Source: Elusimicrobiota bacterium | GTDB lineage: Bacteria > Elusimicrobiota > Elusimicrobia > FEN-1173 | DNA: 43,907 nucleotides | Assembly: GCA_016788905.1 (NCBI GenBank) | Contig: JAEURZ010000023.1 | Span: forward strand, 1 to 43,907 | Reading direction: 5' to 3' | Shown: one piece after another, positions 1 to 43,907 of the stretch | Numbering within the stretch: the first letter of the stretch is position 1 | How the letters are laid out: each line of letters opens with the position of its first letter | Notes under the pieces: generated by a model | The model's database searches: none | The model's input: the letters and a program-made list of their open reading frames with translations, nothing else | What the model was told of the DNA's origin: nothing | Program-made: the position numbers and the translations under genes

Positions 1-1
1 G

Positions 2-946
2 GTGATGGCAGCGGGGTTAGCTCTTTTTAAAGGATTACATTACGGGCTAATGTTTATTCAATTTATTCTTGGGAGAGGAGAACGACCCGTTCTTTCGTTG
101 TCTGGGTTTGTTAAAGAATTTAGCGTTTTCCTTCCCTATGTTGTTCTCCCTTTATTAGCCCATAGCACGATTATTTTTTCAGCGGGGGCTCTTGTTTCGG
201 CTTATCTTCATTATTCTTACGACAGCAAACTTCTTAAGGCTGAAAAAACGGCTGGGGCAATCGTTGATAAAATAAATGCCACGACGGATCCCACTGAAAA
301 GATGGCGTTGAATGCTGTGGTGGGGGACTTGATGATGAAAGGGCGGGTTTCGGATTTGAATCTGAAACTCGTTTCGGGGGGGAGTGCCTATTGGACCCAA
401 CAGGATTTGGTTCAGACGTTGATGGGGTATGGGGATGGTCAGGCGGCTGAAGCCCTTCAGAGTTCTGAAGCGAAATTTAATGCCCTCATCGTTTTAGCTA
501 AAATGATGGTTCAGGAAGGCCAGGGGCCGGGGGTTCGGATGACTTTGGACCTGATGAACTTCACATCGTGGGAGAAAGAAGTGCAGGAAACCGCTAAAAC
601 GATGATTGCGGGGTTAACAAAAGCGGGGCAACCTATTTTGATCTTGCACGGGACAGGGGACACTAACACCGTTTTGGGTGAACTTGGGCTTACCTTAAAT
701 CCGGCCCAAATGGATCTGATCGACACGCAAGAAGCTGACCCGGGGATCTCCATGAGGCAAGTCGTTTTGGATTACAACGCCCGAACCAGTGGGAAGGGTG
801 TTCCCCTGGCGTCCAAGGTATTGGTTCAGAGTGATCAATCGATCTTAATGGACCTAAATGGGTTTCAAATACAGAAATACAGTGATCTGAGCAAGGCCAT
901 TCAAAATGCGATTGATACGATGATCGCTGTCTTGCAATCCGCGTAA
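2..946 (+). CDS. C-terminal part of a membrane protein, 5' end outside window
   Basis: The frame is open from the first bases of the window, so the 314 visible residues are probably the C-terminal part of a longer protein; the GTG at 2 need not be the start. Residues about 5-25 and 40-70 are hydrophobic and look like two membrane segments. The remaining 240 residues are soluble and rich in helix-forming sequence, including a stretch near residue 210 reading QPILILHGTGDTN, and end in LQSA. I do not recognise a family. The layout (membrane segments, then a soluble tail) resembles the end of the giant protein at 10685-17035, but I see no convincing residue-level match. A REP-like repeat follows the stop codon. 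Confidence 0.6.
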   Translation: MMAAGLALFKGLHYGLMFIQFILGRGERPVLSLSGFVKEFSVFLPYVVLPLLAHSTIIFSAGALVSAYLHYSYDSKLLKAEKTAGAIVDKINATTDPTEKMALNAVVGDLMMKGRVSDLNLKLVSGGSAYWTQQDLVQTLMGYGDGQAAEALQSSEAKFNALIVLAKMMVQEGQGPGVRMTLDLMNFTSWEKEVQETAKTMIAGLTKAGQPILILHGTGDTNTVLGELGLTLNPAQMDLIDTQEADPGISMRQVVLDYNARTSGKGVPLASKVLVQSDQSILMDLNGFQIQKYSDLSKAIQNAIDTMIAVLQSA

Positions 947-954
947 ATAGTAAA

Positions 955-1006
955 CCTCCCCTCATCCGCCCCTTTGGGGGCACCTTCTCCCACAGGGGGG
1001 AGAAGG
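955..1006. repeat. REP-like palindromic repeat
   Basis: Two adjacent hairpins: GCCCC-TTT-GGGGC-like pairing at about 968-981, and a 9-bp perfect stem CCTTCTCCC (983-991) with GGGAGAAGG (998-1006). The pattern (CCCTCATCCGCCC, G-run, CACCTTCTCCC, GGGAGAAGG) resembles dispersed intergenic palindromes seen in many bacterial genomes. It sits 10 bases after the preceding stop codon. There is no T-run, so it is not a clear intrinsic terminator. Confidence 0.6.
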
Positions 1007-1176
1007 AAAGTCACAATCTTTAGCGCTCTGAAAGTTTTGGATGGACTGAAGTCTTCCGTCGACGACATTCCATCCCCCTGCCGTTCCCACACGGCATTTC
1101 TCGCTAGCGCAGTCACCAGAGGGCGAGGGAAATTCCTTCCACGTGCTCAAGAGACACCCCAGGAAAGAAATGGTTG
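1007..1176. other. Non-coding stretch upstream of the AbiE-like pair
   Basis: Short open frames exist on both strands but none has a recognisable product or a good ribosome-binding site. TAGCGC occurs near both 1021 and 1113. I see nothing else; it may be the rest of a degraded repeat element. Confidence 0.4.
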
Positions 1177-1205
1177 TTGTTAATTATTTAAATTGAACGT
1201 ATAAT
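1177..1205 (+). promoter_or_regulatory. Promoter of the AbiE-like operon
   Basis: TTGTTA (1177-1182), a 17-bp spacer, and a perfect TATAAT (1200-1205). Predicted transcription start is about 1212. It lies just before the antitoxin-like gene, in a markedly AT-rich patch. Confidence 0.65.
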
Positions 1206-1219
1206 AAACATTGAACGTA
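1192..1219 (+). repeat. Direct repeats ATTGAACGTA, candidate operator
   Basis: ATTGAACGTA occurs at 1192-1201 and again at 1210-1219, 18 bp apart. The first copy overlaps the -10 box and the second spans the predicted transcription start. This is where a repressor would block RNA polymerase; AbiEi-type antitoxins are known to autoregulate their operons. Operator function is inferred from position only. Confidence 0.5.
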
Positions 1220-1242
1220 CGTAATTGGTGAGGATACGGACA

Positions 1243-1953
1243 ATGCCTATGGTCACTTCCCCGGGGTTACAAAATATCTTTGGGGACAAATCATCTCTCG
1301 TCATTCGGGCTCTTCTCCGGCAGCCGGACCGACATTGGACGACCCGACTTCTCGCTAAAGAAGGAGCGTCGCTGGGGCTTGTTTCTCTCGTTTTAGCGGA
1401 CCTCGAAAGTTCCGGGTTTGTTGTTCGACATGCCTCGGGACGATTTAGTTATGTGGTCCTCACCCAACCGAAAAAATTACTCGAAGCGTGGACCCAGTCC
1501 TACCGATTCAACAAAAACCCTCAGGCTCACTTCTACGCGCCGGACCCCAAACTCGTGTCCAAACTTCGAAACCACTTTGTTTTGAAAAAAATTCCCTATG
1601 CGCTCACGGTTTTTAGCGGGGCTAATTTAGTGGCGCCTTATCTTGTGAATAACGACATTTCTATTTACGTTGATGTTCCCGAAAAAATAGCCGAACAGTT
1701 TTTTTGTGATCTTCAAACTCACTTTACGCTTGTTCCTCCCAAAGCTGGAGCGAACGTTCATTTCGCTTTACCCATTTATAAGAGCTCCGTATTTCGCGAT
1801 TCCCAAATTGTTTCCGGGTTCCGCGTGGTTTCAAACCTTCAACTCTATTTGGATTTGATGAATCACCCCCTGGGGGGAAAGGAACAAGCCGATTGGTTAG
1901 CGGATCGGCTAAAAGAACTTAAAACACCCCTGATGGGTGGAGAGGGGAAATGA
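1243..1953 (+). CDS. AbiEi-like winged-helix antitoxin/transcription regulator
   Basis: Probable antitoxin of a type IV toxin-antitoxin pair. The N-terminal third (about residues 8-70) reads as a winged helix-turn-helix: Leu-rich helices, then TRLLAKEGASLGLVSLVLADL and a wing with GFVVRHASGRFSY. The C-terminal two thirds matches AbiEi-type regulators in having a YKSSVF strand followed by VVSNLQLYLDLMNHPLGG. I chose ATG 1243 over TTG 1225 because AGGA at 1231-1234 lies 8 nt before it; this gives 236 residues. The stop overlaps the next start by 4 nt (ATGA), so the pair is translationally coupled. The promoter carries two direct repeats that could be its own operator. Family call rests on domain order and neighbour; it could instead be a plain regulator of the downstream gene. 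Confidence 0.7.
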   Translation: MPMVTSPGLQNIFGDKSSLVIRALLRQPDRHWTTRLLAKEGASLGLVSLVLADLESSGFVVRHASGRFSYVVLTQPKKLLEAWTQSYRFNKNPQAHFYAPDPKLVSKLRNHFVLKKIPYALTVFSGANLVAPYLVNNDISIYVDVPEKIAEQFFCDLQTHFTLVPPKAGANVHFALPIYKSSVFRDSQIVSGFRVVSNLQLYLDLMNHPLGGKEQADWLADRLKELKTPLMGGEGK

Positions 1954-2765
1954 CCCCTTACGAAGTGGCCTTTCATGAAACACTTTTGGCGCTGGGGCAA
2001 AACAATTTAAACAACCTGGTCATCGTCGGTGGTTGGTGTCCTTACCTCTACGCCAAATACGTTTGGCAGAAACAGGCTCCAGAAATCATGACAGTGGACA
2101 TCGATTTTGCCGTAAAACATATGACCCCGGACCGGTTTTCCGAGCCTGTTTACAAAAAGTTACTCGCCGCCCATCTTGTCCCTCGACGGATGGATTTGGA
2201 CGATGACAACAAATTTCATTTTGCCTACATGGCCGAGCGCGTTATGGTCCCCATCGATTTCATCACTGAGCCTGATGTTCTTCCCAAAGGACAAACTTCC
2301 TTCAAAAGGCCCTATGTGGCGTGTGACGCAGTTCCCGAAGTTGCGATCGCATTAAAGCCAGAACCGGTTAAGCACACAGTTCACTATAAGCACAAATATC
2401 TCTCCATTCAAATCGCAGCACCTGAAGGATTATTGCTTTCAAAAGCTCTCCTGATTGAACATCGCCTCAATTCTTCGAAGACACCGAAAGATCTAGCAAC
2501 CATTGCTTTCCTTATGCGTTACTCGCCGGACCGGCACCAACTATTGAATAATATTGTAAAACTTAAGGGTCACTCCGACACCAAGGAAGCAGGGCGCATC
2601 CTGAAGAATTTCGTGGGGGATGAGCGCCAACCTGGGTTCGGGATGTTGAGGGATTATTTCTCGAGATGGAATGTGCCAAAAGACCTCATTGATGAACAAA
2701 TTAAATTTACTTTCGATCCTTTGATTTCAGCTCTTGTTTCACAGAAGAAGCGTAGTTCAGTTTGA
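1950..2765 (+). CDS. AbiEii-like nucleotidyltransferase, probable toxin
   Basis: A 271-residue protein with a nucleotidyltransferase-type core. VIVGGWCPYLYAKYVW (residues 24-39) matches the GG loop that follows the first strand in AbiEii/MNT-like enzymes, and TVDIDFAV (48-55) supplies the two metal-binding aspartates D50 and D52. PIDFIT near residue 103 could supply a third acidic residue. AbiEii proteins are GTP-binding toxins that stop growth until countered by AbiEi, and give phage resistance by abortive infection in lactococci. It overlaps the AbiEi-like gene by 4 nt, the usual order antitoxin then toxin. Base composition is slightly more AT-rich than the DsbD region that follows, as expected of a mobile defence module. 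Toxicity is inferred. Confidence 0.7.
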   Translation: MTPYEVAFHETLLALGQNNLNNLVIVGGWCPYLYAKYVWQKQAPEIMTVDIDFAVKHMTPDRFSEPVYKKLLAAHLVPRRMDLDDDNKFHFAYMAERVMVPIDFITEPDVLPKGQTSFKRPYVACDAVPEVAIALKPEPVKHTVHYKHKYLSIQIAAPEGLLLSKALLIEHRLNSSKTPKDLATIAFLMRYSPDRHQLLNNIVKLKGHSDTKEAGRILKNFVGDERQPGFGMLRDYFSRWNVPKDLIDEQIKFTFDPLISALVSQKKRSSV

Positions 2766-2843
2766 CCCAGAAATCGGGCGTATAGTTCTCTGTTGAAAAA
2801 TGGAGATTCCTATTCAGTTTCAATAGTTTGAAAGGGAGGTAAG

Positions 2844-3089
2844 ATGACGGAATCAATTCATGGACATGATGTGATGCGGATGATGGTGGAAGCGAATCGG
2901 GCCTTTACAGAAGGGCAACTGAAAGAAGCTATTGCCGCCAAGTTTGGGAAGGACGCGCGGTTTCATACCTGTTCGGCTTCCGAGATGACGGCGGAGGACT
3001 TGATTGGGTTTTTGCGGGCGCGAAGTAAATTTATCGTTTCGGACGACACCGTGGCCATGAAGGCGGAGAATATTTGCGATCACGAATGA
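2844..3089 (+). CDS. YecH-like putative metal-binding protein (DUF2492)
   Basis: This 81-residue protein matches the YecH family along its length: it opens with ESIHGHDVMRMM, has ARFHTCSASEMTAEDLI in the middle and FIVSDD near the end, closing with ICDHE. His7, His9, His and Cys of FHTC, and the terminal Cys-Asp-His look like metal ligands; the family is described as metal-binding but its role is not established. A strong Shine-Dalgarno (GGGAGG) precedes the ATG. It lies 28 nt upstream of the DsbD gene and is probably co-transcribed with it, hinting at a link with thiol or metal homeostasis in the envelope. Confidence 0.85.
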   Translation: MTESIHGHDVMRMMVEANRAFTEGQLKEAIAAKFGKDARFHTCSASEMTAEDLIGFLRARSKFIVSDDTVAMKAENICDHE

Positions 3090-3117
3090 ACTGGGTTTAT
3101 CGTTTAGAAAAGAGGGC

Positions 3118-4935
3118 ATGCCTGTGCGTTTGTTGAGTAAGTTAATTAGGCAAGTACGTCCCCTATCGTTTTTGGGGTCCCTTATGGTTTTATGGGGTGG
3201 GGGTGCTTTACTGGCTTCGGGGTCCCATGTGCGGGTGGAATTGTTGGCGGAGCCGGGGGCAGTGGTGGCGGGGGGGGAAGCGTTTTGGGTGGCGGTGCGG
3301 TTGGATCACGATCCGGGGTGGCATACGTACTACAAGGAGCCGGGGGATTCGGGGTTGCCGACCAAAATTCGGTGGGAGTTGCCGGAAGGGTTTTCGGCAG
3401 GGGAGATTCGCTGGCCGGTGCCCCAACGGATTGAGTTGCCGCCACTCGTCAATTATGGGTATGAGGGGCAGGCCTCGTTGCTTGTTTTGATGACGCCTCC
3501 GGCGGAGATCGTGGGGGAGAGCGTTACGTTGAAAGCTCAGGTTTCTTGGCTGGAATGTTTGGAAGCTTGTGTGCCTGGGAAAGCGGACGTTGCGGTGACA
3601 TTGCCGGTATCGGATTCGCCAGTGACGCCCACGATGGAGATGTCTTTGTTTTTTAATGAGGCACGGGCTCTCTTGGAAAAGGTTAGCCCCTCTCGGGTTG
3701 GCGGGGAGGGGGCGCTGGGGGGTGGGCTCACTATTTGGTTGGCGGTTTTATTGGCCTTTTTCGGCGGGGTGTTGCTTAACCTGATGCCCTGTGTTTTGCC
3801 GGTGTTGTCCATTAAGTTTTTGGGGTTTATCGAGACACCACGGGAAACCCTTCGTTGGCATGGGGTGCTTTACGGGGTTGGGGTGTGGGTCTCCTTTTTG
3901 GTTTTGGCTGGTGTGTTGATTTTTCTGCGGGCGGGTGGGGAAAAGTTGGGGTGGGGGTTTCAACTTCAATCGCCCTTTTTTGTGGGGATACTGGCCGCCC
4001 TCTTTTTTACCTTGGCCCTTAACCTGTTGGGTGTTTTTGAGATCGGGACCTCCCTGATCGGATTGGGTGGACTGTTGGGGGGAAAGTCGTCGGCCAACGC
4101 CTTCTTGAGCGGGGCTTTGGCGGTCTTGGTGGCGACCCCTTGCACGGCACCTTTTATGGGGCCGGCCTTAGGGTATGCGCTGACCCAATCGGCGGGGATT
4201 TCCTTAGTAACTTTTTCCGCCCTTGGGGTGGGGATGGCGTTTCCCTATGTTCTCCTTTCTTTTTTTCCGGGTGGGTTACGGTGGATTCCTAAGCCTGGCC
4301 CATGGATGGTGACCTTAAAGCAGGGGATGGCTTTCCTCTTCTTTGCCACCTGCCTTTGGATGGTGTGGGTGTTGGGGTTGCAGGGTGGGGTAGGGCTGGT
4401 GACCAAGGCCCTCCTTATCTTTCTTGGGATTGCGGTGGGGGGATGGTTGGCTGGGTCCGTGGCGGGGCGGGCGCGGTCGGACAGGGGCCGATCGGGGGTA
4501 CGGTGGATGGGGGCCTTGATTGGGATTGGTTCCGCTCTGGGGCTGTTATCGTTTCGTGGGGCGGTTCTTACGGCGGTCTCGGCAGAGGATGCCTTTTCCC
4601 AGGAGCGGGTGGAAACCCTTTTGGCTGAGGGGCGGCCTGTGTTTGTTGATTTTACCGCGGCGTGGTGTATTACGTGCCAAGTGAATGAAAAGACGACGCT
4701 CTCTACCCAAAAAGTTCAAAACGCTTTTCAGAAATACAACGTGGCTTTTCTCGTGGCGGACTGGACCAACAGTGACCCGGCCATTACCCACGCCCTGGAA
4801 CTTTTTGGGCGGGATGGTGTTCCACTTTACATACTCTACGTGCCGGGGCTGGAACCGCGTGTTTTACCAACAATTCTAACCCCGGACATTGTATTGGATG
4901 CCTTAAAATCTCTTCATCAAGGGAGTTCTTCATGA
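3118..4935 (+). CDS. dsbD: DsbD-type thiol:disulfide interchange protein
   Basis: Membrane protein that passes electrons from cytoplasmic thioredoxin to periplasmic thiol enzymes. The 605 residues hold a signal/anchor segment (about 14-34), an N-terminal periplasmic beta domain with a Cys pair C147/C151 (SWLECLEACVPG), a polytopic DsbD membrane domain (about 205-480) with the two redox cysteines in NLMPCVLPV (C225) and ATPCTAPF (C342), and a C-terminal thioredoxin-like domain with C517-I-T-C520 after FVDFTAAW. All three redox pairs needed for the relay are therefore present. The gene is GC-rich and very rich in G on the coding strand compared with its neighbours. Its stop overlaps the start of a redoxin gene (ATGA), a likely client or partner. 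Confidence 0.93.
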   Translation: MPVRLLSKLIRQVRPLSFLGSLMVLWGGGALLASGSHVRVELLAEPGAVVAGGEAFWVAVRLDHDPGWHTYYKEPGDSGLPTKIRWELPEGFSAGEIRWPVPQRIELPPLVNYGYEGQASLLVLMTPPAEIVGESVTLKAQVSWLECLEACVPGKADVAVTLPVSDSPVTPTMEMSLFFNEARALLEKVSPSRVGGEGALGGGLTIWLAVLLAFFGGVLLNLMPCVLPVLSIKFLGFIETPRETLRWHGVLYGVGVWVSFLVLAGVLIFLRAGGEKLGWGFQLQSPFFVGILAALFFTLALNLLGVFEIGTSLIGLGGLLGGKSSANAFLSGALAVLVATPCTAPFMGPALGYALTQSAGISLVTFSALGVGMAFPYVLLSFFPGGLRWIPKPGPWMVTLKQGMAFLFFATCLWMVWVLGLQGGVGLVTKALLIFLGIAVGGWLAGSVAGRARSDRGRSGVRWMGALIGIGSALGLLSFRGAVLTAVSAEDAFSQERVETLLAEGRPVFVDFTAAWCITCQVNEKTTLSTQKVQNAFQKYNVAFLVADWTNSDPAITHALELFGRDGVPLYILYVPGLEPRVLPTILTPDIVLDALKSLHQGSSS

Positions 4936-5534
4936 AAAACTGGATTCGTTCGTTCATGGCCATTGTGTTGTGCGCCACCGCTCTTCCCGCCCTGGCGCTG
5001 GAGTCGGGAAAACCTGCCCCGGATTTCAGTCTGACGGATATTCACGGAAAAAAGCAAACCCTCTCGAAAATGAAGGGGAAATTTGTTGTGCTGGAATGGA
5101 TTAACCACGACTGCCCTTTTGTGAAAAAGCACTACAACGGGGGCCACATGCAGGCCTTACAAAAAGAATACACGGGCAAAGGGGTGGAATGGGTTTCCAT
5201 TTGTTCTTCAGCGAAAGGAAAGCAGGGGAACCTCTCCGCGGCGGAATGGGTGACAAAAAACGAAGAGAAGGGCGGCGCGGCCACCGCCATTTTGTTGGAT
5301 CCCTCCGGCAAAGTGGGGAAACTTTATGTTGCCAAAACCACCCCACATATTTATATCATTGACCCCAAGGGTGTCTTAATCTACCAAGGAGCCATTGACG
5401 ATACGCCGTCCACGGACAGCGAGGACATCAAAACCTCCAAGAATTACGTGCGGGCCACCCTGGATGAAGCCATGGCAGGGCACCCGGTCACCGAATCGAA
5501 CACGAAACCCTACGGGTGCGGGGTGAAATACTAA
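4932..5534 (+). CDS. Exported thioredoxin-like/AhpC-TSA family redoxin
   Basis: A 200-residue protein with a cleavable signal peptide (about residues 1-23, ending ALA) and a thioredoxin fold of the AhpC/TSA or redoxin type: GKPAPDFSLTDIHGK, then FVVLEWINHDCPFVKKHY with a single active-site cysteine C61 rather than CxxC, and the cis-Pro strand TPHIYIIDPKG. A second cysteine C199 near the C terminus (YGCGVKY) could act as a resolving residue. It probably works in the periplasm as a peroxide- or thiol-reducing enzyme. Translational coupling to dsbD suggests DsbD re-reduces it. Peroxidase activity is not proven by the sequence; a cytochrome maturation or disulfide role is possible. Confidence 0.85.
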   Translation: MKNWIRSFMAIVLCATALPALALESGKPAPDFSLTDIHGKKQTLSKMKGKFVVLEWINHDCPFVKKHYNGGHMQALQKEYTGKGVEWVSICSSAKGKQGNLSAAEWVTKNEEKGGAATAILLDPSGKVGKLYVAKTTPHIYIIDPKGVLIYQGAIDDTPSTDSEDIKTSKNYVRATLDEAMAGHPVTESNTKPYGCGVKY

Positions 5535-5556
5535 TAGCTGAGAGGGAGTATCGGAA

Positions 5557-5769
5557 ATGCCACAGCGAAACGCGCAGAACCCGATCAAGATAGGAAAAAC
5601 ATTTGGCGCTGGGGCTGTTCACCCGGAAACAGGGACGAAAGGCCCGAAAAAGGGAGGCGCCGGAAATGGGCACTGCCCTGCCTGTGGCGCACCCGTGTCT
5701 GCCAAGCCAGGGTTTCGGTTTTCGTCTTTAACGTGCCCCAAGTGCGGGGCGTCCATGGGAAAAAAGTAA
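5557..5769 (+). CDS. Small zinc-ribbon protein
   Basis: A 70-residue basic protein with two CxxC knuckles, C40-P-A-C43 and C60-P-K-C63, making a four-cysteine zinc ribbon in the C-terminal half. The first 35 residues are Gly/Lys-rich and probably disordered. It begins 22 nt after the redoxin stop with a purine-rich site (GAGAGGGAG) upstream. No specific family recognised; such ribbons bind nucleic acid or protein. Confidence 0.7.
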   Translation: MPQRNAQNPIKIGKTFGAGAVHPETGTKGPKKGGAGNGHCPACGAPVSAKPGFRFSSLTCPKCGASMGKK

Positions 5770-5775
5770 GGATCT

Positions 5776-6177
5776 GTGGGGGAGGTCGGTCCGACACCAT
5801 TCAACATCCGGATGGACAAAAAGACCGTAGGGGCCATGGTCAAACTGTATTGCGGTCGGACCCACGGGGCCCCACAGGAACTTTGCCCGGACTGTAACCA
5901 TTTACTGATGTATGCCCACCATAAATTAGACCGTTGTTTCTTAGGACGGCGAAAAACCACCTGCGCCAAGTGCCCCATTCATTGTTACGGTCCCGTTGAA
6001 CGGGACGCCATGCGCCATGTGATGAGAGAGACAGGGCCCCACATGTTTCCACGGCACCCGTGGCTTTCCTTATGGCACGCCTGGCAAAGCTTACGGGGTA
6101 TGCCACAGGTGCGGAGCGGCAACCGACGTCAGGTTCCCCGAGGAGTTGCGAATGACCATTCTTCAACAGTTAAATGA
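5776..6177 (+). CDS. YgbA-family protein (nitrous oxide-stimulated promoter family)
   Basis: Six cysteines in the family arrangement, LYCGRTHG...LCPDCNHL (C37, C40), DRC (C54), TTCAKCPIHCYGP (C63, C66, C70), followed by RHVMRETGPHMFPRHPWL, identify the YgbA/NO-stimulated family. In enterobacteria ygbA is under the nitric-oxide repressor NsrR and needed for recovery from nitrosative stress; the biochemical role is unknown. The reported start is GTG at 5776, with AAGGA just upstream; ATG 5812 (MDKKTVGAMVK) fits the conserved N terminus better but has no clear Shine-Dalgarno. The last 26 nt overlap the hemerythrin-like gene, so the C-terminal 9 residues are unusual. Confidence 0.85.
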   Translation: MGEVGPTPFNIRMDKKTVGAMVKLYCGRTHGAPQELCPDCNHLLMYAHHKLDRCFLGRRKTTCAKCPIHCYGPVERDAMRHVMRETGPHMFPRHPWLSLWHAWQSLRGMPQVRSGNRRQVPRGVANDHSSTVK

Positions 6178-6625
6178 CGACCACGCTTATTTCAAAGAAG
6201 TCTTTGTGAAGCTGGGGGACCTGGCCACCGCTCCTTCCAACGAGGGGAATGAAATTCAGGCTTCCGAATTGGTTCAAGACTTTCGGAGTCGGCATAAGCT
6301 CCATTTGCGGAGAGAAACGGAGGTTCTTTTCCCAGCCTTGTTAGATGCCATTCAACGGGACATGTCCACGATTAAGCCGGCGGCGGTTCTCCACCACTTA
6401 CAAGAAGAACATGGTGGCATTGGAAGAATTGTTTATCTTTTAGAGCAGGAGCTCTCGATGACCCCTGCCGCCCCGGCGTGGATCACGAGTTTTCAGAAAC
6501 TGGTGGAGGTTTTGGTTCCGCACATGAAAGACGAAGAAGATAATGTTTTTCCGGAAGCGTACAAATTGTTGCCCCAGGAACAACTGATCCGGATGGCCCA
6601 AGAGGTCAGTTTTTCTGCGGTGTAA
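6152..6625 (+). CDS. Hemerythrin HHE-domain protein
   Basis: A 157-residue four-helix protein with the ligands of a di-iron hemerythrin site: H11 (NDDHAYF), H51 and E55 (HKLHLRRETEVLFP), H87 (LQEEHGGI), and H124 with E128/E129 (VPHMKDEEDNVFP). ATG 6152 is preferred over TTG 6146 because GAGGAG (6140-6145) is 6 nt upstream. The family binds oxygen or nitric oxide, or repairs damaged iron-sulfur centres (YtfE/RIC). The 26-nt overlap with the YgbA-like gene makes a shared nitrosative-stress role likely. No separate N-terminal ScdA domain is present, so it is not a full RIC protein. Confidence 0.85.
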   Translation: MTILQQLNDDHAYFKEVFVKLGDLATAPSNEGNEIQASELVQDFRSRHKLHLRRETEVLFPALLDAIQRDMSTIKPAAVLHHLQEEHGGIGRIVYLLEQELSMTPAAPAWITSFQKLVEVLVPHMKDEEDNVFPEAYKLLPQEQLIRMAQEVSFSAV

Positions 6626-6673
6626 CATTTTTTTTTGTACACTGTAGATAACATTTGAATACGAGGAGGCTTT

Positions 6674-7000
6674 ATGGGAAAAATGGCTAAAGCATTTGTT
6701 ACGGGGTTGGGATTAGCGTTGGCGGCCACGGCAGGAGCTTTTTTACTGTACAAAAAGAACCCAAAAGTTCGTCGAAAAACTCAGGTTTGGGCTGAGAACA
6801 TGAAACGAGAAATAAAAACAACTTTGAGTGAATTAAAAGAAGTGAACCAGGTTAATTTCAAGAAAACCGTTGACCAGGTGGGGGAGCGTTACAGCCGAAT
6901 GAAAGAAGTAAACAAGGGTGAGTTGGCTGGGTTGCTTTCCGATCTTAAAGAATCTTGGGGTCATTTCAGCAAGGATCTTTCCACCTTAAAGAAAGACTAA
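6674..7000 (+). CDS. Small membrane-anchored coiled-coil protein (YtxH-like)
   Basis: A 108-residue protein: one N-terminal membrane segment (residues about 6-26, GLGLALAATAGAFLLY) followed directly by KKNPKVRRK and a Lys/Glu-rich helical tail that probably forms a coiled coil. This layout matches YtxH-type envelope-stress proteins, although no catalytic motif exists. Start ATG has GAGGAGG 7 nt upstream. The preceding 48 nt are AT-rich with a T-run and could hold a promoter. Confidence 0.65.
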   Translation: MGKMAKAFVTGLGLALAATAGAFLLYKKNPKVRRKTQVWAENMKREIKTTLSELKEVNQVNFKKTVDQVGERYSRMKEVNKGELAGLLSDLKESWGHFSKDLSTLKKD

Positions 7001-7080
7001 CCGAGTTTAGCGTTTTAGAAAGTTTGCCTGGGGTTTGGTTTTACTCTGGGTCTTCATTTCGAATGTATCGTATTATCCCT

Positions 7081-7115
7081 CCGCCAACCCTTTTCGTCAG
7101 AACGGGGGTTAGCGG
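7081..7115. other. Hairpin in the leader of mscS
   Basis: CCGCCAACCC (7081-7090) pairs with GGGTTAGCGG (7106-7115), a 10-bp stem with one C/A mismatch and a 15-nt loop. There is no T-run, so an intrinsic terminator is unlikely. It lies 30 nt before the mscS start and could be a structured leader or an operator. The 144-nt gap holds no gene that I can see. Confidence 0.4.
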
Positions 7116-7144
7116 AGTATTCTTCCTATAGGAATCCAACTCAC

Positions 7145-8236
7145 ATGAATATTCTTAATTTATCCGAAATTTTTCCTGCGATTTTGACTGGGAAAGGTAT
7201 TATCGCTTATTCGTTTTCCGCAACTGTTTGGTTCGTTCTGACTTTTTGTGTTTGGGGTTTAAGTCGGTGGGGATTACCTCGGTTAAAAAAAATAACTTCT
7301 TTGTCGGACACGAATTTGGATGATTTGCTGGTGGAAGGCATTGCTCGCCACATGCCGGCCTTTCTTTATTTTGGTGCTTTTGCGATCGCCCTGAGCCCGT
7401 TGGAACTGTCGCCGTTAATGACCCGGTTGGTGCGGGTGTTCGGGGCCCTCTGGCTTTTGCTGGCGGCGGTTCGGTTGGCCAACGGACTTTTAAAATTTCT
7501 TGTTTTTAACGTTTGGCTTCCCCGTCACGGAGATGAAACCCTCACCCGAAAATTAAAAACCCTGGCGCCTTTTCTGAGCGTCATTTTGTGGTTGGTGGGT
7601 ACCCTCGTTTTATTGGACAATTTCGGGTTTAAACTGTCAGCAGTCATTACAGGGTTGGGCATTGGGGGCATTGCGGTGGCCTTGGCTTCCCAAGCGGTGT
7701 TGGGGGACCTCTTCAGCTACTTTGCCATTCTCTTTGATCGGCCTTTCGAAGTGGGGGATTTTATCATCGTGGGTGACATGATGGGTGTGGTGGAGCATAT
7801 TGGCATTAAAACCACGCGGATTCGCAGTTTGGGCGGGGAACAGTTGGTGTTCTCGAACACGGACTTAACGGGATCGCGCGTTCGGAACTACAAGCGGATG
7901 CAGGAACGGCGGGTTTTGTTTAAAGTGGGGATTACGTACAACACACCGATGGCCGTGATGAATGAGGTGCCAGAGTTATTGAAAACCATTGTCAAATCCG
8001 TGGAACGTACGCGGTTTGACCGGGCCCATTTTGCGGCGTTTGGGCCTTCCAGTTTGGATTTGGAAATTGTGTATTACGTTCTTTCCCCGGATTATAACGT
8101 CTACATGGATATTCAGCAAAATATTAATTTCGCCATTAAAAAGGGGTTTGAATCCCGCGGAATTGATTTCGCGTTCCCGACCCAGACCATTTACATGGCG
8201 GGTGGGCAGACGCCGCCGGTTCCTGCGAAAGGGTGA
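7145..8236 (+). CDS. MscS-family mechanosensitive channel
   Basis: A 363-residue channel of the small-conductance family that opens under membrane tension to release solutes. Membrane segments lie at about 20-40, 72-92, 97-117 and 140-160, followed by the pore helix TGLGIGGIAVALASQAVLGDL with the family's Gly/Ala packing, then FDRPFEVGDFIIV, the conserved beta domain entry, and a C-terminal alpha/beta cage domain to about residue 350. That is one or two membrane segments more than E. coli MscS (286 residues). The final 15 residues are Pro/Gly-rich. No Shine-Dalgarno is evident. It converges with the RND gene at 8305; the 68-nt gap contains only a weak 5-bp hairpin near 8247. Confidence 0.9.
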   Translation: MNILNLSEIFPAILTGKGIIAYSFSATVWFVLTFCVWGLSRWGLPRLKKITSLSDTNLDDLLVEGIARHMPAFLYFGAFAIALSPLELSPLMTRLVRVFGALWLLLAAVRLANGLLKFLVFNVWLPRHGDETLTRKLKTLAPFLSVILWLVGTLVLLDNFGFKLSAVITGLGIGGIAVALASQAVLGDLFSYFAILFDRPFEVGDFIIVGDMMGVVEHIGIKTTRIRSLGGEQLVFSNTDLTGSRVRNYKRMQERRVLFKVGITYNTPMAVMNEVPELLKTIVKSVERTRFDRAHFAAFGPSSLDLEIVYYVLSPDYNVYMDIQQNINFAIKKGFESRGIDFAFPTQTIYMAGGQTPPVPAKG

Positions 8237-8304
8237 AGAAAAAACTGAGTCTCTTAGGTCACAGGGAAACGGTTTAAAAGGAGTAAAGAGGAACAATTAG
8301 CTTT

Positions 8305-10632
8305 TTAAGTTCTTTTTTTATCGACCCAGCGGGCCCAGAGGGATAAGACTGATTTTAGGAACATTTGGTCTCCCGCTATTCCTACCACCAAAATAATGAC
8401 GTTCAGCAGGCCGAAGAGTTGGATCGGTTGAAAATGCGAGAGCGTTAATACCCCGAAAGCGGTTCCTAAAATGACTGTTGCCGAAATGGAGGCTTCGCCT
8501 TTTTCGTAGGCGGTTTCTTCCAACGACTGGGCCGCGGTCATCCCCTTCTTCCGTCGTTCCCCAAAAGCCACGAAGAAATGAACCGTGTCGTCGACGATGA
8601 TCCCGAATGCTGAGGCCGCGATGAGGGAGGTGCCCGTATCCAGCGGGATGCCGAACCGGCCCATGATGCCAAAGTTCATTAAGATGGGGAAAATATTGGG
8701 CAACAAAAAGAGCAGGGCCATCCCCCAGGACCGCAACACCAATACCATGACCAACCAAATCGCTATTACCGTTGAGGCAATGTTGTTTAACTGGTCGTCC
8801 ACCATGACCTTCATGGTGCGGACACCCAAAGCCACGCCACCTGTAATATGAGATCGGACATCCGGGATGGGGTGCCGGTCCAATATGGCGGTGAGTGCAT
8901 TGAACGTATTTCGGGATTCGATGGAGCCGGGCGCGTGGGCGCGGATCATAAACCGGGTTGTATCGAACCCGGGGCTCATGTAATCTTCCAAATCGTCTCG
9001 GCCGTAGAGCAGGAGGTATTGTTCCAGCATGCGGCGGTTTTTTGGCAAACGGTATTCTGACGGGTCTTCCCCATGGAAGGCCTTATTCATTTCCTTCAAA
9101 TAGTCTCCGAACCCGATGGCCGAATGGATGGAGGGAAGGGCTTTCATTTCCTCCTTGATTTCTTCCAATTGGGCCAGGAGTTTGGGCTCTTTAAAAGCAT
9201 CGCGGGTCGATTGGAACGCCACGTCAAAGGGTTCCATGCCGGCGAGATTTTCACGGACGAAGTTGATGTCTTGCCGAAGAATGGAATGGGGCTTAAACAT
9301 CTCTTCTAAATTCGTGTTGATTTGGAGGTTCTTGACTTGGAAACCCGCCCAGATCATACCGGCCGTGCAAATCAGAAGGGGCCACCAGGGGCGGCGGGTT
9401 ACCGTTCGGTGGATCCAACGCAAGAATTGAGGGATTTCTCGTTCCTGATGGACTTCGGGATCCCGGTAGACACGGTCGGGGCGAACGTAGACCAGCAGGG
9501 GAGCCACCAACCCGAACGAGACGATGAACTCGAAAAACATGCCGGTGGCGGCCAACCAACCAAAACTTCGGATGGCGGAGACACTGTTAAACGTATATGA
9601 GAAAAAACCGATCCCCGTGTTGATGCTTGTCAGCAGGCAGGGGAACAGAATTGACCGGAGCACCCGGCCCAGGGCCTGGCGTGGATCCCCACCGCTTTCC
9701 GTCAAATGACGGCGATCCAGGTGTGTAAATATATGGACCAGGTCGGACAGGGCTAGCGCCATGACGAGGGGAATTACGGCTATGGACGCATTATTTATGG
9801 GGATTTTGGCTAGGCCGGCTAAACCCAATGTGGCTACCAAGGTGAGCACAATACCCACACCGGCCAGGAGGAGAAGGCGAAGGTTTCGAAACACAAACCA
9901 GATGGTTCCCATCGTTAAAAAGAGTGAAATGGGGAAAAACAGCGACGCATCTTCCTTCATATACTTCCCTAAATAATAATTTGTGAGGGGCCAGCCGGCG
10001 ATCGCAAATTGGAACCCTTTTTGACGGTAAAGATCCAATTCCTCATTCACTGAGTCGAGAAGTTCACGCGTCTTTTTGTCGATGTCGTGGTCCTCCCCCG
10101 AGGCAACGTAGGGGGTAAAAACCACAATCGCTGTGGTTTGACCGTCGTCAGAGACAAGAACTTTTTGATAGAGAGGGTTGGAGAGGGCGCGCTGGCGGAG
10201 AGCCGTGAGGGCGGCTGGGGTGGAGGGGATATCGCGAAGGAAATCGTCCGCGTCGAACATATCCTCCGTGCCCCGCATGTCGGCCACGTTGGCGAGGCTC
10301 ACCACGTCAGAGACGCCCTCTAAATTAATCAGGGTTTCGGTGAGTTCTTTTAGTTCGGTTAGGCGCCGTTCGGTAAAAAGGTCTTCTTGGTGATAGGCGA
10401 TGACAAAGAAATCTTCTTTCTCGAATATCTTTTTGAATTCGTAATAGAACGTTGTGGCGGGGTCGCGGTCGACCACAAACTCGTAGGGGTCGTTGCGAGG
10501 TGTGAGTTGGGGGAGAAACGACCCGAAGAAACCGACAAACACGATTGTCCCCAAGGCCACCCATCCCGCTCGGGATGAAATGGTATGGGCGATGATATTA
10601 ACGAACCGTTCACGCCAAGGGAGGGGGGGCAC
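8305..10632 (-). CDS. RND/MMPL-family membrane transporter
   Basis: A 775-residue inner-membrane permease with the internal duplication of the RND superfamily: TM1 (about 17-37), a periplasmic loop to about 225, a TM cluster (about 230-400), TM7 (about 415-435), a second periplasmic loop and a final TM cluster (about 635-765). The C-terminal cluster has FGIIVDDTVHFFVAFGERR and the first has MALALSDLVHIFTHLDRR, the paired TM4/TM10-type motifs with acidic residues of proton-driven members. It resembles the hydrophobe exporter (HpnN/MmpL) branch rather than tripartite drug pumps; no membrane fusion protein is adjacent. The GTG start has no Shine-Dalgarno, but a -10 box ends 6 nt before it. The substrate is unknown. 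Confidence 0.88.
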   Translation of the reverse strand: MPPLPWRERFVNIIAHTISSRAGWVALGTIVFVGFFGSFLPQLTPRNDPYEFVVDRDPATTFYYEFKKIFEKEDFFVIAYHQEDLFTERRLTELKELTETLINLEGVSDVVSLANVADMRGTEDMFDADDFLRDIPSTPAALTALRQRALSNPLYQKVLVSDDGQTTAIVVFTPYVASGEDHDIDKKTRELLDSVNEELDLYRQKGFQFAIAGWPLTNYYLGKYMKEDASLFFPISLFLTMGTIWFVFRNLRLLLLAGVGIVLTLVATLGLAGLAKIPINNASIAVIPLVMALALSDLVHIFTHLDRRHLTESGGDPRQALGRVLRSILFPCLLTSINTGIGFFSYTFNSVSAIRSFGWLAATGMFFEFIVSFGLVAPLLVYVRPDRVYRDPEVHQEREIPQFLRWIHRTVTRRPWWPLLICTAGMIWAGFQVKNLQINTNLEEMFKPHSILRQDINFVRENLAGMEPFDVAFQSTRDAFKEPKLLAQLEEIKEEMKALPSIHSAIGFGDYLKEMNKAFHGEDPSEYRLPKNRRMLEQYLLLYGRDDLEDYMSPGFDTTRFMIRAHAPGSIESRNTFNALTAILDRHPIPDVRSHITGGVALGVRTMKVMVDDQLNNIASTVIAIWLVMVLVLRSWGMALLFLLPNIFPILMNFGIMGRFGIPLDTGTSLIAASAFGIIVDDTVHFFVAFGERRKKGMTAAQSLEETAYEKGEASISATVILGTAFGVLTLSHFQPIQLFGLLNVIILVVGIAGDQMFLKSVLSLWARWVDKKRT

Positions 10633-10638
10633 AGGGTA

Positions 10639-10667
10639 AGACTACGTTCAAAACGATCCGCCGTCAA
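10639..10667 (-). promoter_or_regulatory. Promoter of the RND gene, predicted leaderless start
   Basis: On the minus strand TTGACG (10662-10667), 17-bp spacer, TAGTCT (10639-10644), then 6 nt to the GTG at 10632-10630. The predicted transcript begins at or next to the start codon. The -10 box is a weak match (T, A, final T). Confidence 0.5.
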
Positions 10668-10684
10668 GCCATTGATGTGGGGGG

Positions 10685-13600
10685 TTAGGCTTGGATGAGG
10701 AAAAAGAATATTTTTTGTAATTCCTTTTCAATGACCTTTCCTATAGAAACAAAATCAACGACACGAATCTTTTTTTCCGGGACCTGTATGACTTTCTGGG
10801 GTTCGTGTGTCCAGAATTCGATCGTTGGATACCCCGATCCGGACGAGAGCTCAAAGAGGGTTAAAAGGCGAAGGTATCCAGAGTCTGGATCAATGAGGTT
10901 AGGGGCATCGTTCAAACTTATTAGAATTGGGTTTGAGAGAACCGATAACCAACCGCCGTATCTTTGAGTCATTATTAACGTGTATTGAGAAATGAGATCG
11001 CGGTTTGTCTGGCCGTTGGGGGGGAGAGTTGTCACCAAAACCAGGCGAATATTTTTATCTTCCCTTTGTCTTTCAGCAATGATTTCGACGGCTTGTGCGG
11101 CTTTTTCGGCGGCTTCTTTATTTTTCCCATCAAGGATTGCGTCTATATTGAAGTAGACTGTTTTTGGGGTTTTATCAGAAGTGGGCGGATTGATTATGCC
11201 CGTCCAAAGCGTCGCTGTGGCGACGGTTCTTAAAATTTCATTATAGGTTTCGTGAATTTCGGTTGGGTTTAAGTTTCCAGCCAAACCCCAGGCGGTCAGG
11301 AGTAAGGATTGGTCTCGTTTTTGGTTTTCTTCCGAATCTCCCCTATTGGAGGGGTCAGAGATAGAGGAACCGGCGGCTCTCAGGATGGCCGCCATTTGTG
11401 CCGCTCGTTCTAAGCGTGATAAGGGGAGAACCTCTCCACTGGAGTTAAATAGAATGAACTGTTCCAGTTGGAAGGCTTCCCGCTGAAAGGGGCTGGACGA
11501 GTACCATTTGGGGTCCCCTTGACTGGCCAGAAGGAGTTCGGCCAATGCCCACCGGGAGAGGACCCTTCTGAACATTTCGTCCTCTTTCGCCGATTTAATA
11601 ATGCCGCGGATGGAGTATTGAGTCATTCCTAAAAGTTCTATGGAATTGGCGTAAAATTCCAGGTTGGTTGGACTTATTTCATTACTTAATTGTTCGATAA
11701 ATTCCAGATAGGGTTTTGCAGTCGTTGGGGGTTCAGGGGTAACCTCATAGTGGCGCTCCGTGTGGGAAAAACCAAATTGGAGGGGGCCCTCTGCGGTTGG
11801 CACGATTTGGTTTATGGCTGTCGTGAAATCGCTTAATTCCGGTTGGCCCTCCTTTATAATCGTAACTGGCTGGACCATGGGAACACTTTGCGTTGACATT
11901 AGATTTAAGTGTTTCAATTGACCTGGCCTTGATTTGGGTAGCGCCGCGTTTAATATTCTCCATTCTCTTTCTATTTTCTGATTTCGGATTGAATGCCGCC
12001 AGGTTCCCAGAAGAAATCCGACCAGCAGCAGGAAGGGGGCGTTCAGAACAGCGGCTGCCCCAAAAAAGGGAAGCATGACGAACCCCGTACTCGCCGTTCT
12101 CGATGCCAAAAACGATATACGCCAATGATGCCCTATCGCCCAGATGGCAAAAATTGGCTCATAGGAGAGGAATTTGATTACTTTTAAAAATTCAATTTCC
12201 GAAATTTTTCCATCAGGCTTAACGATGCCGGTCAGAAAATGGAGCAACATCATCCCCACAAAGAATAGAGGACCTAGACCGAAGGTGACTTCTGCCATTC
12301 CTTCGATCAAAGCCACAAGAGAATCCCCAGCAGGCGCAAATTCAAAATAGTTCATGCCCGCGATGGTGGCCAAGGCAACCCCAATATCTTCCAAATGGGC
12401 AATCAAGCGGGGGGAGCGGATGCCAAACCAGGTGAATAACCCTGCGGCACCCATTTCTTTTTGGGGTTTGGAATTGATTGTTTCCCAATCCTCGAGAGTG
12501 ACTGTCCAGACGGGTACGCCCGCAATCATTTTAGCTTCACCCACGATTTCTTTTCCATTGAACATATAGGGGTCAGATTTTTGGCCTTGTCGGGCGGTGT
12601 TCAAGGGTCCGAAGGCGCTGTTGAGTTTATGTGAAAGCGCTACAGCTTTTCGTGTAGGGAGCCCCATCCTTTCCACTCCGTTTTTAGTGATGACGACATC
12701 GCCTGGACCGGGAGCTTCAGCTGAAAAATCTTCCGCTCGCTTTAGACCAAAAAGCATTTCCAATCGATCCCGGTCGGCCACGTCAATGGCGTAAGAAACT
12801 TGTGTGGATTGGGGGCCCAGGTAGACCTTTCGGATTACAACGCGAAGCCCGGGGTTTTCTTTGTCCATCAGGGTCAATTCACGATAAGAAGAATCATCAT
12901 TTTCCCGAAGAATACGACTCACGCGATTAGCGGTGGTATCTGAAGCAACAAAATATTTTCCTAGCCCTTCACGATTAATAGGAACTTGAGTTTTCAAATC
13001 GATCAGCGGGTTTGTAGCGAATTGGTACACCGGTTGGGTTGTGCTGTGAAAATGAGATATAAGCTTAAAGGATCCCGGGGGAATAATTGTGGCGAGAGAC
13101 TGACGATCCTCGTTCGTGGGAGCTCCATGGGATTTCCAGAAGGCGAGGCGGTCCTTTTTTTCTTGGGTTTCTTCAAACTCCCTTAGGGGTTTGCCTGTTC
13201 GGGGGCCTTGGCTTTCGTGGGCGAGTTCGTGGCCGAGACCCATCCAAAAAATGTTTTGCGCGAGGCGGGGTGATTTTAGGTCGAGAATTTGATTGTTGAC
13301 CCCGATGAAACCGTTGCCTTGGTGGTCCTCGAAGAGGTGGGAGGAGTGGGTCAGCATGGCTATCACAATTTCGTCCGTGAGGGGAGGGGAATGGTTAAAT
13401 TGTTCGGTGAGATATTTCTCTAGGGCCGTTTGAAACTCCTTACGGGACGCGTATCCGAAAGAAAGGTACGCGTCGAGGATCTCCTGAGCCGCATAAACTG
13501 TTTTTAGTCCTTGGGAGGAGGGAACATCCATTCGTCGAGCGTTTCGTTTTACGGTTTCTTTTACTTCGTTCAAGGTTTCGGGAGTGACCGCTTGCCCGGC

Positions 13601-16600
13601 AACAAGGGTTGGGCCCCCCTGAATCAGTTTCATACCTTCCGCATGGACCACGGGCGGGTGGGCAGGAGTTCTTGGCAACGAGGGGACGAGATAGTGTTCA
13701 CCCAGAGACTTTCTTAGCTTGTCCCAGTTGTCCAGAAATATTTTTATTTCCGTTGAATAGGATGATAAATATTTCGATCCATACGTGGTGACATAAGCTT
13801 CTTCGATGATCGTTTGCATCTCTTCGCGTGGAACACTGTTCATACGGAGGACCAGCAAGCGTTCCAGAGAGGAGGGATTCAGGACCGGATGCCCCCACTG
13901 ACGGCTGAACCGTCCGTTAAATAAGTCGTGAACTTCTCTTTCTTGGATCTGCCAACCGGGATTATGAAAACTATTTACGTCAAACCGGAAACCTGACGCC
14001 CCCCTATATTTAAAGTGCTTCAGGGAATCAACCCCGCTCATGGTGGGGAACGCCGCCAAATTGAGCAAACCATCAATTTCAGAAGTTTTTGATTGCAAGT
14101 CCTTGGTTTCCCCTTGAGAAACACTGAGGGAACGAAGAATCTTCAATTCATCATCAGAATCGACCTCAAGTTTCACGTCTGTAATGCAAAGACCCATTAA
14201 TTCCAACCAGCGAAAGGTTACAAAATCACTGATCGTCGATTTGCTCAGCATTAAATGAACCCCTAGTCTTTTCTTACTTCCCCCATCGCTTTTGAGAAGT
14301 CGAAGGCGCGGCCCACTCCGTCGTTCATCAATGAGGGGGGGGGGAGGGGACAAAAGCACCCGGCGTTCAAAAACATTTCCATCCTCGTCTTGAACAAGTT
14401 CCGTAACCACTTCCGCCTTGAGAGAGTTGGCTCCTGACCAGAGGGTTCGTTTCTCATGTTCAATAAGTTTCCAAGATCTAAAATCGATGTTTTTATCCCG
14501 AATCGGGACAAAGGGCCCATAAAACATGGTGTGGGAATCTTCTAATTCTTTGATTGATTTTTGGCTGCTTGTGATCCATTGGATGGCTTCTTTCCGGACG
14601 ACTTGGAGAAGAGAACTGGCGTTTTCATCTCGCAAACCAAAATTAAGCTGGTTCAGAAATTGAACCGAATCGGAATCCGAACTCACCCACCCTAAAACCT
14701 CAATGAGTGAAATAGCTTTATAGGTTTCCCCTGTGGTCAACATATGCGATATGTTAAATTTAATCGATCGGACGACACTATTGAGTTTCTTTGGATTGCC
14801 ATTTAATACGGACCAGAGGTAATTTCGAATATTTCGGTAAGCCCCAAGCTCACGCCGGGGGTTAATGTATCGACGGATTTCATCGGGCAGGGGGGGAATC
14901 ACGAGCCCGTTTGACGATTGAAAGTTACTGTTCATTGAAAGGGATATCCCTTCGGGTGTGACAAGATTTCTTTGAGGAAACAGGTTTTCCAAAAAGCGAG
15001 AGAACCCGCCACGAACATTCGTTAGAAGCCGTTGGAAGCCCTCTTTGCCATTATCTGGCAAAGAGGGAATGGCACGTGTGCCGTTGTCATCTGTTTTTAA
15101 CCACTGAATCTTTCCTTTAAAAATAACCGTAAACAGAACTCCGGAATTCTCCCGGGATTGGACTTCCACTTCCATGCGTTTAAGCCGATCCCCCACGAGG
15201 GCAATTAAGCCAGCAAGATAGTCCTTGAGAGCCCGAAGAATTTCCTTATTATTGGACCCGTTGGGTTGGCGTTCCTGATTTACAACCGCGAGATGTTTTC
15301 CGACAAGATCCATATGCATTTGGCTGGGCAAGGGGGATGGATAATCCAACGCTAGGGCCCGTTCCGTGATCAGTGAAATGGGTTCGCCAGTGAAGAGTTT
15401 TTCGAGTGGGAGGGGATCGTGGGCGAAAACGTCGAGGTAATTTTTCTGCGGATCGATTTTTTCAATTTTGGGTGTCAGGACGATATAGGACGCCCCTTGG
15501 GATTTCAGGGTCTGCAGGAGCCCTTCGGTGTGAAAACCTCCGGCCACGAGAACGGCGGTGGGGGTTTGGGTTTCGTTCATTTTTTCGAGGAGAGCATTGG
15601 AGAGAGTTTTATCCCTGGCGAGGGCTAGGTGACAGAAATTTTCAAAGGGGGTTAGGAAGGCGGAAAAGTTTTCTGGAAATTGGACGGCATTAGGATCGTT
15701 TAACCGTTGGGGCAATTGGTGGGTTTCTTTTTGGCGTTGTGAATAGGCTTTCCAATCCTCCGGGGACATTTGGTTGTTAATCAGTTGGTGCAGACGTTTC
15801 GTGTCGACCGTTAAGAACACCAGTCTTTTTTGTTCGGGGGTTTGGGCCAATTTGTCTTGGGTGGTCTGTTCGAGAGCGCGCAGTTCTTTAAGAAGAGTGT
15901 CCCTCTTAATTTCCTCGGCGAGACCAACGTAATGGATGTATCTCTTTAATGTGGGGAACGATGACAAACTTATTCTCTGTTGGGTTAACAGATGCTCTAA
16001 GTAACTGTTGTATTGCCCGTGGGTGAGGCGCCCGGAACGATAGTTCACGCTTTGTTGGACAAGGGCATCGAGAGCGGGTTTGTCGAGTGTTTCCACCAAG
16101 CGGTCCACCAGGCGGAGACGGTCGCGCTCGACCGCTTTGAAATCCAATGATTCCTCTTGGCGAAGCGCTTCCAAGAATGTGGCGATTTGGGCGGGGACAG
16201 TGGATGTGCCACAAAGTTGGGAAAGGGTTTTGATATAGGCGCCGAGGCCTATTTGATTTTTTTCGTATGCGATGGATAGGCGATCAAAGGCTTTCAGGCC
16301 GTCCGAATAGATACCGTTTTTTTGGCCGGCCAACACCGTTTCGATTTGGGTCACAAGTTTTTGCGCCTGGGTGCGCTCCTTTAGAGAGGCTTTTACCGCA
16401 ACGACGTTTTGGCGGTACAGGGACATTTCTTCGACACCCCACAGCGTGAGCGTTTTCGTTGAGGTGAGCGCCGCGTATTCCCCCGCGCCAATCAGATCTT
16501 TTTTTAGAAAAAAGTGCGCCACCCGTGAACGTATTTCAGCGTTGGGGTATCGGCGGAAATCATCGATGGAAAAGGCCCCACCCGCGCCTTCCAAACCAAT

Positions 16601-17035
16601 CAGGGAAAGGTCGCTTCCTTCCGCCAGGTTTTGAATTATTTTCGCCATATTTTCTTGGGCGTCCAGGTAACCGTGGACATCCTGAATATGGATCACCAGG
16701 GGTGCGGAAGGCCGGGCCGAGAGGTGGACTTCCCGCACCGTTCCGTAAGGAGCGACCAGCGGCGTCACCCAATGGAGGGGATGTCGGGTGGGAATCGGGT
16801 CGAAATTCGTCGAAACAGGGGCCGAGAGGGTGAAGGGTTTAGGAACGATTTGGGCCAAAGTCGGGGTGGCGCTAACACCCGACAAGCTTGCGTAGAGGGG
16901 CCCCCGTCGTTCCCTAGCGGCGGCGCGGCGGGATTCCCAAAAGGCGTTTTCACTGGAATGCAGCGCAACCACATTCGTAAAAACGAATGTGCCCAAAACA
17001 AAAATTGATACCAAACGAGTAATTGGAGATTTCAC
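10685..17035 (-). CDS. Giant exported protein: TIKI/ChaN-like head, HExxH motif, membrane segments
   Basis: A 2116-residue protein with an N-terminal signal or anchor (about residues 5-25). Residues about 108-525 look like the TIKI/TraB/ChaN fold: VIHIQDVHGYLDAQENM (114-130), LIGLEGAGG (145-153), LWGVEE (198-203) and near the end VLVAGGFHTEGLL, with H502 in the characteristic GxxH position. The middle (about 560-1180) is unrecognised. H1269-E-L-A-H1273 is an HExxH metallopeptidase motif; the downstream EETQEKKDRLAF (1288-1299) resembles the second helix carrying the third Zn ligand in gluzincins. Three or more membrane segments follow at about 1575-1680, then a soluble tail of some 430 residues with alternating alpha/beta pattern. 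The RND gene lies 52 nt downstream. Start GTG 17035 has an extended -10 just upstream and no Shine-Dalgarno. Function unknown; protease activity is inferred. Confidence 0.8.
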   Translation of the reverse strand: MKSPITRLVSIFVLGTFVFTNVVALHSSENAFWESRRAAARERRGPLYASLSGVSATPTLAQIVPKPFTLSAPVSTNFDPIPTRHPLHWVTPLVAPYGTVREVHLSARPSAPLVIHIQDVHGYLDAQENMAKIIQNLAEGSDLSLIGLEGAGGAFSIDDFRRYPNAEIRSRVAHFFLKKDLIGAGEYAALTSTKTLTLWGVEEMSLYRQNVVAVKASLKERTQAQKLVTQIETVLAGQKNGIYSDGLKAFDRLSIAYEKNQIGLGAYIKTLSQLCGTSTVPAQIATFLEALRQEESLDFKAVERDRLRLVDRLVETLDKPALDALVQQSVNYRSGRLTHGQYNSYLEHLLTQQRISLSSFPTLKRYIHYVGLAEEIKRDTLLKELRALEQTTQDKLAQTPEQKRLVFLTVDTKRLHQLINNQMSPEDWKAYSQRQKETHQLPQRLNDPNAVQFPENFSAFLTPFENFCHLALARDKTLSNALLEKMNETQTPTAVLVAGGFHTEGLLQTLKSQGASYIVLTPKIEKIDPQKNYLDVFAHDPLPLEKLFTGEPISLITERALALDYPSPLPSQMHMDLVGKHLAVVNQERQPNGSNNKEILRALKDYLAGLIALVGDRLKRMEVEVQSRENSGVLFTVIFKGKIQWLKTDDNGTRAIPSLPDNGKEGFQRLLTNVRGGFSRFLENLFPQRNLVTPEGISLSMNSNFQSSNGLVIPPLPDEIRRYINPRRELGAYRNIRNYLWSVLNGNPKKLNSVVRSIKFNISHMLTTGETYKAISLIEVLGWVSSDSDSVQFLNQLNFGLRDENASSLLQVVRKEAIQWITSSQKSIKELEDSHTMFYGPFVPIRDKNIDFRSWKLIEHEKRTLWSGANSLKAEVVTELVQDEDGNVFERRVLLSPPPPLIDERRSGPRLRLLKSDGGSKKRLGVHLMLSKSTISDFVTFRWLELMGLCITDVKLEVDSDDELKILRSLSVSQGETKDLQSKTSEIDGLLNLAAFPTMSGVDSLKHFKYRGASGFRFDVNSFHNPGWQIQEREVHDLFNGRFSRQWGHPVLNPSSLERLLVLRMNSVPREEMQTIIEEAYVTTYGSKYLSSYSTEIKIFLDNWDKLRKSLGEHYLVPSLPRTPAHPPVVHAEGMKLIQGGPTLVAGQAVTPETLNEVKETVKRNARRMDVPSSQGLKTVYAAQEILDAYLSFGYASRKEFQTALEKYLTEQFNHSPPLTDEIVIAMLTHSSHLFEDHQGNGFIGVNNQILDLKSPRLAQNIFWMGLGHELAHESQGPRTGKPLREFEETQEKKDRLAFWKSHGAPTNEDRQSLATIIPPGSFKLISHFHSTTQPVYQFATNPLIDLKTQVPINREGLGKYFVASDTTANRVSRILRENDDSSYRELTLMDKENPGLRVVIRKVYLGPQSTQVSYAIDVADRDRLEMLFGLKRAEDFSAEAPGPGDVVITKNGVERMGLPTRKAVALSHKLNSAFGPLNTARQGQKSDPYMFNGKEIVGEAKMIAGVPVWTVTLEDWETINSKPQKEMGAAGLFTWFGIRSPRLIAHLEDIGVALATIAGMNYFEFAPAGDSLVALIEGMAEVTFGLGPLFFVGMMLLHFLTGIVKPDGKISEIEFLKVIKFLSYEPIFAIWAIGHHWRISFLASRTASTGFVMLPFFGAAAVLNAPFLLLVGFLLGTWRHSIRNQKIEREWRILNAALPKSRPGQLKHLNLMSTQSVPMVQPVTIIKEGQPELSDFTTAINQIVPTAEGPLQFGFSHTERHYEVTPEPPTTAKPYLEFIEQLSNEISPTNLEFYANSIELLGMTQYSIRGIIKSAKEDEMFRRVLSRWALAELLLASQGDPKWYSSSPFQREAFQLEQFILFNSSGEVLPLSRLERAAQMAAILRAAGSSISDPSNRGDSEENQKRDQSLLLTAWGLAGNLNPTEIHETYNEILRTVATATLWTGIINPPTSDKTPKTVYFNIDAILDGKNKEAAEKAAQAVEIIAERQREDKNIRLVLVTTLPPNGQTNRDLISQYTLIMTQRYGGWLSVLSNPILISLNDAPNLIDPDSGYLRLLTLFELSSGSGYPTIEFWTHEPQKVIQVPEKKIRVVDFVSIGKVIEKELQKIFFFLIQA

Positions 17036-17042
17036 AACCGGG

Positions 17043-17051
17043 AGTATACCA
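17043..17051 (-). promoter_or_regulatory. Extended -10 element before the giant gene
   Basis: On the minus strand TGGTATACT: a TGn extension plus TATACT (17048-17043). No convincing -35 box at 16-18 bp spacing. Seven nt separate it from the GTG start, so the transcript would be essentially leaderless. Confidence 0.5.
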
Positions 17052-17110
17052 AGGAGGCTCGAAAGATTCCCTTAAGAAGTTGTAAACGTTTGGTTACATT
17101 TTTTTTGCGG

Positions 17111-17139
17111 TTGTCAAAGCCTGGAAAACAAACTAAAAT
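17111..17139 (+). promoter_or_regulatory. Promoter of the cytochrome oxidase operon
   Basis: TTGTCA (17111-17116), 17-bp spacer, TAAAAT (17134-17139). Predicted start about 17146, leaving a leader of about 12 nt before ATG 17158 without a Shine-Dalgarno. The 122-nt divergent region also holds the giant gene's promoter. Confidence 0.65.
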
Positions 17140-17157
17140 TGTCACCATTCAACTTTT

Positions 17158-17790
17158 ATGACCACACTCGCCCACACGGAACCCGCGCATTCCGACCACG
17201 CTGACATTGGCCAGATCGGGATTTGGTTATTTATTCTCTCCGAAATCATGCTCTTCGGGGGGTTTCTCTCGAGCTATTTTATGCTCCGATGGGGGAGTAC
17301 CGTTTGCACCATCGGCACACCCGCTTGGCCCGCAGAGGGGTACACCGGGGGGTTGGCGTTGGCCACAATCAACACTCTTATTTTGATCACCAGTTCTTAC
17401 ACCATGGTGCGGGCCGTTTTGGCTGTAGAAAAACGCGATGATCGGGCCTTTTCTCGGTTTATGGGAACCACCATTGGGTTGGGAATCCTGTTCCTTTGCG
17501 TTAAAGCCATTGAATACAGTCTCAAAATTCATCATGGGTTTTACCCGCGCAGTCCTTTTATGGAAGCGAACCCGGGGCTCAATATTTTCATTTCCTTTTA
17601 TTTCGCTCTCACGGGGTTTCACCTTTTGCATGTGATCATTGGAGTTTTATGGAACTTGTTTTTGAAACAATCGGCTAAGAAACGAAATTACTCTCCAGCG
17701 TTTGCTCGGAAAGTGGAATACGCCGGGCTTTACTGGCATTTCGTTGATGTGGTGTGGGTGTTTCTCTTTCCGTTGTTTTACCTCATATGA
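17158..17790 (+). CDS. ctaE: Heme-copper oxidase subunit III
   Basis: Subunit III of an aa3/caa3-type terminal oxidase in the inner membrane. The 210 residues carry five or six membrane helices; [22 protein letters not shown] (about 20-41) contains the family's conserved Glu (SEIMLF), and the C-terminal [20 protein letters not shown] is the subunit III signature. Lacking the first two helices of mitochondrial subunit III, it has the short bacterial form. It opens the operon, directly after a good promoter and with no Shine-Dalgarno. The stop overlaps the next start (ATGA). Confidence 0.93.
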
Positions 17791-18059
17791 CTGACGAAAG
17801 GTCTTCCACCATTCTTTTTGCGGGGTTGGTCTCATTCACCCTTTTAAGCGTTTTGGCGTCACGGCTCCATTTTGATCGGACGGGGGCGATCGTGACGGCT
17901 TTGGCCTTTGCCGTTGTTAAAGGGTTTTTGATTGGTTGGTATTTTATGCGCCTTAAATCCGCGGGGTGGATTGCACGAGGAGCGGTGTTCATTGGTATTT
18001 TGGCTGTGCTGATTCTTTCCATTGGGATTTTTCCGGATGTGGGGTTATTCAACCGATGA
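17787..18059 (+). CDS. ctaF: Heme-copper oxidase small subunit IV
   Basis: A 90-residue protein with three membrane helices, matching the prokaryotic subunit IV (COX4-like) of caa3-type oxidases; [19 protein letters not shown] is the typical second-helix signature. Start ATG 17787 overlaps the ctaE stop by 4 nt, and its own stop overlaps the next start by 4 nt. An upstream in-frame GTG inside ctaE (17754) is less likely. The subunit stabilises the assembled complex and has no redox centre. Confidence 0.85.
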
Positions 18060-18670
18060 AGCGGCCTCTCCTTTTCATTCTGCTGGGTCTTGGTGTCCTC
18101 GCCATTGTGTTTGGGGGTTTTGCTTGGAATTGGGTAGCGGCAAAGCGGGCCGGGCCAGAGGCGTTAGGGAATGTGCCTTCCTTTAGTCTGCCGGCCGCGA
18201 CGGCGGAGGGGGCGAGCGCCGTAAGTTTGGCCGATCTTCAGGGAAAAATCTGGGTTGCCAATTTCATTTTTACCCACTGCAGTGGGCCCTGCCCCCTCAT
18301 GACATCAAAAATGGCAAAACTTCAGGGCGTTCTGCCAGACTCCGTTCAACTGATCACGTTCACCGTTGACCCCGATAGAGATGATTTGGATGTCCTGTCC
18401 GAATACGCCCGTCAATTCGAAGCGGATCCGAAACGGTGGTTTTTTCTTCGGGCCGAAAAACCTGTCCTCTACAAACTCGTTTTTGAAGGGTTTAAGCTTC
18501 CCATGATGGAAGATCCTTCCGCCGATTCAGGGTTTCGGGTGACGCACAGCACGCGGTTCGTGTTGGTCGATGGGCAAGGGCGGATTCGCGGCTACTTTGA
18601 ATCCTCTGACCCAAGTTTAGAGAAAAAGATGACAAAAGCTGTTCAGGATTTAACGAAGGAAATGTCGTGA
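18056..18670 (+). CDS. SCO1/SenC-family copper chaperone
   Basis: A 204-residue membrane-anchored thioredoxin-fold protein that delivers copper to the CuA site of subunit II. One N-terminal membrane helix (about 5-26) is followed by the SCO domain with FTHCSGPCP giving C75 and C79 and the third Cu ligand H164 (RVTHSTRF); TFTVDPDRDD is also typical. Its position between subunits IV and II, overlapping both by 4 nt, fits co-production with its target. Confidence 0.93.
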   Translation: MKRPLLFILLGLGVLAIVFGGFAWNWVAAKRAGPEALGNVPSFSLPAATAEGASAVSLADLQGKIWVANFIFTHCSGPCPLMTSKMAKLQGVLPDSVQLITFTVDPDRDDLDVLSEYARQFEADPKRWFFLRAEKPVLYKLVFEGFKLPMMEDPSADSGFRVTHSTRFVLVDGQGRIRGYFESSDPSLEKKMTKAVQDLTKEMS

Positions 18671-19380
18671 AAATTACGCGGGGATTTTTTGTGATTATCG
18701 CCTTGTCGGCTATTTTCTCAGCCGCTCTTTTTTATTTGTTCCGGGCGTATCCCATGATGCCCCTCGCTGCAAGCGCTGAAGCCTTTCATGTGGATCATGC
18801 CTTCAATATTGTGCTTTGGCTGTCTATCCCCATCTACTCGCTGGTCATGGCCGCCTTGATTTATGCTTTATTTGTTTTTCGATCTAAGGAAAACCAGGAT
18901 GAGGGGGAAAAGTTTGCCGAGAGTCGTGGGCACTGGGTGGAGACACTTTGGATCGTTGCAAGTTTAGTGATTACCATTGGTTTAGCGGCCTTCGGATCAA
19001 TAGAACTTCGAAAGCTTCACCTTTCCCAAAAACAGGCCGATCTCGAAATCAACGTCAATGCCTCCCAATTTTCTTGGGAATTTTATTACCCTGTTCAAGC
19101 GCAATACTCCATTCGTCTGGTTTTGCCTGTGGGCAAAAAAGCCCGTCTCATTTTCAAATCCGCAGACGTTATTCATTCCTTCTGGGTCCCTGAATTTCGG
19201 CTCAAGCAAGATGTTTTGCCAGGGAAAGTGACCCAGATTGTTATTACCCCAACTCTTTTAGGCAGTTATGAATTACGCTGCGCTGAACTTTGCGGCCAAG
19301 ACCACACGGTGATGACCGCCATGGTCGACGTTGTTGATGAGCAGGAATTCCACAATCGTTTAGAGGGGGAAAGTTGGTGA
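18667..19380 (+). CDS. coxB: Cytochrome c oxidase subunit II (CuA)
   Basis: A 237-residue subunit II: two membrane helices (about 5-27 and 47-70, the mature protein anchored by a hairpin with a third hydrophobic stretch at 92-110) and a periplasmic cupredoxin domain. The CuA ligands are complete: H170 (DVIHSFWVPEF), C205, E207, C209, H213 and M216 (CAELCGQDHTVM). FSWEFYYP is the aromatic entry region for electrons from cytochrome c. No C-terminal heme c domain is present, so it is an aa3-like rather than a true caa3 subunit. GTG start overlaps the SCO stop by 4 nt. Confidence 0.94.
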   Translation: MKITRGFFVIIALSAIFSAALFYLFRAYPMMPLAASAEAFHVDHAFNIVLWLSIPIYSLVMAALIYALFVFRSKENQDEGEKFAESRGHWVETLWIVASLVITIGLAAFGSIELRKLHLSQKQADLEINVNASQFSWEFYYPVQAQYSIRLVLPVGKKARLIFKSADVIHSFWVPEFRLKQDVLPGKVTQIVITPTLLGSYELRCAELCGQDHTVMTAMVDVVDEQEFHNRLEGESW

Positions 19381-21134
19381 TACCTGGACTTTTGCGAGGA
19401 ATTGCGGCCGGAGTTATTTCTTATTTGGGGTTCAACTTCCTTCTCATTCGTTTCGTGTCCGCGGAAGCGGCAGCGACCCTATCCTACGTTGTTTCAATTC
19501 CCGTTTATCTTGCTATCGGTGGGGGGTGGGCGGCTTTTCGGAGCTGGTTGAACGAAAAGGAAGAACCTGAATGTCATGGTTTTTCCCGTTTCTTTAATTT
19601 CAACACCGATCACAAGGTTGTTGGAGTTCAATACCTCTTCGCCAGTTTTTTCCTTTTCCTCTTTGCGGGGGTGATGGCCCTGATTATGCGAACGGAGCTG
19701 GCCCATGAAGGGATGCAATTCCTTTCCACGAAAACCTACGCAACCGTGATGGGGTCCCATGGGATTGGAATGGTCTTGGTCGCTCTTACCGCCATTGTGG
19801 GGGGATTTGGAAACTATGTCGTTCCCTTACAGATCGGGGCTAAAGACATGGCTTTCCCACGATTAAACGCTTTAAGTTTCTGGCTTCTTCCCCCAGCGGT
19901 CATTATTTTAATGGCAAGCCTTTTTAATGGAGGATTTGATTTCGGATGGACAGCGTATGCGCCTCTCAGCACAAAAGGTCCTGTCGGGAAGCTGTTTTTC
20001 CTCTTGGCGTTCGCCACGTCAGGTTTTTCTTCCATTTTCGGAGGTGTCAACCTGCTGGTCACCATCATCAAAATGCGTGCGAAAGGGATGTCTTTTTTTA
20101 GAATTCCCGTGTTCGTCCATTCCATTGCCGCCACCGCTGTGGTCATTGTCATTGCGACTTCTGTTGTCGCAAGTTCTTTATTCATGGTTATTTTTGATCG
20201 TGTCCTTAATACCTCTTTTTTTGATCCTGCCCGAGGGGGGAGCGTTATCCTGTATCAACATCTTTTTTGGTTTTATTCCCACCCCGCGGTCTATATCATG
20301 ATTCTGCCGGCGTTTGGTCTCCTCCTGGAAGTTTTGCCTGTTTTTTCTCGCAAACCGCTCTTTGCCTATCCGCTCGCGGTTCTTTCTTTTTGGATTATTG
20401 TGTTCTTAAGTTTTGTTGTTTGGGCCCATCATATGTTCACCAGTGGCATGTGGGGATTATTAAATTTTCCCTTTCTCATCACGACGGAACTCATATCGAT
20501 CCCGACGGGGATCATGTTCTTGGCCGCGATAGGAACCCTCTGGAGGGGGAAAATAAGATTCACCACACCCTTGCTCTTTGCCGTGGGGGTGATCGCAAAT
20601 TTTTTAATAGGGGGGCTCACGGGTATCTTCTTGGCCGACGTACCGAGTGACGTTCACCTCCACGACACGCTCTTTGTCACCGCCCACTTCCATTTCACTA
20701 TTGTGGGCGGGACCATTTTTGCTTTATTTGCAGGCGTCTATTACTGGTTCCCTAAGATTTCAGGGCGCCTTTACAGTGAGACCCTCGGGCGTTGGCATTT
20801 TGCCCTATTCTTTTACGGATTTAATGCCACCTTTATCCCCATGTTTTGGACCGGAACCCGCGGATTGCGTCGACGCGTTGCTGATTTCCCACCGGAAATG
20901 GGCCCAATTCAAATGTGGATCAGTGTTTCTGCTTTTATTATTTTTATTGCGGTCGCCATTTTCCTGTATAATATTTTCCGTTCCCTTAGAAAAGGAGCCC
21001 CAGCGGCCTCTTCGAATCCGTGGAACGCCCAAACATTGGAATGGACGTTGTCTTCCCCTCCGCCCCCTCACAACTTCGAGACCCCCCCAGAAGTCCATTC
21101 GTCCCCTTACAATTTCGGGCGACCCCTTTTATAA
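19377..21134 (+). CDS. coxA: Heme-copper oxidase subunit I, A2-type
   Basis: Catalytic subunit (585 residues, about 14 membrane segments). Visible are the low-spin heme His (VMGSHGIGMV), the D-channel loop FGNYVVPLQIGAKDMAFPR, CuB ligand and crosslinked Tyr in FWFYSHPAVY (H302, Y306), the CuB pair in WAHHMFTSGM and the heme ligands in TAHFHFTIVGG. The D-channel glutamate that precedes VY in A1 enzymes is replaced by Ala304, while Y300-S301 is present: the YS signature of A2-type oxidases. An N-terminal extension of about 60 residues with two hydrophobic stretches precedes the usual start. GTG 19377 overlaps the coxB stop, with GAGGGGGA upstream. No heme A synthesis genes are in the window. 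Confidence 0.93.
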   Translation: MIPGLLRGIAAGVISYLGFNFLLIRFVSAEAAATLSYVVSIPVYLAIGGGWAAFRSWLNEKEEPECHGFSRFFNFNTDHKVVGVQYLFASFFLFLFAGVMALIMRTELAHEGMQFLSTKTYATVMGSHGIGMVLVALTAIVGGFGNYVVPLQIGAKDMAFPRLNALSFWLLPPAVIILMASLFNGGFDFGWTAYAPLSTKGPVGKLFFLLAFATSGFSSIFGGVNLLVTIIKMRAKGMSFFRIPVFVHSIAATAVVIVIATSVVASSLFMVIFDRVLNTSFFDPARGGSVILYQHLFWFYSHPAVYIMILPAFGLLLEVLPVFSRKPLFAYPLAVLSFWIIVFLSFVVWAHHMFTSGMWGLLNFPFLITTELISIPTGIMFLAAIGTLWRGKIRFTTPLLFAVGVIANFLIGGLTGIFLADVPSDVHLHDTLFVTAHFHFTIVGGTIFALFAGVYYWFPKISGRLYSETLGRWHFALFFYGFNATFIPMFWTGTRGLRRRVADFPPEMGPIQMWISVSAFIIFIAVAIFLYNIFRSLRKGAPAASSNPWNAQTLEWTLSSPPPPHNFETPPEVHSSPYNFGRPLL

Positions 21135-21141
21135 ATCCGGA

Positions 21142-21170
21142 TTGTCGGTAAGGTAAAGAAAAGGTAATAT
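21142..21170 (+). promoter_or_regulatory. Promoter upstream of tRNA-Thr
   Basis: TTGTCG (21142-21147), 17-bp spacer, TAATAT (21165-21170). It starts 8 nt after the coxA stop and about 100 nt before the tRNA; I see no gene between and no clear terminator for the oxidase operon. Confidence 0.5.
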
Positions 21171-21274
21171 CCCCCATAATGAATGGATTTCGAATCAAGG
21201 AAAACATTGTTTATTGGCCGTCTTGGTTGATCCCGCAAGGAAAAACCGAAGACCAAAAAAGGCCCCCACTCCCT

Positions 21275-21348
21275 GCCGAGGTAGCTCAATTGGTAGAGCA
21301 ATCGCTTCGTAAGCGATAGGTTTGTCGGTTCGATCCCGATCCTCGGCT
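21275..21348 (+). tRNA. tRNA-Thr (CGT anticodon)
   Basis: Acceptor GCCGAGG (21275-21281) pairs with CCTCGGC (21341-21347); D-arm GCTC/GAGC, anticodon stem ATCGC/GCGAT with loop TTCGTAA (anticodon CGT, reads ACG), T-loop GTTCGATCC-type. Discriminator T; CCA is not encoded. The next ORF begins 34 nt later. Confidence 0.95.
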
Positions 21349-21382
21349 GATTTTGATATAGACACAAAGTGAATTCGCCAAA

Positions 21383-24300
21383 ATGAACGATTCTGCGTTG
21401 GACAATTCTCCCCAGCTAAAAGATTTCGGATTTCCGAAGAATTTTTGGTCTTCGGAGTCACTGGGAGATCTTTTCTCACGTTGTGTGGCGTTCACCCTTC
21501 CGGTGACTTACTTCTTAGTCAGTATTTCGTTTTACCTTCGAACCTACGACTCCGCCCAAATTAAGATAACGCTGACACAGTTGGGTGGCAGTATGGTCAT
21601 CCTTTTCTGGGCTCTTCAATTGATTTTTCAAAAGAGATTCCCTTTTAGTAAAAAAGATCTTCCCCTGGTGGCGCCCTTCCTTGCCATTCTTGTCAGTGGC
21701 GTCGTCTCCTATCTCCAATCGTCCTTCCAAGCCGGGAGTTTAGAGGAATTTTTGCGCCGTGTTTTTTATTCGTTTATGGCTCTGATCGTGATCGCTGAAT
21801 TCCGGGGAATGGATCGACAGCGGCGACTGATGCGGTGGTTGATCGCGGGGTTTGCGGTCACGGTTTTGTACGGGTTCATTCAATATTTTGATGGGCGGCT
21901 ATTCCCCCCAGGAATGACAAAAGCGGGCTTGGATCCTTTTATTTGGCGCCAGGCATTTTCCTTGCGGGTCTTTTCAAGTTTTGGAAACCCCAATTTCTAT
22001 GGTAATTTTCTTGTCATTATCACCCCCATCCTGATTGCCCTCTATTTCAGGGGAGGGGGAAAACCGTTTCGCCCCTTTCTCTTGATCGGTGTCCTGGTTC
22101 CTGTCGTTCTCCTTACCGACAAACTTTTCACCAACCAATTTGGAGGAATAACCGCTCAAAATCAATTTTGGGTGACGGGGGGGCTTTGGGCCTCGCTCCT
22201 TGTTGTTTTAGGTTTGATTTGGTGGAAAAGCCCCTCCGTTTCAGCCAGCGGGATGATGATCTTTATTGGAGCGACCTTCGTTAACCTCTACGCCACAGAA
22301 ACGAAGGGGGCCTGGGTTGGGTTTGTCGCCGCCATTGTTTTTTCCGCACTATTGGTGGGCCTGTTCTTAGTCGGGCGCAAGGCCCGTCGCTTGACGTGGA
22401 GTCTCATGGGAGTCTCGCTCCTGGTTGCCCTTGCGGGCTTCATGGCCGTTCGTCACTACGCGCTCAAACGTTCACAGTCGGTGGATTTTCGAGTGTTCAC
22501 ATGGATTTCCACTTGGAACATGATTCGAAGTCAACCTTGGTTAGGAACAGGGATCGGAACTTTTAAATGGGCCTACCCAGCCTATCGACGACCGGAAATT
22601 ATTTTATTAGAAGGCCGCTCGAACACGGAAACAGATCATGTGGAAGATGAATACTTGGAAGTTCTGTATGATGAAGGGATCGTCGGTTTTGGTATCTTCC
22701 TCTGGCTTATTCTGAGTGTGAGTGTTATGGGGATTCGCATGCTGCAACGGCTCACAGTGGAAGGACCACGCCCTCCTCCTGAACCCGCTTTTGATGATCG
22801 GGTCTATAAAGTGTTGGGTTACATGGGAGCCTGGTGGGCCGCCTTGGTCCATTGGTTAGTGGATGTCTCTGTGCGTTTTGTTTCCTCCGGTATTTTTTCT
22901 TTTTTTCTTCCAGCCCTTGTGATAAGTTTTGTGAGAAATGATCCCATGCCTGTTCATCAAGATTCGCCGAATCGATCCGATATTTGGATTCGATTGGGAA
23001 CAGCCTTTATTTGGATGTCCTTCTTTCTTATCCCTGACGATACACTTCGCCCTTTGATCCGTCCCTCCGGGGTTCTTTATTTTGGAGCCTGTGTCATTCT
23101 CTTCTCGGAAATCATGGAACGTCGCCTCGGCCCAAAATCCACGGGACTGTCGAGAATTCCCTTTCTTGTATCCTCGGGTTTGTGTGTGGTCGGGGAATTG
23201 ATGGAAATTCCAGCTCTTTTCCAATATGGTTTTAGCCCGGGACATTTGATTCGAATTTTCTCTGCGCTTATTTTTCTTTTTGTGTGGGTTTTGTTACGCC
23301 AGAGAGAAAGGGACACTTCCCAACCCATGGGCCCATCCCCCAACGGCGCCCGCATCTCTTTTTATCAATGGGTTTTGGCCGCAGGCGCATTGGGGGTATG
23401 GATCGTGGGAATTAATTTTTGGCGAGGCTATTTTCTAGCCGACGTGAGTCATAATGTTGCTATTTTTTTCTCGAAACAATCCATCTGGAACCGTTCCCCG
23501 GAATTTGAGGCTAAAGTGAACGCTTCCGGTTTTCCTCCGGATATGAAAAAAGAATACGAGCTCGTGGGGGGAGCTATTGAACATTACGAAAAAACGTTTC
23601 GCCTCCATCCTGGATTTCCGATGTCCGTGTATTTCATAGGAAATGTGCACAACGATTGGGGGTCCAATAGACTCGAAGCCTCCCGCCAAGCTCTCCAACG
23701 GGGGGAGAAAGATGCGGCCGAATCTTATCGCCTCGAAGCCATCCATCTTTGGGAAAAAGCCCTCAACGCTTACTCACGGGTGAAAGCCTTTGCCCCGAAT
23801 TATGTTCAAACCCATCATCAAGTGGGTTTAGTGTATTTAAAAATGGGGGAAATGGAGGCGGGACGGGGAGAAAAAGACATCGCGGATCAACACTTTAAGA
23901 AAGCTCTCGAAAGTTTTGAACTGTATCGAAAGATTGATCCGGTGTTTCCACCGAATTATTACCGTATGTCGTATGTCCATTTCATGCGTGGAGACATCGT
24001 CAAAGCGGAAGAATCCTATCTGGGAGCGCTCGTCTACAACTCCACCAATGTGGTCGGACGTGTGTACGTGGATAGAAATGTTGAGACCTACAGTAATTTA
24101 GGTCGGCTCTTTTATGTCCAACTCGTCAACCAACACCCCGATCCAACCCAGATGCCGAAGGATTCCCCTCTGTTTTTAAAAGCCGAAGGGTATTATCTCA
24201 AAGCTCTCGAAGAAGCCCAAAAGTCCGGACAGGAAGAAGATTTTGGAGTCGAGCCCGCCAAAGCGTTGGCGGTCCTGTACAGTCGTGTGGGACTCAATGA

Positions 24301-24397
24301 CAAAGCGCAGTCCCATTGGTTAAAACTTCGAAAACTGGCCCCAAATGATCCAGATGTGAAAAAAGTTTTTTCTCCAGTTCCAGCCTCTTCCCGGTAG
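21383..24397 (+). CDS. O-antigen ligase/polymerase-like membrane protein with C-terminal TPRs
   Basis: A 1004-residue protein. The first two thirds (about 35-680) has a dozen or more membrane helices; the Wzy_C/WaaL-type periplasmic loop includes SQPWLGTGIGTFKWAYPAYRR, then VEDEYLEVLYDEGIVGFGIF, the region that in ligases holds conserved Arg and His. Residues about 700-1000 are soluble with several TPR-like helical pairs (for instance HYEKTFRLHPGFP, ALNAYSRVKAFAPNYVQTHHQVGLVYLKMGE, ALESFELYRKIDPVFPPNYYRMSYV). Such ligases join or polymerise surface glycans; the TPR half probably binds partners in the periplasm. It overlaps the next, related gene by 1 nt (TAGTG). Substrate unknown; protein O-glycosylation is possible. 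Confidence 0.85.
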   Translation: MNDSALDNSPQLKDFGFPKNFWSSESLGDLFSRCVAFTLPVTYFLVSISFYLRTYDSAQIKITLTQLGGSMVILFWALQLIFQKRFPFSKKDLPLVAPFLAILVSGVVSYLQSSFQAGSLEEFLRRVFYSFMALIVIAEFRGMDRQRRLMRWLIAGFAVTVLYGFIQYFDGRLFPPGMTKAGLDPFIWRQAFSLRVFSSFGNPNFYGNFLVIITPILIALYFRGGGKPFRPFLLIGVLVPVVLLTDKLFTNQFGGITAQNQFWVTGGLWASLLVVLGLIWWKSPSVSASGMMIFIGATFVNLYATETKGAWVGFVAAIVFSALLVGLFLVGRKARRLTWSLMGVSLLVALAGFMAVRHYALKRSQSVDFRVFTWISTWNMIRSQPWLGTGIGTFKWAYPAYRRPEIILLEGRSNTETDHVEDEYLEVLYDEGIVGFGIFLWLILSVSVMGIRMLQRLTVEGPRPPPEPAFDDRVYKVLGYMGAWWAALVHWLVDVSVRFVSSGIFSFFLPALVISFVRNDPMPVHQDSPNRSDIWIRLGTAFIWMSFFLIPDDTLRPLIRPSGVLYFGACVILFSEIMERRLGPKSTGLSRIPFLVSSGLCVVGELMEIPALFQYGFSPGHLIRIFSALIFLFVWVLLRQRERDTSQPMGPSPNGARISFYQWVLAAGALGVWIVGINFWRGYFLADVSHNVAIFFSKQSIWNRSPEFEAKVNASGFPPDMKKEYELVGGAIEHYEKTFRLHPGFPMSVYFIGNVHNDWGSNRLEASRQALQRGEKDAAESYRLEAIHLWEKALNAYSRVKAFAPNYVQTHHQVGLVYLKMGEMEAGRGEKDIADQHFKKALESFELYRKIDPVFPPNYYRMSYVHFMRGDIVKAEESYLGALVYNSTNVVGRVYVDRNVETYSNLGRLFYVQLVNQHPDPTQMPKDSPLFLKAEGYYLKALEEAQKSGQEEDFGVEPAKALAVLYSRVGLNDKAQSHWLKLRKLAPNDPDVKKVFSPVPASSR

Positions 24398-26721
24398 TGT
24401 CCCGATCCGACCTTTTTTTTTATAAAACCCTTTTTCTTCTGGGTGCCGGTCTCCACACATTCGGTCCACTCTTTTTTTTAACCCAGACCACACAAAATCC
24501 GTACAGTATCCAAATTCTTATTGTCCAGTGTGGCGTATTGGCCCTATGGGCCCTTTTCGGGTTCTTTCTTTGGAACCGGCATTCCACTCTCCACCTCCCT
24601 AACTCAACGGTAAACATTCCATTATTGACGTTCGCTCTTTGGGCTTTGATGTCATGGGGGCTTTCTTTTTTTCAGCATGGTCTATTTTTTCGGTCGGGAA
24701 TATTTCATGAGGGATTGCGTGGATTCATTTTTCTTTGGGTCAATGGAATCGGTGTTTTTTTTCTTTCGTCCATGGTCCCCCCAGGGTCCCAGACCGCTCG
24801 AACGCTTCGTCGTTTAATGCTGTTCGTTGCCAGCCTTTCAGCGGTTTACGGGGTCTCCCAATATTTAGGGTTTGACCCTTTATGGGGCGCGGAGATCAAC
24901 CCCTTCGCCGGTCGCCCCGTATCGACCTACGGCAACCCCAATTTCCTCTCGACCGCGTTGGTTTTACTTCTTCCTCTCCTTCTGTATGAATACTATTCCG
25001 CACCCACACGAATAAAAACCTGGGGATGGGGAAGTTTGGGGTTGATTTATACGGCGGCACTCACGGCCACCATGACGCGATCGTCCTGGCTGGGCGCGGT
25101 GATGGGAATGGCTCTCTACCTTTATTTAGATCGAAACACCGTTCGTCGTTTTTGGGTCCGGACCGTGGTCTGGGGTGGGGGGGCAGGAATGATCACTCTT
25201 TTCTGGCCGGCCTCATCCCTTGGATCACCCCGTCCCCTGTCCCGATTGGGGGAACTGTGGACCGGGATCTCCGGAGCGCAGATTTACGGTTCGTGGCACC
25301 AACGATTACTCATTTGGCGATCCGCCTGGGACATGTGGACCGAACGTCCTATTGTCGGAAAAGGATGGGGATTGTTTGAACTGTTTTTTCCCTATTACCA
25401 GGGCCGGCTTTTTACCATTAAACCTTTCGATCTTTTCCGGACACACGCGAATAACGCCCACCAACTATTTCTTGAAATTGGGTCTCTCACTGGACTCATC
25501 GGGTTTGGCCTCTTTTTGTGGATCCTTCTGGTAACAATCTTAACCCATCGTCACTTCAAGAAACGGGAAGGCCCCCCCGCAAAACACTCCCTAGCGGCCG
25601 CGCTTTTGGCGGGGATGGGGGGCGTTCTCATTGATAACGCCTTGGGAAACGTTTCTCTGTTTTTTGCCATTCCGGCTTTCCTCTTTTTTTGGGTCTGGGG
25701 CCAATGGGCTGGGTTGGTGGGAGAAAAAACCATCATTGTTCCGCGCTCTTTAGTTCATCGACGTTTCATGTCTTTCGCCTTTCTTACTCTGAGCGTTCTG
25801 GGAATCGTTTTTCTGTCAAAAGGATTTGTTGCGGAAAAAACTTTTTTCAAAGGATTGAGATCTCAACAAACCCAGAGTCCTAACGGAAGCGAAAATTTAT
25901 TTCTCCGATCGCACAAAACACTTCCGTATTCTGTCCACACCACTTTTGAACTGGGAAATATTTATCTGCAAAAAATGGTCGAAGCCGAAAACCGGGGGTT
26001 TCGTGGGGAAATCAAGGAAAACGCGGAACGAGCCGTCTCGTTCTATGGGAAAGGACTTCAATCCAACCCAAGTTACGATGAAATATTTTTCTCCCGTTCG
26101 AAGGCCCTCCGTTATCTTGGGCGTTACGGGGAAGCCGAGCTGGACCTGAGAATGGCCCTCTTAATCAATCCCCTTCGAAAAGAAACCTATTTAGCGCTGG
26201 ACGAACTCCTGACTAAAAAGGGGAATACAAAAAAGGAGAGAATCGCGCTTTGGACCCAAGCGGTTGCTCATTTTCCAGATGATTTTAACGCGAGGTTTCA
26301 ATGGGCTCTAACCCTAGAGGAGGGGGGGCAAATGAGTGAAGCGCACAACGCCTATGAATGGTGTTTGGCCCGTGATCTGGATCATGAAAAAGTCTGGGCC
26401 AAATTAAAAGAAAGTGGGCTTCCCGTGTCCCCCCAACTCCTGAAAGGAAGGGAACTTCTTTTTTTAATTCGATCCGAGGCGCGGGAAAACCGTTGGGAAC
26501 GCGCCCATTCCCATGCGGAGGAGTTAATTGCTCTCATTCCCACATACACCCTAGCGCTCTTAATTGCCGCTGACACAGCGGCACAAGCCGAAAACGATTC
26601 AACCGCCATACAACGCTATCAGGAATTCCTAAAGCGTAGTCCCCAACATCCCGAAGCGCTCTCAAATCTTAAAAAAGTAATGGATCGATCTCCCGTTGAC
26701 TCCCCTGCCGCCCTACAGTAG
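24397..26721 (+). CDS. Second O-antigen ligase-like membrane protein with TPRs
   Basis: A 774-residue homologue-like partner of the preceding gene with the same layout: about twelve membrane helices (to about residue 470), then a TPR tail. Ligase-type motifs are ERPIVGKGWGLFELFFPYY and THANNAHQLFLEIGSLTGLIGFGLFL, with the H-x4-E/L-G pattern of Wzy_C proteins. The tail (about 495-765) has TPR units such as AVSFYGKGLQSNPSYDEIFF and AELDLRMALLINPLRKETY. GTG start overlaps the previous stop by one base, so the two are coupled. Two adjacent ligases could act on different acceptors or work as a pair. Its stop is 9 nt before the kinase start, and that kinase's promoter lies inside its 3' end. Confidence 0.85.
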   Translation: MSRSDLFFYKTLFLLGAGLHTFGPLFFLTQTTQNPYSIQILIVQCGVLALWALFGFFLWNRHSTLHLPNSTVNIPLLTFALWALMSWGLSFFQHGLFFRSGIFHEGLRGFIFLWVNGIGVFFLSSMVPPGSQTARTLRRLMLFVASLSAVYGVSQYLGFDPLWGAEINPFAGRPVSTYGNPNFLSTALVLLLPLLLYEYYSAPTRIKTWGWGSLGLIYTAALTATMTRSSWLGAVMGMALYLYLDRNTVRRFWVRTVVWGGGAGMITLFWPASSLGSPRPLSRLGELWTGISGAQIYGSWHQRLLIWRSAWDMWTERPIVGKGWGLFELFFPYYQGRLFTIKPFDLFRTHANNAHQLFLEIGSLTGLIGFGLFLWILLVTILTHRHFKKREGPPAKHSLAAALLAGMGGVLIDNALGNVSLFFAIPAFLFFWVWGQWAGLVGEKTIIVPRSLVHRRFMSFAFLTLSVLGIVFLSKGFVAEKTFFKGLRSQQTQSPNGSENLFLRSHKTLPYSVHTTFELGNIYLQKMVEAENRGFRGEIKENAERAVSFYGKGLQSNPSYDEIFFSRSKALRYLGRYGEAELDLRMALLINPLRKETYLALDELLTKKGNTKKERIALWTQAVAHFPDDFNARFQWALTLEEGGQMSEAHNAYEWCLARDLDHEKVWAKLKESGLPVSPQLLKGRELLFLIRSEARENRWERAHSHAEELIALIPTYTLALLIAADTAAQAENDSTAIQRYQEFLKRSPQHPEALSNLKKVMDRSPVDSPAALQ

Positions 26722-26724
26722 AAT
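26696..26724 (+). promoter_or_regulatory. Promoter of the histidine kinase, predicted leaderless start
   Basis: TTGACT (26696-26701, 5 of 6 consensus), 17-bp spacer, TAGAAT (26719-26724, 5 of 6), then 6 nt to GTG 26731. The predicted transcript begins at the start codon. The promoter overlaps the last codons of the upstream gene. Confidence 0.65.
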
Positions 26725-26730
26725 TTCCTC

Positions 26731-28584
26731 GTGACAACCGATCCCGAAGGGCCTCAGGGAGGAGGAACCAGAACACATCCCTCCGGGACAAAATACTGTC
26801 CCTTTTTAATGCGGAAAGGGATCCGCCCCCGCCTCCTCACTTTTTTTACGTGCGCGCTGATTCTTCCAGGCCTCATCACGACTTGCCTCGTTTTTTTTAC
26901 GGTCAAGGAGTCCCTGCGAGACGCTGCTCTTCGTGAAGACCTTGTGCTTTCCCGTCGGATAGCTGAAAAGATATCGGCTTATATTAAAGACGCCAACGAA
27001 GCCCTCGCGTCGCTAAACATTCCATCCACCGATTCTTCCAAACGAACAGCCCTTCTTCTCCGAAAATTCCTTCTCCAGTTCCCGGAATTCCTAGAAGTGG
27101 CCCTCTACGATAGGAACGGAAAAGGGGTGGTCCACGCGGTTCGGTCCAACAACAAAGTGATCTGGGGCCCTTACGCCTATTCGCGTGTTGGTCAAAAGGA
27201 GAGGAGTGAAACCAATGCCGGTCGTATCTATATTGGACCCGTTCGTCTGACTGGCAAAAACAATATTCCCCAAATGACGTTGGCTTTTCGACCGAAAGAC
27301 AACCAACAAACGGTCGTCGCTCAATTGGGGCTTCAGCGTCTCTTCGATCTTGTGCATGAATCAGAAACCCCAACGACGCAACCTTTTGTCGTTAATGAAT
27401 ATGGCCTTTTATTCGTTCATCCAGACTCAAAAAGAGTTGCCAATGAAGAGAATTTTGCCCATCGGCCCATGGTTAAGATTTTCATGGAAGACACTTCGGG
27501 AAAACAGGGATACCCCATCGATTGCCAAGAAATAGACCAAAGGACCTTAGCCGTTTTTCATCGGGTGTCCGGATTGGGGTGGGCCGCTTTTGTTGTAAAT
27601 GATTTTCGAGATGTGATGGCGCCCATTCGCCGATTGAGAACACATATTTTACTCCTGGCTTTGGCGCTGGGATTGTTTTTCTGGCTTGTTGGTTTTTCAC
27701 TGGTGAATAAGATCCTGCGTCCACTCCACGTTCTGCAGGAAGGCATCCAACGTATTGGACAAGGGGAATTAACTCACCGCATTGACCTAAAAACCGGGGA
27801 CGAACTTCAACGCGTGGGGGAGACCGTTAATCACATGGCCGATTCCCTAGCGGAGACCGATCGAACCAAGCGGGATATTATCCATATGATTGTGCACGAC
27901 CTCAAGAACCCCCTCTCCGCCACGCTTGGCAGTATTGAGTATGTTATTCAACTCACCCAGAATCAACTGGGGCCAGAACCCAAAAAACTTCTTTCCCTTG
28001 GGGCGAAATCCGGCCGGGATCTTCTTCGCATGATTCAAAACCTTTTGGATGTTGCCAAAATGGAAGAAGGCCGTCTGAATGTTCGGAAAGATTTTTTTTC
28101 TATCCTTGAACTAGCGGGCCAATGCGTGGATGATCTTGAGGCCCAAATTGTGAAGGAAAATAAGGTCATTTCTGTGGAAGTGGAACACCATCTCCCCAAA
28201 GCTTGGGCGGATCGAGATTTGGTTCACCGTGTCCTGGCGAATCTCCTGACCAACGCCCTCAAACATACCCCCCGAAAAACGGAGATCTCTATTCACGTTC
28301 GTTTTGACAAACCCGCCCATGGATTTGTTGTGAGCGTCCACGACACAGGGGAAGGGGTCCCGGCCGATTTTAAAGAAAAGATTTTCGAAAAGTTTAGCCA
28401 AGCGGAAGGGAAACGAAAAAATCACCGAATGGGCAGTGGGCTGGGTCTCACCTTTTGCAAACTCGCGGTGGAAGCGCATGGGGGGAGAATTTGGGTTGAG
28501 TCCGAGCCGGGAAGAGGGAGCGAATTCTTTTTCACCCTGCCTCTTCCAAAAGACAATCACTTCCCGGATGTTCGAGAAAGTTAA
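26731..28584 (+). CDS. Cache-HAMP sensor histidine kinase
   Basis: A 617-residue membrane sensor kinase: TM1 (about 35-57), a periplasmic double-Cache-like sensor (about 60-300), TM2 (304-327), HAMP (328-380), HisKA with phospho-acceptor H389 in IVHDLKNPLSATLGS, and HATPase_c with N-box NALKHTPRKTEI, G1 DTGEGVPADF, F-box EKIFEKFSQAEG and G2 GSGLGLTFCKLAVEAHGG. All catalytic boxes are intact. No response regulator gene is next to it, so it is an orphan here. GTG 26731 lies 6 nt after a strong promoter -10 box; no Shine-Dalgarno is present. An internal ATG at 26809 (M27) also lacks one. The ligand is unknown; Cache domains bind small molecules such as amino or organic acids. Confidence 0.9.
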   Translation: MTTDPEGPQGGGTRTHPSGTKYCPFLMRKGIRPRLLTFFTCALILPGLITTCLVFFTVKESLRDAALREDLVLSRRIAEKISAYIKDANEALASLNIPSTDSSKRTALLLRKFLLQFPEFLEVALYDRNGKGVVHAVRSNNKVIWGPYAYSRVGQKERSETNAGRIYIGPVRLTGKNNIPQMTLAFRPKDNQQTVVAQLGLQRLFDLVHESETPTTQPFVVNEYGLLFVHPDSKRVANEENFAHRPMVKIFMEDTSGKQGYPIDCQEIDQRTLAVFHRVSGLGWAAFVVNDFRDVMAPIRRLRTHILLLALALGLFFWLVGFSLVNKILRPLHVLQEGIQRIGQGELTHRIDLKTGDELQRVGETVNHMADSLAETDRTKRDIIHMIVHDLKNPLSATLGSIEYVIQLTQNQLGPEPKKLLSLGAKSGRDLLRMIQNLLDVAKMEEGRLNVRKDFFSILELAGQCVDDLEAQIVKENKVISVEVEHHLPKAWADRDLVHRVLANLLTNALKHTPRKTEISIHVRFDKPAHGFVVSVHDTGEGVPADFKEKIFEKFSQAEGKRKNHRMGSGLGLTFCKLAVEAHGGRIWVESEPGRGSEFFFTLPLPKDNHFPDVRES

Positions 28585-28625
28585 TGAAAAATATTATTTA
28601 TTGCGCCTGTTCCTTACAGAATTTG

Positions 28626-28631
28626 TAGAAT
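28626..28631 (+). promoter_or_regulatory. -10 box before the pentose phosphate operon
   Basis: TAGAAT at 28626-28631, identical to the kinase gene's -10, lies 14 nt before the tkt ATG. The -35 is weak (TTGCGC at 28601-28606, 19-bp spacing). Leader would be about 8 nt with no Shine-Dalgarno. Confidence 0.4.
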
Positions 28632-28645
28632 AACCTTCTTCCATC

Positions 28646-30685
28646 ATGAATCCACCTTTAAATGTTGACATCGATCGGTTGTGCGTTAATACCCTGCGCT
28701 TTCTCGCCGTTGACGCGGTGGAGAAGGCGAATTCAGGCCATCCCGGAACACCAATGGAAGCGGCGGGTCTAGGGTATGTCCTCTGGACACGCCTGCTCAA
28801 ACACAATCCCGTTGATCCCCAGTGGCCAAACCGGGATCGATTTGTTCTTTCCGCCGGGCACGCGTCCATGCTGTTGTATGGCCTCCTTCATCTGACCGGG
28901 TATGATTTGCCCCTGGAGGAATTGAAAAATTTTCGTCAATGGGGAAGCCGAACCCCTGGGCACCCCGAAGTGGGGCACACCGTAGGAGTGGAAACAACCA
29001 CTGGGCCCCTGGGCCAAGGGTTTGGAAATGGTGTAGGAATGGCGATGGCTGAACGACTCCTGGCGGATCGGTTCAACCGACCAAGTTTTCCCATTGTCGA
29101 TCATTGCGTTTGGGCCTTTGTTTCTGATGGAGATCTCATGGAAGGGGTGGTCGCTGAAGCCGCCTCTTTGGCGGGGCATCTCAAATTAGGAAAACTTAAA
29201 TACGTCTACCTGGACAATCAGATCACGATTGAAGGGTCGACGGGTTTGGCCTTTTCTGAAAATGTGGCCCAGAGATTTGAAGCTTACGGTTGGCGTGTGC
29301 TGCACGTTCCGAACCCGGAAGACCTAGCCACGGTTCAATCTGTATTTGAAACCGCCCGGGATATTTCGGACCAACCCACGCTTATTATCGCCCGAACCCA
29401 TATTGGTTTTGGCTCTCCCAACAAACAAGACACAGCGGACGCGCACGGATCCCCTTTGGGTCCCAAAGAAACAACGCTGACCAAACAGAATTTGGGGTGG
29501 CCAGAATCTCCTCCGTTTCATATCCCGGAAGAAGCCCGGGACCAGTGGGCCAAGACTTCCCACCGGGGGAGAGAAGCGCAATCCCAATGGGAAACCATGC
29601 TCTCCCATTATAAAAGAGCCCACCCGGATCTTTACAAGGAATGGGACTCGTTAAAAAACACAACGCTTTCAGAAGGATGGGATAAGGCGCTCCCGACTTT
29701 TAAACCAGGGGACTCTTTAGCCACCCGCCAAGCCTCGGGGAAAATCATAAACGCGTTGGCTCCTCATTTGAAAGCGCTGGTGGGGGGGTCTGCGGACCTG
29801 GCCCCTTCCAACAACACCGCGATAGACCGCGAGGGAGATTTTTCATCCAGCGCGACCGGCCGAAACCTCCATTTCGGAATCCGCGAGCATGCGATGGGAT
29901 CTGTTATGAATGGAATGGCTCTCTCGGGCGGAGTGATCCCTTTCGGAGCCACGTTCTTAACTTTCGCGGATTACATGCGCCCGGCCATTCGACTTGCGGC
30001 CCTGATGAAATTGGGGATTATCTATGTTTTTACTCATGACAGTATCGGGGTCGGAGAAGATGGCCCCACCCATCAACCGGTAGAACATTTGGCCAGCCTG
30101 CGGAGCATACCGGGGCTTTCGGTGATTCGTCCCGCGGACGCCAATGAGACCACCCAAGCCTGGCGCTCCGCCATTGAACGGCGCCATGGCCCAACCGCAT
30201 TGATCCTCTCACGGCAAAAACTTCCCACATGGGATCGTTCCGTGTATGCCTCTGCTGAAGGAGTCCTTCGTGGAGGATATCGGATGACAGAAGAAGGACC
30301 GGTGGACGTCCTTCTCATCGCCACCGGATCGGAGATTCCCTTGGCAATGACCGCCAATTTAAAAATGCGCGATGAAGGGATTTCATCGGCCGTGATCAAC
30401 ATGGCGAGCCTTAACCTTTTTGAAAAACAGGACAAAGCGTATCAAGAGAGTGTCCTACCGCCCTCTGTGCGTGCCCGCGTGATTGTGGAAGCGGGCGTGT
30501 CTTTCGGTTGGCATCGTTACGCTGGGCCTGAGGGGGAACTCGTCACATTGGACCGTTTTGGTGCCTCCGCTCCTGGTGAAATCGCTTTAGAAAAACTTGG
30601 TTTCACAGTGAACGCGGTGATTCAAGCGGCCCATCAATCGCTTGCGCGGGTTCGCCGCGCTCCGCTAAAGGAGACAATTCGATGA
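28646..30685 (+). CDS. tkt: Transketolase
   Basis: Thiamine-diphosphate enzyme moving two-carbon units between sugar phosphates in the non-oxidative pentose phosphate pathway (cytoplasm). At 679 residues it is full length: substrate/ThDP motifs [13 protein letters not shown] (28-40), [20 protein letters not shown] (118-136), the cofactor-binding SDGDLMEGV (160-168) with N191, and in the C-terminal half [36 protein letters not shown] (His/Asp of the active site) and a transketolase C domain. The first gene of an eight-gene carbohydrate cluster; its stop overlaps tal (ATGA). No Shine-Dalgarno sequence is seen. Confidence 0.95.
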
Positions 30686-31818
30686 CAAAATTGAAAGAAC
30701 TTCTGGCTCACGGACAAAGCGTTTGGCTGGACAATATTGATCGGGACATGCTGATTTCGGGCGCCCTAAAAACACAAATTGCCATGGGACTCCGGGGAAT
30801 GACGTCGAATCCGGCCATCTTTGAAAAAGCTCTTTCAACTGGAACCGCTTACGACAGTTCTCTTCGCCGGCTCTTTGGAAGCCGAAAAACCATGGCCGAC
30901 ATTTTTGAAGTCTTGGCGGTGGAAGACGTTCGGGAGGCCGCGGATCAATTTTTCCCCGTGTATGAGGAATCCAAGGGAACGGATGGGTTTGTTTCCATAG
31001 AAGTCTCTCCCCATCTGGCACGAGACACGGAAGGGACTTTGGCAGACGCGCGACGCCTTTGGAAGTTGGTGGATCGCCCGAATGTGATGATCAAGATTCC
31101 GGCGACAAAAGAGGGTCTCCCCGCGATTGAAAAATGCCTTTCGGAAGGCATCCCCATCAACGTGACGCTCATTTTCTCGGTGGAACGTTACCGGGATGTG
31201 TTGGAGGCCCATCAACGGGCCATGCTCCTACGCGAAAAGGAAGGGAAATCTCTGGCCATTGAAAGTGTCGCAAGTTTTTTTATCAGCCGGATGGATGTGG
31301 CCGTGGACAAGATTCTACAAGAGAAAATTCAAAAATCCACCAACACCTCTGAAAAAGATGCGTTGCTTGAATTGTTAGGAAAAACGGCTGTGGCCAATGC
31401 CAAAGCGGCATACCATCTTTACAAACATCACTACGGCCGTCCCGCGTGGGATCCCATTAAAAACAAAGGGGGCCGTCCCCAACGTCCCTTATGGGCCAGC
31501 ACGGGCACAAAAAATCCACATTACCCGGATCTCCTCTATGTGGATTCATTAATTGGACTGAATACGGTCAATACCCTGCCCCCTAAAACGTTAGAGGCCT
31601 TCTTGGATCATGGCACTGTTGCCGAAACATTAGAAGCAGGAGTTGATGAGGCCCGGAAAACTCTCGAACAATTGAAAATCCAAAAAATCGATCTCACAAA
31701 GGTTTCGGATGCATTGGAGAGAGAAGGCGTTCAACTTTTTGTTGATGCTTACGAAAAACTGCTGGCGGGTCTGGGAGCTAAAAAAGAAACCATGCCCTTG
31801 GCGGCCAAAAAATCATAA
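30682..31818 (+). CDS. tal: Transaldolase (Tal half of the Tal-Pgi type)
   Basis: Transfers dihydroxyacetone units between sedoheptulose 7-phosphate and glyceraldehyde 3-phosphate. The 378-residue TIM barrel has [12 protein letters not shown] (39-50), the Schiff-base lysine K138 in VMIKIPAT, and [21 protein letters not shown], the form typical of long transaldolases found alone or fused to phosphoglucose isomerase. Starts 4 nt before the tkt stop. The separate pgi gene begins 9 nt after its TAA stop with AAGGA in between. Fused Tal-Pgi enzymes have about 940 residues, which equals 378 plus 562 here. Confidence 0.94.
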
Positions 31819-31827
31819 GGAAGTCCC

Positions 31828-33516
31828 ATGAAACGAAAACGGCCCGACACACGTTTTGATCTGGAAGCCCAACTGGAAGAACTTCGTGAGGAAAATGTGG
31901 CTCACCGGCTCTGGTCGAAAGACCCAACACTTTGGAAATCGGATCCGTCACTCCATCAGAGTATACGAAACCGACTAGGGTGGTTGGACCTTCCTGGGTT
32001 CATGGCCAACGCCCTGCCCGAAATTTCCAAATTCATGGGAAGTGTAAAAAAAGCCGGGTTTAAAGACACTGTTCTTCTCGGAATGGGTGGATCAAGTTTA
32101 TGTCCTGAGGTCTTGCGGTTAACCTTCGGGCCCCAACGGGGTTTTTTACGTCTCCATGTGTTGGACACCACCGACCCGGGAGCCCTGGCCGCCGTAACAA
32201 CCAAGATTGACTTAAAAAAGACCCTTTTTCTGGTTTCGAGCAAATCGGGTGGGACCATTGAAGTGGTTTCGCTCTTCAAATATTTTTGGGCCCTTATGGA
32301 AAACGCAAAGATCAAAAACCCTGGCGAACATTTCGTTGCCATTACCGACCCGGGAACCACCCTTGAAAAACTGGCGAAAACGAAATCTTTTCGTCATACG
32401 TTCTCGGCTCGAGCCGATGTGGGAGGTCGTTTTTCTGCCCTTACTTTTTTTGGGCTCGTCCCAGCGGCGTTGATGGGACTGGACGTTCAAAAATTATTGA
32501 ACCGTGCCGCTCGAATGGCAAACGCTTGCGGCCCCACTGTTTCACCTGACGAAAATCCCGGTCTCCGCCTGGGGGCGTGGCTTGCCGCGGGAAAAGAAAT
32601 CGGTCGGGACAAGATGACACTTGTCACCTCGCCAAAGCTGGGAAGTTTGGGCCTTTGGGTGGAACAGCTTATTGCGGAAAGCACTGGCAAAAACGGGACA
32701 GGCATCCTTCCAGTGGAGTCTGAAGGATTAAGAAATCCCTCCCGGTATCGATCAGACCGCCTGTTTGTCTACGTCAAATTAAAAAATTATAAACAAACCG
32801 TTATTGAGAAAAATCTTAAGGCTTTGGAAAAAGCCGGGCATCCTGTTCTGCACATTGAATTAACAGACCCTTACGACCTCGCGGGGGAATTCTTTCGCTG
32901 GGAAATGGCAACCGCTGTTGCGGGCCATCTCATGGGAGTCAACCCTTTCGACGAACCGAACGTGTCTGAAAGTAAAGCCAATAGTCTAAAAGTACTGGCT
33001 CGCTTCGAAGCCGCCCAGCGCCTGCCTGAAACCGAACCGATGTTAACGGATAAGGGAATCCGCTGTTGGCGAATGCCTGCGGGAGTAAAATCATCCACAC
33101 TTTCCACCCTCTTTAAAGGGTTCCTTTCCGAACGGGAGAAAGGGGATTATGTGGCGATTATGGCCTATGTCACGGCTTCCCCGGTTCAACACGCGGCGTT
33201 GCAACGATTCAGACAAAAGCTTAACACCATCACAGGATTGGCCACCACATTAGGGTACGGCCCTCGCTTTTTACATTCAACGGGTCAGTTGCATAAAGGC
33301 GGGGGGGGAAACGGTCTTTTTATTCAGATCACAGCGGACGATCCAAAAGATCTGCCCATCCCAGGAGAGCGTTATGGGTTTAGTGTTCTGAAACGTGCTC
33401 AAGCCTTGGGCGACATTCAATCGCTCAAAGATCACAACCGGCGCACATTGCGTTTCCATCTCTCCACTTCGGTCGTGAAAGATTTGGCTCGACTTACCGC
33501 GGCCATCAAAATCTAA
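31828..33516 (+). CDS. pgi: Glucose-6-phosphate isomerase (Tal-Pgi fusion type)
   Basis: Interconverts glucose 6-phosphate and fructose 6-phosphate. The 562-residue protein has the two SIS-type domains: VLLGMGGSSLCPEVLRL (about 82-98), FLVSSKSGGTIEVVSLF (phosphate-binding loop), later FEPNVSESK-like NPFDEPNVSESKANS, and near the end LHSTGQLHKGGGGNGLFI with the catalytic His/Lys region. The sequence follows the pattern of the isomerase half of bifunctional Tal-Pgi enzymes more than of E. coli Pgi. AAGGAAG precedes ATG 31828. The stop shares one base with the gnd start (TAATG). Confidence 0.9.
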   Translation: MKRKRPDTRFDLEAQLEELREENVAHRLWSKDPTLWKSDPSLHQSIRNRLGWLDLPGFMANALPEISKFMGSVKKAGFKDTVLLGMGGSSLCPEVLRLTFGPQRGFLRLHVLDTTDPGALAAVTTKIDLKKTLFLVSSKSGGTIEVVSLFKYFWALMENAKIKNPGEHFVAITDPGTTLEKLAKTKSFRHTFSARADVGGRFSALTFFGLVPAALMGLDVQKLLNRAARMANACGPTVSPDENPGLRLGAWLAAGKEIGRDKMTLVTSPKLGSLGLWVEQLIAESTGKNGTGILPVESEGLRNPSRYRSDRLFVYVKLKNYKQTVIEKNLKALEKAGHPVLHIELTDPYDLAGEFFRWEMATAVAGHLMGVNPFDEPNVSESKANSLKVLARFEAAQRLPETEPMLTDKGIRCWRMPAGVKSSTLSTLFKGFLSEREKGDYVAIMAYVTASPVQHAALQRFRQKLNTITGLATTLGYGPRFLHSTGQLHKGGGGNGLFIQITADDPKDLPIPGERYGFSVLKRAQALGDIQSLKDHNRRTLRFHLSTSVVKDLARLTAAIKI

Positions 33517-34421
33517 TGGATATTGGATTTGTTGGCCTTGGCCGAATGGGGGCCAATATGGTGGAACGGCTTCTTCGGGGCGGGCACCGTGTGGTCGCCT
33601 ACAACCGGACACCGGAGAAAATAAAATCCGTCGTTCTGAAAGGAGCCCAGGGATCCACCTCCTTAAAAGATCTTGTAAGTCAACTCAAAACGCCTCGCTC
33701 TGTCTGGATCATGGTTCCCGCAGGTGATCCTACCGAATCCATGATCCAAGAACTGGCTCCCCTCCTTTCCCCCGGCGACCTGCTGATTGATGGGGGGAAC
33801 TCTCGTTATACCGATTCGCTTCGGCGGGGGGAGGAACTTCTTAAAAAAGGGATCCTTTTTATGGACGCGGGGACTTCGGGTGGAATTTGGGGGCTCGAAA
33901 AGGGCTACTGCCTGATGGTCGGGGGGACCTCGCCCGCGTTTGACCGCATTCAACCGGCCTTAAAAACATTGGCGCCCAACCCAGACGGTTATCTCCACGC
34001 GGGCCCCGTCGGAGCAGGTCACTTCACCAAAATGGTTCACAACGGAATTGAGTATGCCCTCATGCAGGGGTATGCCGAAGGTTTTGACCTTCTTCGCGCC
34101 GCTCCCTTTCCTTTGGATTTAGGGAAAATCGCCCATCTTTGGAATCAGGCCAGCGTGGTGCGATCCTGGCTTTTAGAACTGGCCGAAAACGCGTTTAAGA
34201 AAGATCCAATCCTTGAAAACATCAAGGGGTATGTGGACGATTCCGGGGAAGGGAGGTGGACGGTGGAACAAGCCATCCAAACCGCCGTACCGGTTCCCAC
34301 CATTGCCCTGGCGCTCTTTGCACGGTTTTCTTCACGCCAACCGGACGCTTTTTCGGCCAAGGTTCTTGCGGCGCTCCGAAATGAATTTGGCGGTCACCCC
34401 GTCCAGAAAGCGAGTGAGTGA
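33516..34421 (+). CDS. gnd: 6-phosphogluconate dehydrogenase, decarboxylating (short form)
   Basis: Oxidative decarboxylation of 6-phosphogluconate to ribulose 5-phosphate. At 301 residues it is the short bacterial form (about 300, against 470 for E. coli Gnd). IGFVGLGRMGANMVERLL (3-20) is the Rossmann loop, YNRTPEK (29-35) sits at the end of strand two, DAGTSGGIWGLEKG (117-130) is a substrate loop, and GHFTKMVHNGIEY (168-180) holds catalytic K172 and N176. Short forms are commonly NAD-linked, yet the NRT segment is also seen in NADP-linked enzymes, so cofactor preference is open. It overlaps zwf by about 40 nt. Confidence 0.92.
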   Translation: MDIGFVGLGRMGANMVERLLRGGHRVVAYNRTPEKIKSVVLKGAQGSTSLKDLVSQLKTPRSVWIMVPAGDPTESMIQELAPLLSPGDLLIDGGNSRYTDSLRRGEELLKKGILFMDAGTSGGIWGLEKGYCLMVGGTSPAFDRIQPALKTLAPNPDGYLHAGPVGAGHFTKMVHNGIEYALMQGYAEGFDLLRAAPFPLDLGKIAHLWNQASVVRSWLLELAENAFKKDPILENIKGYVDDSGEGRWTVEQAIQTAVPVPTIALALFARFSSRQPDAFSAKVLAALRNEFGGHPVQKASE

Positions 34422-35961
34422 CACCGGCACGCCTGTTTTTAATCGTCGAACAAAAACACAGGAACGTTTTTGCCTAGAAACGCGTCCCGACCCTTGCGGG
34501 CTCGTCATCTTTGGAGCTTCCGGTGATCTCGCCGAAAGGAAACTGTTCCCTTCCCTTTTCCGACTCCGAACCACGGGTCAACTTCCCAAAAACTTTTACG
34601 CCGTAGGTGTCGGTCGTACCGCCCTAAGTGATGATGCTTTCCGCGACCGCGTCCGCGCGGCAGTTCGTGCGGCTGTACCCAACGCGGTCCCTGAAGCACT
34701 GGATCAATTTCTTTCCTCCTTTTATTTCCATGTGCTTCGCTACAACGAACCCAACGATTACGCATCTCTTTCTTCTCGCTTGGACGAATGGGACCAAACG
34801 CACGGGACCCAAAGAAACCGGGCTTTTTATTTTTCGATACCCCCCACCTTGTATCCGAACGTCATTCAAGAACTGGGACGTTCCGGTCTTTCCCGTGAAA
34901 AAGAAAAGGGACGAGGGTGGTCACGGCTTATTATTGAAAAACCGTTTGGTCAAGATGTCGCCAGTGCGGAAAGTCTTTCGGAAGTTCTACGTCAATTTTT
35001 TAACGAAGACCAAATCTATCGCATTGACCATTACCTGGGGAAAGAAACGGTCCAAAACATTCTTGTTTTGCGGTTTGCCAACATTTTTTTTGAGCCCATT
35101 TGGAACCGGAATTACGTGGACCACGTTCAAATTACGGTTTCGGAAGATATCGGAATTGGTCACCGCGCGGGCTATTATGAAGAAGCGGGTTGCCTACGAG
35201 ACATGTTCCAAAATCATCTGCTTCAACTTCTCTGTGTAACCGCCATGGAACCTCCCTCTAGTTTTCACGCCAACCGTGTGCGAGATGAGGCCTCCAATAT
35301 TTTACGAGCGATACGCCCCCTGTCTCATTCCGACATTAAAGGGAATAGTGTTCGGGGCCAGTATGGAGGGGGTCTCTTGCGAGGGACTCCCGTCCCTGGC
35401 TATCTCCAGGAGAGTGGGGTTTCTTCCTCCAGCCGAACAGAAACATTCGTTGCCTTTAAAATGTTTATTGATAACTGGCGTTGGCAGGGAGTTCCTTTTT
35501 ATCTTCGTACCGGGAAACGTCTTGGGGCTCGGCGGACGGATGTGGTCATCCGATTTAAACACGTCCCCCATTCTCTATTCCAACCGCTTCAACCGACGGA
35601 TTTAAATCCCAACACACTCATTCTCCGTATCCAGCCTGAGGAAGGGATATCCCTTTCTTTTGAAACGAAACACCCGGGCCCCAAACTTTGCATGAGTTCC
35701 GTGGCTATGGATTTCGATTACGAACAATCTTTTGGTCTACCTCCTGAATCCTATGAGCGGCTTTTCTTGGACGCCATGGCGGGAGACCAAACGCTTTTTA
35801 TCCGTTCCGATTGGATTCATCTTTCCTGGTCCCTGTTAACCCCGGTTCTGGATCATTGGGCTTCCAACGGAACCCCGGACCTCTACGCGGCGGGGGGGTG
35901 GGGCCCAACAGCCTCAGAAGAACTTATGGCTCGTGACGGCCGATCCTGGCACAACGGGTGA
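34381..35961 (+). CDS. zwf: Glucose-6-phosphate dehydrogenase
   Basis: First oxidative step of the pentose phosphate pathway, making 6-phosphogluconolactone and NADPH. Seen are the coenzyme loop VIFGASGDLAERKLFPSLF, the phosphate-binding IIEKPFGQD and the active-site RIDHYLGKETVQN with its catalytic His. From ATG 34381 the protein has 526 residues, a little long for the family (about 490-510); GTG 34414 would give 515, and neither has a clear Shine-Dalgarno. The frame is open upstream to 34213 inside gnd, but that extension is unlike the family. The gene therefore overlaps the gnd end by 8-41 nt, and overlaps pgl by 4 nt. Confidence 0.93.
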   Translation: MNLAVTPSRKRVSDTGTPVFNRRTKTQERFCLETRPDPCGLVIFGASGDLAERKLFPSLFRLRTTGQLPKNFYAVGVGRTALSDDAFRDRVRAAVRAAVPNAVPEALDQFLSSFYFHVLRYNEPNDYASLSSRLDEWDQTHGTQRNRAFYFSIPPTLYPNVIQELGRSGLSREKEKGRGWSRLIIEKPFGQDVASAESLSEVLRQFFNEDQIYRIDHYLGKETVQNILVLRFANIFFEPIWNRNYVDHVQITVSEDIGIGHRAGYYEEAGCLRDMFQNHLLQLLCVTAMEPPSSFHANRVRDEASNILRAIRPLSHSDIKGNSVRGQYGGGLLRGTPVPGYLQESGVSSSSRTETFVAFKMFIDNWRWQGVPFYLRTGKRLGARRTDVVIRFKHVPHSLFQPLQPTDLNPNTLILRIQPEEGISLSFETKHPGPKLCMSSVAMDFDYEQSFGLPPESYERLFLDAMAGDQTLFIRSDWIHLSWSLLTPVLDHWASNGTPDLYAAGGWGPTASEELMARDGRSWHNG

Positions 35962-36677
35962 AAATCCACATCGAGTCCGACCCCGAAACTCTCGCCCAAA
36001 CCGCGGCCACTCTTTTTTTAGATGAATTAAAGAACCTCCCGATCGACGGTTCCACGCAGCGCACGATCGTATTAACAGGGGGCCGTTCTCCTTTGCCTTT
36101 ATACCGAGTTCTTAGAGAACGCTCTTCCGAAGCCCCCTGGAAAGGTGTTCATATTTATTGGTCTGACGAACGTTACGTTTCAGCCGAACATTCGGACTCC
36201 AACCAAAACCTCGTCAACCGCCATCTTTTACGTTATCTGCCCTTGAACCCGGCGTCAATTCATCCTATCGCCACAGGCTTTCCCTCTGTGGAGGAAGCGG
36301 CGTCCGCAAACGGGAGCCTTCTGGGGACTTCCAATCCACATGTTCCGCCTTTTGACATTGTCCTTCTGAGCCTTGGAGAAGATGGCCACGTGGCATCTCT
36401 TTTTCCAGGGTCCGCTGCGCTCACTTTTCAAAAACCCTGCTTTATCCCGATCCGAAACGCCCCCAAACCGCCAGCGGAACGAATCACCATGTCGTTGCCT
36501 TGCTTTACCTCAGCGCGTTTCATTCTCCTCCTGGCCACGGGGGAATCAAAAGCTCCCGCAGTGGCCCGCCTACGAAACGGAGACCCCCAGATACCGGCCA
36601 CCCGGCTTGCCGCCAACACGACCGCGTTCCACCTCTTTGCAGACCGTTCGGCCTGGGGGCACTCAACCGATGGTTGA
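35958..36677 (+). CDS. pgl: 6-phosphogluconolactonase
   Basis: Hydrolyses 6-phosphogluconolactone, linking Zwf and Gnd. The 239-residue DevB-type protein has VLTGGRSPLPLYRVL (about 38-52), VHIYWSDERYVSAEHSDSNQ, DIVLLSLGEDGHVASLFPG and a C-terminal lactonase region with PPAERITMSLP. GTG start lies inside the zwf stop (GTGA). Its 3' end overlaps the promoter of tpiA. Confidence 0.92.
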   Translation: MKIHIESDPETLAQTAATLFLDELKNLPIDGSTQRTIVLTGGRSPLPLYRVLRERSSEAPWKGVHIYWSDERYVSAEHSDSNQNLVNRHLLRYLPLNPASIHPIATGFPSVEEAASANGSLLGTSNPHVPPFDIVLLSLGEDGHVASLFPGSAALTFQKPCFIPIRNAPKPPAERITMSLPCFTSARFILLLATGESKAPAVARLRNGDPQIPATRLAANTTAFHLFADRSAWGHSTDG

Positions 36678-36702
36678 TGGGATGAAAACATTGTTCTAGA
36701 AT
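36674..36702 (+). promoter_or_regulatory. Internal promoter for tpiA-rpiB
   Basis: TTGATG (36674-36679), 17-bp spacer, TAGAAT (36697-36702). The -35 box overlaps the pgl stop codon. Transcription would begin about 36709, 30 nt before tpiA, whose AAGGAG site is intact. Confidence 0.6.
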
Positions 36703-36738
36703 GATCCACATAGATTTTTTAACCTAAAGGAGCCTTAC

Positions 36739-37497
36739 ATGACACGACGCCCTCTGATGGCAGGAAATTGGAAGATGTTCAAAACGATTGGCGAAGGTGT
36801 CGATCTGGTTAAAAAACTCTCTGCGTTGGTCCCATCCCATACCGATCGGGATGTTCTCGTCTGCCCGCCCTTCACAAGTTTGGCCGCTGTGGCCCAAGCC
36901 GCTAAAGGCTCCCCTATTTCGGTCGGGGCTCAGAACATGAATGATAATTTACAAGGGGCTTTCACGGGGGAAGTGGCTCCCGGAATGATTAAAGACGCCG
37001 GGGCATCCTTTGTCCTCGTGGGTCACTCGGAACGGCGTCAGATCTATAAGGAAACCGATATCCTCATTAATAAGAAAGCCAGGCTCGCCTTAGAGCAGGG
37101 GCTGACCCCCATTGTGTGTGTAGGAGAAACCCTTGAGGAACGAGAAAGTGGAAAAACATTTTCGGTTGTGGAACGCCATGTAACAGAAGGCCTAAAGGGG
37201 TTTTCGGCGGCCCAGGCCCCATCCCTTGTTATCGCCTATGAACCGGTCTGGGCCATTGGCACGGGGAAAACGGCAACCCCAGACCAGGCCCAAGAAGTGC
37301 ATGCGTTTATCCGCCGAAAATTAGAAGTCCTCTTTGGCACCGCCGCGGCTCAGGTCCGCGTCCTTTACGGGGGATCCGTTAAACCGGACAACATTGATAC
37401 CCTCATGGCCCAACCGGACATTGACGGAGGTCTTGTAGGTGGGGCGAGCCTTAAAGCTGAAGATTTCGCTCGTATCGTGAATTTCAAAAAAATCTAA
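36739..37497 (+). CDS. tpiA: Triosephosphate isomerase
   Basis: Interconverts dihydroxyacetone phosphate and glyceraldehyde 3-phosphate. The 252-residue barrel is complete: MAGNWKMFKT with catalytic K12, FVLVGHSERRQ with H96, VIAYEPVWAIGTGK with catalytic E168 and the mobile loop, and LYGGSVKPDN plus GGLVGGASLK as phosphate-binding loops. A strong AAGGAG site precedes ATG. It has its own promoter, separating glycolytic supply from the upstream pathway genes, and is followed after 14 nt by rpiB. Confidence 0.96.
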   Translation: MTRRPLMAGNWKMFKTIGEGVDLVKKLSALVPSHTDRDVLVCPPFTSLAAVAQAAKGSPISVGAQNMNDNLQGAFTGEVAPGMIKDAGASFVLVGHSERRQIYKETDILINKKARLALEQGLTPIVCVGETLEERESGKTFSVVERHVTEGLKGFSAAQAPSLVIAYEPVWAIGTGKTATPDQAQEVHAFIRRKLEVLFGTAAAQVRVLYGGSVKPDNIDTLMAQPDIDGGLVGGASLKAEDFARIVNFKKI

Positions 37498-37511
37498 GCG
37501 AAATTAACTCC

Positions 37512-37961
37512 ATGAAACTTTGGGTAGGATCCGATCACGGTGGTTTCAAATCAAAAGAAAAACTGGTGGGGGTTCTTCGTCAAGAAGGGCACACGGTGAC
37601 GGATATAGGAACTTTTAGCGAAGAATCCATGGATTATCCTGACATCGCCAAACTGGTCTGCCTGGCCGTTACGGGAAAGAAGGCGGACCGAGGAATCCTG
37701 CTTTGCGGGACAGGAATTGGGATGTCCATTGCCGCCAATAAAATGAAAGGGATTCGCGCCGCGGTTGTCTGGAACAAGCCAACAGCCTCTTTGGCGGCTA
37801 GACATAATAAGGCCAACGTGCTTTGTTTAGGGGGGCGGGTTCTAAAACCGTCAACCCTGATCGAATTGGCACGTGTGTGGATTCGATCCCCTTTTGAGCG
37901 GGGGCGGCACGTTCGTCGAATTTCTAAAATCACGGCGTTGGAGACGAAAAAAAGAGGATGA
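37512..37961 (+). CDS. rpiB: Ribose-5-phosphate isomerase B
   Basis: Interconverts ribose 5-phosphate and ribulose 5-phosphate. WVGSDHGGFKSKE (D8, H9), GTFSEESMDYPDIA and GILLCGTGIGMSIAANK with catalytic C65 identify RpiB/LacAB family; R-rich AAVVWNKPTASLAARHNKANVLCLGGR completes the active site. 149 residues is the usual length. It completes the interconversion of pentose phosphates in this cluster, where no ribulose-phosphate 3-epimerase gene is visible. Confidence 0.94.
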   Translation: MKLWVGSDHGGFKSKEKLVGVLRQEGHTVTDIGTFSEESMDYPDIAKLVCLAVTGKKADRGILLCGTGIGMSIAANKMKGIRAAVVWNKPTASLAARHNKANVLCLGGRVLKPSTLIELARVWIRSPFERGRHVRRISKITALETKKRG

Positions 37962-37992
37962 GGCATCGATTCCGGTCGTCATTCAAAAAGGC

Positions 37993-38021
37993 TTGAATTG
38001 GTTGGGTTCTTAGTACATACT
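37993..38021 (+). promoter_or_regulatory. Putative promoter of the pilT operon
   Basis: TTGAAT (37993-37998), 17-bp spacer, CATACT (38016-38021). Transcription would start about 38028, some 90 nt before pilT. The rest of the 156-nt gap holds no gene that I can see. Confidence 0.45.
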
Positions 38022-38117
38022 GAGAAAGCCCCTACAGGAGATCAAGTCATTTATAAGGGGGGATCATTCGTAGGTTTAATGCTTTAGCTCTAACTGCCGT
38101 TCACCAGGAGGCTTCCC

Positions 38118-39200
38118 GTGGCCGTAGATATCAATAAACTTTTTCAAACCATGCTCCGCAGTGGAATTTCGGACATCCATTTTAAAGCGGGGACTCCGCC
38201 CATGGTCCGAATTCATGGCCGCCTCATGTCTTCGGGTTTTAACAAAATGGGTCCCGAACATATCCAAGAATTGGCGAATCTTCTTATGAACGAAAATCAA
38301 CGGGCCATCTTTGAGCGGGAGAATGAGTTGGACATGTCCTACAGCGTTCCTGATTTGTCCAGGTTCCGGGTTAACGTTTACCGCCAAAAAGGGAGCGTGG
38401 CCCTTTCCCTCCGTGTCGTTCCTCTTCAAGTTAAATCCTTTGAAGAATTAAATCTTCCCGCTGAAACCATGAGAAAACTCTGCCACAACACACGGGGAAT
38501 GCTCCTTGTGGCTGGCATTACGGGGGCGGGGAAAACCACCACTTTAAATTCCATGGTGGACTACATTAACAAGAACTACGCCTACAACATGATCATGATC
38601 GAAGACCCTATCGAATATTATCACACCAATGATAAATCCTCCATCGCCCAACGGGAAGTGGGCCAAGACACACCCTCCTTTGGCTCCGCTGTTAAACACC
38701 TCCTTCGTCAGGACCCGGACGTGGTTGTTTTGGGTGAAATGCGTGACGCGGAGTCGATCCAAGCCGGGATTACCGCGGCGGAAACAGGTCATTTGGTCCT
38801 TGGCACCATCCACACAATGGACGCCTCGCAGACCATGGGGCGCCTGCTCGAATCGTATCACCCCGCTGAACAATCGGGAGCCAAAGCGCGCATCGCCAAC
38901 GTTCTCAAGGGAATCATCGCGCAACGACTGCTGGAGTCGGCGGACGGCCGAGAGAGGGTTCCCGCCACAGAAACCCTTGTGGTCACTTCGCTCATCCGGA
39001 AACTTCTCCTGGAAGATAAATCCAACGAGGTCAATCGAGCCATTGAACAAGGCCAATATTACGGCATGCACTCCTTTGATCAGGATATTATTCGTTTGTT
39101 TAATGAACAAAAGATAACGAAGGAAGAAGCTCTCGACGCCTCCACCAATCCGGACGATTTGCTGGTCAAAATGAACACACTCCGGATTGGCGACGCGTAG
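38118..39200 (+). CDS. pilT: Type IV pilus retraction ATPase PilT
   Basis: Hexameric motor that disassembles type IV pili, driving twitching motility. The 360 residues include the N-terminal PAS-like domain (SGISDIHFKAGTPPMVRIHG), Walker A GITGAGKT (133-140), the Asp box (IEDPIEYYH), Walker B DPDVVVLGEMRD (199-210), the His box TGHLVLGTIHT (223-233) and a C-terminal domain ending with LIRKLLLEDK...GMHSFDQDI. AGGAGG precedes the GTG start. No pilB, pilC or pilin genes are in the window. It is followed after 8 nt by two unusual genes that are probably co-transcribed with it. Confidence 0.95.
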   Translation: MAVDINKLFQTMLRSGISDIHFKAGTPPMVRIHGRLMSSGFNKMGPEHIQELANLLMNENQRAIFERENELDMSYSVPDLSRFRVNVYRQKGSVALSLRVVPLQVKSFEELNLPAETMRKLCHNTRGMLLVAGITGAGKTTTLNSMVDYINKNYAYNMIMIEDPIEYYHTNDKSSIAQREVGQDTPSFGSAVKHLLRQDPDVVVLGEMRDAESIQAGITAAETGHLVLGTIHTMDASQTMGRLLESYHPAEQSGAKARIANVLKGIIAQRLLESADGRERVPATETLVVTSLIRKLLLEDKSNEVNRAIEQGQYYGMHSFDQDIIRLFNEQKITKEEALDASTNPDDLLVKMNTLRIGDA

Positions 39201-39208
39201 GTTTTTCA

Positions 39209-40780
39209 ATGGCTATCCATCGATGGGAAATGCTCCTTTCCGCTCAAGCCGATAGTTTTCTTTTAAAGATTCAAGGGGATCGGACCGATGTCGACAGTAT
39301 CGTTCGCGCTCATCCCCAAACCTGCCAAAACGTCCAGGAAATTTCGGATGACGTTTTTCAATGGGCCATATTTGTCGTGGACGCGCCCCTTCCCGAAAAA
39401 CTTGCCATTCAAAACCAGGTGATGTCCTTGACCAAAGATACCTCAGGGATTGGCCCTTCGGGGGAATTAATGGGCATTCTGGATGGGCTAAGCGGTGCCC
39501 TTCAGGATCTGACGAATTTAACAGAAGACGAGCAAACCTTCGTCATGAATAAAATGGCCCGTATGGGTAACCCTGTAACCCCAACCCCCATCCCCCCGGC
39601 TAAACCCGACACCACTCCTCCCACGCTTTCGGAACAAACGCCCCCAACTCAAAAAAACACCGCCCCGGCCACCACACCTCTTCCCCGTGTGACAATTCCA
39701 GGACAAGTTTCAATAGCCCCGCCTTCTCTTTCAAAATCGTTTCCTGGACCGACGGTCGGGACGCCACCGAATTCAAAGGCGCCCACCCCTTTACCCTCCA
39801 CGGGCCCACTGCCCAACATTCTTCGCCCCGTCCAACCACCGAAACCGGGAAACGTTCCTGCGGGAAACACACCTCTCCCCCATCCCATGGGAGGGAATAC
39901 CCCTAGATTACCAAACCCAATGCCACAAATTTCTCAGCCAAAAATTTCGCTGCCTCCATCCGTTTCACTAAAACGGAATGAGCCATCGACTCCTCCTCAC
40001 GTCCCCTCACCGCCCGCTCAAGGGGTTCCACCTGGACCTAAAGATAAAAATGCACCTGTAGGCCCTCAGGGAAGTGCAACGCCCATTCCAATCCCGATGA
40101 CAGGAGAAGGTTTTCAAGCCGCGAGTTCTCCACCCATCCCACCGAAGGCGAGCCAGGGGCCAGTGACACCCCCTTCTTCGTTACTGGATAAGACAGTTTC
40201 TTTTACAGAGGGAAGGGAGGCTCTCCAAAAACCGACAACAGATGCCCCCTTGCCTCCTGCGGCCGTGGAACCGTTGGCGTTCACTCCACCTCCGGCAATC
40301 CCAACGGAAACGGCGCCTCTGGCCGAAGAACCGATAAAACCGCCACCCTCCTCATCTGTTTCGATTCCAGCGACAGCCATGAAACAGGAGGAACCATCCA
40401 CGTTACGTGTTTCAATTTTTTATTCGACTGGGAGAGAAACGGCGCGAGATCGGTTCATGACCACTTTGACCGAGATGGCTCAAAAGAAATCCAGGAAACC
40501 GACCAATTTCGTTATCAACGCTTCGATCGCGACAACCATCACGCTGGACAATTCCGCTGAATGGATATGGAAAGCAAAAACAAGTGGTTCCGATATCTTT
40601 TTTGTTGTTCTTCCATCTGGATTGGGAAGCGATCTCATGGATCCGTTGGTTGGGGAGGCCCAGGCCGCTGGACTTCGGTGTTTCCTTATTCCCGAAGGGG
40701 AAATCAATTCAAAACTTCTCTACATGGACTTGATGGTCGAACTCATGATGTTTAAGCGGAGAATCCGTCCCGCCTCATGA
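39209..40780 (+). CDS. Pro-rich protein with C-terminal alpha/beta domain shared with its neighbour
   Basis: Unrecognised 523-residue protein without signal peptide or membrane segment. Three parts: an N-terminal globular domain (about 1-115), a Pro/Thr/Ser-rich, probably disordered linker (about 118-395), and a C-terminal domain (about 399-520) beginning LRVSIFYSTGRETARDRF, followed by DIFFVVLPSGLG and LRCFLIPEGEINSKLLYMDL. The strand-helix alternation suggests a Rossmann-like fold. The same layout and similar start (IPVVFFYPAGRAKELL) and end occur in the following gene. It starts 8 nt after pilT and overlaps the next gene by 4 nt. No start-site signal beyond TTTTTCA upstream is seen. A role with PilT is inferred from position. 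Confidence 0.8.
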   Translation: MAIHRWEMLLSAQADSFLLKIQGDRTDVDSIVRAHPQTCQNVQEISDDVFQWAIFVVDAPLPEKLAIQNQVMSLTKDTSGIGPSGELMGILDGLSGALQDLTNLTEDEQTFVMNKMARMGNPVTPTPIPPAKPDTTPPTLSEQTPPTQKNTAPATTPLPRVTIPGQVSIAPPSLSKSFPGPTVGTPPNSKAPTPLPSTGPLPNILRPVQPPKPGNVPAGNTPLPHPMGGNTPRLPNPMPQISQPKISLPPSVSLKRNEPSTPPHVPSPPAQGVPPGPKDKNAPVGPQGSATPIPIPMTGEGFQAASSPPIPPKASQGPVTPPSSLLDKTVSFTEGREALQKPTTDAPLPPAAVEPLAFTPPPAIPTETAPLAEEPIKPPPSSSVSIPATAMKQEEPSTLRVSIFYSTGRETARDRFMTTLTEMAQKKSRKPTNFVINASIATTITLDNSAEWIWKAKTSGSDIFFVVLPSGLGSDLMDPLVGEAQAAGLRCFLIPEGEINSKLLYMDLMVELMMFKRRIRPAS

Positions 40781-42606
40781 CGAATCCCATCTCAACAGAT
40801 GCTGCCCTTGGGGCAGGCGATCCCCGCCTTGTACCGCTCTACACCTTCGAAGAGTTTGTCGTTGGAACCCATAACCGGTTTCCCCACGCGGCGTCCCTTG
40901 CTGTCTCCGAAAACTTGGGAAAAGCCTACAACCCTCTCTTTCTCTACGGCCCCGTTGGTATAGGGAAAACACACCTCATGCAGTCCGTGGGGCACCGGGT
41001 ACTTCAACGAGACCCAAAAACCCGTGTGTTGTATGTCACCGCGCAACAGTTCATGACGGAGGTCATTGAACTGCTGCAGGCCGGGCGACTTCAAACATTA
41101 AGAGAACGGTACCGAGCCCTCGATCTGTTGTTGGTCGATGATATTCAATTCCTCGCCACCTCCGAAGCGACCCAGGAGGAATTTTTTCACACGTTTAACG
41201 ATTTACACGCCAGCGGAAAACAAATCATCATGACGTCGGACCGCCCTCCCAAAATGCTGACCACTTTGGAAGATCGCTTGCGAAGCCGTTTTGAATGGGG
41301 CTTGATCGCTGACATCAAGTTTACCAACCTCGAAACTCGCGTGGCCATCCTGAAGAAAAAGGAAAGCCGAATGACGGGACTTCATTTGGCGGACGACATT
41401 CGTCTTTACATCGCCAGCCGACTCAAATCCAACATTCGAGAGTTGGAAGGGTTTCTGCGGCGTATCCAAGCGTATTCACAACTTTACACGGAAGAAATCA
41501 CTCTCTCCCTAGTGAAAGACATTTTGAAAGAGCTTCTTCCGCCAGAAGAATGGGTGGCGGAGGGGGAATCGAGCGAAAAAACGTCGACGGGTTTCCAAGA
41601 GACAGAAGTCAGTCTGGAGGAAAAAAAAATTCTTTCCGAGATGGAAGGGTTTGACCTTCAGCCCTCTCATTTCGATACTCCCCAGCCCACCCCCCCCCGG
41701 CCCGCTATTGTCTCTCCTCCGGCCAAAACAGTGGTGGAAACAAAAACACATGACCCAATTTCTGATTTTCCAGATAATCAAATGGAAAGAATAAACACCC
41801 AATCCGTTCCATCCCCTGTAGAACGTAAGGAAGATTTTTCCTCCCCCAAGGAAATAACGAAAACGGTTTCAAAAGAAAAACCTGAACCGGAGGACGCACG
41901 CCCTTCGCCCGCGGAACCCGCGGTTCCTCAGCCTTCCGCAAAACCAATTAAAGTTGATATTCCTGAATCTTCAGGATCGACAAGACCGATACCGCTTCCT
42001 AAAATGACCCCTTTTCTTCCAACGTCTTCCCCCCCAACTAATCCTAGGATGAGGGAAGGGACTCCCTCCTTGCCTCCTACGCCTTCTCCTATTCTCCCAC
42101 TATCCCCTAGTGGAAAGAGCGCACCGCAACCCCCATTACCGATACCTTCTGTTTTACCTCAGTCGCTTCCACCAAAAAGTGCCCCAGTTTCCATTCCGTT
42201 ACCGGTGAACTCCGGTCAAATTCCCGTCGTGTTTTTCTACCCAGCGGGGCGAGCGAAAGAACTTCTTCAAATGAAAAAGAAATTCGAAGATATTATTAAC
42301 AAACATAAACTCAAATTTGTTCTCCACCCAGCCCTTGAAGTCGAATACTCATCCCATACCGGGTTGGGCACTGAAACCTTTCTGGAAAAATGCCAACAGG
42401 CAGGCGTATCTATTGGGGTTGTCCTCGGGCCATCCCCGGACACGGACCTTCCAGAAGGCATTTTCTTTAGCCGCCTCCAGGAAGCTTTTGACCAAGCCAA
42501 ACTTTCCCTTCAAATGGTTCCTTGGGACGAACTTTCAAAAGATTATCGCTTTTTAAATCTGGCCCTCGACATCACTCTCATTCGTATTAAGCAAAAAAAA
42601 ACCTAG
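40777..42606 (+). CDS. DnaA-type AAA+ ATPase lacking the DNA-binding domain, Pro-rich linker and novel C-terminal domain
   Basis: A 609-residue cytoplasmic protein. Residues about 20-260 are a clear DnaA domain III: YTFEEFVVGTHNRFPHAASL (22-41), Walker A GPVGIGKT (58-65), Walker B LLLVDDIQFLA (117-127), EEFFHTFNDLHASGKQIIMT, LEDRLRSRFEWGL with the arginine-finger region (R167-R171), and sensor 2 in SNIRELEG (R221). DnaA domains I/II are missing before it, and domain IV (the DnaA-box helix-turn-helix) does not follow. Instead there is a Pro/Ser-rich linker (about 260-480) and a C-terminal alpha/beta domain (482-609) resembling that of the preceding gene. ATG overlaps that gene's stop. It is therefore not the replication initiator; likely a polymerising or partner-loading ATPase. 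Hda-like proteins also lack domain IV but are much shorter. Confidence 0.88.
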   Translation: MTNPISTDAALGAGDPRLVPLYTFEEFVVGTHNRFPHAASLAVSENLGKAYNPLFLYGPVGIGKTHLMQSVGHRVLQRDPKTRVLYVTAQQFMTEVIELLQAGRLQTLRERYRALDLLLVDDIQFLATSEATQEEFFHTFNDLHASGKQIIMTSDRPPKMLTTLEDRLRSRFEWGLIADIKFTNLETRVAILKKKESRMTGLHLADDIRLYIASRLKSNIRELEGFLRRIQAYSQLYTEEITLSLVKDILKELLPPEEWVAEGESSEKTSTGFQETEVSLEEKKILSEMEGFDLQPSHFDTPQPTPPRPAIVSPPAKTVVETKTHDPISDFPDNQMERINTQSVPSPVERKEDFSSPKEITKTVSKEKPEPEDARPSPAEPAVPQPSAKPIKVDIPESSGSTRPIPLPKMTPFLPTSSPPTNPRMREGTPSLPPTPSPILPLSPSGKSAPQPPLPIPSVLPQSLPPKSAPVSIPLPVNSGQIPVVFFYPAGRAKELLQMKKKFEDIINKHKLKFVLHPALEVEYSSHTGLGTETFLEKCQQAGVSIGVVLGPSPDTDLPEGIFFSRLQEAFDQAKLSLQMVPWDELSKDYRFLNLALDITLIRIKQKKT

Positions 42607-42624
42607 TCCCACGCTTCCGTCGAC

Positions 42625-42653
42625 TTGTCAACGCAGACAGAAAGTCCTAATAT
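42625..42653 (+). promoter_or_regulatory. Promoter of tRNA-Cys/queF
   Basis: TTGTCA (42625-42630), 17-bp spacer, TAATAT (42648-42653). Predicted start about 42660, 11 nt before the tRNA. The -35 is the same hexamer as at the oxidase operon promoter. Confidence 0.6.
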
Positions 42654-42670
42654 GCTGTTTCGGCCCTCTC

Positions 42671-42747
42671 GGTGCGGTACCCAAGCGGCCTAAGGGGGAA
42701 GTCTGCAAAACTTCTATTCGCCGGTTCAAATCCGGCCCGCACCTCCA
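42671..42747 (+). tRNA. tRNA-Cys (GCA anticodon)
   Basis: Acceptor GGTGCGG (42671-42677) pairs with CCGCACC (42737-42743); anticodon stem GAAGT/ACTTC with loop CTGCAAA (anticodon GCA); T-loop TTCAAAT. Discriminator T, the usual identity base for tRNA-Cys; CCA is encoded (42745-42747). Five nt later comes the queF start. Confidence 0.95.
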
Positions 42748-42752
42748 ATTGA

Positions 42753-43157
42753 ATGAAAAAGCCATCCGGCGGTTACACAGGAAGTCACGCTCGATCCGGA
42801 ATCCAAGACCCGCTCCCGGTCATCGAGCGATGGGAGAATCAGTTCCCTGGATACACCATCGAATTGGTGTTTCCAGAATTCACGTCGGTTTGTCCCAAAA
42901 CGGGGTTACCCGATTTCGGGACAGTTTCGATCCGATATCAACCCCAGCGTTGGTGCCTGGAGACAAAGTCGCTCAAACTGTTCTTGAACTCGTTTCGTAA
43001 TCGCGGTATATTCACTGAGAATGTTGTTAACCGCGTTCTTCAGTCTGTCGTAAAAGATGCTCGCCCTGTTTGGGCAGAAGTGAAGGGAGTCTTTGCCTCC
43101 CGGGGAGGAATCGAAGCCATCATATCGGCCCGATTCGGAAAAGTACCCCAACCTTAA
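42753..43157 (+). CDS. queF: NADPH-dependent 7-cyano-7-deazaguanine reductase (QueF)
   Basis: Reduces preQ0 to preQ1 in queuosine biosynthesis, a modification of GUN-anticodon tRNAs. The 134-residue protein is the single-domain form: FPEFTSVCPKTGLPDFG gives catalytic C47 and D54, ETKSLKLF (70-77) is the nucleobase-binding motif (usually ESKS), and FASRGGIEA lies near the C terminus. The first 20 residues are poorly conserved. No Shine-Dalgarno precedes the ATG, which lies 5 nt after the CCA end of tRNA-Cys; the mRNA probably begins there after tRNA processing. Neither flanking tRNA (Cys GCA, Val GAC) is a queuosine substrate. Confidence 0.94.
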   Translation: MKKPSGGYTGSHARSGIQDPLPVIERWENQFPGYTIELVFPEFTSVCPKTGLPDFGTVSIRYQPQRWCLETKSLKLFLNSFRNRGIFTENVVNRVLQSVVKDARPVWAEVKGVFASRGGIEAIISARFGKVPQP

Positions 43158-43161
43158 TTTT

Positions 43162-43238
43162 GCTCGGTTAGCTCAGTTGGTTAGAGTACCTCCTTGACAT
43201 GGAGGGGGTCACAGGTTCGAGTCCTGTACCGAGCACCA
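43162..43238 (+). tRNA. tRNA-Val (GAC anticodon)
   Basis: Acceptor GCTCGGT (43162-43168) with ACCGAGC, anticodon stem CCTCC/GGAGG with loop TTGACAT (anticodon GAC), T-arm ACAGG-TTCGAGT-CCTGT, discriminator A and encoded CCA. It starts 5 nt after the queF stop, so tRNA-Cys, queF and tRNA-Val form one transcription unit. Confidence 0.95.
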
Positions 43239-43267
43239 TTTGGAAGTGATACAAACTCACTTATAAG

Positions 43268-43298
43268 GTCCGGCCGCGAACAGCGTCCGGGCTTTTTT
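43268..43298 (+). terminator. Intrinsic terminator after tRNA-Val
   Basis: Stem GTCCGGCCGC (43268-43277), loop GAACA, GCGTCCGGGC (43283-43292) with one C/T mismatch and one T-G wobble, followed by TTTTTT (43293-43298). Placed 30 nt after the tRNA-Val CCA; it ends the tRNA-Cys/queF/tRNA-Val unit. Confidence 0.75.
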
Positions 43299-43677
43299 GT
43301 TGTCCGGGGGGAAGGGCAAAGTCTGGATTCGGAAGTTCGGGCGGAAGGGCTTTCAATCTGTGCCGGATGCGGAGCGGCCGGTGTAGGCCGCTGATTCAAA
43401 ATAAATTTACCATGATTTCCGGTCTTGCGACCGTCAACCATTTCATCACCTCCCACGGTTCGGTCATCGGGCGGGCGGGCCAAATCAACGGCCGGAGTCC
43501 CACCGGGACGACGGACCCGCACTCCCACCGTGATCGTCTTTTCCGAATAGTTGATCCGTGTCACGATTCGCCGAATGGCCAGAATCCTTTCCATCCCCGT
43601 CCTGCGCGCAAAAATTGTTAACAATTCCTCCAGGGCTTTTTTGAGGTTTTCGGGGGTCAAGGAGGGGTCCACGGGCG

Positions 43678-43691
43678 CAGGTTCGAGTCCT
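43678..43691 (+). repeat. 14-bp match to the tRNA-Val T-arm
   Basis: CAGGTTCGAGTCCT at 43678-43691 is identical to 43212-43225 in the T-arm of tRNA-Val, 466 bp away in direct orientation. It lies inside the recombinase remnant, encoding GGLEPA on the minus strand. Could be an attachment-site trace or chance agreement with a tRNA consensus sequence. Confidence 0.4.
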
Positions 43692-43907
43692 CCACCGCAC
43701 CCTTTCGTTAAATTCGCCCTGTGGGCCCCGACGATGTTTTTTATGTATTCGGAATCCAGCGAAATGCGGAGAAGGTTCTTGTAAATCAGATCGTGAAACC
43801 TCTCCGCATTGATCTGGCGGACGGAGCAGGAGTTCCACCCTTTGCGGCTCAGGTTGGAGCAACGGTACGGCATGGGCGGAGCCCAAATCAAGCTTATTCG
43901 TTAGCCT

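Follow-up and report, generated by a model that had tools for sequence, protein, structure and literature searches.

A DnaA paralogue of Elusimicrobiota that lacks domain IV and is linked to a dedicated pilT gene

A second DnaA, here called DnaA2, forms a paralogue family of single origin in the phylum Elusimicrobiota. It is built on a DnaA-type AAA+ core, lacks domain IV and is genuinely linked to a pilT gene across lineages. The reading that we prefer, with a probability of about 0.45 for the whole, is that DnaA2 is an ancient DnaA paralogue, passed down the phylum and removed from replication, which as a DNA-free, ATP-switched, DnaA-like oligomer would act with a companion protein (X) and a sensor kinase to control a dedicated PilT. 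The pilus role in this reading is suggested by gene order. DnaA is among the most conserved of bacterial proteins, and we know of few DnaA paralogues outside replication control. The member of the family described here lies in the window, by which we mean the whole 43,907-nucleotide stretch of DNA that was analysed.

The DnaA core of DnaA2

The gene and the parts of its product up to the end of the linker are as follows.

40777..42606, + strand: dnaA2, a DnaA-core AAA+ ATPase without domain IV, 609 aa
40828..41544, + strand: DnaA domain III (AAA+ and lid), aa 18–256; phmmer match to B. subtilis DnaA 8btg over aa 18–257, E 3.6e-84
40948..40971, + strand: Walker A, GPVGIGKT (aa 58–65); K64 invariant in 51 of 51 DnaA2 cores
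41128..41142, + strand: Walker B, LLVDD (aa 118–122); D121 invariant
41161..41163, + strand: Ser129, at the position of B. subtilis K222 (essential ssDNA contact)
41287..41289, + strand: Arg171, arginine finger and filament-interface residue (B. subtilis R264); R throughout the window's subgroup
41317..41319, + strand: Lys181, invariant signature residue of DnaA2
41437..41439, + strand: Arg221, sensor 2 (B. subtilis R313)
41545..42219, + strand: Pro/Ser-rich linker, aa 257–481, assigned by composition

How much of DnaA remains in this protein? Residues 21–178 match Pfam Bac_DnaA at E 2.5e-65, and Walker A and B, sensor 1, the arginine finger R171 and sensor 2 R221 are all there; the lid ends at about residue 256. 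The AAA+ core is thus intact, as the original prediction had stated. Domain IV, which it had declared absent, is indeed missing. Neither Bac_DnaA_C nor DnaA_N gave a Pfam match to the window DnaA2 at E<=1, and an HMM of domain IV built from canonical relatives matched neither this protein (--max, E<=100) nor any homologue; as a positive control, the same HMM found the genome's own DnaA at 5e-45. A helix-turn-helix in the C-terminal part had been named beforehand as evidence against the claim. None was found there, and Pfam, the domain-IV HMM and the AF2 fold together rule out a hidden domain IV. A frameshift or chimera of canonical dnaA is also ruled out, since the architecture recurs in more than 20 families and the cores form a separate group.

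Domain III of DnaA2 is about 51–58% identical to that of DnaA (TIGR00362/Bac_DnaA), with which it has Walker A and B, the sensors and the filament interface in common. Unlike DnaA, it has neither domain I nor domain IV, the K222 equivalent is replaced and K181 is invariant; it also has an extra linker, a MID-like domain and a pilT locus. The window DnaA2 falls just below the TIGR00362 cut-off (335 versus 343.9).

In B. subtilis DnaA the filament-interface residues are needed and K222 is an essential ssDNA contact (PMC6669920). All eight AAA+ filament-interface residues are kept in the window's subgroup (n=24), where the equivalents of R202, R206, F218, H231, R264, L269, G317 and R321 (B. subtilis numbering) are 83–100% conserved, as is the equivalent of the sensor-2 residue R313. 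The ssDNA-binding pair, I190 and K222, reads differently: in the window DnaA2 I190 is kept and K222 has become Ser. At the K222 position the window-type proteins (n=24) have S in 79% and A in 12%, and never K, whereas canonical DnaA (n=100) has K in 97%. The equivalent of Lys181 is K in 100% of 51 DnaA2 versus 10% of canonical DnaA, where it is mostly Gln. In the diverged half of the family the arginine finger and sensor 2 are gone, as are most of the filament residues. The suggestion of a DnaA-like filament is therefore plausible for the window's subgroup, with its eight interface residues; it carries over poorly to the diverged half, which has largely lost them.

Family distribution and origin

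DnaA2 was found in 94 of 98 sampled Elusimicrobiota genomes outside one lineage (f15). Within that lineage the count was 0 of 52, and a sample of about 340 genomes from other phyla contained none. Plasmid records gave partial DnaA-core matches only, none covering 80% of the query. The genome that holds the window has a separate, ordinary dnaA elsewhere (462 aa). A tree of the cores separates DnaA2, as one group, from canonical DnaA, as a second (SH-aLRT 100). We conclude that DnaA2 is a paralogue family of single origin. A recent lateral gain is unsupported, given the single group in the core tree and the lack of DnaA2 in the other phyla sampled.

Might DnaA2 be a replication regulator after the manner of Hda, co-assembling with canonical DnaA, controlling DnaA-ATP and linking replication to envelope or pilus state? 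Hda (DnaA regulatory inactivator, TIGR03420) is likewise a DnaA-core paralogue without domain IV that coexists with DnaA, the window DnaA2 matches the NCBIfam Hda model at 116.1 bits, and the arginine finger and filament interface kept in its subgroup would permit hetero-assembly with DnaA. That score, however, lies under the curated cut-off of 194.8, and Hda, at about 230 aa, is an AAA+ core only, whereas DnaA2 carries further domains and lies at a pilus locus. An Hda mechanism needs the arginine finger and sensor 2, both of which are gone from half of the family; what is conserved around dnaA2 is pilT and a kinase rather than replication genes; and the f15 genomes live without DnaA2. We consider such a role quite unlikely.

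The C-terminal domain

What stands in the place of domain IV? As predicted, it is a Pro-rich linker followed by an alpha/beta domain. The linker (aa 257–481) is 21% Pro and 13% Ser. The domain is conserved at the C-terminus of full-length DnaA2 homologues across the phylum, and its AF2 model (pLDDT 94.4, pTM 0.89) has the topology b-a-b-a-b-a-b-a.

42217..42603, + strand: C-terminal MID-like alpha/beta domain of DnaA2, aa 481–609, from AF2, Foldseek, PADLOC profiles and hhalign

The domain matched no Pfam or NCBIfam family, and a library of viral structures gave nothing below 1e-3. Foldseek aligned it with the Argonaute MID domain (E 3.3e-5, prob 1.00, TM 0.63–0.71), and it matched PADLOC profiles of PprPIWI and pAgo at E values down to 5.9e-5. 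By hhalign it scored 81% against pAgo MID, compared with 0.1% for RpiB, a Rossmann-like domain taken as control. As to the retrieval of Argonautes themselves, Pfam Piwi returned 0 in one other phylum and the PADLOC pAgo profile returned 6 in another. By fold and profile, then, the domain is related to the Argonaute MID domain, sharing with it a four-stranded Rossmann-like fold and a full-length profile alignment; a MID-type domain thus occurs here outside any Argonaute protein.

Such a likeness raises the idea of a nucleic acid-guided protein, whose MID-like domain would bind the 5' end of RNA or DNA as in Argonaute while the AAA+ core acted on the target. The relationship by fold and profile speaks for it, but the residues do not. 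The 5'-phosphate pocket of MID, Y-K-Q-K, reads F-Q-Q-I in the window DnaA2. Across DnaA2 one of the two pocket lysines is replaced by Gln, Ser, Thr or Arg and the other by Ile, Val, Leu or a gap, and the pocket Gln is kept only in the window's subgroup. Moreover, the window DnaA2 has no Pfam match to PIWI or PAZ; unlike Argonaute it also lacks the N domain and is fused to a DnaA core. We hold a guided protein to be very improbable.

The companion protein X

The C-domain is not unique to DnaA2: an iterated HMM found a paralogous copy at the end of the neighbouring protein, X.

39209..40780, + strand: X, companion protein, 523 aa (N-domain, conserved amphipathic helix, Pro-rich linker, MID-like C-domain)
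39209..39448, + strand: N-domain of X, about 80 aa, b-b-a-b-b-a; AF2 pLDDT 82.5
39467..39559, + strand: conserved amphipathic helix of X, aa ~87–117, LMGILDGLSGALQDLT..., consensus LxxILxDLxxILxxL
40403..40759, + strand: MID-like C-domain of X; A1 profile match, E 1.9e-26

The stop of X overlaps the dnaA2 start (ATGA, 40777–40780). X matched no Pfam or NCBIfam family, and its helix motif recurs in X proteins of many families. By iterated HMM its N-domain is homologous to an N-terminal domain of about 80 aa present in most DnaA2 homologues, though the window DnaA2 itself does not have it. Could this be DnaA domain I? In the DnaA2 relatives it is predicted as b-b-a-b-b-a, and the fold search gave no confident match (best E 8.8e-3).

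The dnaA2 locus

Upstream of X lie three conserved neighbours.

36739..37497, + strand: tpiA, triose-phosphate isomerase
37512..37961, + strand: rpiB, ribose-5-P isomerase B, by synteny and Pfam LacAB_rpiB (1.7e-53)
38118..39200, + strand: dedicated pilT paralogue, PilT/PilU-family retraction ATPase; TIGR01420 409 bits, cut-off 319

The family-wide order is tpiA–rpiB–pilT–X–dnaA2–sensor kinase, and many junctions from pilT to the kinase overlap by 1–4 bases. Upstream of dnaA2, testable families have tpiA and/or rpiB in 17 of 19 cases and pilT in 12 of 20. The PilTs of the operon form one clade (SH-aLRT 99–100) that excludes the further PilTs encoded in those genomes; the PilTs sampled from f15, where dnaA2 is missing, all lie outside it too. 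The proposed coupling of a DnaA core to pilT is borne out by these counts and this clade. The homologues do not sit at canonical dnaA loci; a location at replication origins without pil genes, put forward in advance as contrary evidence, did not appear.

The linked kinase is a sensor histidine kinase of GAF type, and its translation is often coupled to that of dnaA2. At the window locus it is not adjacent, tRNA-Cys and queF coming after dnaA2, and the rest of that genome has general kinase homologues only. The kinase adjoins dnaA2 in 17 of 24 testable families, oftener than pilT does, and the metabolic genes tpiA, rpiB and deoC are as persistent. These figures would suit a DnaA2 that is the signalling AAA+ protein of the kinase and unrelated to pili, with pilT as a passenger. 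The PilTs of the locus, however, make up a paralogue clade of their own that has been kept vertically, and X, which has domains in common with DnaA2, sits between pilT and dnaA2. We judge the passenger view improbable.

The locus runs on into comM in families f3, f8, f9, f10, f11 and f14; f9 and f11 have dprA and topA there too. DNA uptake in known systems is driven by PilT, and DnaA2 might serve natural transformation together with type IV pili, on the ComM/DprA pathway. Such a role is possible because f11 keeps dnaA2 without that PilT, packed into a comM–dprA run with no pilT nearby; the PilTs sampled from f11 are not of the operon type. But the comM link is absent from the window's subgroup, dprA–topA neighbourhoods are common among bacteria, and the ssDNA-contact residues of DnaA2 are lost or replaced. 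A competence factor thus seems an unlikely description of the family.

A possible mechanism

How might DnaA2 act on PilT? Both known ways in which DnaA holds DNA are lost: domain IV, which recognizes DnaA boxes, and the essential ssDNA-contact lysine. ATP binding is kept, and the window's subgroup retains its AAA+/AAA+ filament interface in full, along with sensor 2 and the arginine finger. DnaA2 would then probably assemble, in an ATP-dependent manner and without DNA, into a DnaA-like oligomer. The flexible Pro-rich linkers and MID-like C-domains common to DnaA2 and X may be docking modules, bringing the oligomer, X (via its conserved helix) and the GAF-type kinase to the dedicated PilT. The nucleotide state or the kinase signal could then switch or place pilus retraction. 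Gene order at the locus is association, not action. Two observations tell against this reading: f11 has dnaA2 but no pilT close to it, and at the window locus the kinase does not adjoin dnaA2. One mechanism may not fit all DnaA2, because the diverged half has kept neither the arginine finger nor sensor 2 and few of the filament residues. We are more doubtful of a fuller version, a phylum-specific system in which a DnaA-type, DNA-free, ATP-switched polymer places or gates a dedicated retraction motor, MID-like domains of Argonaute descent dock and the coupled kinase is the input.

The coupling of a DnaA core to a pilT operon does seem to be undescribed: the open literature searched gave no account of it, and nothing relevant on a DnaA–pilus link or on a DnaA paralogue of this kind. 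What the locus has in common with the known PilT/PilU retraction ATPases, regulators included, is that a neighbouring gene encodes an ATPase of the PilT family; a PilT partner with a DnaA core was not found in that literature. Our findings suggest that the engine of a replication initiator has been reused for the control of surface pili. Is a DnaA polymer usable as a cytoplasmic switch? A second DnaA in nearly a whole phylum, without the DNA-binding parts and with a MID-like domain and a dedicated PilT, poses that question. A DNA-free DnaA2 polymer, if true, would be to our knowledge the first use of the DnaA filament for something other than replication. DnaA2 gives predictions at the level of single residues, the filament interface kept and K222 lost, that are directly testable with purified proteins.

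Architecture of DnaA2 and its companion

40777-42606, + strand: dnaA2, ORF of 609 aa
39209-40780: X, ORF upstream of dnaA2, of no known family

What does the dnaA2 product retain of DnaA? Domain III occupies residues 18–256 (Pfam Bac_DnaA, E 2.5e-65), and this core matches the B. subtilis DnaA structure 8btg at E 3.6e-84. Profile searches of the 609 residues detected neither domain I nor domain IV. Residues 257–481 form a linker (21% Pro, 13% Ser), and residues ~481–609 a compact domain, predicted by AlphaFold2 as b-a-b-a-b-a-b-a (pLDDT 94.4, pTM 0.89). The intact AAA+ core, missing domain IV, Pro-rich linker and C-terminal alpha/beta domain of the original prediction are thus all borne out. 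A canonical dnaA (462 aa) is separately encoded in the source genome (2.5 Mb, 99.9% complete). An Hda-like action of DnaA2 on that DnaA is a rival to the pilus-directed role considered below.

X, which overlaps dnaA2 by four bases, matches no known family in Pfam or NCBIfam. Its last ~120 residues are a paralogous copy of the DnaA2 C-domain; its first ~80 form a second domain, also N-terminal in most DnaA2 homologues and missing from the window DnaA2 and its closest relatives (families f1 and f2). A further feature of X is a conserved amphipathic helix (LxxILxDLxxILxxL). The general architecture of DnaA2 is likely N-domain, DnaA core, linker and C-domain, and X is likely the same minus the ATPase.

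Four homologous loci (L118, L119, L175, L176) encode a tandem pair of X proteins. In a motif scan, one X of L118, L119 and L175 has the N-domain and the amphipathic helix; the other has the N-domain only, resembling DnaA2 without its ATPase. The helix motif was unmatched in the L176 proteins. In family f11 (L135–L142) DnaA2 reaches 933–1624 aa, with ~460–1160 residues of linker between N-domain and core, widely variable among close genera.

The C-domain and the Argonaute MID domain

The C-domain has no family in Pfam or NCBIfam. Its top Foldseek matches in the PDB are Argonaute MID domains (3lud: E 3.3e-5, probability 1.00, TM 0.63; MIWI MID: TM 0.65–0.71). Lumazine synthase and a PTS IIB rank lower. 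By hhalign, the family aligns over the entire domain with the MID part of six bona fide prokaryotic Argonautes at 81% probability, against 0.1% for the unrelated Rossmann-like control family RpiB. Against PDB sequences, the profile search matches Ago2 MID weakly (E ~0.1), which alone is not significant. The PADLOC PprPIWI and pAgo models match up to 9/57 family members (best E 5.9e-5; positions 337–437 of 666 in the window protein), which is supportive and not unbiased, since PADLOC contains defence proteins only.

Does DnaA2 then bind a guide? The likeness of fold and profile does not extend to the lysines of the 5'-phosphate pocket. Window residues 587–599 (SKDYRFLNLALDI) pair with SEEYAMDNIALGI of an Argonaute; the pocket Tyr-Lys-Gln-Lys is Phe-Gln-Gln-Ile in the window DnaA2, and both lysines are missing throughout DnaA2. 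Argonaute-type guide binding is thus unlikely, the least likely of the functions considered.

Residues of the DnaA core

In B. subtilis DnaA, I190 and K222 are essential and act on ssDNA, and R202, R206, F218, H231, R264, L269, G317 and R321 are essential at the AAA+ filament interface (PMC6669920). Among the 24 DnaA2 cores of the window protein's subgroup, these eight interface positions are 83–100% conserved and the sensor-2 R313 equivalent 100%. Arginine at sensor 2 and at the finger was the criterion that defined this subgroup, so conservation there is built in; that of the remaining seven interface positions is not. The K222 equivalent is Ser, Ala, Val or Gly and never Lys (0/24), as against 97% Lys in canonical DnaA (n = 100). 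Neither known grip on DNA thus survives in the subgroup; the polymer interface does. The 27 other, diverged cores keep Walker A/B; most interface residues, along with sensor 2 and the Arg finger, are largely gone, and what these cores retain is chiefly nucleotide binding. Lys181 is present in 51/51 DnaA2 cores.

Distribution and descent

The C-domain profile matches in 94/150 genomes of the phylum: it is absent from 52/52 sampled genomes of one lineage (f15) and present in 94/98 outside it. Searches gave 0/24 in genomes from other phyla, and 0/117 and 0/199 in the phyla of an Omnitrophota and an Acidobacteriota locus, the home-phylum matches of the same profile serving as positive control. The phylum is probably Elusimicrobiota, as the one named record found with this architecture is a MAG of that phylum (L098). 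In the core tree the sequences split into two groups, DnaA2 and all canonical DnaA (SH-aLRT 100). This agrees with an ancient duplication and vertical inheritance thereafter, in a tree whose root is not fixed and whose diverged half is long-branched.

The locus and its dedicated PilT

Homologues do lie near pilT elsewhere, a check proposed with the original prediction: pilT is upstream of dnaA2 in 12/20 testable families. Also upstream are tpiA and/or rpiB (17/19); 17/24 have a sensor histidine kinase downstream (of GAF-HisKA-HATPase type where domains were scanned), and gene junctions frequently overlap by 1–4 bases. The window differs at the kinase position.

42671-43238: tRNA-Cys, queF (QueF-II), tRNA-Val, in place of the relatives' coupled sensor kinase

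The kinase is here not adjacent to dnaA2, and its replacement suggests a rearrangement at tRNA genes in the window's lineage.

Is this PilT the ordinary one? A single clade (SH-aLRT 99–100) holds the 28 operon PilTs, to the exclusion of the further PilT paralogues in those genomes; the PilT of the locus is distinct from the genome's ordinary PilT. In f15, which lacks dnaA2, every sampled PilT falls outside the clade.

What the computations establish is the paralogy, the domains lost and gained, the residue patterns, the conserved gene order and the PilT clade. The best-supported reading is that DnaA2 would be a DNA-free, ATP-switched oligomer of the DnaA type; with X and the coupled kinase it may dock onto the dedicated PilT and so control it. 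In a rival reading DnaA2 would act in signalling with the linked kinase, and pili would not be involved; the separate clade of the operon PilT speaks against it. The chief misfits to any single simple mechanism are the diverged subgroup and f11, whose locus (tpiA-deoC-dnaA2-two lipoprotein-like genes-comM-dprA-topA) has neither pilT nor kinase and whose sampled PilTs are not of operon type. A competence role is a further rival, for which the f11 gene order speaks.

At L132, L134, L150, L151 and L135–L142 the locus extends into comM-dprA-topA, some also into xerC, linking the pilT/dnaA2 locus to natural-transformation genes.

Taken singly, the components are all of familiar kinds: a DnaA core, a MID-type fold, a PilT and a sensor kinase. 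The open-access papers searched gave no description of the combination or of the DnaA2 family, and within that literature both appear undescribed.

Other genes of the window

1225-2765: AbiEi-type antitoxin domain gene, then an overlapping nucleotidyltransferase gene (NTP_transf_8)
8305-10632: MMPL-family transporter
10685-17035, - strand: 2116-aa ORF adjoining the MMPL-family transporter gene
17158-21134: COX3, SCO1, COX2, COX1, a haem-copper oxidase cluster
21383-26721: two consecutive Wzy_C (O-antigen ligase) proteins with C-terminal TPR repeats

The first two genes are likely a type IV toxin-antitoxin pair. The 2116-aa ORF has no Pfam match at 1e-5. Given the oxidase cluster, the source organism is apparently aerobic; the phylum is best known for anaerobic gut species.
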